Part shown: piece after piece, positions 1 through 64,000 of the stretch
Position numbering within the stretch: the stretch's first letter is position 1
Layout: the number at the start of each line of letters is the position of its first letter
Assembly (NCBI RefSeq): GCF_026210795.1
Contig: NC_089446.1
Span: forward strand, 806,001-870,000
DNA length: 64,000 nucleotides
DNA from: Rhizophagus irregularis
Taxonomy: Eukaryota > Glomeromycota > Glomeromycetes > Glomerales > Glomeraceae
Reading direction: 5' to 3'
Notes under the pieces: generated by a model
What the model was told of the DNA's origin: nothing
The model's database searches: none
What the model saw: only the letters and a program-made list of their open reading frames with translations
Made by a program: the position numbers and the translations under genes

Positions 1-238
1 CTGAAAAAAAATTTTCAACACCGAAAAATACTTTCCTTGTCTCATGTGATGACTAATCGCCGTACCGGTTATAACAAGATTTATGAATCTAGGTGCTCAA
101 AAAGTTTCTTTTTTGAGCTTGCTGATCTTTTTTCAAACACATTTATTAATACACACTAATGATTATCATATGAGTTCTAAACCTATTCGATAAAACTCAA
201 CGAGTTTATTACCTAACTACAAATACAAAATTAGTAAA

Positions 239-1653
239 ATGCTCTCACACTTTTTTAATTTACAAAAAGTTTTACCCCGTCGTATTCAACAAAAATACTT
301 CAACCTTATACGTTGTAAACTATTGGAACGTATTGACTTTATTAAGTCACGTGCCTCTAACGAGTCTTTAAACAACAAAACCACACGTACTTTTTTCTCT
401 TTTTCTTACAAACGTTATCGCTTCCATTTTGGTATTTACGTCCCCTGTGACCACTTTTATGCACCTGGGCTTTCTAAAATTGCTTCCCGACGCCGTGGTC
501 CTAGTCCGTTCATTATGTCATCGAATAATAGGTATGCTTGCGGTGCTCATCAAGCTATTTTTTTTAAAATCAAATTAATCACAATCTCAAACCCAAACCT
601 ATTGAAGATACTCCTTTATTAACTCAAAATCCACACATGCTAATCATTTATATCAACTTTGGCAGTTTCGATATTCCCAAAAAATTTTCTCTAACCGACT
701 TGGTATTGAACGTTTCACCGCCAACGGTACCAACTTTGTACAAACACACCCTACCGCTAGTATGTATAGGAAACACCTTTCAGATTTCAACGTTTTTCTA
801 AGTAACAACCCTAGTACTAGTCGTAAACAAAAAGCCCGTTTTAAAAGACAATGCGCCCGGGTCTTCAAGTATAATAAATTGACTCCTATAACTACCCTCG
901 AAGATAAACTCGCCGCTGGAAGACGTTATCGCTTCCTTTTCCTCAAATCTCAACACATTTATTCAGTTATTCATCATCTGAAATATAAATGTCATCCGTA
1001 CAAAGGATCACCTGATCCCATGATTATTCATTCAACATTCCTTATCACTTACATACTGGAGTTAACAATTTGAGTAATAATCAATCAACTTCTACTTCAT
1101 CTTCAACTCTAAAAGATAATCCTAGCCAACCTACAGAAGTATTGGCACAATTTCTATCACCTTCAGAAATAGCAGCGCTTGGTCGCTTTTTAGAATCACT
1201 CCCTAAAAGTTTTCCTTTTGTTCGTGGACACAATCCAGTTGATACAACCCGTTTGGGTTGGAACTACTATTTACAATACAATCCTGACCTCCCGCATTTA
1301 CCACCAAATATATGCATTCGAAGTCCTGATGATGATGCTGTTGATGCATCTTTCGCCAATAATAATGGCACTTCTTTAAAACATTTTCATCGTCGTTCAG
1401 CCACGACTAGCCAACTCACCACTTATAACAATTCTTTTCATGAACACATGAAATGGGCTTCACAGCCGACTCCTAACAACAAATCCAGAAAATGGAAACG
1501 GCTTTGACGGGAATATGATGAATTCATGTCGTCGCCTTTCACACTCTTACCCTAACCTATACCTAAATATATACAAGAACGGTATTTTACCAACAACACA
1601 CTGACTTACACTTCAGATGAAACCAAACAAATCGAAACCCGGCCTTGAAGAGG
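239..1653 (+). pseudogene. Decayed gene of unknown function
   Basis: I do not recognise the protein. Three open stretches join only by changing frame: 239-565, then about 568-636 in the next frame, then about 636-1015, then 1016-1507. One break lies at the T-run near 556-565, one near 636 and one near 1013-1016, so at least three indels separate the parts. After 1507 the same frame continues with coding-like residues (EYDEFMSSPF) but with stops at 1505-1507 and near 1554 and 1652. Codon use is richer in C than that of the neighbouring genes (cgt, acc, ccc). The first part is basic, with RRRGPSPF; the last part is Ser/Thr/Asn-rich with RGHNPVDTTRLGWNYYLQYN. No domain is visible. It is probably a dead member of a lineage-specific or transposon-borne family; sequencing errors could explain one break but hardly all of them. 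Confidence 0.5.
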
Positions 1654-4033
1654 GATTTTATTTCCAATCCTTCTACGTTATCTTCAACACAAACCATTAC
1701 AAAAAGACCTCGACACGCGAACAGTTACCCTCACGACTCCCTGATCGCTGGTCAGAGTGTTGAATAATTTTTTTCTTTTCACATAATTCTCTTAGAGATG
1801 TTTAGTTTTTCTTTAATTTTGTAATGAGTCATTATTTTTTAGGCTAGCTCCTTTTATATTTTACGCATTTACACTCTACATTTAAATTACAACCCATGTA
1901 TTGTGTATTTACGTACTTCAAAACAATTTAGAATAGTGTGAATCACTCCACTTATGACAGTATTGACAAGTGGCAGCTTAATTGCTGAAAGCAAAATGCG
2001 GATCTTACTAATTTTTCTTGCTTTTTTTTTCTTGAGATTTTTTTAGGATTGGTTTCTTTTTCTTTATCCACGTTTGCGTCATAGGCTATGCCTATTTTTT
2101 TCTTTAAATAATATGCAGGGCGACTTCTTCTGGCTTCTCCAAAGAGGTTGGGCACTATCTTTAATTTAGGATTGATTAGACTTGTAGTCTATGTTTGTCC
2201 TTATGTATCGTTAGGCTCAAGTCGTGTCTTCATTTATAAAATAAAATAAAATAGCCAGAATAAAAATTTAGTTAATTTTGTTACCATGCGTATTTTTGAA
2301 TTTTTAATTTTGATTAATTCTAAAAGGGGAAACTTTTGATTTAATTGGTTCGGTTAATAATATCATTATTTAAATAGGGTTTGAAAGCATTTTACTTAAC
2401 ATAACTTAAAAATTCTTTTCTTTCTTGAGCTCGGGAAATCGTATTTTTTACTACCCTTTTGCGTGTCATCTGGTGGTAATGATTTAACAAATCATGCACG
2501 TAAAGGTGCGGGACGGTCCCTACACCAATACCCGCGGCCGTGACCCGGCATTGCGGCATTAAGAAATTGCGTATGTGACAAATGATATTACTAACGGAAA
2601 AAATTCCAAGTCCCTTATGAAGCGCCGTACTGATCAAAATCCTCACCAATTCACATAGAACAGCACAATAACAATTAGTATTCGATTAATAGAAGTGTAA
2701 TTAATTATTAATAATGGAAGTTGTCAAAATAAATAGTGTGAATAATATAAATCTGGTAATAAACGAGCATATCATGAAAATAGATGAGGATATGGTAATC
2801 AATCATTGTTATTCTAGAATCACATCAGGATCAGCTATGACAGCGGATTATATCAAGATGAGACATATCAATACTTTTAAATATACTTAATATACCTAAA
2901 AATTTACTTTAACTTAGTTAATTAATTTGATTTAATTTTTATTTGTTATACTAATTATCGTTGTTAGTCATTATAAAAATAAAGTCATATAATTACATTT
3001 TTTTTTTTAGTAAAAATAATAAAAAATATAAAGTAAAAAATAAAATCATTAAAAAATATTCATTTAATGAAGTTTTCATGAAAAATCATTTGAAGAAAAC
3101 ATGGTAAATAATATGTATGATGTTTAATATTGTAAAACTTAAAGGGGTAATAAGTGTCGGGATAATGAATGTCGGGTTTGTGTTGTAGCGGGATTCTGAT
3201 TGTCAGGATTTTGAACGACTCCCATTAAATTCATCATAATTTATTCGTTACAATAATGAGAGCTCAAAGTAACGATTTTCATATATGTAACGATATAATT
3301 TATCATTATTTTATTTTGATCCTTAGCAAAAATCCTTCACATTCATATGGTTATTTTATATTAGCGTTTCTCCTTACTTGCAAAGAATTTTGTCAACAAA
3401 TGAAAAGATGACATTTTAAATTGGCAAACATTATATTGTTATAATGATATTTTACACGAAAAATAGTATCTTCCAAGCATACATTTTGCTAGGTACTATT
3501 CATTGTATAGAATTAAATAATTGATAGACTTTATGGTCATTAGTCTTCAGTAAAATTTTTATAATAATAATAACATTTGTTTTTGACTTATGTTTCCTAG
3601 TATGATTACGAAAAAATAACAATAGTAATAACCTCAATTATAATAACCGATAATATTATAAAATGTTGCCATGAAATCGATAAACACTATTACATTCGCC
3701 TAAGTTATTGCTGATGTCGATAAAGGATGCGCTAATTTAAATATATGTTTATATTATTTTATATAGTGAAAGTTTTTTTTCAACACTAATAAATAATCGA
3801 CAAAGAATATAACAAAAAAAAGGTACTTAAAAATTACTTTTAAAACTAGCAAAGTAATCTTCTACCCAATGCTCATGGCGCGTTTAAAACGGAGTAGTTT
3901 TGGCCGGCATTACGGCATTAAGAAATTACGCATGTGAGTGATGTGACAAATAAGGTGAATGACATCTGACTGAGTATCATGTTGAACAATGATATATATA
4001 CTGTATATGAAATTTTTTTTAATTGTAAATTTA
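1654..4033. other. Non-coding stretch with one dispersed repeat pair
   Basis: No gene is supported here; the short ORFs have no coding-like composition. A segment around 2545-2590 (CGGCATTAAGAAATT followed by a CATGTGACAAAT-like end) recurs at 3903-3950, which marks a dispersed repeat. A further similarity, AAAGCGGAGTAGT versus AAACGGAGTAGT, links 3886-3900 to about 43900. Confidence 0.45.
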
Positions 4034-4260
4034 CCGTACCGCACTGCCTATAATATCCCCAAAGTTAGTATAAGACCCGGGTATTTTACTAGATATAAAA
4101 TTTTTACTCTCAAATAGTACCCCCCTTAATTCTGGTAACTTTAGCTTAATTCTGATTAAAATTATTATGTATAATACCCGGTATCTCACAAAGTACCCAC
4201 AGGTATTATATAATTTTTAAATCAGGCATTTTGTATAATACCCGGTTATATATATTATAT
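4034..4260. repeat. Diverged relative of the 4786-5012 MITE
   Basis: The left end, TA followed by CCGTACCGCACTGCC, TATAATATCCCC and AAGACCCGGGTAT, matches the left end of the better preserved element at 4786-5012. No matching right terminus is visible, so the right boundary is approximate. Several copies of TATAATACCCGG lie inside. Confidence 0.4.
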
Positions 4261-4785
4261 TTCGTATAGTAAAAGTGTATTTTAATTCTCATAATTTTTG
4301 TAGAAATGACAACCGTTTAGTAGTAGCACAATAGCGATAAAGGTGTAATGAATCACTATTCTTTGCTGCGTCTCATAAAGCCTATTTCTTAAATATATAT
4401 TCCGTTTTCCTATCGTTGAAAGTCTGTATAAGTAAGATGCTCGTATGTTATTATATCGCAACACTTTAATAATTGTTCTACAATTTCAGTATTTAGACTA
4501 ATTTTCTGACTTATGTCTTTGAAAACAGTTAATTTCTTTGTCGTTTTCTATGGGCTTTCCTTGTAAATGTCGTTTTTGCTGTTTTCTTATCCTTATCTTA
4601 CAAAAATATTTTTTGGTAAAGTAACCCGTTTCATTATAAAACATGATTGCAAATTATTCTCTCATATAAAGACTCCATGCTTATTGTATTTTTTGAATAT
4701 ATTTGTCTATTTTTCTCGTCAAAAAATTTTGATCGGGATAAATAAGATAAAGTTTTTTTTATTATAAAAAAATTTACTAAAATTA

Positions 4786-5012
4786 CCGTTGGCCACTGCA
4801 TATAGTATCCCCTGAAAATAGAACCACATGATTAAGACCCAGGTATTATTCACCACCATGCTACCTAGTTTTCGGGGTATAACCTCTAACAATTTATCAC
4901 TTTTCATATAATTTATATCCAAATATAGCACCCGCCGGTTCCTCACGACTATTCAATTTAAAATATCGAGTTCTTGAATAAGACCCTGGGTACTATATGC
5001 ATTGGCCAACGG
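4786..5012. mobile_element. MITE with 22-bp TIRs, TA target site
   Basis: CCGTTGGCCACTGCATATAG at the left end is repeated in inverse orientation at the right end (…CTATATGCATTGGCCAACGG) with one mismatch, and both ends are flanked by TA. The 227-bp size, absence of a gene and TA flanks suit a Tc1/mariner-type MITE. The terminal CCGT matches the element at 39777-39983. Bounds are set by the TIR alone. Confidence 0.6.
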
Positions 5013-5261
5013 TAAGACCTAACACTCTTATATTACATTCGACTATTTGATAGGATAAAATATTAAGATCATCTGGTGATTACGTCTGAAATTTGTAAAA
5101 TGATCATCGCCCAAGAGGATCAACAGATCAACTATAATTCGTTCATATGAAATGTAGTAATACATTACTAATAAACATTGTCGCAAAAGTTTATAAATTT
5201 TAAACTACATTATTTAGTAATTTTATTAATCTGAATTCATTGTGATTTTAAAAAAGTCTCG
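5013..5261. other. 5' flank of the tandem-exon kinase gene
   Basis: AT-rich DNA upstream of the kinase start codon. No defined promoter motif can be supported. Confidence 0.3.
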
Positions 5262-8200
5262 ATGGATTTTTTCAAAAGTATCAAGAAGCGTACTGAGTCA
5301 TCACGTGTTACACATGTTAATGAATTAAATGTGATATGTAAAAAATGTAACTTTACGTGTAACGCAATAAAATTTCAGCGAAATTTTGAAAATTGGACCA
5401 GTGGCAATGATAATGTTGATAAATTTATTCAAGATACTCAACTATCAGCTCACGTTTATTATGGAGTATATAAAAAGGCATTAGAATGGATACCTTATGA
5501 TAGATTTAACGATATAAAAAGCAGATTTGACGAACCATATAGAGCAAATTGGATTGATGGATATATTGATGAATGGGATTACTATAAAAAAAAAAATTGG
5601 GAAAGAAATAATATTAATATGTTTGTGACATTTAAAGTATTAAATGTTCAAAAAGATATTACATTAGAATTTATGAATGAGGTATAATTAATTTATTACT
5701 TGATGAAATTTGAAATTCTTAATTTTACTGAAATATTATATTTATTAGATTAAAACAGATCACGAATTTTATGGAATAACTCAAAATCCAAAAACAAATA
5801 ATTATATGATGGTTTTGAATGATAAATGTAGAAAATGTAATTGCATATGTAATGTAATTCATTTTCGACAAAATTTTGAAGACTGGACTAGTGGTAATGA
5901 TTATATTGATAAATTTATTCAAGATACTCAACTATCAGTTCATAAAAACACAGAAGCAACATTAGAATGGATACCTTATGATAGATTTAATAACACTATA
6001 AAAAGCAGATTTGGTGAAACATATATAGCAAATTGGATTGATGGATGTATTTATGAATGGGATGATAAAAAACAAAATTGGAAAAGAAATAAAAATAATA
6101 TGATTGTGATACTTAAAATCTTAAATAATCCAAAAAATATTACATTAGAATTTATGAATGAGGTATAATTAATTTATTATTTAATAAAAATTTGAAATTC
6201 TTAATTTTACTGAAACATTATATTTATTAGAAAACAGATCACGAATTTTATGGAATAACTCAAAATCCAAAGACAAATAATTATATGATGGTTTTGAATG
6301 ATAAATGTAAAAAGTGTAATTACATATGTAATGTAATTCATTTTCAACAAAATTTTATAGACTGGACTAGTGGTAATGATTATATTGATAAATTTATTCA
6401 AGATACTCAGCTATCAGCTCACGTTAATTATGAAGTATATAAAGAGGCATTAGAATGGATACCTTATGATAGATTTAATAACACTATAAAAAGCAGATTT
6501 GGTGAAACATATAGAGCAAATTGGATTGATGGATATATTTATAAATGGGATGATAAAAAACAAAATTGGCAAAGAAATAAAAATAATATGATTGTGATAC
6601 TTAAAATATTAAATAATCCAAAAAATATTATATTAGAATTTATGAATGAGGTATAATTAATTTATTATTTAACAAAAGTTTGAAATTCTTAATTTTACTA
6701 ATATGTATATTATTTATATTTGTAGATTAATGGATTTTATGGAATAACTCAACATCCAAAAACAAATAATTATATGATGGTTTTGAATGATAAATGTAAA
6801 GAATGTAATTATACGTGTAATGCAATTCATTTTCAACAAAATTTTGTAGACTGGACTAGTGGTAATGATTATATTGATAAATTTCTTCAAGATACTCAGC
6901 TATCAGGTCACGATGACTATGGAGCATATAAAAAGGCATTAGAATGGATACCTTTTGATAGATTTAGTAACACTATAAAAAGCAGATTAGGTGAAACATA
7001 TGGAGCAAATTGGATTGATGGATATATATATGAATGGGATAATGAAAATCAAAATTGGCAAAGAAATAAAAATAATATGATTGTGATACTTAAAATATTA
7101 AATAATCCAAAAAATATTATATTAGAATTTATGAATGAGGTATGTAATAGTTATTATTTAACAAAAATTTGAAATTCTTAATTTTACTGAAATATATTAT
7201 TATACTTGTAGATTAATGGATTTTATGGAATAACTCAACATCCAGAAACAAATAATTATATGATGGTTTTAAATTGTAAAAATTGTGAAAAATGCCATGA
7301 TACATGTAATGCAATACATTTCCAACATAATTTTGAAAATTGGACTAGTGGTAATGATGATATTAATAAATTTATCCAAGATACTCAGTTATCAGTTCAT
7401 GATAATTATGAAGTATTTAAAAAAGCATTAGAATGGATACCTTATGATAGATTATATGATATTAAATATATTACAAAAGGAGGATTTGGCAAAGTATATA
7501 GAGCAAATTGGATTGATGGATATATAGATAGTAAATGGGATGGTTATCAAAAGTGGAAAAGAATTAATAAAAATATGATTGTTGCTCTAAAAAGTTTAGA
7601 TAATTCAAAAAATGTTACATTAAAATTTATGAATGAGGTATATTGATTTTATTGATTTAATTGATTTAAAATAGTTAAATTTGAAATTGTTAATTTTATT
7701 AATATATTCTTTAACTCTACTTTCATATAGATTATGTCACATAATAAAGGAAAAATAGACAATAATTTTATTATTAGATTTTATGGAATAACTCAGGATC
7801 CAAAGACAAAAGATTATATGATGATTTTAGATTATGCAGAAGATGGAAGTTTACGAGATTATTTGGATAAAAATTATAGTATATTAAATTGGGACAAAAA
7901 GATTGGTTGTTTACAAGATGCTATACTTGGACTTAGATGCATTCATGAAAAAGAATTATTTCATCGTGATTTGCATATTGGTAATATATTAAAGCTTAAA
8001 TATAATACAGTTATAACTGATATGGGATTATGTAAACCTGCAAATTATGATGCATCAGAAAATTCAATTTATGGTAATTTAGCTTATATAGCTCCTGAAA
8101 TTTTAAGAGGAAAAAATTATACCAAGGCTGCTGATATTTATAGTTTTGGTATAATTATGTATGAAGTAATTTCTGGATTACGACCATATCACAACCCTAT

Positions 8201-8992
8201 AAAAAAAGAAAATTCGGAATTTGTCCTGAAAAGTATGGAAAATGTCCGGAAAATTTCCGTGCGTCCGGAAAACATTTGGAAACGGTCACGTTTTGGAACA
8301 CTTTCTGGACGCACAAATTCCAGACATTTTCTTGACACTCCAGAATTTGTCCAGAATTTGTCCAGAATCGAGCGTCCAGAAAATGTTCCAAAACATGACC
8401 GTTTCCGAATGTTTTCCGGACGCACGGAAAATTTCCGGACATTTTCCATACTTTTCAGGACAAATTCCGAATTTTCTTTTTTTATAGGGCAATATAAGCC
8501 ATAATGAAAATTTAGCTATAGGAATTTGTCAAGGACTTAGACCAAGGTTTAGTATTAAAGTTCCTCAATTAATTATACATTTAATTAAAAGATGCTTAGA
8601 TTCAGATCCATTAAAACGACCAAAAGCAGAAGAAATTGAAAATATTCTATACACATGGCTATGTAAACCAAGTGATAAACAAACAGTATTATTACAAGCA
8701 CAAATTGAAGAAGCAGATAATATTAACAACAATTCACCAAATATCACCATACTTTCAACTAGTTTAGGATTATCATATGAAAGTAGATTACTCAATTTTA
8801 ATGATCTTCCTGAACCAAAAAATTCTGATGATTATTATGAACAAAATGATAATATAATAAGCAAGGAATTTTCAGGTATTAAATAATAATCTTGTTATTT
8901 TAAAAAATATAAATCATTTGTTAAAGAAATTAATGAAATTTTTTATTTATTAAATAGAATCTTTAGAATGTTGTCGAATTAATGTTCCTTAA
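5262..8992 (+). CDS. TKL protein kinase with five tandem N-lobe exons, last large exon hit by a MITE
   Basis: Predicted protein kinase of the TKL family. Exons: 5262-5681, 5749-6162, 6231-6650, 6726-7139, 7212-7637, 7731-8194 plus 8493-8875, and 8958-8992; all joins are GT-AG and in frame (991 aa if the MITE is absent). Exons 1-5 each encode a C-x2-C-x3-C stretch, NWTSGN-like motif, EWIPYDRF and an N-lobe ending in FMNEV. Only exon 5 keeps a proper glycine loop (KGGFGKVYRA) and VALK lysine; exons 2-4 read IKSRFGETY. Exon 6 has the rest: FHRDLHIGN catalytic loop, DMG instead of DFG, APEIL, and the AADIYSFG helix. Exons 2-5 begin with a hinge-like piece (FYGITQ…YMMVL), as if fused by unequal crossing-over between exon 6-type and exon 1-type sequence. 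The 295-bp MITE plus its 3-bp target duplication shifts the frame after GLRPYHN, so an unspliced product ends at 8504. The exon 7 call rests on the phase-1 join giving FSESLE. Confidence 0.75.
5749..7637 (+). repeat. Tandem exon repeat, ~485-bp period, within the kinase gene
   Basis: Four consecutive exon-plus-intron units, about 479-491 bp apart by the C-x2-C codons near 5827, 6306, 6795 and 7283. A fifth related unit is exon 1 (5262-5681). Every internal exon is a multiple of three and phase 0 at both ends, so unit number can change without breaking the frame. Units 2-4 are very alike even in their introns (TTGAAATTCTTAATTTTACT recurs), which points to recent duplication. Confidence 0.85.
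8195..8489. mobile_element. 295-bp foldback MITE, TSD CAA, in kinase exon
   Basis: The ends CCCTATAAAAAAAGAAAATT and its exact inverse complement enclose an almost full-length palindrome with a short centre. CAA is duplicated on both sides (8192-8194 and 8490-8492). Removing element plus one CAA restores the kinase frame PYHN-ISHNEN exactly, which proves the insertion. The 3-bp target duplication suits several superfamilies; I cannot assign one. The small ORFs inside are arms of the palindrome, not genes. Confidence 0.9.
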
Positions 8993-9754
8993 TTGAATAT
9001 TAATTAAAGCATAAAATTTGTTTAATTTGTTGAAGAATTATTAACATTGTTTTTTATCCATATATTATTTTATTTATTGATTTATTTTTTTATTAGGCTC
9101 AAATAAAGAACTTAAATAAAAGAACTTAAAAGTGCAGAAATAGGCTTATATAAAGAATATAATTCGTAATTAAATAACAAACTTAAGTTAGCATCACTAA
9201 TATTAGCAATGTTAGAGTATTTGTAGTATTATGCATTTTTGATTAAACATTATTTTTCCAAAACTTTTTTTTTCTTTTATACTATCATAATGTAAAATTT
9301 TATTTAGCGTTAACTTTTCTTAAGCGTATTTAGAATATGGTATTTGATTTGTTTTTATTTTATTTATTTTTATTTTTAATTATTCCTCCTTTTTTTTTTT
9401 TTGCTTTTCCGAATTAATGGAATAGCGTTCTTTTATATAATTAAATTAATGAGAATCACGCCAAAGAGGATTTTAGATTTTAATGACCTTATTATGAAAT
9501 TATATACTTGTTAATTTAGGAAAAGAAGGATCCTATACATAGAAAATTCATGATGCATTTATTGCTTAAAAATGTCAATATTTGGCCAGACGTAGCACTG
9601 AAATAAATATTAATCATAAAACTACAAAATTTCTACTGATTCATTCTGAATACTTATTCATTATGTTTATTACACTATTACACTAAAAAATATGATGCAG
9701 TATATGATAATCCTGTTATAAACTATCTAATTATCCTTCTTGTCATACAGTACG
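8993..9754. other. AT-rich intergenic stretch, nothing seen
   Basis: Downstream of the kinase gene. Long T-runs and no coding-like ORF. Nothing recognisable. Confidence 0.4.
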
Positions 9755-10634
9755 ATGTGAATTTTTTCCTTCTTGTGAATACCTGAGCATAAGGCCACGC
9801 AAACTAATATTTTCGGTTCACGTAACATTAAAATTTAAAATTGACCCGGGGACCCGGGTTTTATTTTTTATTAATAAAAAATTTTTATTATAAGTCACGT
9901 GACTTATTAGATGAATTTCATTCCAGTTTGTTACTAAAAATGCCTATCATACATGTACGAATAAGTTACAACTCTGTAACTTTAAAAGATTGGGAAGATT
10001 TACCAGTTGAAAAAGAGACAAAAATGAAGGATTTTTCTAATGATATATCAATTTCATGTTTGTCATCTAATTTCTGGGAAGCAGATTTTAAGATTTAACC
10101 AATAAAATCACTTGAAATCACGTGAAAAAAAAATTTTAGATATAAAAATTTTTTGGTCAAATTTTGAAAAAGTGACCCGGCCGGGTGAAGTGAACCGAAA
10201 ATATTAGTTTGCGTGGCCTAAGTATATATTTTACATTTCTCCATATCATCCAATCATTGGAAACTATATATATATATGCTTCCACTTCTAAATCAACAAC
10301 TTTATTTTATCCAAATTTTCTTCCATAATACTTGGTCAAATTTAATAGAACCCGTTTTGATCCATCTCATCGAACGTTGGGTTATTTAATCTTTAAGCGT
10401 TGTTAAATTTTGAGCTGAGCTTTGAGGTTACTAATTTCGTTAAAATAATTTTTTTGTCTGTATGAAGCGATGATAAATCATCGAGTTGAACTTTTCACTC
10501 TGTAAGTCTCTCTTGGAAACATTCATTTAGTCTTTGTTTTAGAGCTTCGAGCTCAGAATTTTTCTGCTCAAGTTCTTAGATTTTAATTCTTTATATAGTT
10601 GTTTTGATAATTTGTACTACAGCTTCGTATTTCT
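9755..10634 (-). pseudogene. Broken copy of the coiled-coil/RDIEELQ-family protein
   Basis: Minus-strand remnant of the protein encoded at 12129-13189. Bases 10222-10420 and 9755-9790 align by eye with 12165-12400 (shared TTGATCCATCTCAT, ACCAATCATTGG-like and GTGAATACCTGAGCA blocks). Upstream, 10440-10600 reads as heptad coiled coil (LEQKNSELEALKQRLNE) with an in-frame TGA, and a splice-acceptor-like TTTCAG lies near 10634. The copy is split by the Harbinger-like MITE at 9793-10218. Several indels exclude function. Confidence 0.65.
9793..10218. mobile_element. PIF/Harbinger-like MITE, 29-bp TIR, TSD TAA
   Basis: Perfect terminal inverted repeats of 29 bp begin GGCCACGCAAACTAATATTT. TAA is duplicated on both sides (9790-9792 and 10219-10221), the target size and type of PIF/Harbinger elements. 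It has no transposase. It interrupts the coiled-coil pseudogene, whose sequence resumes directly on the other side, so the borders are secure. Confidence 0.85.
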
Positions 10635-10639
10635 GAAAC

Positions 10640-12128
10640 ATAAAAATAAAGATAATAATTCTTTCATTGTTACATATTAAATAAAATAAATAATAAATAA
10701 GTAAATCAAATAAATAAATAAATAATCTTGATTAGAAAGAATCGCTTTATCACGTAAAAAATCATCATACATACCTGTTATTTATATAACGTGTACATTA
10801 CGTTTTTGAAGGTATAGAAGTTCGATATCATATTCAATTATTCAAATGTGAACATTAAAATTTAAAAAGAAAACAAACAAGAAAATGTGATTAAGCCGAA
10901 ATTTTTTTGAAAAAACATGCTTTACTTCATTTGTATTAATTCTTGAAAGGTTTTACCAATAAATTTATTTTTAGATGCATGATATCCTTATATACTGTAT
11001 ATATTAAATCTTCACATTATATAGCAATTACAGTCATGATTGATTTAGATCTAGGTAAAATCGTAGTATATATTGTCATTTCAATTCTTTTAATATCAAA
11101 TTATTTAGGTAATTACATTATATTACCTTCGTAGACATTGACCATTTCTCATTAACTAATATTGTTTCGTCATGCTACGTTAGAATTAATATGATAAAAA
11201 AGATTCTTTGATTCATATCGATAAATTATGATGATATGGTGAGATTCAGGAAAATCGTGAGTGGTCCGGGGTATGGCCTACAGATTTTAATAAAACAAAT
11301 TCAGATTACCTTTGTTGATTAATAACTAAATTTTCTAAATTATATTATTTCACTTATTAAATTTATTTTTACTATAAAATTAAAATATTTTTGATACTAG
11401 TCTGAATTTGATTTCATAAATATTTAGAAGACGATAAAGCTGTAAATGAAAAATGTGGATTAACTCGAAAACAACCGAACGTATGTTTTAGCAGTGATTT
11501 GATCATATGATCATCTATCGCGGCGATAGATTTAACGTAATTATGTATGAATAGGAAATGTTTTCATTCAATTTCTTGAACGTGAAGTAGAAATAAAGCT
11601 GTAGAAGATGGGTATTATGATCAATTGCAATACTTGGTCAAGAAACATTAAAATATATGTTATCATTTGCTGAAGATGATCGAACTCTATTTAAATTGAA
11701 AAAGAAACAAGAAATCAATCTTGCATCATTGCTGATTCTGTATGGGAGAATTTATAAATTTCACTGTATTACAGTATGTGAAATTAATGTTACAATTGAC
11801 CAAGAAATTGATTGCATGGAGAATTACTTATCAACCTCATCAATTTGAGAACAATAAGCTTTTGTACATTTTTTTTGATTGAATGGAAATTAAAATTAGG
11901 GCTTTAATCAAACAAAGATTTTATTAAAATCATTATTAAATAAATTATTATTCGAATAAATTCTTTTATTAATAAATATATACGTAACGAAAGTTTATAA
12001 TTTTTTTTATTACCTCCAAGTAATATGATTTGTATTTCAATTTTATTTTATTTGAGAATAGAATATTAAAATATATCTAATCTTCTCCATTGTATGAATC
12101 GTGGTCCGATTCCAGTTCTAAATATACC
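10640..12128. other. Intergenic, no supported gene
   Basis: AT-rich. A 63-codon ORF at 11657-11848 (plus strand) has mildly coding-like composition but no recognisable motif and no flanking exon; I leave it uncalled. Confidence 0.35.
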
Positions 12129-13189
12129 TTAGCTTTTTTGGACGTCAAATAGTCTATTCCTTTTGTAATGAATTTTTTCCTTTTTGTGAATACCTGAGCA
12201 CGAATATATTTTACGATTATACACATCATCCAAATCACAACCAATCATTGGAAAAGAACAAATTTCAACTTCTAAGTTATCAAGGTCATCTTCATCCCAA
12301 TTTCCTCCCATAATGCTTGGGTCAATACTAGATTCTGTTTTGATCCATCTCATTTGAGCACTAGGTTCTTGAACCTTTAAGCGAAATTGAAATATTCTAA
12401 TAAATTCTCGAATTAAATATGGCGCCAATTTCTCAACATTATTTTTTTTGTTTACATCTTTTATTATACGATATTTATTCATTTCTCTATTTAATTCGGT
12501 TGTTTTCATAATAATGTAAACATGTGATGTATAGTTTCCATTTGACAAGACATCTGAAAATCCTCGATTACCAAGAGCGATATTGACGTCTTGTCGTACT
12601 TTTATTGAAGCTGGCTGAGTTATTGTGTCATCTCCATTTCGAGTTTTAAAGAAATAAGCTAATTTATTTTCTAAATCTTTTGCCGTTGTTGCAATCTCTT
12701 TTTCTAAATGTATTATCGAATGTTCATTTAAATTTTCTTTGAAGTATTTTCTAATATCCTTTGTTATCGTTTTTATATGATGCTGTAAAACTCCTCTAAT
12801 TAACGGTTTGTTTGGCTGGTTGGATGTAATTTTAGTTTTAATATTATACTTTCCCATAAGATTATTAACCTCCTTGAAATCGATCTCAAAATCTCCTTTT
12901 AATGTTGTGACGTAACACTTTAACTTATTTTGTAATTCTTCAATATCCCTTTTAAGTTGAACATAACGATTCTTATCGTCATCATCCATTCGATAATTTG
13001 TAATAAGCGCAGACTGACCTTGTGATGTTTCTTCTTTAATGAAATTTTGGTTTAGTTCTAATTCCAATTGTTCAGTTAAATTGTCAGTCAAGACTTGCTT
13101 TTCATTTTGCAGATAAGGAATTTGAGCCCGTGAAGTATTTTCTTTTTCTGCGAATTCTTTATCTAGTACAGTTGATAAATTTTGATTAT
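12129..13189 (-). CDS. Coiled-coil / RDIEELQ-family protein (C-terminal module of a kinase fusion)
   Basis: One long open exon of 353 codons, entered at phase 1 from an AG acceptor at 13190-13191. It encodes about 65 residues of polar, heptad-like sequence (including LQNEKQ and NLTEQLELEL), then RDIEELQNKLKCYVTTLKG, a basic alpha-rich middle, LREFIRIFQFRL-like sequence, MRWIKTESSIDPSIMGGNWD and a C-terminal SFPMIGCDL segment. I recall this family from Glomeromycotina genomes, where its function is unknown; I give none. No ATG opens the exon, and its first codons (AAT CAA AAT) and the intron before it match those of the kinase-Hsp70 genes, so it is best read as the last exon of the gene that starts at 14497. 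That kinase part is broken while this exon is fully open. An independent start inside the exon is the alternative. Confidence 0.7.
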
Positions 13190-13293
13190 CTTATCAATTA
13201 AAAATTAAGTTTTGTAATTTTAGTGTTGAAAACGTGTAATAAAAAAAAATCATTATTATTAGTAACCACTATAACTTAATATATTAAACTTAC

Positions 13294-14497
13294 TTATTAA
13301 ATTTAGACTTGGATAATTAGAAGAAATAGTCAAATCGTCATTATCATAACTATTACGTATAGTATTAGGTTGTGAAGAAACTTCATTATTTATTAATAAC
13401 TGACTTAAAATTCATGTACTTTTTCAATATCTGGTCTTGATTCTGGTTTACCATCCCAACATTCCTGATAAAGTTTTCGATACTCTGTAGGTGTACCTTC
13501 AATTGGTTCTTCTCTATTACCATCTTTAATGTGATCTTTAATTAAATCCCGTGGACAGTCAGAAAAAGGAGGACGCCCACTTGAAATTTCCCATAATAAA
13601 ACACCTAAACTATAGATATCAGACTTCTTGACTTTTTTATACCTGATATTCTTAAAACATTGTGGTTCAATATATTCAATCATTCCTTGTCTATTACCCA
13701 CTGAATTAGTTGTAATTTCTGCCAACTTTTTAGATAGTCCAAGGTCTGCAATTAATAATTTTCTATCATTCACTAATATATTTTTTGAGTGCTACAAAAT
13801 GATTTGATAATATTTATTAAAATTATCATCGAAAAACAAAATCTCAAACAAAAATATAAACAAAATATTAGTATAGTAAATAAATACTCCATTACCAAGT
13901 AATTTTAATCCATTAGTAATATCCAATGCCATTTGAATTTTATCATTCCATTTCAAAGAAGTAAAATTTTTTTCCAAAAACTTTCTTAAACTTCCTTCAT
14001 TTGCATATTCCAACACCAAAATATAATTCTCAGAATCTATTAATTTTAAATATGAATAAGTTAGATTGAAATGTATAAAAATAAATTATTTTTTTTTTAA
14101 AAAAAAATCTTAATATAAACCTTTTGTTATTCCTAGACAACGATTGATTTTTGGATGATAATCAACCTCGCGAAGGAGCTTTAACTAAAAAAAATGGTAA
14201 ACCGGAATTAATTTTATTTTATATATGTACAGTATATACCAAGCTAATATACTGTACAACATAGAAAAGTCAATTTACCTCTTTGATAAACTCATCATTA
14301 ACCTCATCATGTTCATCTGAATTTTTACTAATTATAATTTTTAATGCGACCAATCCCGTATTAGCCAAATTTGCTTTAATCACTTTACCGAAACTTCCTC
14401 TACCAATTTCATTGATAGGACTAAATTCCTCATATTCAAAATAACGAAAATATTCATTCTTTATCTTTTCCTCAATCCATTTTTTTACTGAAGTCAT
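13294..14497 (-). pseudogene. TKL kinase, catalytic loop deleted
   Basis: Minus-strand kinase exons match those of the 22-26 kb and 36-39 kb genes: 14279-14497 (GRGSFGKV, VALK), 14121-14184 (a 64-nt exon), about 13905-14036 (hinge LVLEYANEGSL) and 13294-13791 (ADLG in place of DFG, EPQ, KSDIYSLGVLLWE). Compared with the other copies, 29 nt are missing just before the donor of exon 3, which removes the HRD catalytic residues and shifts the frame. A second 1-nt loss near 13405-13411 ends the frame at VHEF; reading on in the correct frame restores family sequence up to the donor AGTAAGT at 13294. The 104-bp intron 13190-13293 then leads into the coiled-coil exon in phase. So the kinase is dead, but the exon-intron layout is intact. 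Confidence 0.75.
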
Positions 14498-17390
14498 TTT
14501 GTCATTTAATCATTTAGAATATAATAAAGAAACAATATTTATTTTTAAAAAAATTTTGTCAGCGTTATTGAATTCAAATAAGCTTTGAGAAAAAAAGAAT
14601 TTTTGTAACAATGCATGTTGTCAATCCACTTTCATTCTGCATGATCAACAGGTATAATTCCTGATTTTAAATTTACCCCCTGGTTTCCACTTATTTTTTT
14701 AGGATTTACAAAAAAAGGAAAAAAAGGATGGATTTTTTAATGTTAGCCGGAATTAATAAAAAAAAATAATAATTTGTTAACTGTTAAATAATCAAAAATG
14801 ATATCTTTGACACTTTAAGTAAATTGTGAAATAGGCAAAAAATATACATAGTACTTATACATTTTTTTTAAAATTTACGAAAATTTTTAAAAATTTGAAA
14901 TAAAATAATAATACTAACGTAATTTAAAAAAATTTAAAAATGACATTATGACATAAAATCTCTTTTGATTGAATATTTAAAAAAAATCAAAAATCAGAAA
15001 AATGATGAGATACGATTACTTAATCAAAAGTAAAGATTTATTTAAAGCTTTAAATGGTAAGAATCTCAAAATGAAAATTGGAAACACATAAATAAATATA
15101 AGAACTTAAAACTGAAAATCTTAAGAATGAAAATCGAATAGGAATCTCAATTCATTGTATATTAATTTTTATATTCGTAAATCAATATACCATTACAGTA
15201 TTATAAAATTAGCTGTCGTATAAATTAAATCAAATACTGTACGAGATAATGTATTAATCAGAGATTTTAAAGATAAAAAACTTAATCAAATAATAAAGTT
15301 ATGATTTTATAAATACCGTAATAATTATATGTGAATGGCCAAAATTTTCCAAAGATACGGTCGAATCAAAAACTCTGAAACTCAGGTCTAAACCTATTAC
15401 CGAGGGTGGGTCAAAATACGAAATTCTAGACGAAACCTGTTTTTTTTCTTTTTTTTTCTATTTAATAAGTGAACGTAAATAATGATTCATTATAGTAGTT
15501 TTCATTTTGATGTCAGTGTTTATATTTTCGTTCATAATTAAAATACTTTTTTTTGTAAACTTTGACTTCTTAGTGGACTCTCGGACTTCTGGTAAGTGTT
15601 GGTGGTGGTGTTCGTGAATGGCAATTGCGGTGAGTCTTGAAGTTTCGAAGTTTAACATCAACTTCAAAATTTTTTAATCTTTCTTTTTTTTTTATTTAAA
15701 GAAACATTACTAAAGTTTCGTTTTTTGTAAGTTCGTTGTAAGTTCGGCCTCGATCATGCGTGACAGGATATGTTTCGAAGGTAATAATAAATTCGAAGTT
15801 AAAACTTTGAAATATTTTTTTTTGTCGTTTTAATAAACATTTGTTCTTTTGTAAGTGGATACTTGGATTAAGAATGATATAATGAATAATGCATCATAAA
15901 TTTTATTAATTACAATAAAAGGGCTCGTAGGAGCGCCGGTTACATAAATATCAATAATTGACGCGTGGTCTGGGTTTATATATGTTTCGAAGGTAAGACT
16001 TTGAAACTTTTTTTTGAAACGCTGCCAATGCTTCTTTGTTTTTATTTTTGTAGATTCGGTTCTTTGGAGGTGAATTAAAGAACTATATATTTTGAAAATA
16101 TAAAAAAAAAAATCATTCGGTAAATTCCTATAGTAAATAACATATAGGATACAATACACTCATATATCCATTGAATAATTCATCATTTATGACTAATTAA
16201 ATCAACACTCACAATTAACCCGCTCAACTAAACAAAGTCATAATAAAAATTATGTATCTATTAAAAATTTTTTTTTACATTATCAAATGATCAAAAATAA
16301 AAAAAAATTTTTTTAGACCATTATATGTACAGTACATATAAACAAAATAACAAAATTAACACCTTTAGATATTGTAAAAAAAAAAAAAAATTGCTTGGGG
16401 ATGAAATTCTAGTCGAAACCCGAAATGGCTGAATTTCGACCACATGTATATTAAATAATCAAGACTCTTAAATTACAAACTTGTTGAACATTCTTCTTTA
16501 TTTGATTAATTCTGAACATTCTTATGATTGCTTTTAACTTTCATTCCATTTCATTTCATTTTATTTTTTACTTTAGAAAAGTTGTCGAAATCATGAACAG
16601 TTACATAAAAAAAGAAGGTACAAGAGCGGTGAGGTACAAAGTATAAGTTAGTTCTATACTAAAATAACTAACTAAAGTCTAAAACCGCTCGCCCATAAGA
16701 GACCTACCCTTCGAAAAAAAAGAAAAACTGAGAAGAAATGGCTAACGTGTAAACATCACGTGATAAATTTAGATTATAAAAAAAAATGTTTATCATCTGA
16801 CGCATTGATGAACGAATCGACGAATCGTACGAATCGTATTTACGGCTAATCAACCAGATCACCACAGAAAATCGTAACTATCTTGGCAGAAAAAAGCCAG
16901 ATATATTGATCTATGACCTGGAAAGTTTTTAAATGAATTTACGTTTTACGGCATGAGGTACTACGATTTCAGTTTTTATCAAAAACAACAGAAGCGTTGA
17001 GTATGAGTAGTTTCACTGTCACAAGTTTTGACTGAGGTTTTTGGACTTAAATTTGGAGACATACCTGTGCCGGCTGTACGGTATTTCGATTCTCAGACAA
17101 ATGGACTTTACCTGAAATGGAAATCAAATTTCAGACCGTAGTTTTCAATATTCAGACAGTATATTCCAATTAAAATTGTGGGATAGAGAAGTTTCACACG
17201 AACTTTGTTGAAATTATAATAAAGTTATAAACTCATTAAAACAGCTAGGTGCTAATTGGATTCTTCGGGAGAATCTACATTACGCCTTACAATACCGATG
17301 GTGAATTGGCTTAGTTGTAGGTCCGTTATTCTCGGAATGAACTAATTTGTAATAATTATAGTTTTATTTTTTTTTTTATTTTTTTCCTTG
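14498..17390. other. Long AT-rich stretch, no supported gene
   Basis: ORFs at 15458-15667 and 15830-16159 (minus) lack recognisable motifs and run through T-rich sequence. AAATTCTAGACGAAACC (about 15420) recurs nearly as AAATTCTAGTCGAAACC (about 16405) in the same orientation. A somewhat GC-richer patch at 16610-16720 has imperfect pairing of AGAGCGGT with ACCGCTC; it matches no RNA I know. Confidence 0.35.
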
Positions 17391-17794
17391 TATGGTGGCT
17401 ATCGCATATAAACCACACTAATATTATTTGACTTCAACTTTTATAATTCATAAACTAATCAACATAATGATAACTGCACATTTTTATCGGTTTATTTTAT
17501 AAGATTTAATAATATTATTAAGTTGTAAACAATGTTGGAAATGTTCTGGCAGGATTTAATCATGAATCAAAATTGATAATTTTAATAAGTGATAATAGTA
17601 AAAATAGAAAATTTCGGACTAGTTTTCACGAAATTTTTACGGATTTCACAAGAATTCCATGGAATCTCGGCAAAAATATTTTTTGCCGCTTACGTGGCAA
17701 AAATTATATTTAAAAATAAAATACTATTTAATTATATTGTGTAACTTATTTTATAGATTTTTAAAATTTCGGACTGTGTGGTTTAGCCACCATA
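17391..17794. mobile_element. Possible MITE with short TIRs
   Basis: TATGGTGGCTA … AAACCACAC at 17391-17418 is inverted at 17776-17794 (GTGTGGTTTAGCCACCATA), with eight extra bases in the left arm. TA lies at both outer ends. No gene inside. The imperfect arms keep the call weak. Confidence 0.4.
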
Positions 17795-18963
17795 GGTGTT
17801 TTTTAAAAAAATTTTACCCTTTGGAATACGTCTCACCTTCTATTTCTGTGCCATGCCTGTTTCATTAATTAATTTTGACAATTTGTTGTGTATGTAGTAT
17901 ATTTCATTTACAATTCTTGGTTGGAGGTCGGATGGCATGCGGACTAAATTACAATTAGTATATTTCTACTATCGTAGGTATTCATTGTTCCGTAGATTTT
18001 ATTGTACCGGTGTTTCCATCTAGAATCTAGATATAAAAATAAAATAAAATATTTATCCCATTCATTCATAATAACTTAATTATTCATTACTAATACACTT
18101 TGCATTCGTAGTAAAAAACTATAACAAAGCTGAAATATTATGTTATAATTGAATAATGGAATTCTCTACGCAATTGTACTAATCTGTCATTTCAGTCCTC
18201 AAATGAGATTAATAAATCGGATTTTTGTTAATACCGATTTTATTCTATTTATTTTTTTTTTATTAAAAAAAATCAATCATTGGAATTCATAAAAAAATTG
18301 AAAACGACATACAGTATACATTCTCTAATAAAAAAGCATTTTTGAAAGAAAGACCGATAAAATTACTAATAAACTTGATTGGATTTGAATTTAACAAATT
18401 AAAAATAAATTACCAATTTTTTTTTTTAGAATAAATTATGAATAATATCTTTAAATGGATAAGTCTTGGATTTGCAAAATATATTAGAATGATTTTTCAA
18501 TTTCTTGGTCACGTGATACGGAAGAAATGTGAAGTAATTACTAATTAGTCACCAAGAATTTAATAAAAGTTAAAGATAATATTTCTTTACTTTTCAGTTA
18601 CAAATTACAAAAAAAAATTACACGCAAATGATTTTATATAGACAGGGAATATTAATTCTGCGCCGGAAGTTATAAATATATTCATTATTTTTCTCTTATA
18701 TACTGCGGCTTTTTTTTATTGTATATTGGGAAAATTATATAAAACATTATTTAATTAATTAATTTACTATATATGTAATGTAACGAAAACATTTTCAAAG
18801 AACTAAATGATATGCCATTTTTGGAAATATGCAGTGCTGCCTGCACTATAATTTTGTACTCAAACTTCAAACAAATTAACAAGCAAATTTAAATAACTTA
18901 GACCTATTTTATGACTACTGTTTATTTTTATTTCCCCTAACTAAAAAAAATATACAGTAAATA
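17795..18963. other. Intergenic, upstream of the Hsp70-like gene
   Basis: AT-rich. Only small inverted repeats are visible (TTCTTGGT near 18500 against ACCAAGAA near 18550). No gene supported. Confidence 0.35.
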
Positions 18964-19244
18964 ATGCTTGAAGAAAACACTGATAAAATTATTGATGAAC
19001 TTGGAATTGGTTTCAATAAATTAAATAATAAATTAACAAATTTATTAGAAGAAAATCAGCATCTTAAACAATTAATCGTAAATTTAGAAAAAGAAAAAAA
19101 TGAAGAGATAAAACTACTTAATAAAAAATATGATGATTTAAAAAATTCTCTAATAGAAAAAGATAATCAAATAGCAAAATATAAAGTAGAAATACAAAAT
19201 GTTCGTTTTCAGAAAAATAATATTGAAAAAGCAAACTCTCCAAT

Positions 19245-19276
<32 letters not shown>

Positions 19277-20858
19277 ACCAACTTTTCAAAGAAGAATATT
19301 CGAGAAGCACCTTTAACAAAAGTATGTAGGAAGCCTTTTTGGATGTTTATCGAAATAAAGCAATTAGTTACTAATTATATATTTTTACATTTATTTTATT
19401 TATTAAGAACCAGAAAAATCCAAAATTCGCGTAGTGGTTGGGTTAGACTTTGGAACGAAATACTCTCTATTCTCCTATTGTCATGTTAGTGGGAATCAAT
19501 GTATACGTACAAATGATATTTGGCATGAGAAAGTTGGCCAACTAAGAACCAATACAGTTCTTCAATATGACGAAACATATAAAAATGTAAAGTTGTGGGG
19601 AACACCAGCTTTAGCTAAAACTCGAAACATTAAAAACGATAAATTCGTTGAGTTGTTTATTTTACACCTAAGTGATTTGCCAGACAATTTAAAACCTATA
19701 CTTCCAATTAAATATAAAAAGGCTATCACTGATTATCTTCGAGAAATTGGGAAGGTATGATCAATATTACATTGTTTTAGTTTTTTTGAATAAAAAAAAT
19801 CATTTGCTAATTTATTGACATTCTTTTTAAGGTGATTCAAAAAACGGTTAAAACAAACTGGCCAAATATTAATTTTTTCGAAAATGTGTTATTGGTCCTT
19901 ACTGTTCCCGCAGTATATCCAGAAAATTCCAAAGAAATTATGAGAGAATGTGCATATAAAGCAGGTTTACTCGTAGACAAGTTCTCAGCAAATTTGCAAT
20001 TCACTACAGAATGTGAGATTATATAAATTATAACTTACAGTAATTGTTTTTAAATAAATTCCTAATTAAATAAACCATTATTTTTATAGCTGAAGCAGCG
20101 GCAGCACACTGTATAGAAAATATTCCCAAAGCACAAACTCTTAAATCAGGAAGTATGAAATTTCAATTTATTTAATTTTTAATTTTAATTTGGATCGTAT
20201 CATTAATCAAATTACATTTTATTACTCAGACATTTTTATGATGGTCAATTGTGATGATGATACAATAGATTTATCTTTACAGAAATTAAATGATAAACGA
20301 TTGAGTGAAATCATTATAAGAACCAGTGGTATTCGCAAAAGCGCTTTGATCGAAGCTGAATTTATTAAATATTTACGAAAAAAGCTCGGAGATGATACTA
20401 TGGATTTACTTAGAGATAATAATTATGGACAAATGCAATTTATGATTCAACAATTTTGTAATTCTGTTAAAATTCATTTTAAAGGAGATTCAAGTTTTTC
20501 ATATGAATTGGATATTCAGGATACAATTCCGATATTAACAAAATATGTCATTAATAAAAGTATTAGGAAAAAATTAGAAAAAAATGAATGGATAATTAGA
20601 ATTGATTACAAAGGGATGATATTAATGCTTGAGCCTATTATCCAGAAAGTTTTTAACTTGATAAATGATCAATTATATAAATCTCAAGTAATATGTACCG
20701 CGATGTTCTTAGTTGGAAGTTTAAGCGAATCAATATATTTGCAAAATAGAGTTAGAGAAGAATTTCAAAATCAAGTGAAAATTATTTCGGTTCCAATTCA
20801 ACCTACTGCTGCAATGGCACGCGGCGCAGTAACTTACGGGTTGTCTATGGTCACATAA
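18964..20858 (+). CDS. Hsp70-like ATPase-domain protein with coiled-coil N-terminus
   Basis: Five exons: 18964-19321, 19408-19754, 19832-20012, 20090-20152 and 20230-20858, all GT-AG and in phase, 525 aa. Residues 1-95 form a Lys/Glu/Leu coiled coil (KLTNLLEENQHLKQL), followed by an Asn run coded by AAT repeats. From about residue 128 it is an actin/Hsp70-type ATPase domain: VVVGLDFGTKYSLFSYCH (phosphate-1 loop), VLLVLTVPAVYPENSK (as VPA in Hsp70), EAAAAHC and VGSLSESIYLQ (adenosine-binding loop), QPTAAMARGAVTYGL at the end. The phosphate-2 loop, GGGT in true Hsp70, is degenerate (MVNCDDDTIDL). No substrate-binding domain follows. It resembles the HSPA12-like, fungal-expanded group; client and partner are unknown. 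Its last four exons match the Hsp70 half of the two kinase fusions in intron position and phase. Confidence 0.8.
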
Positions 20859-22207
20859 TAAATTTTTCACAAAGACTTAAACTTATCGTAAAGTTATAAT
20901 AGAACTAAAAGAGTTAATTCAATAATAACTTTTAATAATAGATTTCAATCTACTTTTGTTACACCAAAAAGAGGTAATATGATTCGGATTTTTTATAAAT
21001 TATGTTTCTCATATTATTCTCCTTTGCTTAAATTATTCTGAGGTAGATAGGTGCAAAGAAGATTTACTTGATCATTATTAGGTAAATATTAATTAGATCG
21101 CGAAACTTAATCCAGAATAATTATTATTCGTGTTATAGCGTAGTAATTTAATTAGAAATTTAATAAACAATTACAATCAATTAATGGGATATTGACTCTT
21201 TTTTGTGAAAAGTTTTAGTTGTCATCCTTATATATCACACATCAAATGAATTACTGTACGTGAAATTAGGGTAAGTGAATTAGGTATATGGAGCATTAGT
21301 TAGACGTTTAAAACTTCATTCTTGTTCTTGATCGTATTTACTCTGGACTATTATGTGTACATGCAAGGTCCTATTCGAAAATAGAACGTTGAAAATTTTA
21401 ATTATTTTTTTTTTATAAAACTAACTTATCGTGTACGTGGTTCCAAAATCTTTTACGAAAGTAAGAAATAAATTTTGAAGGAACCTTTTTTTTAGATGAA
21501 AGCAATTTCAAATATTTATGCAATAATAATTTATCTAAAAATATCAGTATGTTAAAAACAACATGATCCTATTTGGCTGCATAATATACCACTTGTAAAT
21601 TTAAATTCTAATAAACGTCATTAAATCGTAATTTTGCAGGATCGAAAAGAGCGAGTTCTGTAATGTCGGTCGACACTATTAATCACATGACCACAATTCT
21701 GAAACTTTTTAGTTACACGGGTCAGAGTCGTAGCTCAGTTCAAATCATTAAACATGGACTGTGAGATCGAAAGAACCGTTCCTTGTGAACCGGTCCTCAG
21801 ACAACTTCGCACAGGATATTTGCCAAAATTTTACAAATCATGCGTTTTGCGACAAAGTGACAAACAGTCCTTATCTAGCTTGTTTAAATAGTTAAGTTAA
21901 GCTATATGAGGAAGGTTGTTCAACATTTATTTTGTATATTTATTAAAATTTTCATATTTATTATTGATAAAGTACATTATATAAATTTCTTTCTATTTTT
22001 AAATAAGTTGTATTTACTTGCCCTTAAATATTTAAATAAAGTATTTTGACCATCGAGGTAAATTTAAAAGTAGTTCCATAATTTTGACAGTTTGCGTATT
22101 CTTTGTTCCATTTTTCAAGTTAAACATTCTATTAATGTCATAAATTCTTCTAAAAGCTCTATGCTAAGAAAATCATATAACATATCTATCTGCTATGAGT
22201 CGTTTTG
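20859..22207. other. Intergenic; right part belongs to the duplicated flank
   Basis: No gene. From about 21640 on the sequence is the 3' flank of the minus-strand kinase-Hsp70 gene and is homologous to 35840-36400 (shared ACAAATCATGCGTTTTGCGA and TTATCTAGCTTGTTT). Confidence 0.5.
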
Positions 22208-25200
22208 TTAAGAACTAATAGTATAAAATGATGTGTAACTTTTTGAATTTCCAACATTATTCAAATCATTTGATTTAATAGGTAATCCGTAAATTACTGC
22301 TCCACGTGAAATTGCTGCTGTAGGTTGAAGAGGAACTAAAATATTAAAAACTCGATGACTAAATTCTTGTTTAATACTTTTTTGTAAATATTTTGATTCA
22401 CTGAAATCCCCAACTAAAAACATTGCAGAAAAAGTTTCTTGAGCGTTATCTAACTGCGCTTTTATCAGATTGAGAATGTTTCGAATAACAGGTTCGAATA
22501 TTGATTTCATAGTTTCAAAATTAATTTCAATTACCCATTCGTCATCTTCTAAAGTTTTCCTGGTATTATCATCTTTAATGTATCGTTTCGTATGTTCAAT
22601 ATCCAATTCATATAAAAAGTCTTGATCATCTCCTGTAAAAGGCATTTTACAATAATCACAAAATTGTTGAACCAAATATTGCATTTGTCCATTATCTCTA
22701 AGCAAATCCATAGGTACATCTCCTAGTATCCCTCGTAAATATTTAATAAACTCTGCATCAATAAAAGTACTCCCACAAGAATCGCCAGATCTTTCAGTTA
22801 TTTCACCTAATTGATCATTAGTTAATAATTTGCAAGTTGTTAAATCTATACGATCACCGCAGTCAACTACCATAAAATTAGCTAATAAATAAATGAAGTT
22901 AGTTAATTATACTATTTTTTTTTTTTTTGAGGAGGACAAACTTATTTCAAACATACTTCCTGCCTGCGCAAGATTCTGTCCTTTAAGATTTTCCATGCAA
23001 TATGCCGCAACGGCTTCAGCTAAAGATAGTTAAACACCTCAATTTAGAAATTCGAAGAAATAATTATAATATTAGATAAAAATTGTGAAGTTTCTTACAT
23101 TCTGTAATAAATTGTAAATTTGTTGAACATTCATCTTTGATCAATCCTGCGTTAAATGTACATATTCTCATAATTGCTTTTGCGTTTTCAGAAAATTCTG
23201 CAGGAACGGCAATAACTAAAAGAACATTCTTAAAGTAATCAAACAATGGCCAACGTGCTTTAATAGTATCTTTAATTACCTTAAAGTTTTTTTAATATAT
23301 ATAATATAATAGAGGAATTATTGGTTAGAATATTAAAACGGTTATAAACTTTTCGAGTTCAAAAGATTGTTAAAATTGATATTATGTGAAAAATTATTAT
23401 ACCTCTCCAATTTCTCGAAGATAATCGGTAATAGCCTTTTTATAATCAACTGGAAGCTTTGGTTTAAGTTCTTCTGCTAATGAATCGCTTAATTGCCGAT
23501 CCGCCTAAAATCGGCACTGCGTTACTAATAAAATTCGGGGTTAAAATTTGCCGATTTTGTGCTAGAACACAAACTTCAAAAAAGGATATCTCATAGATGA
23601 CATATTGACTATAAAAAAAAATCATATGATATACTGTAAAAATACTTGAAAAAAACGAATTTGCAAAAAAAAGTTATACATTCGTATGCAAAATAATGAG
23701 TTTACTATGCGCGCGCGTCAGATTTACACCTTAAAATATACGAAATTTCAATATTTCATTTTACTATATTGCATTATTTACAATAAAAACCTATAATTTT
23801 TAGCTTTTAAAGTTGTTTTTAAAAGCTTTTTTAAAATATTTTTATTATTAAAAACAAGTGAAAGTTGAAGAAAACCAGTTACAGAAATATAATTATAAAA
23901 TTTTTTGGCAAATATGACTTGTCATAAAATGAAAGAAAATATTGTTTTTATGATATTTCTGTTTGTAAAATGGGTGAAACTTATTTCGCGCGCGAGATGC
24001 AAAAAATTCTTTTTTTTATTATCGCTATTATCCCCGAATTTTATTAGTAACGCAATGCCGTTTTTAGGCGGATCGGCAATTAAATGTAATAAGAACAATT
24101 CTACACGTCCATTTTCTTCATTGTTTTGTCTTCTATTTCGACGATTTTGTTTTTTCATCATAGCTGGGGCTCCCCATAATTTTACATTATTATATTCGTC
24201 ATCATATTGAAGAACTGTATTAGTTTTTAATTGATGATATTCACCACCGTGCCATATATCATTTGAACACACATTTCCTTTTTCCTTAACATGGCAATAA
24301 GAAAATCCGGAGTAGGTTAATCCAAATTCTAATCCAACCACAATTCGGATATTATTTTCTTCATAATTCTTTTGGTGCTTTTCATTTTGCCTCGAATTTT
24401 GATTATCTTATTAATTAAAATTTGGTAATGGTTAGTGTTGAAAATTTGTAAATAAAACATCATTATTATTAATCAATACTAATTAATATATTAAACTTAC
24501 TTCTTGAATTTAGATTCAGGCGATCAGAAGTGATATAGAAGTCGTCAATATCACTAAATTTCGAATTACTATTGTTATCAACATTGTGTATATGAGGTTG
24601 TGAAGATTGTAGATAAAAAGTATTCTCGGTATTTAATTGATTTAAAATCTCATATACTTTTTCAATATCAGGTCTTGATTTTGGTTCGTCATTCCAACAT
24701 TCTTGATAAAGTTTTTGATACTTTGGAGGTGTACCATCAATTGGATCTTCTCTATCACCATTTTTAATGTAATAGTCAAGTAAATCTCGTGAACAATCAG
24801 AAAAAGGAATACGACCACTCGAAATTTCCCATAATAAAACACCTAAACTATAGATATCGGATTTTTTATCTTTTTTATATTTTTTATTCTTAAAACATTG
24901 TGGTTCAATATATTCAATCATCCCTTGTCTATTACCCACTGAATTAGTTGTTATTTCTGCCAACTTTTTAGATAATCCAAAATCTGCGATTAATAATTTT
25001 CCATTATTCACTAATATATTTTTTGAGTGCTATAAAATGGTTATCAATATGTCAGTATCTATTAAAAATATCATCGAAAAACAAAGCATTATGAAAAAAA
25101 AATAATAATAATCTTCTACCAAGTCTCTATGGATTATTTCTTTAGAATGTATAAATTTCAATCCACCAGTAATATCCAATGCCATTTGAATTTTATCATT

Positions 25201-25744
25201 CCATCTCAAATAAGTAAATTTTTTTTTCAAATAATCTCTTAAATTCCCTTCATTTGCATATTCTAATACCAAAATATAATAATCAGAATCTATTAATTTT
25301 AAATATAAATAAGTTAGATTGAACTGTATAAAATAAACTTATTTTTTTTTAAAAAAAAAATCTTGATATAAACCTTTTGTTATTCCCAGAAAACGATTGA
25401 TTTTTGGATGATCTTCAATCTCGCGAAGGAGTTTTAACTAAAAAAAAAAAAATGATATAGTAAAATTGATTATTTATATGCACATACCAAGCTAATATAC
25501 TCTATAAAATAATTGCGATTTCCACCTCTTTGACAAAATCATCATTAGATTCATTAAGTTCATTTGAATTTTTACTTATTATAATTTTCAATGCGACCAA
25601 TCCTATATTAGCCAAATTTGCTTTACTCACTACACCGAAACCTCCTCTACCAATTTCGACAACCTGACTAAATTCATCATATTTAAAATAACGAATATAC
25701 TTATTCTTTATCTTTTCTTCAATCCATTCTTTTACCGAAGTCAT
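22208..25744 (-). pseudogene. TKL kinase-Hsp70 fusion gene, interrupted by a 587-bp element
   Basis: Eight minus-strand exons: 25526-25744, 25374-25437, 25120-25289, 24501-25029, 23403-24406, 23099-23279, 22957-23019, 22208-22881. Without the insert at 23493-24079 and its TTAA duplicate the exons sum to 771 codons in one frame. Exons 1-4 encode a complete TKL kinase (GRGGFGVV, VALK, HRDLHSKN, DFG, EPQ, KSDIYSLGVLLWE). Exon 4 ends one base into a codon at a GTAAGT donor; exon 5 continues in frame into VVGLEFGLTYSGFSYCH, the first loop of an Hsp70-like ATPase domain, and exons 6-8 finish it (VLLVIAVPAEF, VGDFSESKYLQ, QPTAAISRGAVIYGL). The insert breaks exon 5. The exon 1 donor is GTGGAA, weaker than GTAGAA in the intact sister. 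If intron 4 is retained, a kinase-only protein ends shortly after 24501. Confidence 0.75.
23493..24079. mobile_element. 587-bp TIR element, target TTAA, in Hsp70 exon
   Basis: Ends begin TTGCCGATCCGCCTAAAA and are inverted at the right with two mismatches over about 48 bp. TTAA stands on both sides (23489-23492 and 24080-24083); the sister gene at about 37610 has the empty site. TTAA targeting suits piggyBac-type elements, but the repeat is palindromic at the junction, so a TA duplication (Tc1/mariner) is also possible. Inside are two GCGCGCG tracts and no transposase; the 101-codon plus-strand ORF at 23905 spans the right arm and is spurious. Confidence 0.8.
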
Positions 25745-26064
25745 TTTGTCGATTAAAATTACAATAGAAAATTTATTTAATTAAAGAAAAAAATTTTCTC
25801 AGAGATATGAATTATAAGAACATTACAAATAAGCCCGTTAACACAATGCATTGGAAAAAAAAATTCAATAATTATGCATGTTGCCAATCCACTACTACAT
25901 ATACTGCATTGATCAACAGTTAATTTAAACCCCTAGTTTCAATATACTATATTTGTAAATCAATTACCATACGGGAATAGTTAGAATAGATCGGGTTATC
26001 CGTTTAGGTTTTAGCTTACTTTGCAGAAACCTTGAATTTTTGCGAGGTATCATTGCGTCATTAC

Positions 26065-26401
26065 TAGGGTGTCCAGAATTTCATGGTGTGATGGCCCGAA
26101 AAGTGTGGTGTGATTTAAACAAAAAGTGTGGTTTGGTGCGATTTTTAATTCTGGCCAGATTTAGCGTAATTTCGGCTGGAATTAACATAATAATTTTAAC
26201 TTCAAATTCGCTATCTTAATTCGAGCCAAAATTTGATAAATGAAAACCAATCATGTGATCATCAATCGACCAATAAAACTCAATTTACTGCGGATAGTGT
26301 GAAAAATGTGAAACTTTGCCAAAAAATGCGGCCACACCAAAAGTGTGAAAAAATAGCAAAAAGTGTGAAAAAGGTGTGACCGTTCTATCCTGGACACTCT
26401 A
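26065..26401. mobile_element. hAT-type MITE, 8-bp TSD GTCATTAC
   Basis: Ends TAGGGTGTCCAG and (inverted) TAGAGTGTCCAG with GTCATTAC duplicated at 26057-26064 and 26402-26409. An 8-bp target duplication and this terminal sequence are typical of hAT elements. The 337-bp interior is rich in GTGTGG/GTGTGAAA and has no gene. Confidence 0.85.
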
Positions 26402-26734
26402 GTCATTACTAAGATATATGCAAGATATATTTAGGGTAATGTGACGATCCTTTTTTATTAATGAATTGTTCCGATGTTATTAATCCAGTATCACAATGAG
26501 ATTTGCACAGTATTTTGACTGCATCGGAACAATTCTTTTTATAATATTGTTAATTCATTGAAAATATACATAGAAAAGCGTATTATAGGTATTTTCACGG
26601 TATTTTAAAGACATTATAAATTACTTTGCTAACATCATAAAATTTTCGTAAATTACAAATAACTTAAATATAGCAATTAACAATTTAAATTACAATCTAA
26701 TTAAAAATCTTTTATAATATAACCATTTGTAATT
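26402..26734. other. Intergenic with one 14-bp inverted repeat
   Basis: GAATTGTTCCGATG (26463-26476) is inverted at 26522-26535, 45 bases apart. Nothing else is recognised. Confidence 0.4.
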
Positions 26735-27010
26735 ATTGCGCTTTTCAAAATTGTGCTACCCCCTGCAGGTCATCTAATTAAAAAGATTATGAGATTATGA
26801 TTACAGGACGATTACTGGACAAAAACTGGACAATTTTGTCCGGTAATTGTCCTGTAATTGTCCTATAATCATCCTATAAACGTCCTATAATCATAATCAC
26901 TCGGTAATTGTCCAGTAATTGTCCAGTAATTGTCCAGTAATTGTCCTGTAATCATAATCATCAAGTAATTACAACGTATACAGAATTCTGAAAACTGCGA
27001 TAATAATATT
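26735..27010. mobile_element. Possible TIR element with internal AGTAATTGTCC repeats
   Basis: The right end, read inversely (ATTATCGCAGTTTTCAGAAT), resembles the left end (ATTGCGCTTTTCAAAATTGT) and also the ends of the element at 43200-43362. Inside, GTAATTGTCCA recurs in tandem around 26900-26945. Boundaries are approximate. Confidence 0.45.
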
Positions 27011-27284
27011 ATTTCAATATGTAAAAAATATATATGCATGATTATCTAATGTTCCTCTTGTTATAATTGGATAGCCGCGGATTTTTAAGCGATCAACGTA
27101 CTAAATTTCCGTTGACATAGCGCCCCTGGTGACACAACTATAACAAGGTGGGACCTGATTTGGACAATGGTATCATACAATCATCTGATTTGACCTGATG
27201 ATCTTCGTGTTCACCTGGAATTTCAATTCTCAAGTCGGAGCTAATTCTTCCATACAAAAAAAAGTTAAAAGCCATTTTTTATTA

Positions 27285-27760
27285 AAGGTTTCCCATACGT
27301 CCAGATTCACCTAAAAAGAAAGGGTTGAAATGTCAAGAGATGTTTTGTTAAAATAATAAGTTGACACAAAGAAAAACCCACTTACCGAATTCTCATGTTG
27401 TTCTAATGAACATCTAAAAAAGTATAAATGTAACATATTAGGAAACGTTTTGTTAAGAAAAATGAACTGATTTCCTACCGAGATCCCATGACTCTAATAT
27501 TCGTACCATCGCCTTGATATATTGAAAGATAGATTTTTGAATTCAGTACATTGGTACTGTTATACAAGGCGATCAACTTTAGCTTTAATAGTGTTACATC
27601 GATATTATAGATCCATCTAAAAAAAAGAAATATTAATAACCATTCGTTAAAAGTATTTATAGGAAACAAAGAAAAACTCACTGAAATTCATGCACAAAAA
27701 GCTAAAGAACCAACTGTCTAATAAAAGAAAGAAAACAAACTGTAGCAAATGTTTATTAGA
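27285..27760 (-). other. Possible short-exon gene or remnant
   Basis: On the minus strand several short segments are bounded by strong acceptor-like (TTTTTTTAG) and donor-like sites: about 27386-27413 ends in a GTAAG donor, about 27480-27615 ends in GTAGG and contains ALYNSTNVLNSKIYLSIYQG, and about 27676-27715 ends in GTGAG. I could not chain them in one reading frame and recognise no protein. It may be a decayed gene, or a diverged relative of the micro-exon-like arrays farther right. Confidence 0.25.
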
Positions 27761-28422
27761 AGACAGGTAAAGAAGAAAAGTTGAAAATTTGCACTTATCA
27801 AAATTTCACATAAAAACCTCCTAAAAAAAACGTAAAGTGTTAATAATGTTCGTTTAAAGAGGGATAAAATTAAAAAAAAATTGCACATACCAAAATCTCG
27901 CATTAAAATTTTTTGAAATTTTAAACTAAAAAAAAGTATCAAAACTAAACTTTTCAAGAAGTTGATTAAACTTTTAAAAAAGTAATTTGACAGTTTGATT
28001 GAAAAAAAAAATTAATTAATTAAAAAAATTCGATCAAAACTTTTTAAAAAAAGTTAAAAAAAGTTTCGATAGTTTAATTGAGAAAAAAAAAGAATTGATC
28101 AAAACTATCTTGAAACTTAAAAGTCTAAGTCCGATTTTGATCAATCACCGTGACACTACCATGACACACGTAATTTTTATTAATTGCAAAGTTTATTATA
28201 AATTATTTATAAAATTTATGTACAATATGTATATATAAATCTTATGAAAATATTGTGAAAAATAAATATATTATATCTATATATTTATATATTTTACGAA
28301 TGTTTGCAAATAAATTAATGCATTGCCAGAAATATTTAAACATTATTATCACGATAAATAATTACATATCGATATCATAACTAGTTCCTATGAGTTTATC
28401 TTGCATTTTATTACTATTACTA
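27761..28422. other. AT-rich intergenic, nothing recognised
   Basis: Repeated AAAAAAGTTTGAT-like tracts occur. CACTACCATGACAC at about 28154 looks like a CACTA-type terminus, but I found no inverted partner to the right of the transposase gene. Confidence 0.3.
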
Positions 28423-30035
28423 TTAATATAATTCCAAATTCATAGCGATATTACGGCCACTTTTTGAAAATACTTGCATATTACATGTAATAGCATCCAG
28501 TGCTTTGATAGTTTTTATATCACGTTTATTGAAACTAGCTTTAAATGCAGATTGTAATAACCCTACTAATATTTCCATATTTCCGTTTTCATTAAAAAGT
28601 CGTCTATTTGTAGCAGCAAGAAATCTGGAGAATACTTTATTGGCTACTGCTTCATCTATAAAATCCTCAATTTCAAGGTCATTTAACGTAACCCTCCTAA
28701 TTAAAGAAGACAGTATGTAAAGAAAATTAAAAATATGCTACTATTTTTATTAATTAATTAATTATTATTTTTTTTTTAATGAGAATTGAACTCAGGTTGG
28801 TAGTGACAAAACTCTATACTTGCCTTTGTTGCCGCTCTTTATATTTTGTAACTAGTGCATCAATATCATTGTTAAAATTGTTTCAAAAATCACCAAACAC
28901 TTTTTTTGTATGTTTAATAATGTCTATGGCGTTATCGGTATATGGCTCGTATCCAAATATTTCTTTAATGAGTTCTTCAATACTAGACGCAGGTGGTGAT
29001 CGACATCGTAAAAATAAACATTTTGCTTCTTCCAACCATAGACGTGCAGATCCCTTATAGTCAAAATGCTATTATTTATTATTTATGTACTATAACTGAA
29101 TAAGAAAAAAAATTTTTTTGTACCTTGTCGTCAGATTGTGGTGTTGGCACTGATGATGCTGTCAAAACTGTCGAAGTTTTAGATGTTATTTCATTATCAA
29201 AGGATTGTGGTGACATATTTCTCATAGCACAAAGTTGATTTGCTACTTGTAAAATATGCGGATTATTTGACAGCCATATACATATTTCGTACATATTTCC
29301 TATATTGTTAAGTGCCACTGATATTTTAATTATAACAAATAAGAGTTAAACTTTTTTAATAATCAATAGATTTTTTTAATAATATTTACCAGGAGTGGAA
29401 TTCGTATTTAACCCTGCCACGGCTCCAGATACATTTTTAGTGGCTTTCTTGTCGTTAAGCTTTACTAGGTTGGAAACGGCTTCCTCATCATCATCTATTT
29501 CATTAACGCCAATCCTAGTATTTGCTGTTTTTGTTGTTTTTTGCTGGTTTTTCGGTGGCATAGTTGGTTGTGGCCGTGATGATTTTTCCAGATCATTTTT
29601 ATTAGTGACTTCTTTTTGGACGGTTTCATCATCTTCGGTATCTAATATAATATACCATACTATTAAATCTAATATAGAATATGCTTTAATATTAATAAAT
29701 TATGTAAATACCAGACAAATAATCATTGGTTTCATTTAAAAAATCAATAAGTGCATTGCTTTCTTTTAGCGTAATACTATCTTCTAATTGCTGTGTCAAT
29801 GGCTCTTCTACATCAATTATAGTATAGACATCTGATAGTTGTATTGCTGCTTCTTTTTGTCTACTAGTATATGATCGTTTTTGTTTTTTTTGCGACCCTT
29901 CAACACCAATTATAGTAGATTGCAGCGTTTCTGCTTTTTTTGCCTAGTATATGTTTGTTTCTGTTTATTTTGAATTGAAGTAGTCTGTACTACTTTTTCT
30001 TGAATTCTACTATTATTACGTGTTCTTGGTGGCAT
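28423..30035 (-). pseudogene. Transposon-associated protein of unknown function, divergent to the Tnp2-like gene
   Basis: Five minus-strand exons: 29712-30035, 29390-29641, 29124-29317, 28824-29068, 28423-28696, about 429 aa if two lesions are ignored. It starts MPPRTRNNSRIQEK and the first third is Lys/Gln-rich and probably disordered. The last third is well conserved in look: GSARLWLEEAKCLFLRCR, IKEIFGYEPYTDNA and ATNRRLFNENGN. The lesions are one missing base in an A-run of exon 1 (29935-29941) and an in-frame TGA at 28883-28885. The join of exons 4 and 5 works only with a GC donor (AAAG|GCAAGT) and gives ERQQRRVTLNDLE. I recall related proteins in Glomeromycotina but no function. Its head-to-head position with the transposase suggests the second, DNA-binding protein of a CACTA-like element; this is inference. 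Confidence 0.6.
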
Positions 30036-30423
30036 GATAGTTTTTATTATTTCTTCAATTTATTTTTTAAAGAGAGAATTGACTAGATTATCAATAATAA
30101 ATTAATATGATCCTATTATATATTTTTTACTTAGCTTATTAATATCATGAGAATTTAATTTTCGTTTCCAATAAAATCTGATGTTATTTATTGATTACTA
30201 ATTAACGCGATTTAACTTTTTTTGACTTTTTATATGACTAATATTAATAAAAAAAGATATTATGACTAATATGAATAAAAAGCCTAACTAATTTAACTTA
30301 AATATATTTTTCGGTAAAGTTTTTCTCATAAAAATTTTATTTTTAACCTAAATATATTTTTTGGTAAAGTTTTCTCAAATTTTTTTTATTTCTACTTTTA
30401 AAATATTTTAAAAAAATATAAGC
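30036..30423. other. Shared 5' region of the divergent transposon genes
   Basis: 388 bp between two start codons. A block containing AAATATATTTTTCGGTAAAG at about 30299 is repeated about 50 bp later with small changes (TTGGTAAAG), a possible protein-binding repeat. No defined promoter element is claimed. Confidence 0.35.
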
Positions 30424-33400
30424 ATGATTCGAAATAGAATTAATTCTTTACATAAAAAACCATTTTATTTACGCCATAAGTTTTTTACAAACACATCTTC
30501 AAATGTTTTAAACGAAAATGAAGTCAATTTGAATAGTAATAATTTAAATATAAACGATCATAATTTGAATGAAAAAGATAATGATATAGGTGAGGCTAAT
30601 AATATAAATATAAATGATAACAATGATGATAATCTAAATGAAGATGACAGTTACAACGATTTTAACGATGATGATAATAATCTGAACGAAGATGACAGTT
30701 ACAACGATTTTAACGATGATGATAATAATCTGAACGAAGATGACAGTTACAACAACTTTAATAATGATGATAATGATCTGAACGAAGATGACAGTGATGA
30801 CAATTTTAATGATGATGATAATAATGATAACCTGAATGACAATGATTTTAATGATGATGATAATGATCTGAATGAAGATGATAATTTTGAAGATGATATA
30901 AATACTATTATTAGCGAGGCAATTGTTGATGAGGCATTAAAATCAGATAAGTTACTACAAAATGATTGTGAATTTGGACCATATTTTGAAAGTATTACTG
31001 CCACATTACTTTTTTGTTGGATTCAAAAACACAGCATTTCTACACGTGCGTATGATGAGTTAGTTGACATATTAAAGCATCCACAATTTCGTGTCAGTGA
31101 TATTATTTCAAATAACTGACAATTTAGAGAGTGGCGGCGACGTTTACCGTTAATACCTATTCGATCACATTCCATTAAAATATCTACTAAAAAAACTCCA
31201 TCAATAACTCCTAGTATTAAGCCTGCTTATTATTTATCAATATCAGATATAATATGGCATATTCTTAACAATAAATCAATATTTGATCGGATGTACTTTG
31301 GACCAGCCATTGAAACTGAAGAACATTCAGAATTCTGGCATGGAGAAATTTGGGGTGAATCTCCTTGTTTTGGCGATAATAGTATTATGATAAGACAAGG
31401 TAATATTTATCGAGAAATATATATAGTACAGTATTTAATTTTTATAGGAATAGCTTATTTAGAATTTTAAATATTTATTTTTTTATAGTTAAATATCAAA
31501 TTGGAGAATATTTATGCTATAATGACAATAATAGAAGAAAATTAGGACGTCTTTTGGCTATTTTATATGGAAACGATGGCTACAAATTAAAAATACAACG
31601 TATATTAACCTATAATGAGCTTCCAACAAATTTTAAAAGTAACTCTCGATCAAGAAGTTATGAGCAAGGTGAATTTTGGTTACTTGATCGTAATGAAAAT
31701 AATGCAGTTATACTAATTGAACCTCAAGATGTTATCAAACGTGTCAATATTTCAAAAGATCCAAATGCTGATGGACATATTAATGAGATTTTATATAAAC
31801 ATAATAACCGCTGGAAATTGAGATCAGTATCATTGGAGTATAAGCATCCATCTGAATATGCTAAGTTAGAATTGACACAAAATTATGAAGATGCATTGCC
31901 AGTATACAAATTATTTGTTGATTTGTACTACGACGATTTTGGAACCTACAGGAATGTTTATCACTCTCTTGGAGGAGTCTATATACAATTTGGCAACATG
32001 CCATTTAATATGAGAAAGCAACTAAAAAATCACTTTATACTTGGATTTGTCCCATTTGGAGGTAATTTCAACGAATTTATTAAGCCATTTATTAACGAAA
32101 TGAAGCAGTTAGAAAAAGGTAAGATTTTCAAAATAAATGGACAAGATTCATTAATTATAGCGAGCATTGGACAAATTACTGCAGATTTACCGCAAGGAAA
32201 TGATCTTACAGGTGTTAAACGTCACATTGCTGTAAAAGGTTGCCGATCTTGTCAGGCAACTAGGGATATTTTTACTAACCCAAATTTAGATATAGCTGCA
32301 ATATCTCGTTATCATCATGTTACAGATACTCAATTTGAAGAAATAAATTTAGCAACAACAATAGTGGGTCAGAAAAGTATTGCTACAAATTATGGACTTT
32401 GTACAAAAAAATCAATATTAGACCACTTGAAAAGAGAACGGCATTTGCAAACTCCACAGGATGTTTATCACCTAACTGCTGGAAAAATTCAAAGATTATT
32501 AAGTATAACTATGAATCTTCTTTCACAAGAAGGGGAAAAAAAATTTTTAGAAATATGGAAACATTTTGAATATCCTAAACAATGGCATAAATTGCCAAAT
32601 CCTGTAGGTCATCATGATAGCTTTATGATGTCCGATTGCCTTAGGTTAGCTATGATGATGCCATTTATTTTGAATCAATTTTTAGAACCATCATGCATAA
32701 AAAAATTAGATCTTTCTACAATTCAACAAAGGTGCAATGTTAATCAGGGTAATGCAGCTACTAAAATTATCATTACATGCTGGAAAACTATGGCGGAAAC
32801 AACAGCTTTCATTTTTAAAGAGTCTTTTAGTAAAGATGATTATATGGAATTGCAGCGATGTTTAGAAACGGAGATGATAATTCTCTCACAGGTAATTACT
32901 ATTATTAATTATATTATAATATTGTATATTAATATTATCAAATTATTTCAATATAGCTGTATTTACTATTTTTTTTTCATAGGCATTTGAGGAATTTAGT
33001 AATTTACCAAACCTACATGCAAATTTTCATCTAGTTAAAAATGCAAAAACTTTTGCCACATTAATTAATTCTTCTGTAGGTGTCAAAGAAATTGTGCATA
33101 AAATTTTTAAGGGAATGGTACCAAAGATGAATCAAAAAAATATTGAATTGGATTTAATGAAACGATATACGACACTTTTTGCATTACGACACTTAATTGA
33201 CGGTGGCATCGATCCAAGGATATCCAAATTTTGTGAAGGTTTCACTAATTTATCAGATGATTTTGCACGGATAGCTGGTGATTGGTTTATTATTGAAGAA
33301 CAACCTTATGACAGTGATATTGAAACAAATGGTTAGTTTTTGATATTTCATTGGTTTTATTATATTAGATTATTTTTTTACTTTGTTCTATTCTTTAGTA

Positions 33401-33961
33401 CAAACAAATGCCGAAAATATTGTTAAGTTATCTCTTAGGCAACGTATATCAATATTAAAGCTAGGGAACGTTTCTGTAGATCTATATGGACCCTTATTCC
33501 GATCTGAATTAATGATATCATATTCAGATATGGGTTATAATGCTGCCTTGATACACAAAAAAATTTTCATTTATGAACTCGCGACATATTTTTACAAAAA
33601 TGAACATGGCACTTTCACTAAAAATCACTTGCGTATTGGAGATGTTGTTATGATGCAAATACAAGATTACAATGAAAGTTACGCTATTGTTGAAGCAATT
33701 TTTAGTCACCAAGGTAACGATAATAAGTTGTATGTATTTATTATTGTGAAATGGTTTGAAGAGACTAATCGGACTAGACTTGGCTGTCCAGTATATAGAA
33801 TACAAACCGATAATAGATGGCGACATGTTTTTCCATTATCTGCGATAGATTTAGTTAATAATGCGCATTTTCTTCATGATTGTAGTAATAGTTGTACATC
33901 GTCTCATGATTTACTGAATACTGACTATATAAGAAACTTGTACTACTTTAAGGCTATTTAA
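30424..33961 (+). CDS. Tnp2-like (CACTA/Plavaka-type) transposase with BAH-like C-terminus, one in-frame TGA
   Basis: Four exons: 30424-31399, 31489-32891, 32983-33331, 33399-33961, all GT-AG and in phase, 1,097 codons. Codons about 33-160 encode an Asp/Asn-rich acidic tract built on a 48-nt repeat (NEDDSYNDFNDDDNNL). The core from about codon 489 (GGVYIQFGNMPFN, ILGFVPFGG, ADLPQGNDLTGVKRH, then GCRSCQ) is Tnp2-like by its order of motifs: a plain segment, a loop before a long insert and a zinc-like C-x2-C. The C-terminus (LRIGDVVMMQ, YAIVEAIFSHQ, IIVKWFEE) reads like a BAH fold. A TGA at 31117-31119 (codon 232) stops the protein between ISNN and QFREWRRRLP; nothing else is broken, so this is a recent lesion or the protein starts downstream. 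Terminal inverted repeats of the element were not found. Confidence 0.7.
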
Positions 33962-34299
33962 TAGCAATAAATTTTGTTATTTATTAATTAATACAGCTCA
34001 TATATCGTTAATATATCGTTACATAATTGTTCTAATATTTATACGATACTGATAAGTTATTAAAAATACATTATAATAAATCTTTTCGACTTTAATTTGA
34101 TGTCTTGAAGATTCGTATAATAATATAGTGATAACATTGTAACGATAACTGATGATGTGCAGTTATTTTACCGTTACTTAATGGTAACTGTCTCGTGTAA
34201 GAATATAAACCATTACAATATTGGTGTTTTACCGATACCTTATCAATACCATATTGACATCGGAAAAAATTTTATAGTTTCTGCAAAGTAGTTTTAACT
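33962..34299. other. 3' flank of the transposase gene
   Basis: Short direct words such as ATATCGTTA and CGTTAC recur (33990-34250), as in subterminal regions of CACTA-type elements. No terminus could be fixed. Confidence 0.3.
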
Positions 34300-35840
34300 C
34301 TGTTTGTGTACTTATGATATTTTTTGTATTGATGAATTTAAGTAAATAAGCATTCATGCTGTTTTGCAAGATTATATTTATTTTGTAGATATAATAAAGT
34401 TTTTTCTAAATAGAAAGTATCGCTTCTAAAAAAAGAAATTAAAATTGCTGACAGGGGTGAAAAAACATTTATTAAATAAGTCAAAAATGACATTCAAACC
34501 TATTATTAACACTTTAATAAGTAAACTTTCAAATGCGTCTACTTCACGTGCTTTTAAAATTATTTTTATTAAATTTCCTTTTTTTTTTTCATAAGAATTT
34601 TGTTACAACCACTCATATCATATGATTACACCTTGTAAGCTAAGAATTTTTAATTTTGCCATTTCAGCTAGAATCTTTCTTTTATTTTAAGGTCTGTCAA
34701 TTTCTTTTTAGATCGGCTTTTCTTCTGTAAAACTTATTTCATGGAAATTTTGCAAGGATAATTTGAAGTCAATATGCTCATCATGGCGGAATTTACCAAA
34801 ATTTGTCCGTCATGTCAAATTAAATAAATATTTGACAGTATTTTAGTCACCAGATTTCTATTTTAGTCCCAAATTTATTAGTGAACAGTCAAAATGAGCT
34901 CTAAAAAATTTTTTTGTACCCCAAATCTTGCGTCTAACCAATACCATTATCTAACTAATTTTTCCAGCGTTAAAAGCGCGTCATTATTTGACATTTTTTA
35001 GGAAAAAAGCTTGATGTTTCTGTAAGTCAATTTTAATTCCCGAGGGCGCAGCAGGTTTTTGCCAAATTTCATAAATCCGCCGCAATGTGTAATACTTGAA
35101 ATTACTTTTTTTTTTTTTGTAAAAAAATGTCATCATTAAGTGTAAAGCAACAGTTGGTATCTAGCCAAATTTCTAAGTAAGAACCTTTAATTTAAAATAC
35201 TTTTATAATAAATAAAGTGGCAATTGATGAAGTTTTATTATTTTGCTGATTAAAATATATTCCACTTAATATTATTTCATCAAATATAAAAATCAATAAA
35301 GCGTGTATTAGTATATTTATCCCACGGTTCCTAGTTAAAATTTGTGATTTTTTTCTTGATATTCTCACGGATGGTGTTTATTTAAAAAGATGGATAAAAA
35401 GTCTATCAATATTAGAATAAAAAGTCTATCATTATTAGTCAAAAATAATTATATTAAAGGGCTTTATGGTATGGGATAAATGCGCCGTGAAAATCAGATA
35501 TTTACAGTTCCTCATGAAATAACTATTACTTAAGCTATAATAAATTTTTTTTTTTTTGATAAAAACGAACAAAATCAAGAAAAGTTGTATAACTTTAATT
35601 GGAAGTCTCAAGAATGAAAATAAAAGCATCATGGAAATCTTAGGAATAAGAAAAAATATTCAGATAGTACTTACTACTATATGTGCATTAACGGTTAGAA
35701 TTATTGCTGTTTTAGTGAAATTTGTGATTGTATTAGCTTTTGATTAAGAGATAATTTTACTTTACTATTAAATTTTAAAACTAAATTTTACGGATTTGCC
35801 ATGAATGGTATACCCACATACATGTGCATTAAGGACGTCC
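34300..35840. repeat. Non-coding duplicate block, partner 39560-41330
   Basis: Direct repeat, both copies on the plus strand, for example GAAATTAAAATTGCTGACAG, TTGCGTCTAACCAATACC and TCAAGAAAAGTTGTATAACT in each. The partner carries an extra 207-bp element. No gene is visible; the ORFs at 35435 and 35556 are not conserved as reading frames between the two copies. Confidence 0.8.
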
Positions 35841-36408
35841 TGTTGTTCATCATCACATGATCACAATTCTGAGAACTTGAGTTACGAGTCATAGTTCAAC
35901 TAAATCGGTCAAGTCCAATCCCATTTTCAAACATGGACCGTAAATTTGAAGGACCGTTCCTTGTGGATTGGTCTTCAGACGATTTTTAACAGAATATTTG
36001 CTAAAATTTTACAAATCATGCGTTTTGCGACAAACAGTTCTTATCTAGCTTGTTTGAATAGTAGTTAAACTATATTGTTCAACATTTATTTTGTATATTT
36101 ATTAAAATTTTCATATTTATTATTGATAAAAGTACATTATATAAATTTCTTTCTATTGCTCTTAAAAATTTAAATAAAGTATTTTGACCATCAAGGTTAA
36201 ATTTAAAAGTAGTTCCATAATTTTGACAGTTTGTATATTCTTTGCCAACAATAATTTCCATTTTTCAAGTCAAACATTCTAATAAGGCCATAGTTCTCCT
36301 AAAAGCTCTATGCTAAGAATATCATATAAAAAATCTATGAGTCGTTTTCTTAAGAACTAATGGTATAAAATGATGTGTAACTTTGTAACTTTGAATTTTC
36401 AATATTAT
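35841..36408. other. 3' flank of the kinase-Hsp70 gene
   Basis: Homologous to 21640-22207. No gene; the minus-strand 60-codon ORF at 36079 is not shared in frame. Confidence 0.4.
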
Positions 36409-39273
36409 TCAAGGTAATCCATAAATTACTGCTCCACGTGAAATTGCTACTGTAGGTTGAAAAGGAACTAAAATATTAAATACTCGATGACTAAATTCTT
36501 GTTTAATTCTTTTTTGTAAATATTTTGATTCACAGAAATCTCCAACTAAAAAAATTGCAGAAAAAGTCTCATGAACATTATTATCTAACAGCGTTTTTAT
36601 CAGACTGAGATTGCGTCGAATAACAGGTTCAAATATTGATTTCATAGTTAAAAAATAAATTTCAATAATCCAATCGAGATCTTCGAATTTTTTCCTGATA
36701 TTATCATCTTTAATGTATCGTTCAATATGTTCAATTTTCAAATCATATATTACAAAGTCTTTTTCATCTCCTGTAAAAGAAATTTTACAATAGTTACAGA
36801 ATTGTTGAATCAAATATTGCATTTGTCCATTATCTCTAAGCAAATCCATATGTACATCTCCTAGTATCCCTCGTAAATATTCAATCAACTCTGTTTCAAT
36901 ATAAGCATGTTCACCACGAGTACTTCCATATCTTTCAGTTGTTTCACCTAATTGATCATTATTTAATACTTTGCGAGTTGTTAAATCTATGAAACGATCA
37001 CTGCGACAGCCAAGTACCATAAAATTAGCTAATAAATAAATGAAGTTAATTATACTATTTTTTTTTTTTTTGAGGACAAACTTATTTCAAACATACTTCC
37101 TGCCTGCGCAAGATTCTGTTTTTTGAGATTTTCCATGCAATATACTGCAACAGCTTCAGCTGAAGATAGTTAAACACCTCAATTAGAAATTCGAAGAAAT
37201 AATTATAATATTAGTTAAAAATTGTGAAGTTTCTTACATTCTGTAATAAATTGTAAATTTGTTGAACATTCTTCTTTGATCAATCCTGCATTAAATGTAC
37301 ATATTCTCATAATTGCTTTTGCGTTTTCAGAAAATTCTGCAGGAACGGCAATAACTAGAAGAACATTCTTAAAGTAATCAAACGATGGCCAACGTTCTTT
37401 AATAGTATCTTTAATTACCTTAAAGTTTTTTAATATATATAACATAATAGAGGAATTATTGATTAGAATATTTAAAACGGTTTTAAACTTTTCAAGTTCA
37501 AAAGATTGCTAAAATTGATATTATATACCTCCCCAATTTCTCTAAGATAATCGGTAATAGCCTTTTTATAATCAACTGGAAGCTTTGGTTTATATTTTTC
37601 TGGTATATCGCCTAAATGTAATAAGAACTTTTCTACACGTCCATTTTCTTCGTTGTTTTGTCTTCTATTTCGACGATTTTGTTTTTTCATCATAGCTGGG
37701 GCTCCCCATAATTTTACATTATTATATTCGTCATCATATTGAAGAACTGTATTAGTTTTTAATTGATGATATTCACCACCGTGCCATATATCATTTGAAC
37801 ACACATTTCCTTTTTCCTTAACATGGCAATAAGAAAATCCGGAGTAGGTTAATCCAAATTCTAATCCAACCACAATTCGGATATTATTTTCTTCATAATT
37901 CTTTTGGTGCTTTTCATTTTGCCTCGAATTTTGATTATCTTATTAATTAAAATTTGGTAATGGTTAGTGTTGAAAATTTGTAAATAAAACATCATTATTA
38001 TTAATCAATACTAATTAATATATTAAACTTACTTCTTGAATTTAGATTCAGGCGATCAGAAGTGATATAGAAGTCGTCAATATCACTAAATTTCGAATTA
38101 CTATTGTTATCAACATTGTGTATATGAGGTTGTGAAGATTGTAGATAAAAAGTATTCTCGGTATTTAATTGATTTAAAATCTCATATACTTTTTCAATAT
38201 CAGGTCTTGATTTTGGTTCGTCATTCCAACATTCTTGATAAAGTTTTTGATACTTTGGAGGTGTACCATCAATTGGATCTTCTCTATCACCATTTTTAAT
38301 GTAATAGTCAAGTAAATCTCGTGAACAATCAGAAAAAGGAATACGACCACTCGAAATTTCCCATAATAAAACACCTAAACTATAAATATCGGATTTTTTA
38401 TCTTTTTTATACTTTTTATTCTTAAAACATTGTGGTTCAATATATTCAATCATCCCTTGTCTATTACCCACTGAATTAGTTGTTATTTCTGCCAACTTTT
38501 TAGATAATCCAAAATCTGCGATTAATAATTTTCCATTATTCACTAATATATTTTTTGAGTGCTATAAAATGGTTATCAATATGTCAGTATCTATTAAAAA
38601 TATCATTAAAAACAAAGCATTATGAAAAAAAAAAATAATAATCTTCTACCAAGTCTCTATGGATTATTTCTTTAGAATGTATAAATTTCAATCCACCAGT
38701 AATATCCAATGCCATTTGCATTTTATCATTCCATCTCAAATAAGTAAATTTTTTTTTCAAATAATCTCTTAAATTCCCTTCATTTGCATATTCTAATACC
38801 AAAATATAATAATCAGAATCTATTAATTTTAAATATAAATAAGTTAGATTGAACTGTATAAAATAAACTTATTTTTTTTAAAAAAAAAATCTTGATATAA
38901 ACCTTTTGTTATTCCCAGAAAACGATTGATTTTTGGATGATCTTCAATCTCGCGAAGGAGTTTTAACTAAAAAAAAAAAAATGATATAGTAAAATTGATT
39001 ATTTATATGCACATACCATGCTAATATACTCTATAAAATAATTGCGATTTCTACCTCTTTGACAAAATCATCATTAGATTCATTAAGTTCATTTGAATTT
39101 TTACTTATTATAATTTTCAATGCGACCAATCCTATATTAGCCAAATTTGCTTTACTCACTACACCGAAACCTCCTCTACCAATTTCGACAACCTGACTAA
39201 ATTCATCATATTTAAAATAACGAATATACTTATTCTTTATCTTTTCTTCAATCCATTCTTTTACCGAAGTCAT
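36409..39273 (-). CDS. TKL kinase-Hsp70 fusion protein, apparently intact (751 aa)
   Basis: Eight minus-strand exons: 39055-39273, 38903-38966, 38650-38819, 38033-38561, 37529-37938, 37238-37418, 37097-37159, 36409-37028; every intron is GT-AG and lengths sum to 752 codons. Residues 1-327 are a TKL kinase: glycine loop 32-38, VALK lysine 53, HRD 148-150, Asn155, DFG 167-169, then EPQ and SDIYSLGVLLWE. Residues about 350-751 are an Hsp70-like ATPase domain: VVGLEFGLTYSG, LWGAPA, VLLVIAVPAEFSENAK, VGDFCESKYLQ, GAVIYGLP. The phosphate-2 loop is degenerate (VLGCRSDRFIDL) and there is no substrate-binding domain. A 16-nt loss relative to the sister shortens the C-terminus to YGLP. Known families: Pkinase/TKL and Hsp70 ATPase. 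That one transcript spans both is inferred from phase, shared layout in two copies, and the lack of a gene start between them; two separate genes remain possible if intron 4 is not spliced. Confidence 0.75.
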
Positions 39274-39559
39274 TTTATCGATTAAAGTTATAATAGAAAA
39301 TTTATTTAATTAAAGAAAAAATTTTTTCCGAGTTATGAATTCTAAGAACATTGCAAATAAGACCGTTAACACAATGCGTTGGAAAAAAAAAAATTTCAAT
39401 AATTATGCATGTTGCCAATCCACTACTACATATACTGCATTGATCAACAGTTAATTTAAACCCCTAGTTTCAATATACTATATTTGTAAATCAATTACAT
39501 ACGGGAATAGTTAGAATAGATCGGGTTATCCGTTTAGGTTTTAGCTTAGTTTTCTGTTT

Positions 39560-41330
39560 TATTTTTCTTGTGTGACTACACGTACTTGTATTGATAAATT
39601 AACGTAAATAAAGAAAGCATTCATGTTGTTTTGCAAGATTATATTTGTAAATTAATTGTAGATATAATAAAGTTTTTTCTAAATAGAAAGTATCACTTCT
39701 AAAAAAAAGAAATTAAAATTGCTGACAGGGTGAAAACATTTATTAAATAAGTCAAAAATGACATTCAAACCTATTACCGTAAAGTCCCGAATATAAGCAA
39801 CCTTTTTTTGCCTATTTCAGCCAAAATCCTTATAAAAAAAACTATAATATCCCCTTAAAAAAAATATTACAAACTGTAGCTCCGCAATGGTCCTTTATAA
39901 TGAAAAATGAATCTGACCAAAATCATTATCATTCAGGCCAGGGTGCTCATTTCCCGGAGTTGCTTATATTCGGGACTTTACGGTATTAACACTTTTAATA
40001 AGTAAACTTTCAAATGCGCCTACTTCACGTGCTTTTAAAATTATTTTTATTAAATTTCCTTTTTTTTCCATAAGAATTTTTTTACAACCATATCATGTGA
40101 TTACACCTTGTAAACTAAGAATTTTTAATTTTGCCATTTCAGCTAGAATATTTCTTTTATTTTAAGGTCTGTCAATTTCTTTTTAGATCAGCTTTTCTTC
40201 TGTGAAACTTATTTCATGGAAATTTTTAAAGGATAATTTGAAGTCAATATGCTCATCATAGCGGAATTTATGAAATACCCCAAAATTTGTCCGTCATGTC
40301 AAATTAAATAAATATTTGACAGTATTTTAGTCACCAAATTTCTATTTAAGTCCCAAATTTATTAGTGAACAGTCAAAATGAGCTCTAAAAAATTTTTTTG
40401 TACCCCAAATCTTGCGTCTAACCAATACCATTATCTAACCAATTTTTCCAGTGTTAAAGGCGCGTCATTATTTGACATTTTTTAGGAAAAAAGCTTGATA
40501 TTTCTGTAAGTCAATTTTAATTCTCGAGAGCGCAGCAGGTTTTTGCCAAATTTCATAAATCCGCGGCAATGTGTAACACTTGAAATTTTTTTTTTTTTTG
40601 TAAAAAAATGTCATCATTAAGTGTAAAGCAACAGTTGGTATCTAGCTAAATTTCTAAGTAAGAACCTGTAATTTAAAATACTTTTATAATAAATAAAGTG
40701 GCAATTGATGAAGTTTTATTATTTGCTGATTAAAATATACTCCACTTAATACTGTTTCATTAAATATAAAAATCAATAAAGTTTAAAGCGTGTATTAGTA
40801 TATTTATCCACGGTTCCTAGTTAAAATTTGTGATTTTTTCTCACGGGTGGTGTTTATTTAAAAAGATGGGTGAAAAGTCTATCAATATTGGAATAAAAAG
40901 TCTATCATTATTAGTTAAAATAAGTATATTAAAGGGCTTTATGATACAGACACCGTGAGATAATCAGTTGTTTCACGGAGATCACTGCGCAGCCGTGAAA
41001 ATCAGTTCCCCGTGAAATAACTATTATAATAATATTTTTTGATAAAAACGAACAAAATCAAGAAAAGTTGTATAACTTTAATTGGAAGTCTCAAGAATGA
41101 AAATAAAAATATCATGGAAATCTTAGGAATAAGAAAAATATTCAGATAATACTACATGTTTTAATTCCATAAATACGTGATGCATTAACGGTTAGAATTA
41201 TTGCCGTTTTAGTGAAACTTGCGATTTTTGAAAAACATTTGTTTATCTTGTATTAGCTTTTGATTAAGAGATAATTTTATTTTACTATAATTAAATTTTA
41301 CGGATTTGCCATGAATGGTATACTGTTCAT
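39560..41330. repeat. Second copy of the 34300-35840 block
   Basis: Same order and orientation as 34300-35840, with small indels and one 207-bp insertion. With the gene copies to the right of each block, it shows a tandem duplication of a unit made of the block plus a kinase-Hsp70 gene. Confidence 0.8.
39777..39983. mobile_element. 207-bp Tc1/mariner-type MITE, 25-bp TIR, TSD TA
   Basis: Perfect inverted ends starting CCGTAAAGTCCCGAATATAA, flanked by TA. The other copy of the block (about 34500, CCTATTATTAACAC) has the empty site, which fixes the TA duplication. No gene inside. Confidence 0.9.
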
Positions 41331-41694
41331 CATCACATGAACACAATTCTGAGAAATTGAGTTACGAGTCGTAGTTCAACTACTGAGTCACGTTACCAAA
41401 AATTTAAAATATTAACTGATTATATTTAAAACCATTTAATAAAATAACTAATTCCAAAACTATATTTAAGAACTCTTGAAGAAACAACACATTTCATATT
41501 ATCATCATTATATTATTTATTCAAATCATTTTTTTATTCAAATCATTTTTTTTCTTTCAAATCATTTTTTTTTTTACGAGATAAACGATAAAGACTTTAT
41601 TAAATTTAATTTATAATAAATACATATATTTAGAACAAGCAAGAATTCTATAAATATTCATTGGTCTAATAAGATCTAATGTCTCACTTATAAA

Positions 41695-43197
41695 TATAAT
41701 GATTTGACTTAATAGACAATCCGTAAATTACTGCTCCACGTGCAATAACTGTCATAGGTTGAGAAGTACCAAAAAATTATTAATTTGTCTACTAAATTCT
41801 CGTAAATTTTTGATTCACAAAAATCAACATTACGGGACAGGTTTCATGAATATTATCCAGTTGATCTTTTATTAAGTTGAGAATTTTTTAACACGTTCAA
41901 ATATTGATTCCATAGTTTCAACATCAATTTCAATTATCCATTTATCATCATCTAAGATTTCCTGATATCTGATATCATCATCAATAACAATATTGTTGTT
42001 CTAAAATTGGAACCGTGTCTCGAATATCTAATTCATATAAAATTCTGGATCATCTCCTGTAAATGAATTTTACCATTTTCACAAAATTGTTGTATCAAAT
42101 ATCTCTAAGCAAGTCTATAGGTTCATCTTCAAGTATTTTCATAAATATTTAATAAACTTGACATCAATCTCTCCATTGATTATTGTTTATCAATTTATGA
42201 GTTTATTTATTAAATCTACTGTACCACTACCACAGTCAACTATCATGAAATTAATTAATCATACTTTCTGGTTGTGCAAGGTTCTGTCCTTCAAGACTTT
42301 TCATGCAATATATCGCAGCAGCCTCAGCTAGATACTTTATAAATGTTTTAAATTAAAAATTTAAAAGGTATTTATAATGATATAAACTGTATGGATTCTT
42401 ACGTTATGTAATAAATTGTAAATTTGTTGAATAATTTTCTTTAATCAATCCTGCATCAAATGCACATACTCTCATAATTGCTTTCACCTTATCAGAAAAC
42501 TCTGCAGGAACAGTAATAATCAAAAGAACATTTTCGAAGCAATCAATCTTTGGCCAGCGTAGTTTTTTTATTTACCTTGAACATTAACATTTTTAATATA
42601 TACAATATATACAACATAATAAGAAGGATTATAAATTATAACTTTAAAAAAGGTTTTAGATTAAAAGATTGCTAAAATTGTAATTATGTAATTATGCAAA
42701 AGATTATACCTTTCCGATTTCTCTTGGATAATCAGTAATAGCCTTTTTATAACAAACTGGAAGTTTTGGTTTAAATTCTTCTAATAAATTGTTTAAATGT
42801 AATAAAACCAATTCTACGGGTTCGCTACCTTCACTATTATTTTATTTTTTCGCCCCACTTCTTTGCCTTTTAGCTAGAGCTGATGTACTCCATAATTTTA
42901 CATTATTGTATTCGCCATCATATTGAAGAACTGTATTAGTTTTTAATTAGCCTACTTCCCCGAACCAATTATTATTTGAATATATATTTCTTTCATTGCT
43001 AACATGGCAATAAGAAAATCTGAAGTATTTTATTCCAAAATTTAATCTAACCACAACGAGATATAATGCAGGTAATTAAAGCCTGTAAAGTATTATCTTC
43101 TTCTGTGGGTTTTTGTACATTTGAGACAAGCTTCGACATTTGATTATCTTATTAATTAAATTGAGTTCGATAACGGTAATGGTTAGTGTTGAAAGTA
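41695..43197 (-). pseudogene. Decayed Hsp70-like copy with remnant of the kinase-linker intron
   Basis: Minus-strand remains of the Hsp70 half: the C-terminal GAVIYGL region near 41715, the EAAAIYC exon near 42290-42330, the VLLIITVPAEFSDK region near 42420-42540, and the first loop near 43000-43050. Many indels and stops. It still carries the acceptor and 3' part of the kinase-linker intron (TTAATTAATAAG|ATAATCAAAT) near 43140; homology to the sister genes stops at about 43197, where a small TIR element begins, so the kinase exons are lost. Confidence 0.75.
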
Positions 43198-43199
43198 TA

Positions 43200-43362
43200 A
43201 TAAAATATTATCGCTGTTTTCAGAATTCTGCTACCCATGCAAATTACTTAATTATTAGATTAGAGGATGATTACTGGACAGAAATCAGGCAATTTGTTCC
43301 TGTATTTATAATCACCCAGTAATCACGATATATACAGAAATCTGAAAACTACAATATAGTGT
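43200..43362. mobile_element. Small TIR element abutting the Hsp70 pseudogene
   Basis: TTTTCAGAATTCTG on the left and its near inverse CAGAAATCTGAAAA on the right. It shares ends and internal GATTACTGGACA with 26735-27010. Exact borders and target duplication are unclear. Confidence 0.5.
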
Positions 43363-45317
43363 TTGTATCTGGATACTATCCGGATAAACAAATCTGCCTC
43401 CGTTAAGAATTTTCAAATTTGGTTATCTGATAAAATATTTTTTACAAACCTGAATGACTAACAGTCATTAGTGAGTTTGTATCCAGATAAAATCTGTGAA
43501 CCTAATATCCAAAATTTGATGATAGTATCCTAATTTGTAAATATATTTAAGAAAATAAATTTTTTTCATAAACATTAGTTATATAAATTGTGTTCAAGAT
43601 AAATTAACAAAGTATATTTATTTTTAAAAAAATTATACCCCAGAACAGGATAAATTTGCTCATTTTATTACTTTATAATTCATGTAGTGAAATATTGGAT
43701 ATCTAATATTACTTTTGAATTTAGCCCAGATTCCAGATATCTGATTTTGAAGTTATCTGTTAAATCCAGATAAACGGATAATTTATCTGGCATTCCGGAT
43801 AATATCCAGATAGCTGCACTATCTGATATCCGATGGATATCAAGATAATTCCGGCCAGAATTATTTTCGTAACAATGATCATTTCCTTTTTGGGACGTCT
43901 AAAGCGGAGTAGTCCCGTGATATTTGACATTATATGATTGGATAAATTTTCTTATAAACTAAAATTAATATGAACGTATTTTAGCCCGCTCTGCAAATTT
44001 ATTTGGTGAAAAAAAAGTGAATTTTAAATATTATTTTGACCTTACACATGAATAAACTTTGCTAATCATATTAAATATCCAAAAAATGGTTAGATTAATT
44101 TTAATAAAATGGCTACATTTTTCTCTCACTAATCACTTGAGCATTAAACTTGGTTTTTCTCACTCAAGTGATTGTAGAGAGCCTTCCTAAGGATTCTTTT
44201 AAAACTTGAATGAACCTTTAACTCCTAAGATAATTTTACTTTTGTAATACTTTTTTTCCCACTGAGTTCCTAAAAGTTGTAACAGTTACATACTGGGGTG
44301 GCTGGACTTTGAACTCTGTACTAGTATGAAGTTTTCCTATTGGTTTCTTTATTATTAGAAGCATTGTAAAAGTCTCTCTATGAAGTACAAGTCAAGTTGA
44401 AGTAGAGGTAATCATCTAGAAAGTGGGCTTTTGTTTATTATTATCAGTTGTTATTTAAGGTGTTGAAGTAGTAGATAAAGGCTTGGTGTTTATTACTTTC
44501 TTTACTCAGTTTTTCCCTTAAGGGTTTTCTGAATATTATAACTTTTTTTTTTGTTTTTTAGTTTTTCTTTTCTCCCAAAATTTCAGCATTTTTACTCTTA
44601 GTTTTCTTTTAAGGAGCATATTAGAATGTTGATCATTTGGACTGGAGGTTCTTTACTAAAAATTGCTAATTTTTTTATTTAGACCTAAATACAATGGCTT
44701 TCAAAATATATCAAAATATATTTAAGGTATTTTTGAAATTAAAATATTAAAATAATATCAAAGTTAATAGTATTATATTATAATAATAAAATAATAATAA
44801 AAGCAATAAAAATTTTGTGATATTATTTTGAGTTATTTTTAGACCTAGGTACAATACAATTATAAAATAATAATAAAAGTATAATAAAAATATTTTGATG
44901 TATCAAATGTATTTTAGTAGTATTTTAAAATTATTACAAAATCATTTCAAAAAATTGGCCATTTTTAGTAAAGTTTGGTGTTACTTAATTTTTTTAGATT
45001 TATATAATATAAAATCAGTCAATTTGGGAAAGCTGATTGGGATTGGTAAATTTTAAAGTTTTTAATTTTTACTAATTCAAGTTGATCAGCAAAAGAATTA
45101 TTAAAATTAAAAATATTAGAAAACTTAAAAGTATAATTGGTTAGATATGATGTATCTACTTAGAATTAGGTGGGTTATCACAGCCATAATACTTATAAAA
45201 AATTCTCATTCTAGAACATACTAATTCTTTATACAATAGCATATCTATTAGTAATTAAAGTTTTAAATAAGAAGTATCAAATCTAGTTATTTATATGCCA
45301 TTTTACTGATAGGTGGA
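43363..45317. other. No supported gene; ATCCAGATA-rich patch at the start
   Basis: In 43363-43860, words such as TATCCAGATAA, ATCCGGATAA and their complements recur, suggesting a decayed foldback element. The rest, including a slightly G-richer stretch at 44280-44540, contains no recognisable coding sequence. Confidence 0.35.
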
Positions 45318-45775
45318 TACTAGTCAAAATAGTCCAATTCAGTCAAATTTCATACAGGCAAATTTGGCCCAAATTATGGCTGAAATCCAGCCAAAATTAA
45401 CCAAATATTATTACTAAAATTCTTTTTGCATATGTTGCAGTTCAGACTGCCACTTGCCTAGAATTTAGCTTAAATTTTCAGCCAAAATTCAGTTAACATT
45501 TGGAATAATTTCAGATAGCAAATTTTGGCCGAATGTTAACTGAATTTATATTGCATAATTCATATTAAATTTCAATTTACATTTATTTATACTGAATTAC
45601 TAATATTCAGCCATAACTTATTTTATTATTTTATTTAATATTCGCAAAAATCACAACTTTATTTATAAATGCATATTACAAATAAATATTACTAATTTAC
45701 AATTCCACAATTACATAATTCATGTATTCGTATATATATACTTACGAATTTTAATCTTTTGGAAACCTACTGAAA

Positions 45776-47610
45776 CTATAAAAAAAAAGAACGGTTAGTA
45801 ACCATTCCATAATATTAAAAAAAAGCAAAAAAACCAAGATTCTACTTACGAATCTTTGGTTTTTTTCTGTTCATCGGAACCCACCTAAAACACCAAACCT
45901 ATAAAAAAGTAAAAAAAAGAGCAGTTATTAATAACCGTTCATAATAATATTAAAAAAAAATAAAAAATAAACCAAGATTTGTACTTATGAATTTTAGTTC
46001 CACTTTTTCTAAAGATCCCAAAACCTACAAAAAGAAAAAACAGTTATTAGTAAACCTAAAGCTCTGAATGGTTCAGTTCAGTTCCATTTTTCAGTTTTTT
46101 TCTGAATCCGTTTTGCGCAATAACTCACCATCCAGTAATCGTAAAAACCCGATCTATAGCTCGTTGGAATCGTCTCATCAAGACGGTTCGAATGGTACCA
46201 AAGTCATCTTTCTAGCATCGATAGATGGCGAGTTATTTTTTGAAAAATTGGCAAAATTAACTTGCCATCTATCGATGCTAGAAAGATGATTTTGGTCCCA
46301 TTCAAACCGTCTCGATGAGATGATACTAACGAGCTATAGTTCAGGTTTCTACGATTACTGGATGGTGAGTTATTGCACAACACAGATTCTGACTAATCAG
46401 AAAAAAACTGAAAAATGGAACTGAACTGAACCGTTCAGAGCTTTAAGTAAACCGTTTATAGTAATAAAAAATAAAAATAAAAAATAAAAAAAAGAACCAA
46501 GATTCGTACTTACTTACAAATCTTGGTTTTTCGTTGTTCTTTGGAAGCCCACTGAACCTAAAAAAATAAATAAGAACGGTTATCAGTAACCATTCGTTAA
46601 TATTATAAAAATAAAAATAAAAATAAAACCAAGATTCATACTTATGAATCTTGGTTTTTTCTATTCTTCAGAAGATACTGACCTAAAAAAAAAGAAAAAG
46701 AACAGTTAGAAACTGTTTGTAATAATAAACAAAAATAAAAAAATAAAGTTTCGTTCTTTGAAAGTCTACTAAACTTAAAAAATAAAGAAAGGAACGGTTA
46801 TTAATAACCGTTCGTAATAAAGAAAAAACAAAAAAAAAAATATAAAGATTTGTACTTACTAATCTTTATCTTTGGGTTTTCATTCTTCAGAAGCCTACCC
46901 AAACCTAAAAAATAAAAAAAGGAATGGTTATTAGTAACCGTTCATTAATAAAATTAAAAAAAACAAAAAAATTAAAACTAAGATTCATATATACTTACAA
47001 ATCTTAGATTTTTCATTTTTTGAAATTCGGAAGCCCTACCTGAGACGCTAAACCTATAAAAAATAAAAGAAAAAGAACGGTTAATAACCGTTCATAATAT
47101 TAAAAAAAATAAACCAAATTCTGAACTTATGAAACTTGGTTTTTCCATTTTCAGAAGTCACCTAAACGGTCAAACCTAAAAAAAAAAGAAAAAAGAACGG
47201 TTAGTAACTGTTTATATTAAAAAAAAATAAAAAAAAATCTTTAAAGTATTCATACTTATGAATTTTTGGAGTTTCTGTACTTCAGAAGTCCACCCGAAAG
47301 CTGAACCTATAAAAAAAAAAAAAACAGTTGGTATTAACCATTCATATTAAAAAAAAAATAAAAAAAAATCTCCAAAGAATTCGTACTTACAAATCTTTGG
47401 AGTTTCTGTACTTCAAAAGCCCACCTGAATGGCCAAACCTATAAAAAAAGAAAAAAAAATCAGTTAGTAACCGTTCATATTAAAAAAAAATAAAATAAAC
47501 TCCAAAGAATTTGTACTTATGAATCTTTGGAGTTTCTGTACTTTGGAAACCCACCCGAAAGCTGAACCTATAAAAAAAAAAAAAAAAGTAAAAAAAAGTG
47601 AAAGGAAAAA
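45776..47610 (-). repeat. ~115-130-bp repeat array with micro-exon-like units, about 12 units
   Basis: On the minus strand each unit runs: T-rich tract ending in ATAG or TTAG, then about 36-50 nt (GGTTYGGGTGGGCTTC…), then a palindromic AGATTCGTAAGTACGAATCT whose centre is a GTAAGT donor-like site, then an A/T tract and a second palindrome GAACGGTTA…TAACCGTTC. Units here are more diverged than in the second copy. The array is interrupted by the 389-bp MITE at 46057. ORFs reading through it are by-products. Confidence 0.75.
46057..46445. mobile_element. hAT-type foldback MITE, 8-bp TSD AGTAAACC
   Basis: Long inverted arms starting TAAAGCTCTGAAYGGTTCAG; nearly the whole 389 bp is palindromic. 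AGTAAACC is duplicated at 46049-46056 and 46446-46453. The corresponding unit of the second array (about 56825) has the empty site. Related copy at 50469-50859. The 73-codon ORF inside is spurious. Confidence 0.9.
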
Positions 47611-47665
47611 CAAGGAAGGGGAACGAAGGAAGGGAAAGGAAAGGGAAAGAAAAAAAATTAAAAAA
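47590..47665. repeat. Purine tract (G/A-rich)
   Basis: A run of almost only G and A near the right end of the CACTA-like element; a longer version lies at 59625-59755 in the second copy, so it belongs to the element. Confidence 0.6.
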
Positions 47666-47835
47666 GTTTAAAAAAGGATGTATAAGATGATCCTTTTTTA
47701 AACTTTTAATACATATAATGTGTAATGCATAACATTTGATTAACATAATTCAATAAATCAACCATAAATCATATATGTCAAAATTTGGCTGATTTTTAAT
47801 AATTTCTGAAATTTGGCTGATTTCGACCAGTGGGA

Positions 47836-48189
47836 ATAACCCTGTAGAAATTGTAAAAAATTTAGCCTCTTACTAATTTTTTTTGTTTTTTATTTTTATA
47901 ATAGTAATATAATTCATTAAAAAATATTTTAATAATCGTACCTTTAAAAATAAATATAACTTGTTTAATTATTTATTTGTATATATACAAATTTATTATT
48001 GTCTGGAGTGAAGCGAAGGACTATATATGTTCATGAACCTTAATGACATATTTGGATCACATGGCAAAATCCGTTTGTCCACACGCGTTATTTCTGATTG
48101 GTCCACACAGAGTGTGTCATTGAAATTTTGTGCTACATCAAAAAATAAACAAGTGTTTATGATAAACTAGATATCTTTTTTTTGATTCT
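47836..48189. other. Short intergenic stretch, nothing recognised
   Basis: A less AT-rich patch near 48050-48130 (GTTATTTCTGATTGGTCCAC) stands out but matches nothing I know. Confidence 0.3.
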
Positions 48190-49060
48190 TTTTTTAGGTT
48201 TTGGCGGACTGGAATAGTGAGTATATTTTTTTCTTATTTGGTTTCAAAGAAATATCAGATATTTCTGACGGATTATTTCTTATTTTTTTTTCTAAGGTTT
48301 TTGGATTTCTTGTACATACCAGACTTTAAAGGTAAATTAGAAAGAGGTGGGTTTTTTTATTTGTTTGACTTTAAAGAAACGTTTCTAACATTTCATTTTT
48401 TTTTTTTTCTAGGGACACTGGATTTTTTGTACACGCCAGACTTTAAAGGTAAAATAGAGAAGAGGGTTTTTTTTATTTATTTGACTTTAAAGAAATGTTT
48501 CTAACGTTTCATTTCCTATTTCTTTTCCTAAGGTTTTTGGATTTCTTGTACATACCGGACTTTAAAGGTAAATTAGAAAGAGGTGGGTTTTTTTATTTGT
48601 TTGACTTTAAAGAAACGTTTCTAACGTTTCATTTTTTATTTTTTTTTCTAGGGACACTGGATTTTTTGTACACGCCAGACTTTAAAGGTAAAATAGAGAA
48701 GAGGGTTTTTTTTATTTATTTGACTTTAAAGAAACATTTCTAACGTTTCATTTCCTATTTCTTTTCCTAAGGTTTTTGGATTTCTTATACATACTGGACT
48801 TTAAAGGTAAATTAGAAAGAGGTGGGTTTTTTTATTTGTTTGACTTTAAAGAAACGTTTCTAACGTTTCATTTTTTATTTTTTTTTCTAGGGACACTGGA
48901 TTTTTTGTACATGCCAGACTTTAAAGGTAAATAAGAAAGAGGGACTTTTCTTATTTGTTTGAGTTTAAAGAAACATTTCTAACGTTTCATTTCTTGTTTT
49001 TTTCTAGAGACGCCAGGATTTTGTACACACTGGACTTTTAAAGGTAAATTGGGAAAAGCA
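48190..49060 (+). repeat. ~119-bp tandem array with micro-exon-like units, seven units plus a diverged first one
   Basis: Unit borders recur at about 48322, 48440, 48560, 48680, 48799, 48919 and 49034 (ACTTTAAAGGTAAA). Two unit types alternate (GGACACTGGATTTTTTGTAC and GGTTTTTGGATTTCTTGTAC), giving a 238-bp higher-order repeat. In each, TTTTTTCTAG or TTTCCTAAG precedes 35-36 nt that end in AAAG|GTAAA, followed by a T-rich tract and a GAAACGTTTC palindrome. The long ORFs reading TLDFLYTPDFKG and FLDFLYIPDFKG result from this repetition. Confidence 0.8.
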
Positions 49061-50460
49061 GATTTTTTATTTGTTTGATACTTTTTCGATAGGATTTTTT
49101 AAATAAATGTTTTTTTTGAATTTTCAACTTTAAAGAGATGTTCCTAATGTTTTAACTTTATTTTTTTCGTAGAAACATAATTTAAACTTAATCATTTTTT
49201 ATCTTGTTTAGCTAATCTTGAAAAGTACAAAAGATAGTGTTTAAAAAAAAAATAAATAAATAAAAATTTTTGTACAAAATTTTTCGTTCTGGATGTACAA
49301 CGGTTTCTGTTTCCTAGTTATTACTAATAAAATATATATAGATTATTAAAAAAAAGTCAAATAATTCAAAACAATATTTAAAACCTCATTTTGTATTCTA
49401 AGTAAACTTGCAAGTAAACTAAAATGTATCTACTATAAATTTATTTAAAGGTTACTATATATATAATTATATTAAAAAGTTATATTTTAAAAAAATAGTT
49501 TTTTTCTTTAAAATCATATGAATTATTTCATTTTAAATGTCCCTTTCTTTTTAAGTAATAGCTATCTTGCAAAAAATTAAACTTTTAAAATTTTCTTTAG
49601 AGAATTGTATAATCCAAATTCTTAAAAGAAATTTTATTTGTTAATTATAAAAATGTGTTGCAATATTTTCAACTTCATAATGGTATTTGATCAAATCTGA
49701 TTTGGATCTGCTTGAATTTAATCTGATCTGATCTGATTTGAGTAAATTGCTGATCTGATTCGATTTAATCTGAATTAGATCATATTTTTTTAATTCAAAT
49801 CAAATCATAGATTATAAAATATATGATTCAATCTATCAAATTTGCAGATATGAATCAAATCAGATTTTTTTTGAAATACTAGTCAGTATAGAACCCTGAA
49901 CAATATATATAAATATAGGTTTATTTGATAACATAATTTTAAAATAGTCAAATATAATTATGTGTAGCAGAGTATTAAATTATTATTATAGACAGATATA
50001 TATTTGTGTAGCAGGATAGATTTTTTTAATATATATATATAATATAATATATATTTTACATTTTTCACATTAAAAAAATCTAATAAAATATGTATAAAGT
50101 GACTCAACATTAAAAAATTGGTTCTCATTTGTGAACTCAAATTTTAAGGTTGGCGGTGGTAATTTTATTTAAAAATTTCATAGTAAAATGGTAATCCAAA
50201 ATTTAAAAATTTCTTAAAATTTTTTTCTCTTTAAGAAACCTGCTAATTATAATACTAGGCATATAAAATTTTTTCTGTAAAATTTCACAAAACTAGGTCA
50301 GCGGATATAAGAACCAATTTTTTAATGTTATGTTGCCTAAACATGTTTAGATTAAGTTAATTGTATATGTAATATAAGGACCATTTTTAGACATGATCGT
50401 GTAATATGTTTTTGATAAAACAAATACGTATCTGCATAATATTTAAAATATAAATTATAT
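49061..50460. other. AT-rich stretch, no gene
   Basis: Contains a short patch of repeated TGATCTGATTYGA words at 49690-49830. Nothing coding is supported. Confidence 0.35.
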
Positions 50461-50468
50461 ATGTGTTC

Positions 50469-50859
50469 TAAAACTCTGAATGGTTCAGTTCAGTTCTATT
50501 TTTCAGTTCTTTTCTGATTGGTTAAAATCTATTTTGCATAATAACTCGCCATCCAGTGATCATAAAAATCCAATCAATAGCTCATTGAAATCATCTTGTC
50601 AAATGGTTCAAATGGTACTAAAACCATCCTTCTAGTATCAATAGATGGTGAGTTATTTTTTAAAAAATTGGAAAAATTAACTCTTTATTTATCAATGCTA
50701 GAAAGATGATTTTAATACCATTCGAACTGTCTCAACGAGTAGATTCCAACAAGCTATTGATCAGGTTTCTATGATCACTAGATAGCAAATTATTGTGCAA
50801 AATGGATTCTGACCAATTAAAAAAAAACTGAAAAATGGAACTGAACTGTTCAGAGCTTT
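50469..50859. mobile_element. hAT-type foldback MITE, second copy
   Basis: Same family as 46057-46445 (AACTCTGAATGGTTCAGTTC at the left, inverted at the right; shared CTATTGAT and CATCCAGT internal blocks). Flanking 8-mers ATGTGTTC and ACATGTTC differ at two positions, as in an older insertion. Confidence 0.75.
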
Positions 50860-50867
50860 AACATGTT

Positions 50868-51497
50868 CATGTAACATTTAAAAAATATATATTTAAAATG
50901 AGAACAACAGGTGGGTGGGAAGTGTTTTTCTGTTTTTTTTATAATTTTACACTAATTTTTGTAATAATCAATAAAAGTTATTTTATTTTTACTTAGAAAA
51001 TTTTTTAATTTAAAAATAAAAATTTCGCATATTGATAGCATTACAAAAACATGAATAAATCCATAAATATCTATTCAATTATAATATAAATTTATATATA
51101 AGTAGATTCAAACCTGCTAAACAACTTTACTTAAGAAGGTTTTGGATATTTACTTTGACTAAAATGCCTAAATTACGCTCTGAAGTCACAGAATAGATAT
51201 ATGAAAATATTTATAAGAAACATTTATAAGTTATAATATTACAAAAAAATAATAATAGCTTTATCCATGTATTATTTCAAAAATTTTGTTTTTTTGTTTT
51301 TTTTTATATACATATTTTATAAAAAAAATTATATATATATATATCATAAAATAAGTTGCTTAGCAGTGTAAAAAATTTATGCATTAGATAAAAGTTTGCT
51401 AAATAGACATGAAAAATATTTGCTTATTAACCTTAGTAAATTTTGAATTTTTCATCTAACCTATATATATATTATTCAGGATCCTGTCAGAACTATA
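50868..51497. other. AT-rich stretch, no gene
   Basis: Nothing recognisable; includes a (TA)n run near 51328-51345. Confidence 0.35.
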
Positions 51498-51499
51498 TA

Positions 51500-52066
51500 C
51501 AGTCAACTCTCAATATACCAAAGTCGCCATTCAAGACTAAAACTTCGGTATATAGTAATCTTCAGTATTTCAAATTTTTTTATATACCGAAGTTTATATA
51601 ATTTTTTTAGAAAACTTCATTATATTAAGATTAAAATCATGTGACTTTATTATACTATGAAAATCATTACATATTTTACGTTTAACAAATTTTACAAATT
51701 ACTTGTTTCTAATCCAATTATCTAACGTTCATATAGTATCTTTTAAAGCAGCTAAAGCAGCTAAATGTTTAACTTCAAAGTAACGTTAATATTGAAAAAT
51801 AAAAATGAGAGAATAAAGTTGCGAAAATTATGCAAATTAAACATCATTTGATCATATGGTTTTGATCTTCAGTATAACAAACTTTTTTTTATTATATACT
51901 ATTATAAACGGTAAAAATGAAAACTTTAGTATAATGTTATATAAAATTTTATAGTAAAATCAGTATATCAAAAGATTTTAATTATTAATGAAAATGGTAA
52001 TACAAAAATCTTCAGTATATAGTGATTTTCAGTATATCGTGACTTTGGTATATCGAGAGTATACTG
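51500..52066. mobile_element. pogo/Tigger-like non-autonomous element
   Basis: Ends CAGTCAACTCTCAATATACC and, inverted, CAGTATACTCTCGATATACC, flanked by TA (51498-51499, 52067-52068). This terminal form is that of pogo-type Tc1/mariner elements. 567 bp, no transposase. A single related end (AAGAGTTGACTATA) lies at 53145-53160, possibly from a second, decayed copy. Confidence 0.8.
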
Positions 52067-52079
52067 TATTTATAATTAA

Positions 52080-52575
52080 ATTAATAGTTAAAAAATATTT
52101 TACAACATTTTTTATTATTAAAATAATTAAAAACTGTTGTGAAATGGATTTTTTTTGTTAAATTGAAATAAAAACATTAAATTGAAATAAAAAATATTTT
52201 GCAATATTTTTTTATTAAAACAACTAAAAACTGTTGTAAAATGATTTTTTATTTGTTAAATTAAAATAAAAAAATATTTAACAACATTTTTTATTTAAAA
52301 TTATTAAAAACTGTTATAAAATAGTTTTTTATTCATTAAAATAAAAAAATATTTAACAACATTTTTTATTTAAAATTATTAAAAACTGTTATAAAATAGT
52401 TTTTTATTCATTAAATTGAAATAAAGAAATGTTTTGCAACATTTTTTTATAAAAACAACTAAAAACTATTGTAAAACAGTTTTTTATTTGTTAAATTAGA
52501 AATAAAAAATGTTTTGCAATGTTTTTTATTAAAATAATTAAAAACTATTGCGAAATAGTTTTTTTATTCATTATT
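52080..52575. repeat. AT-rich minisatellite, ~100-120-bp period
   Basis: Four to five diverged units containing ACAACATTTTTTATT, TTAAAAACTGTTRTRAAATAG and TTTTTTATTCATTAAA. Two adjacent units near 52270-52400 are nearly identical. It directly follows the pogo-like element. Confidence 0.7.
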
Positions 52576-54189
52576 CACATTTTCAAAATAGTATATATAA
52601 TATCGATCATTTGATAAAAAAATTTCCCTAAAAAATCACAAAATTTTTAAATTTAACAAGTATAAACTTTCTTTCTTTGCTGATTTTCCTGATTTTCCAA
52701 TAGTACTTGTATTTGTAAGCATTTTTACAGCTTTTATTTGAATTTTAAGCTGAGTTATTATACACTATTTGAAACTTCTTTCACTCAAAGTTCATGATTT
52801 TTACAAATTATTTAACTTTAAAAGAGTTTTTACACTACTTTATCCAAATGGCTAATACGTACAGTAAATATATTATATATATAAGATTAGCCAAATTTAG
52901 GCCAAAAATACGCAAACTAATTTTTTACATATAAAAATTTTGATAAAAAATACACAATTTTGATGACTTAACTATAGTAGTAAAATATTATTTTCAGTTA
53001 TTTATAACGTCTTGCAGCAATTCTAAATACTTGAGAAGAAATTACTCATTTTCAGTGAAAATAATAGTAAACTTAAAAAGTTACTTGTATTTGAATTTTA
53101 TGCAAAAGAAATCATTTGAGGCATAATAGCAAAAACTTTGTTATATTAAGAGTTGACTATATGTGCAAAAAAAGTATATAATTTTGTGTTTTTAATGGAA
53201 AAGTCATATGAAAATATTGATATTGCATTAGGATTAGAGTTTGGAATTATAGATGTGAATATTTTAGTAAAATTATCTTTAGTGCTATTAGATCATAAAA
53301 AAATAAGTAAATCTAATAATTGTATTATCTGTTGTACCTCTAGTTTAAAAATAAGATAATTTAATAAGTAAATCTCTCTGTTAATAATAAAATACATAAT
53401 TAATAGAAAATTACAATTTCTTTTATCCAGCATTATATTGCAGTAAGTTTTATATGCCTTCCATCATCAACAAAATATGATGCATTATGCTAGCTGCATT
53501 TGTATTGGTCCCTTAATTCATGAATTATGCACTCTTCTTCTTGTAAAATAATTGAAAAATTATCCAATTTTGGGACCATATTTTTTTTTTATATAATTTG
53601 ATGTTCTTATTTTCTGATTCTTCAGAATTAGACATTTTTAGAAAGGTAAATATATAAGCATGCATAATAATTCAAAGTTTATCTAATACAATAAATAACC
53701 TTACCTTTCGCTTTTACTTTTTTTTCTTCTTCAAAGAAACTAAAATAGCCATATTTTTCTTTTTATTTAACAATTTCTTGTAATTAGAGATAAATTTCTT
53801 ATAATCTTGTAAATTAACTAACTGTGCTTCAACTCCTGTTGTAACTGTAGATATCAAATTTAATTATATAGAATAGATAAATAATATACCAAACAAAAGA
53901 TCATATGATTGAAAGCCACGTAATTAGATAAATAATTTGCCGAAAGGATAAACATTTGGGAAGTAGAATAATCTACATGATGTAACATTTGTTGAATAAT
54001 TAATAAAGATCAGATAGATTAATTAAGGAGTCGATCAATTATGATATGATAACCAGTTTACTGAACTCGTCAATAGAAATAAATTCCAATATGATAACCA
54101 ATTTGTCAAATTTATTAATAGGAATAATTAAGAGAAGTAATTATGAGTTATAAAAAATAGATTATAAGTTGGAATAAGTATTACTTATC
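52576..54189. other. AT-rich stretch, no supported gene
   Basis: The 68-codon ORF at 53153 begins inside the decayed pogo-type end and shows no motif. Nothing else recognised. Confidence 0.35.
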
Positions 54190-54300
54190 TCCTGGCTAAT
54201 TAGAAATAAGTAAAATTTTACTAGAATTGGATAAATGATCAGCCTTTGGCTAATCATGTTCTGATTCTTAGTAAAATTTTACTATTTCAATTAGCCAGGA
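54190..54300. mobile_element. 111-bp foldback element
   Basis: TCCTGGCTAATTAGAAATAA is inverted at the right (ATTTCAATTAGCCAGGA), with TAAAATTTTACTA at the inner edge of each arm. No clear target duplication. Confidence 0.5.
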
Positions 54301-54695
54301 AATAATTGATTTATTCCCTACCATTTACACAATAGTAAGTGTTTTATAGTATATCATGAGTAAAATATAGTATGTTGAATCTTATTTTTCTTTTACTTGT
54401 TTTTTTTTCATTTTAAAAGATTTTAAAAAAATAATAAAATTTTAAAAAACTTCAGAACTATTATTATTAATAATATTGAAATTACAAATAAATTAAAAGA
54501 AAGTTGTTCTCATTTGGAAAACGCAAATCTTTCCGAATTACTCAAATTTTCAAATCAGTCCATTATAGTATAATCAATAGTTAATTTTACTGCAAAATTT
54601 CCTAGAAACGAATAAATAAATACATATAAAATTTGCTACCCAATAGGTATAACTACATTTGCATAATCATGTAAATGGTGCTAATCAGGGGATAA
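54301..54695. other. Intergenic, nothing recognised
   Basis: AT-rich; no coding sequence or repeat border supported. Confidence 0.35.
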
Positions 54696-54976
54696 AGCCG
54701 CACCAATTCAATGTTTCGTTTAACATAACCCCCCCCCTGTTTTTGGATTTTTTATGTAAAAAAAATACATGTAATTTAGGCCAGAATTAGACAAATCTTT
54801 AAGTTTTAGCCGGAATTATCATCCAAAATTTTTGCTCAATCTTTTGGTCAAAATTTTGGCTAAAATTAATGGTAATTCTGGCCATGTATTTTATTTTATG
54901 TATTATTTTTTGTTTCCCCCCTCCTAGATTGGGACCCCTATGTTATGTTAAACAAAGAATTGGCTTGGAGCGGCCT
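54696..54976. mobile_element. Harbinger-like MITE, TSD TAA
   Basis: Inverted ends about 33 bp long (AGCCGCACCAATTCAATG… against AGGCCGCTCCAAGCCAATTC), each running into TTTAACATAAC. TAA flanks both sides (54693-54695, 54977-54979). A C9 tract follows the left arm. The 281-bp interior holds GGCCAGAATTA-like words and no gene. Confidence 0.7.
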
Positions 54977-55254
54977 TAAATTGATAATTATAAAACTATT
55001 TCTTTACAAAATTATTTTTTTACAATAGAATATTTCTTTATGATGTAATATTTAAGAGATCATTTTCTTTTACAGAATATTAAATTAGAAAACATATTTT
55101 TTAGGATACTTAAAAAAGGTCAAATTTTATGGATATAAATATGTGGGGAATTCAAGGTGAAATTCACAGTTCAAAGTAAACATGAGGACCGAAACCTCTA
55201 TGAGGATTTCCAAAAGTTTTGGGTTTCAGAATATATGAATCGAAACCTCATCTG

Positions 55255-55390
55255 AAACCCTAAACTATTTCTGAAACTCGAAATAAAACCCAAAATCTGA
55301 AACTAGTTTTGGTTATTCTGAAACTAATCCCGATACTCTGAAACTAATTCTGATTTCCAAAACTAATTCCGATTTCCAAAACTCTTTTTT
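55255..55390. repeat. Short tandem repeat, ~20-bp unit
   Basis: Diverged copies of CTGAAACTAATTCCGATT follow one another; a related longer patch with GAAACCTC begins near 55185. Confidence 0.6.
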
Positions 55391-56547
55391 ATAAATTGAT
55401 TGGATCAATTGGATTATCAATTCGTCATTATAGCTAAAAAAAGAGATTAATCATATTTGATAATCTTTTTTTTATAAGAATCAAGTCTTAAAAAAATGAC
55501 AGATTGTACACCTTCAAATTCAAAAAAAATAAGACTGCAATTTATGGCGGACGTCCAAAAAACCTATATAGAGATTTTTTGAACAAGAAGAGGAGATAGA
55601 TAAAGGGCATTATATTGCAATATGTTTGGCTTTAGGACTTTCTGACCTGAAAAGACAACAGCTATGGAAAAACATATAATTAGTAATTGTTTAAAAGTAG
55701 ACCATTTAATTCGTGAGGCCATCATATATATGGTAAAAGCACGTGAACATAAAATCTCTTCTGGTACTAATGTTAAACGCCAAAATAATGATCAAACTAT
55801 TTTGGAAGATTTCTATGAAAATTCAGATTCAGTAAGGAACGAAAAGAAGATATTGATACAGCACTTATTAAGGCATTTGTATGTTGTGGTTTACCGTGGC
55901 ATCTAGTTGAACATCCATTTATCATTGAATTATTTAAGCAACTTAGATCAAATTATAGTCTACCAGATAGGAAGATACTTGCTAATACTATGTTAATATA
56001 GGAAATCCTACGCGTTAATGTAAAGCCATATAGGTTGCTTGAAGAAGAGAGTAATTTAACACTAGGCAAGTATATTTATGCAAAAGTTATACAAAACTTA
56101 AAAATTCTAATATTAGAATTTTTTTTTGAACTTTAACACTTGTCAAAATAGTCCAAATCAGCCAAAATTCAACCAGCCGATTTTAGGCTAATTTATGGTC
56201 TAATGCTGGTCGAACCTTAGCTGATTTTTTGGCTGCAGTTCGCTGCCACTTGCTTAAAGTTCGGCTTAAAATTTCGGCCAAAATTCAGTTAACATTCAGA
56301 ACAATTTCAGATAGCAAATTTTGGTGAATAGTTTTCTGAATGTTACTTAATTTATGTTGCAAATTTGTACTAAATTTATTTACTAATATTCAGCCACAAC
56401 TCATTTTATTTAATATTCGCAATAAATCACAGCTTTATTTATAAATGCATATTACAAATAAGTATTACTAATCTACAATTCCACAATCACATAATTCATG
56501 TATTCGTATATACTTACGAATCTTGATCTTTTGGAAACCCACCGAAA

Positions 56548-59500
56548 CTATAAAAAAAGAAAAGAACGGTTAGTAACCGTTCCATAATATTAAAAAAAAG
56601 CAAAAAAACCCAAGATTCTACTTACGAATCTTTGGTTTTTTTCTGTTTATCAGAACCTACCCGAGACACCAAACCTATAAAAAAGAAAAAAAAAGAGCGG
56701 TTATTAATAACCGTTCATAATAATATTAAAAAAAAATAAAAAATAAACCAAGATTCGTAAGTATGAATCTTTGGTTCCACTTTTCTAAAGATCCCGAAAC
56801 CTACAAAAAGAAAAGAACGGTTATTAGTAAACCGTTCGTAGTAATAAAAAATAAAAATAAAAAATAAAAAAAGAACCAAGATTCGTACTTACTTATGAAT
56901 CTTGGTTTTCCGTTGTTTTTCGAAAGCCCACTGAATCTAAAAAAATAAAATAAGAACGGGTTATCAGTAACCGTTCGTTAATATTATAAAAAAAAATAAA
57001 AATAAAACCAAGATTCGTACTATGAATCTTGGTTTTTTCCATTCTTCAGAAGACACCGACCTAAAAAAAAAAGAAAAAGAACAGTTAGAAAATGTTCGTA
57101 ATAATAAACAAAAATAAAAAAATAAAGATTCATACCGAATCTTTAGTTTTTTCCGTTCCTTGGAAAGACGGAATCTACCCGAACCTATAAAAAAAAATCA
57201 AAAGAATGGTTAGTAACCGTTCCATAACATTAAAAAAAAAGATTCGTAAGTATATTACTTACGAATCTTTATCTTTGGGTTTTCGTTCGTTGGAAGCCCA
57301 CCACACCTAAAAAAATAAAGAAAAGAACGGTATTAGTAACCGTTCATTAATAAAATTAAAAAAAAAAGAAAAAATTATAAAGTAAAGATTCGTACTTACG
57401 AATCTTTATCTTTAAGTTTTCGTTCGTCAGAAGCCCACCGCACCTAAAAAATAAAGAAAAAAACGGTTATTAGTAACCATTCGTAATAAAGAAAAAACAA
57501 AAAAAAATTATAAAGTAAAGATTCGTACTTACGAATCTTTATCTTTGGGTTTTCATTTTTCGGAAGCTCACCCGATCCTATAAAAAAAAGAAAGAATGGT
57601 TAGTAAACCATTCGTAATAATAATAAATAAATAAATAAATTAAAGATTCTTACGAATCTTTGGGTTTTTGTTCTTCAGAAGCCCACCCGATCCTATAAAA
57701 AAAAGAAAGAATGGTTAGTAAACCATTCGTAATAATAATAAATAAATAAATAAATTAAAGATTCTTACGAATCTTTGGGTTTTCATTCTTCAGAAGCCCA
57801 CCTGATCCTAAAAAAAAAGAAAGAATGGTTAGTAAACCATTCGTAATAATAATAAATAAATAAATAAATTAAAGATTCTTACGAATCTTTGGGTTTTTGT
57901 TCTTCGGAAGCCCACCCGATCCTAAAAAAAAAGAAAGAATGGTTAGTAAACCATTCGTAATAATAATAAATAAATAAATAAATTAAAGATTCTTACGAAT
58001 CTTTGGGTTTTCATTCTTCGGAAGCCCACCCGATCCTATAAAAAAAAAGAAAGAATGGTTAGTAAACTATTCGTAATAATAATAAATAAATAAATAAATT
58101 AAAGATTCTTACGAATCTTTGGGTTTTCGTTCTTCGGAAGCCCACCCGATCCTAAAAAAAGAAAAGAACGGTTATTAGTAAACCGTTCATATATTAAAAA
58201 AAAAACAAAAAAATTAAACCAAGATTCGTACTTACTTACGAATCTTGGTTTCTTGGTTTTCCGTTCTTTGGAAGCCCACCAGATCCTAAAAAATAGAAAA
58301 GAACGGTTATTAGTAACCGTTCGTAATATTTTTTTAAAAAAATAAAAAAAAAATCCAAGATTCTTACGAATCTTTGGAATTTTCCCATTCTTCGGAACAC
58401 GGAAGCCCACCCGAACCTATAAAAAATAAAAGAACGGTTATTAGTAATCATTTGTAACATTTTTTTTTAAAAAAAATAAAAAAAAATCCAAGATTCTTAC
58501 GAATCTTGGAATTTTCCCGTTCTTCGGAATACGAAAGCACACCCGAACCAGGGACGATGATTTTTTGCGGCGGTATAAAGTAAATTTTGTGTGTGGTAAA
58601 AGTAAATTTTGTGAAATTTTGTGATTTGGCCAGAATTATGCAAGGTTGGCCAACATTACGATTCATAAATTCTGGCCAAATTTAGTGTCTGCCGGAATTA
58701 TAATAATTTCAAATCCTAAATCAGGCCAAAAACTTGAAAATTATCAACATTTTTATAGCCAAATTTTGTGATTTTCTGTGAAATTCTGTGATCACAAAAA
58801 ATCATCGTCCCTGACCCGAACCTATAAAAAATAAAAGAACGGTTATTAGTAACTGTTCGTAATATTTTTTTTAAAAAAAAATAAAAAAAAAATCCAAGAT
58901 TCTTACGAATCTTGGAATTTTCCCGTTCTTCGGAACACAGAAGCACACCCAAACCTATAAAAAATAAAAGAACGGTTATTAGTAACCGTTCGTAATATTT
59001 TTTTTAAAAAAAATAAAAAAAAATTCAAGATTCTTACGAATCTTAGAATTTTCCCGTTCTTCAGAACATCCGATCCTAAAAAAAGTAAAAAACAGTTATT
59101 AATAACCGTTCATAATATTAAAAATAAACAAAAAAAAAATAACCAAGTTTCGAACTTACGAAACTTGGTTTTTCCATACTTCGGAAGCCCACCCGAACGG
59201 CCGAACCTAAAAAAAATAAAAAAGAACGGTTAGTATTAACCGTTCATATTAAAAATATAAAAAAAAACTCCAAAGAATTCGTACTTACGAATCTTTAGGG
59301 TTTCTATACTTCAGAAGCCCACCCGAACGGCTGAACCTAAAAAAAAAGTAAAAAAAGAACGGTTAGTAACCATTCATATTAAATTAAATTAAAAAAATAA
59401 AAAATAAATAAACCAAGTTTCGTACTTACGAAACTTAGTTTTTCCATACTTCAGAAGCCCACCCGAACGGCCGAACCTAAAAAAAAAAAGTAAAAAAAGA

Positions 59501-59620
59501 ACGGTTAGTAACCGTTCATATTAAAAAAAAATAAAATAAACTCCAAAGAATTCGTACTTACGAATCTTTGGAGTTTCTGTACTTTGGAAGCCCACCCGAA
59601 AGCTGAACCTATAAAAAAAA
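56548..59620 (-). repeat. ~115-130-bp repeat array with micro-exon-like units, about 23 units
   Basis: Same unit as in copy 1. Units at 57590-58140 are nearly identical with a 114-116-bp period. On the minus strand each has TTTTTTTATAG or TTTTTTTAG, then about 39 nt (GATCGGGTGGGCTTCYGAAG… to CCCAAAGATTC), then GTAAG inside the palindrome AAGATTCTTACGAATCTT or AGATTCGTACTTACGAATCT. A second palindrome, GAACGGTTATTAGTAACCGTTC-like, lies in the spacer. Later units are 48-50 nt between the splice-like sites. Small ORFs such as those at 58099-58952 follow from the repetition. Confidence 0.8.
58549..58813. mobile_element. hAT-type MITE, 8-bp TSD ACCCGAAC
   Basis: Perfect 19-bp inverted ends CAGGGACGATGATTTTTTG; ACCCGAAC duplicated at 58541-58548 and 58814-58821. 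Neighbouring array units show the empty site. The interior, with GGCCAGAATTATG and GCCGGAATTATAATAATTT, resembles the 26065-26401 element. Confidence 0.9.
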
Positions 59621-59624
59621 AGTA

Positions 59625-59755
59625 AAAAAAGTGAAAGGGGGAAGGGGAAGGAAGGAAAAGGGAAGGAAGGAAAAGGGGAAGGAAGGAAAAGGGGAAGAAG
59701 GGGAAACAGGGAAGGGGAACGAAGGAAAGGAAAGGGGAGGGGAAGAAAAAAATTA
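59625..59755. repeat. Purine (G/A) tract
   Basis: About 130 bases with almost only G and A on this strand (GGAAGGAAGGAAAAGGGG and similar), at the right edge of the array, as in copy 1. Confidence 0.8.
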
Positions 59756-60795
59756 TTAAAAGTTTAAAAAAGGATGTATAAGATGATCCTTTTTTAAACT
59801 TTTAATATGCGTAATGCGTAACGCGTAATGTTTGATTAACAAAATTAATAAATCGACTATAAATCATATATGTCGAAATTTGGCCGATTTTTAATAATTT
59901 ACGAAATTTGGCCGAAATGTGTGACAGATCAGCCAATTTGTCACATGACCGAAAGTTTTGATTTCGACCAGTGTAATTAAGCCTTGGATGGCTGAACAAG
60001 CCCATCAGGGAAATCTCTCTGGAATTTTATTATTCATTTTGGCAATGGACGGGATATTCTTTAGAAAATTAAAGATTTTTTGGGTAAAAGTCATACTGCT
60101 GAGTTTCTTGCTCAACAAATACAGTTAATTATTGAAGAAATTGGCATCCAAAAATTAGCGGGTATTGTAACAGATGCTGTCATTCTGCACGAAATTTAAT
60201 TTCTGGAAAATTTCCACATATTCTTAACATTTGATGCATAGCGCATTCATTAAATCTTATTACAAAAGATTTGATTAAATACATATTTGCAAAAAAAATT
60301 ATTCAATGGTGTTCAGTTATTGTGACATATTTTAAAAAGTCACATAGGCCTAAAGAACTATTAGAATTAAAAATTTTAGAAAAACAAATTGATGGAAGAG
60401 GATTAAAAACATATTTGAATACAAGATGGACAACTGTTTATGAAATGTTAAATTCAATTTCATGACTGGAATTGTGTCTCAAAGAAGTTGTACAACTTTT
60501 ACTATTTAATTTTTTATTTTATAATAAACAAATTACATTGTTATTAATTTTAATTTTTTTTTTTATTAAATATTCTTATAGGTTATTAATGAAAACTCTA
60601 CTATTATTACAAGTGAGGCAGTCAAAACTATTATTAATTGGAAACGTGGGTTTTTTAATGATGTCTATAATTTATCAAATATCATAAAACCTTGCCGAAT
60701 GTGAGTCGATGACGTTTCGAAGTAAATTTTTTAGCTAAAAAAGACAATATAAATAAAATAAATACAAAATAAAGAAAGGAACGAGTGATATATTG

Positions 60796-60876
60796 AAGTA
60801 TAAATATCGAAGTATAAATATCGAAGTATAAATATCGAAGTATAAATATCGAAGTATAATAAATATCGAAGTATAA
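60796..60876. repeat. ATCGAAGTATAAAT tandem repeat
   Basis: About six copies of a 14-15-bp unit, one with a 3-bp insertion, just downstream of the minus-strand gene that ends at 60888. Confidence 0.85.
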
Positions 60877-60887
60877 ACCTCTTGTGA

Positions 60888-62507
60888 TCACCAAGAATAA
60901 TCATAGACACATACGATCGTCTTATCTGGATTCTCTTCATCTGACTCACTGATTTCCGGCAAGTGGTAAGATCGATTTGCCAACATTTTTAATAATTGGC
61001 GTTTTTCATAACCAATTATTCTTTCGTCACTTTTCCTATAAAGATCCTTTGCAGCCTTAATTCGACGCAATTTTTTCTTAAATGATAAATATATAAGAAA
61101 ATTAGCATAAATCATTAACATGATGATAAAGGAAAAAATTCAACAATTTTACATTTTGTACGCGACTGTTGTTGTGAACTCTGCGACTGTCCTCGTCGCT
61201 TTTTCCACTTTTTTTCAGTTGTGTTTGTGATCTTCGCGACTTATGGAGGGCGCTCAACCAGTTCGTCAATTGTGCTACTGAAGGTTTATAATTCAGAAAC
61301 ATCGCCCTTCGAAGTTCAGGAATTAATCTACTGTGAATTTCAACATTTTTTGGACTATTAAACGTTTCGTTATCATTCAAATTGTCATTAGGTTTAATAG
61401 TTTTGAGGATCATTTTCATTTCAATCTTTAAATCGGAACAATTAGTATAAAAGTATAAAGACTGTACAATTCTGCCTAAAATTACAAAATTACAAACCCT
61501 CGCCTCCTTTTCACGTTGTTCTTCTTGTTCTTCTTTTGATTGATTTTCGGCGTAGTGTACCGTCTTCTTTACTTTTTTTGACCCATCCGATTTGAACCGT
61601 TTTGCTAACCGTTCTTCTGGAACATCAATAACATCAAGGCTTTCAGATGATGATTGTATCTGGTATTGTTCGAGTTTCGTTTTTAATTCGTTAACCTCTT
61701 CTTTCAAGTCGTCATTTTCAGAACCGAATTCTGCGTTAACACCAGCAAGAAATTTGTTATCTTCTCATAAGCAAGCTATTTCAGTGGCAACGACAGCTGT
61801 ATGTTTGGTTAATTCATTATTTCGTTGTTCTAACTGTAAACACTTCACACGCAAATCGGATACTTCTTGAGATAACCTCCGATTCTCTGTATAAAAATGT
61901 AAAATTAACAAAAAAAAAAATACTAAATCTAACTGACGATATATACACGATACAGACCTGTTGATGCATCATCATCATCGCAGGTAGGTTCATTAGTTTG
62001 ATATCTGACCGGAAGCTGAAGATTTTTATATCTCTCTTTTGCACTTTGGACTCGTTCATGACTTGGCGCAGCAGATGGTGGTTGAGTATTGGACGAATCT
62101 GGAAGCCGAAGATTTTTATATCTCTCTTTTACACTTTGAGCTCGTTCATGACTTGGCGCAACAGATGGTTGTTGAGTATTGGACGAATTTTTATTGATGT
62201 TAGTAGTTTGAGCTCGCTCATGAATTGGGGTGGCAGTTCCTTCAACAGCTTGTTGAATATTGGACGAACTTTTATTGATGTTAGTAGTTTGAGCTCACTC
62301 ATGAATTGGCGTGGCAGTTCCTTCAACAGCTTGTTGGATATTGGACGAACTTTTATTGATGTTAGTAATCGTTTTATTTCGATTATCACTAGCCAAACCT
62401 TTTTCAGTATTTTTATTTTTTCTATTTTGGATCATTATTTTTTTTGGTTGCGAATTTTGGCTCATTATTTTTTTATTTTTTTTTTGGTTGCGAAGAGTAT
62501 TAGACAT
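60888..62507 (-). pseudogene. Coiled-coil protein of unknown function, two in-frame TGA
   Basis: Three exons: 61958-62507, 61153-61886, 60888-61076, GT-AG and in phase (491 codons). The N-terminus is Lys/Asn-rich and carries in-frame tandem repeats: two of a 27-residue unit (SSNIQQAVEGTATPIHE) and related ones ending in SHERAQSVKERYKNLRLP. Exon 2 begins with a leucine-heptad coiled coil (ENRRLSQEVSDLRVKCLQL), followed by an acidic/basic region and ELRRAMFLNYKPSVAQLTNW. Exon 3 is basic, then acidic (EISESDEENPDKT). TGA at 62295-62297 replaces CGA of the sister repeat; another TGA lies at 61765-61767. Apart from these the frame is fully open, so decay is recent. I do not recognise the family; proximity to transposase genes suggests a transposon accessory protein, without proof. 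Confidence 0.6.
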
Positions 62508-62510
62508 TAA

Positions 62511-62940
62511 AACTCTAAAAAGAAAAGGTTGGTGAGAAAAAATGAAGTTTTATTTAAAAAATTAAACTTTAAGAAACTTTCGCCATCATACTGATCGAAT
62601 AGTCTATTTTATTATTAATATTATTAATCGAACGATTTGAACGCAAATCGACATCATGTAATATTTATAATTTAAGTGATAGTTGATGATTTTAATAAAT
62701 TTAATATAATTTAAGTATTATATCGACAATTAAACTCTAAAAAGATTAAACTCTAAAAAGAAAAAGGTTGGTGAGAAAAAATGAAGTTGTTTAAAAAATT
62801 AAACTTTAAGAAACTTTCGCCATCATACTGATCGATCGAATAGTCTATTTTATTATCAATATTATTAATCGAATGATTTATATTTATAATTTAAGTGTAG
62901 ATTGATGATTTTAATAAATTTAGTATTACATCGACGCAGT
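62511..62940. repeat. Tandem duplication, ~220-bp unit
   Basis: AAAACTCTAAAAAGAAAAGG to about 62728 is repeated from about 62741 with small changes (both contain CTTTCGCCATCATACTGATC and GATGATTTTAATAAATTTA). It lies directly upstream of the minus-strand coiled-coil gene, so it may duplicate its 5' region. Confidence 0.75.
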
Positions 62941-62949
62941 TGATGATTT

Positions 62950-63455
62950 TATTCTAATTTAAGTATTTTAAACGAATTATATTGATATTATTGATATATT
63001 ATTATCGCCGTTTTCGATTTGGTTGAATCTGCACTATGTCGATCAATTATAATAAAATTGGTGAAAACTCGTGATTTTGTAAAGTAGTACATATAAAACT
63101 TTATGCTTTGCTTATCAACATGCAAATTTTTTGTATTACGCATGATGATTGAGTTATAACGCGTATGTTTTTGTACTTTCTTTGAATTTTTTTTTCTATT
63201 TATTAGAAGATTACTAGCGATTCAACATTCGGTCCACATTATATATTGCAATCACTACAATTATAACGCTTGTTCAACTAAAGTTTTGAACTGAAATATT
63301 TATTTCTTGATAGAAAAGACCTTGTGTATGTATTTTTTAGATTTATTTCGCTTCCATTTGTTAGATTTACTTCAACATTAGGTTCTATACTATATTTATG
63401 ATTATTTCTGCTTATTCAACTAAAATTTTATCTTATTTATAAATAGAAATACCTC
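62950..63455. other. Upstream region of the Tc1/mariner-IS630 gene
   Basis: AT-rich. TTCAACATTCGGTCCACATT (63221) and TTCAACATTAGGTTCTATAC (63371) are a diverged direct repeat. No gene. Confidence 0.35.
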
Positions 63456-64000
63456 ATGCCTAAAGAATTTAGTGAGGATTTACGATGGAGAGTAGTATAT
63501 TTATATACCGATGGTTTCTCTATTATAGATATTGCTAATACATTATATATGAGCAAGTCTTCTGTAACTAGAATAATAAATATTTATGAAAAATGGGCGT
63601 GTGTTACCAATCCATATAAAGGGATTTCTGGAAGAAGAAAGCTTTTCAGTAGAAATGATATGTATATACTCCAAAATCTCATTAGAGATAAAGTTAACTG
63701 GTATTTAGACGAGTTGGTGAGTGAGATGGAAAATCTTACAGGAAAAAGAGCTTCTATTGCAACACTCTGGAGATCACTTCATTATTTAGGAATTACCAGA
63801 AAAAAGGTATTGAAAATTTTAATTTTCAGAAAAAAATTAGTAACTGCATATTCTAATTATAGTTTTTTTTTTTTTATAAAGTTACAAAAAGAAGCATATG
63901 AGAGAAGTGAAATTATGCGTGCACATTATTTAGGAATTATTGGTGAGCATTATACTCCAAATCAATTAATCTTTATTGATGAAAGTGCTAAGGATGAGAG
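63456..64000 (+). CDS. Tc1/mariner-IS630-type transposase, N-terminal part
   Basis: Exon 1 63456-63806, intron 63807-63881 (GTATTG … TAAAG), exon 2 63882 to the window end, where it is cut. It starts MPKEFSEDLRWRVVYLYTDG and holds a helix-turn-helix (FSIIDIANTLYMSKSSVTRI), a second one after SGRRKLFSRNDMYIL, and the first acidic catalytic strand LIFIDESAKDER of the DDE domain. These are typical of Tc1/mariner-IS630 transposases. No stop or frameshift is visible in the part present. The gene was split by the intron and so is easy to miss. Confidence 0.85.
   Translation, partial: MPKEFSEDLRWRVVYLYTDGFSIIDIANTLYMSKSSVTRIINIYEKWACVTNPYKGISGRRKLFSRNDMYILQNLIRDKVNWYLDELVSEMENLTGKRASIATLWRSLHYLGITRKKVLKILIFRKKLVTAYSNYSFFFFIKLQKEAYERSEIMRAHYLGIIGEHYTPNQLIFIDESAKDE

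Follow-up and report, generated by a model that had tools for sequence, protein, structure and literature searches.

A CACTA/EnSpm-like transposon of Rhizophagus irregularis that holds a tandem array of micro-exon-like units with splice-like signals in palindromes

Transposons of the CACTA/EnSpm (CMC) type have terminal inverted repeats (TIRs) that begin with CACTA or CACTG and are flanked by a 3-bp target site duplication (TSD). The transposon described here, named element A, is like the non-autonomous members of this group in its CACTG ends, its 3-bp duplications (18 of 19 copies) and its presence in multiple copies, but its interior is a 22-unit array with an exon-intron-like organization, and no transposase was found in it. 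Parts of this organization are known from other systems. The micro-exon genes of Schistosoma also have many short exons in series; in the outline given in PMC10526429 they have long introns and encode secreted proteins, whereas the arrays described here have introns with a median length of 84 nt and consist of tandem units, and they differ further in their palindromic signals, in exon lengths that ignore the reading frame and, for one family, in the surrounding transposon. Introners and the fungal introner-like elements are likewise repetitive intron-like sequences tied to TIR transposons, but the insertions summarized in PMC9860276 each form a single intron, while element A holds arrays of intron-like and exon-like blocks. 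The internally symmetrical stwintrons of the Hypoxylaceae are also repetitive, include inverted repeats or palindromes, and make a true intron on one strand only. Those outlined in PMC8469720 carry their inverted repeats, 45-55 nt long, at the ends of the intron and lack a flanking duplication, in contrast to the arrays described here, which have tandem units and in which the palindrome is a separate one with the branch point at its centre. Within the same fungal group, the SP7-like effectors of Rhizophagus are also encoded by tandem-repeat genes, with a conserved intron before the first repeat; an organization of one exon per repeat does not form part of the outline in PMC11333574. An SP7-like effector gene was rejected as the identity of the array because the exon-intron plan sketched for these genes is different (PMC11333574, PMC3886924). 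No publication on such arrays in Glomeromycotina was found among the best matches in the open-access literature searched.

The array inside element A, named array A, is located on the minus strand of the 64-kb stretch of R. irregularis DNA analysed here, which we call the window (Table 1). The initial annotation of this DNA had described an array of about 23 units at 56548-59620 on that strand, and its presence was confirmed, with 22 copies of each of two palindromes. The parsed units consist of a pyrimidine tract ending in AG, the acceptor being TAG, followed by an exon-like block. The length of 39 nt ascribed to this block in the most regular units was exact in five of them, with first bases at 57692-58151, and all blocks measure 30-49 nt. 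A GTAAG donor had been proposed inside palindrome 1; this is correct for 18 of the 22 copies, in which the loop starts with GTAA, and fails for the other four, in which the donor is broken or flipped (GGTAT, ATAGT, ATAAG and the flipped ATACTTAC). Two features go beyond that annotation, namely a branch-point consensus, mostly TACTAAC/T, that on the minus strand forms the middle of palindrome 2, and the transposon that surrounds the array. Most units have the signals in the order donor, branch point, pyrimidine tract and acceptor, so that the intron-like blocks of array A include, ordered and spaced, the GT donor, branch point, pyrimidine tract and AG of a U2-type intron.

Table 1. Location of element A, its arrays and related features in the window.
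Feature	Position	Strand	Description
Element A	56137..59973	.	Dispersed non-autonomous TIR transposon holding array A; borders and ends read across fetched loci
Element A, left TIR	56137..56149	+	CACTTGTCAAAAT in the window copy, CACTGGTCAAAAT in most copies
Element A, right TIR	59961..59973	-	CACTGGTCGAAAT on the minus strand
Target site duplication, left	56134..56136		TAA
Target site duplication, right	59974..59976		TAA
Array A	56518..59608	-	Micro-exon array; exon-like blocks (21 parsed, 30-49 nt) alternating with intron-like blocks
Array A, outer splice-like sites	59609-59610; 56513-56517	-	First acceptor AG; last donor
Palindrome 1, 22 copies	56612..59568	-	AAGATTC..GAATCTT; GTAA right after the left arm in 18
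Palindrome 2, 22 copies	56564..59517	-	GAACGGTT..AACCGTTC; branch-point consensus in the centre
Pyrimidine-rich tract	59640..59740 (approx.)	-	Upstream of the first acceptor; by eye
Nested insertion	58549..58813	.	Splits one array A unit; inverted ends CAGGGACGATG (CAGGGACGATGATTTTTTG), 8-bp duplication ACCCGAAC
Copy 1 of element A	45318..47832	.	Diverged; nested insert at about 46056-46445; borders by eye
Array B	48260..49080	+	Second micro-exon array, outside element A; branch point in GAAACGTT-TCT-AACGTTTC-type palindromes

The nested insertion within array A is presumably a hAT-like element, as judged by its inverted ends and 8-bp duplication. Copy 1, which had been recognized at 45776-47610 as sharing the design of array A, does share it in a more decayed state and extends beyond those limits; it includes 12 palindrome-2 matches, two of them false and located inside the nested insert, and 10 palindrome-1 matches, one of them doubtful. 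The segments 46056-46446 and 50468-50861 are inserts related to each other (identity of 80%, and of 78% in inverted orientation), one of which lies inside copy 1. No Rfam family reached its gathering score within 45000-60200. CT-rich tracts similar to that found upstream of the first acceptor also precede the arrays in loci L051, L069 and L070, as judged by eye.

The borders of element A were defined by BLAST comparison with 20 fetched loci (L001-L020), the left one being found in 19 (query start 56133-56146) and the right one in 18 (query end 59973-59979). The ends are CACTG-type inverted repeats, with CACTGGTC(A/G)AAAT at both ends in most copies read. Matching 3-bp duplications flank 18 of the 19 copies with both ends read, L012 being the exception; this count leaves aside L007, L015 and L019, in which one end only was read, and copy 1, which was unscored. 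The end-to-end length of 18 copies with both ends is 2.2-3.4 kb. The genome includes at least 40 left ends and at least 40 full right ends (40 candidates scored per search). With its CACTG-type TIRs and 3-bp TSD, element A is a non-autonomous CACTA/EnSpm-like element, and it carried the array to this location.

Transposase_21 has at least 155 matches in the genome (150 candidates scored), and three such loci (L039-L041) showed no matching element A-type end within the 3.4 kb fetched. A 2.7-kb relative of element A (L074, 3690-6388) with the CACTAG ends CACTAGTC and CACTAGTT and a GCC duplication on both sides is inserted within a Transposase_21 gene, and its joined flanks are open in one frame. 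A further locus (L075), with a left junction different from that of L074, lies beside another Transposase_21 frame. Copies with ends far apart (L021-L026) were considered as autonomous partners of element A and none was accepted. The insert in L021 includes reverse transcriptase and RNase H frames, and in L025/L026 (C4, about 62-80 kb) a long insert bearing integrase-core and DUF5906 frames interrupts a copy of element A; because of these Pfam frames, both look like other mobile elements inserted in element A. The two frames scanned in L022 matched no Pfam family, and L023 has no clear reading frame.

To score the splice-like signals we used a simple intron model, counting introns and the chains they make, with 200 dinucleotide shuffles as control. 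The comparison with shuffled sequence that the initial annotation had proposed supported the signals: 21 introns were called on the sense strand of array A, up to 14 of them in one chain, against a mean of 3.8 introns and a chain of 1.3 in the shuffles (maxima, 9 and 5), and the antisense strand gave three introns and a longest chain of two. The model called 79 and 85 introns on the two strands of the whole 64 kb, arrays included, and in view of these scattered calls the arrays are distinguished by the density of introns and by their chains, single calls meaning little. Chains of at least five introns were found within the 64 kb in arrays A and B only. The motif TACTAAY is present 18 times on the sense strand of array A and is absent from its antisense strand, with 40 occurrences over both strands of the 56,000 bases outside the arrays. 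Among 424 raw palindrome-2 matches in the fetched copies, TACTAA(C/T) was found in 283 on the sense strand and in none on the antisense strand, and TTAA was found in 63 more.

The same polarity was observed in fetched loci that had been selected for the hairpin and not for TAG. The first AG after the branch hairpin is TAG in 112 of 118 cases in the A loci and in 55 of 62 in other loci, compared with 1 of 118 and 4 of 62 on the antisense strand; the median distance from hairpin to TAG is 24 nt, and pyrimidines make up 90% (A loci) or 84% (others) of it. A donor-type sequence precedes the hairpin in 105 of 118 and 48 of 62 cases, respectively (antisense, 36 of 118 and 28 of 62). The longest chains in 29 A-type loci range from 2 to 17 introns on the better strand and from 0 to 4 on the other, except for L008, which has two copies in opposite orientation and a chain of nine on the other strand. 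The corresponding ranges are 1-10 versus 0-2 in 28 other loci and 1-2 versus 1 in five actin-type loci. Introns in chains of at least three have a median length of 84 nt both in A (5-95%, 74-94 nt) and in the others (57-106 nt).

Array B has exons that alternate between 35 and 36 nt and gave 45 genome matches from 40 scored candidates, a figure that includes the window and repeated hits. The window also includes a tandem array at 5336-7660 with 4.8 copies of a 489-bp unit (86% matches) and a 1.94-kb pair at 24081-26022 and 37613-39552 that is 98.6% identical and can be considered either a recent duplication or a pair of mobile elements.

A search of the genome (147 Mb, 32 contigs) revealed that the palindrome centred on the branch point is widespread. 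The sequence GAAMSGTTWCTAACSKTTC has 377 exact matches and its reversed control has none, and GNNNNGTTWCTAACNNNNC, in which four pairs are free, has 753 matches against 52 for the reversed pattern. Among 100 matches listed for GNNNNGTTWCTAACNNNNC, 60 are perfect at the four free pairs and 80 are so when G-T is allowed, compared with a mean of 21 for shuffled arms. The 37 distinct sequences among the matches listed include 12 perfect ones with nine different arms, for a shuffle mean of 3.5 and with none of 2000 shuffles reaching this number, a figure that is not a strict probability because related sequences are counted. The arms match each other across branch palindromes that differ in arm sequence. 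When two arm types were fixed and the loop was left free, 492 sites were found, each of which matches both strands (control, 3 per strand); the loops of 50 sites listed are WCT in 39, TTT in eight, ATT in two and TAT in one, and in 49 of them the loop is W-Y-T on one strand, as fits a branch point. Neighbouring introns of one array (L067, 603-727) have different, self-consistent branch palindromes, GAAACGTT-TCT-AACGTTTC and GTAACGTT-ACT-AACGTTAC.

As a control, WCTAAY was looked for inside hairpins with 7 of 8 pairs or better. It was found so placed in 5 of 19 cases in array A, where longer loops were uncounted, in 6 of 6 in array B, in one of the 224 cases that lie outside the arrays in the window, and in none of the 82 cases from nine loci with actin or transposase, some of which overlap or are near-identical. 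The actin-type genes are without a branch hairpin, so this structure is not required for splicing in general.

We fetched 38 loci, 32 around pattern matches and six with array B copies, and 33 of them have arrays by the threshold used; the exceptions (L064, L065, L068, L069 and L073) have single or few sites, and in L064, whose site was suspected to lie in a transposase gene, the one frame translated has stops. When whole arrays were clustered by BLAST, 33 of 39 sequences came together, probably because of their T-rich introns, and clustering was done on exons instead. The exons of 32 array loci, of which two lie in the window, fall by similarity into 11 groups, which may be distantly related. 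Arrays without detectable relationship between their exons share the polarity of the splice signals, and the donor palindrome is absent from some of the other arrays, as judged by eye. The suggestion of the initial annotation that the splice-like look could be incidental thus seems not to hold, as donor, branch point, pyrimidine tract and acceptor are ordered, spaced and stranded, and recur with exons that show no detectable relationship.

The explanation that we consider probable, by a modest preference, is that array A is a transposon-borne transcription unit made of tandem micro-exons, probably non-coding, with its splice signals embedded in hairpins, and that it is one of a genome-wide class. 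The unit would comprise about 22 repeats on the minus strand, each with an exon-like block of 30-49 nt and a complete U2-type intron-like block of about 84 nt, in which the branch point and, in the A family, also the donor lie in palindromes that may fold as hairpins in the pre-mRNA. Transcription would most likely start at the right end of element A, with the CT-rich tract at about 59640-59740 as a candidate promoter, and the spliceosome would splice the transcript unit to unit, rendering a repetitive RNA that is non-coding or at least not constrained by frame. The hairpins could tune the access of the U1 and U2 snRNPs to the donor and the branch point, presenting or hiding the latter. In the literature case compared, as far as its description extends, the stems are beside the branch point and not on top of it. 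Folded as RNA, three A units do better than their shuffles (z of -5.1, -3.0 and -3.9), with the donor in palindrome 1 and the branch point in palindrome 2 of the predicted folds; the array B unit shows no such advantage (z of 0.28), yet the branch hairpin forms in its predicted fold.

The strongest competitor, which we hold to be unlikely, is a role of the palindromes in DNA, as hairpins for transposase binding, like subterminal repeats, or for replication or recombination of the CACTA element, the splice-like look being a by-product of sequence bias. It would account for the position of the array in the interior of a CACTA-like element, for palindromes that are perfect in the DNA, and for the spread in length of 18 copies (2.2-3.4 kb), as expected of unstable palindromic arrays. 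It is also consistent with the donor G not being preserved in copies. Among 239 donors from fetched copies of element A that retain the following TAA, the donor CpG had changed 25 times from C to T, which keeps the GT, and 18 times from G to A, which destroys it, and the mirror CpG had done so 23 and 22 times. The copies of element A decay by CpG loss, and there is no sign of selection on the donor after insertion, as expected for dead transposon copies; any constraint must consequently operate at the level of the source copies or of the wider class. The initial annotation had counted GT and AG positions as variable as the rest of the unit as a point against splicing. This variability does exist within copies, where the donor G is lost about as often as its mirror position, but not across arrays, where the signals persist. 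Hairpins for transposase or replication had also been put forward in that annotation. Two observations weaken this alternative: the branch palindrome is found again outside the A family, in arrays with exons that show no detectable relationship to those of A, and a branch-point sequence almost always occupies its centre (the loop is W-Y-T in 49 of the 50 sites listed). The presence of TAG and a pyrimidine tract on one side only also speaks against it.

A second alternative, which appears improbable, is that a CACTA element captured, in the manner of Pack-type elements, a host gene for a repeat protein with one exon per repeat, the copies being decaying pseudogenes. The exon-intron anatomy within a TIR element and the decay through CpG loss would agree with such an origin, as would the regular 39-nt exons, which equal 13 codons and, in the least decayed units, have no stop in any of the three frames. 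On the other hand, exon lengths are out of frame, with remainders 0, 1 and 2 found in 10, 5 and 6 exons of array A in the window, in 119, 63 and 105 of the 287 exons of A-type loci, where the counts are uneven but copies of element A repeat identical units, and in 39, 31 and 32 of the 102 exons of other loci. When the exon-like blocks of the window copy are joined, each of the three frames is interrupted by stops and no open reading frame results, and the only frame of at least 90 amino acids in array A (103 amino acids) crosses exon and intron blocks. In addition, 11 exon groups with one build would imply that capture occurred several times or that the family is a single old one. The spliced repeat proteins envisaged in the initial annotation were rejected on these grounds, as exon lengths ignore the frame and every frame has stops. 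No convincing retro-processed copy of joined exons of either array was found in the genome: one form of the joined array A exons had no match with up to three mismatches, and the joined array B exons had one match with three mismatches, against five for the reversed control.

Splicing of a host transcript into and out of an introner-like insertion, making it tolerated or a source of cassette micro-exons, is very improbable, since, although the sense strand of array A opens with an acceptor (59609) and closes with a donor (56517), neither of which has an outer partner in the element that was recognized by eye, and introners with TIRs and TSDs are known, as outlined in PMC9860276, element A holds about 21 introns in place of a single one with splice sites at or near the ends, its outermost sites lie more than 360 bases inside the ends, and the donor is not kept in copies.

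Returning to the hairpin-embedded micro-exon unit as the preferred explanation, it is conceivable, although we propose it tentatively, that the arrays as a whole form a class of at least hundreds of units that would give rise to spliced, largely non-coding RNAs, share a branch hairpin maintained by paired changes in its arms, and have been spread by transposons. If this is true, the branch hairpin would be a new cis-acting splicing switch common to otherwise different introns. The transposable elements of R. irregularis are two thirds unclassified, and CMC-EnSpm and Plavaka are superfamilies with families upregulated in colonised tissue, according to the summary in PMC11075540; the arrays could account for part of the repeat content of this fungus as a defined class. 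If the arrays are spliced, they would represent a case of transposons bearing ready-made exon-intron arrays, and would offer hundreds of natural variants, paired changes in the arms included, in which RNA structure can be set against branch-point recognition.
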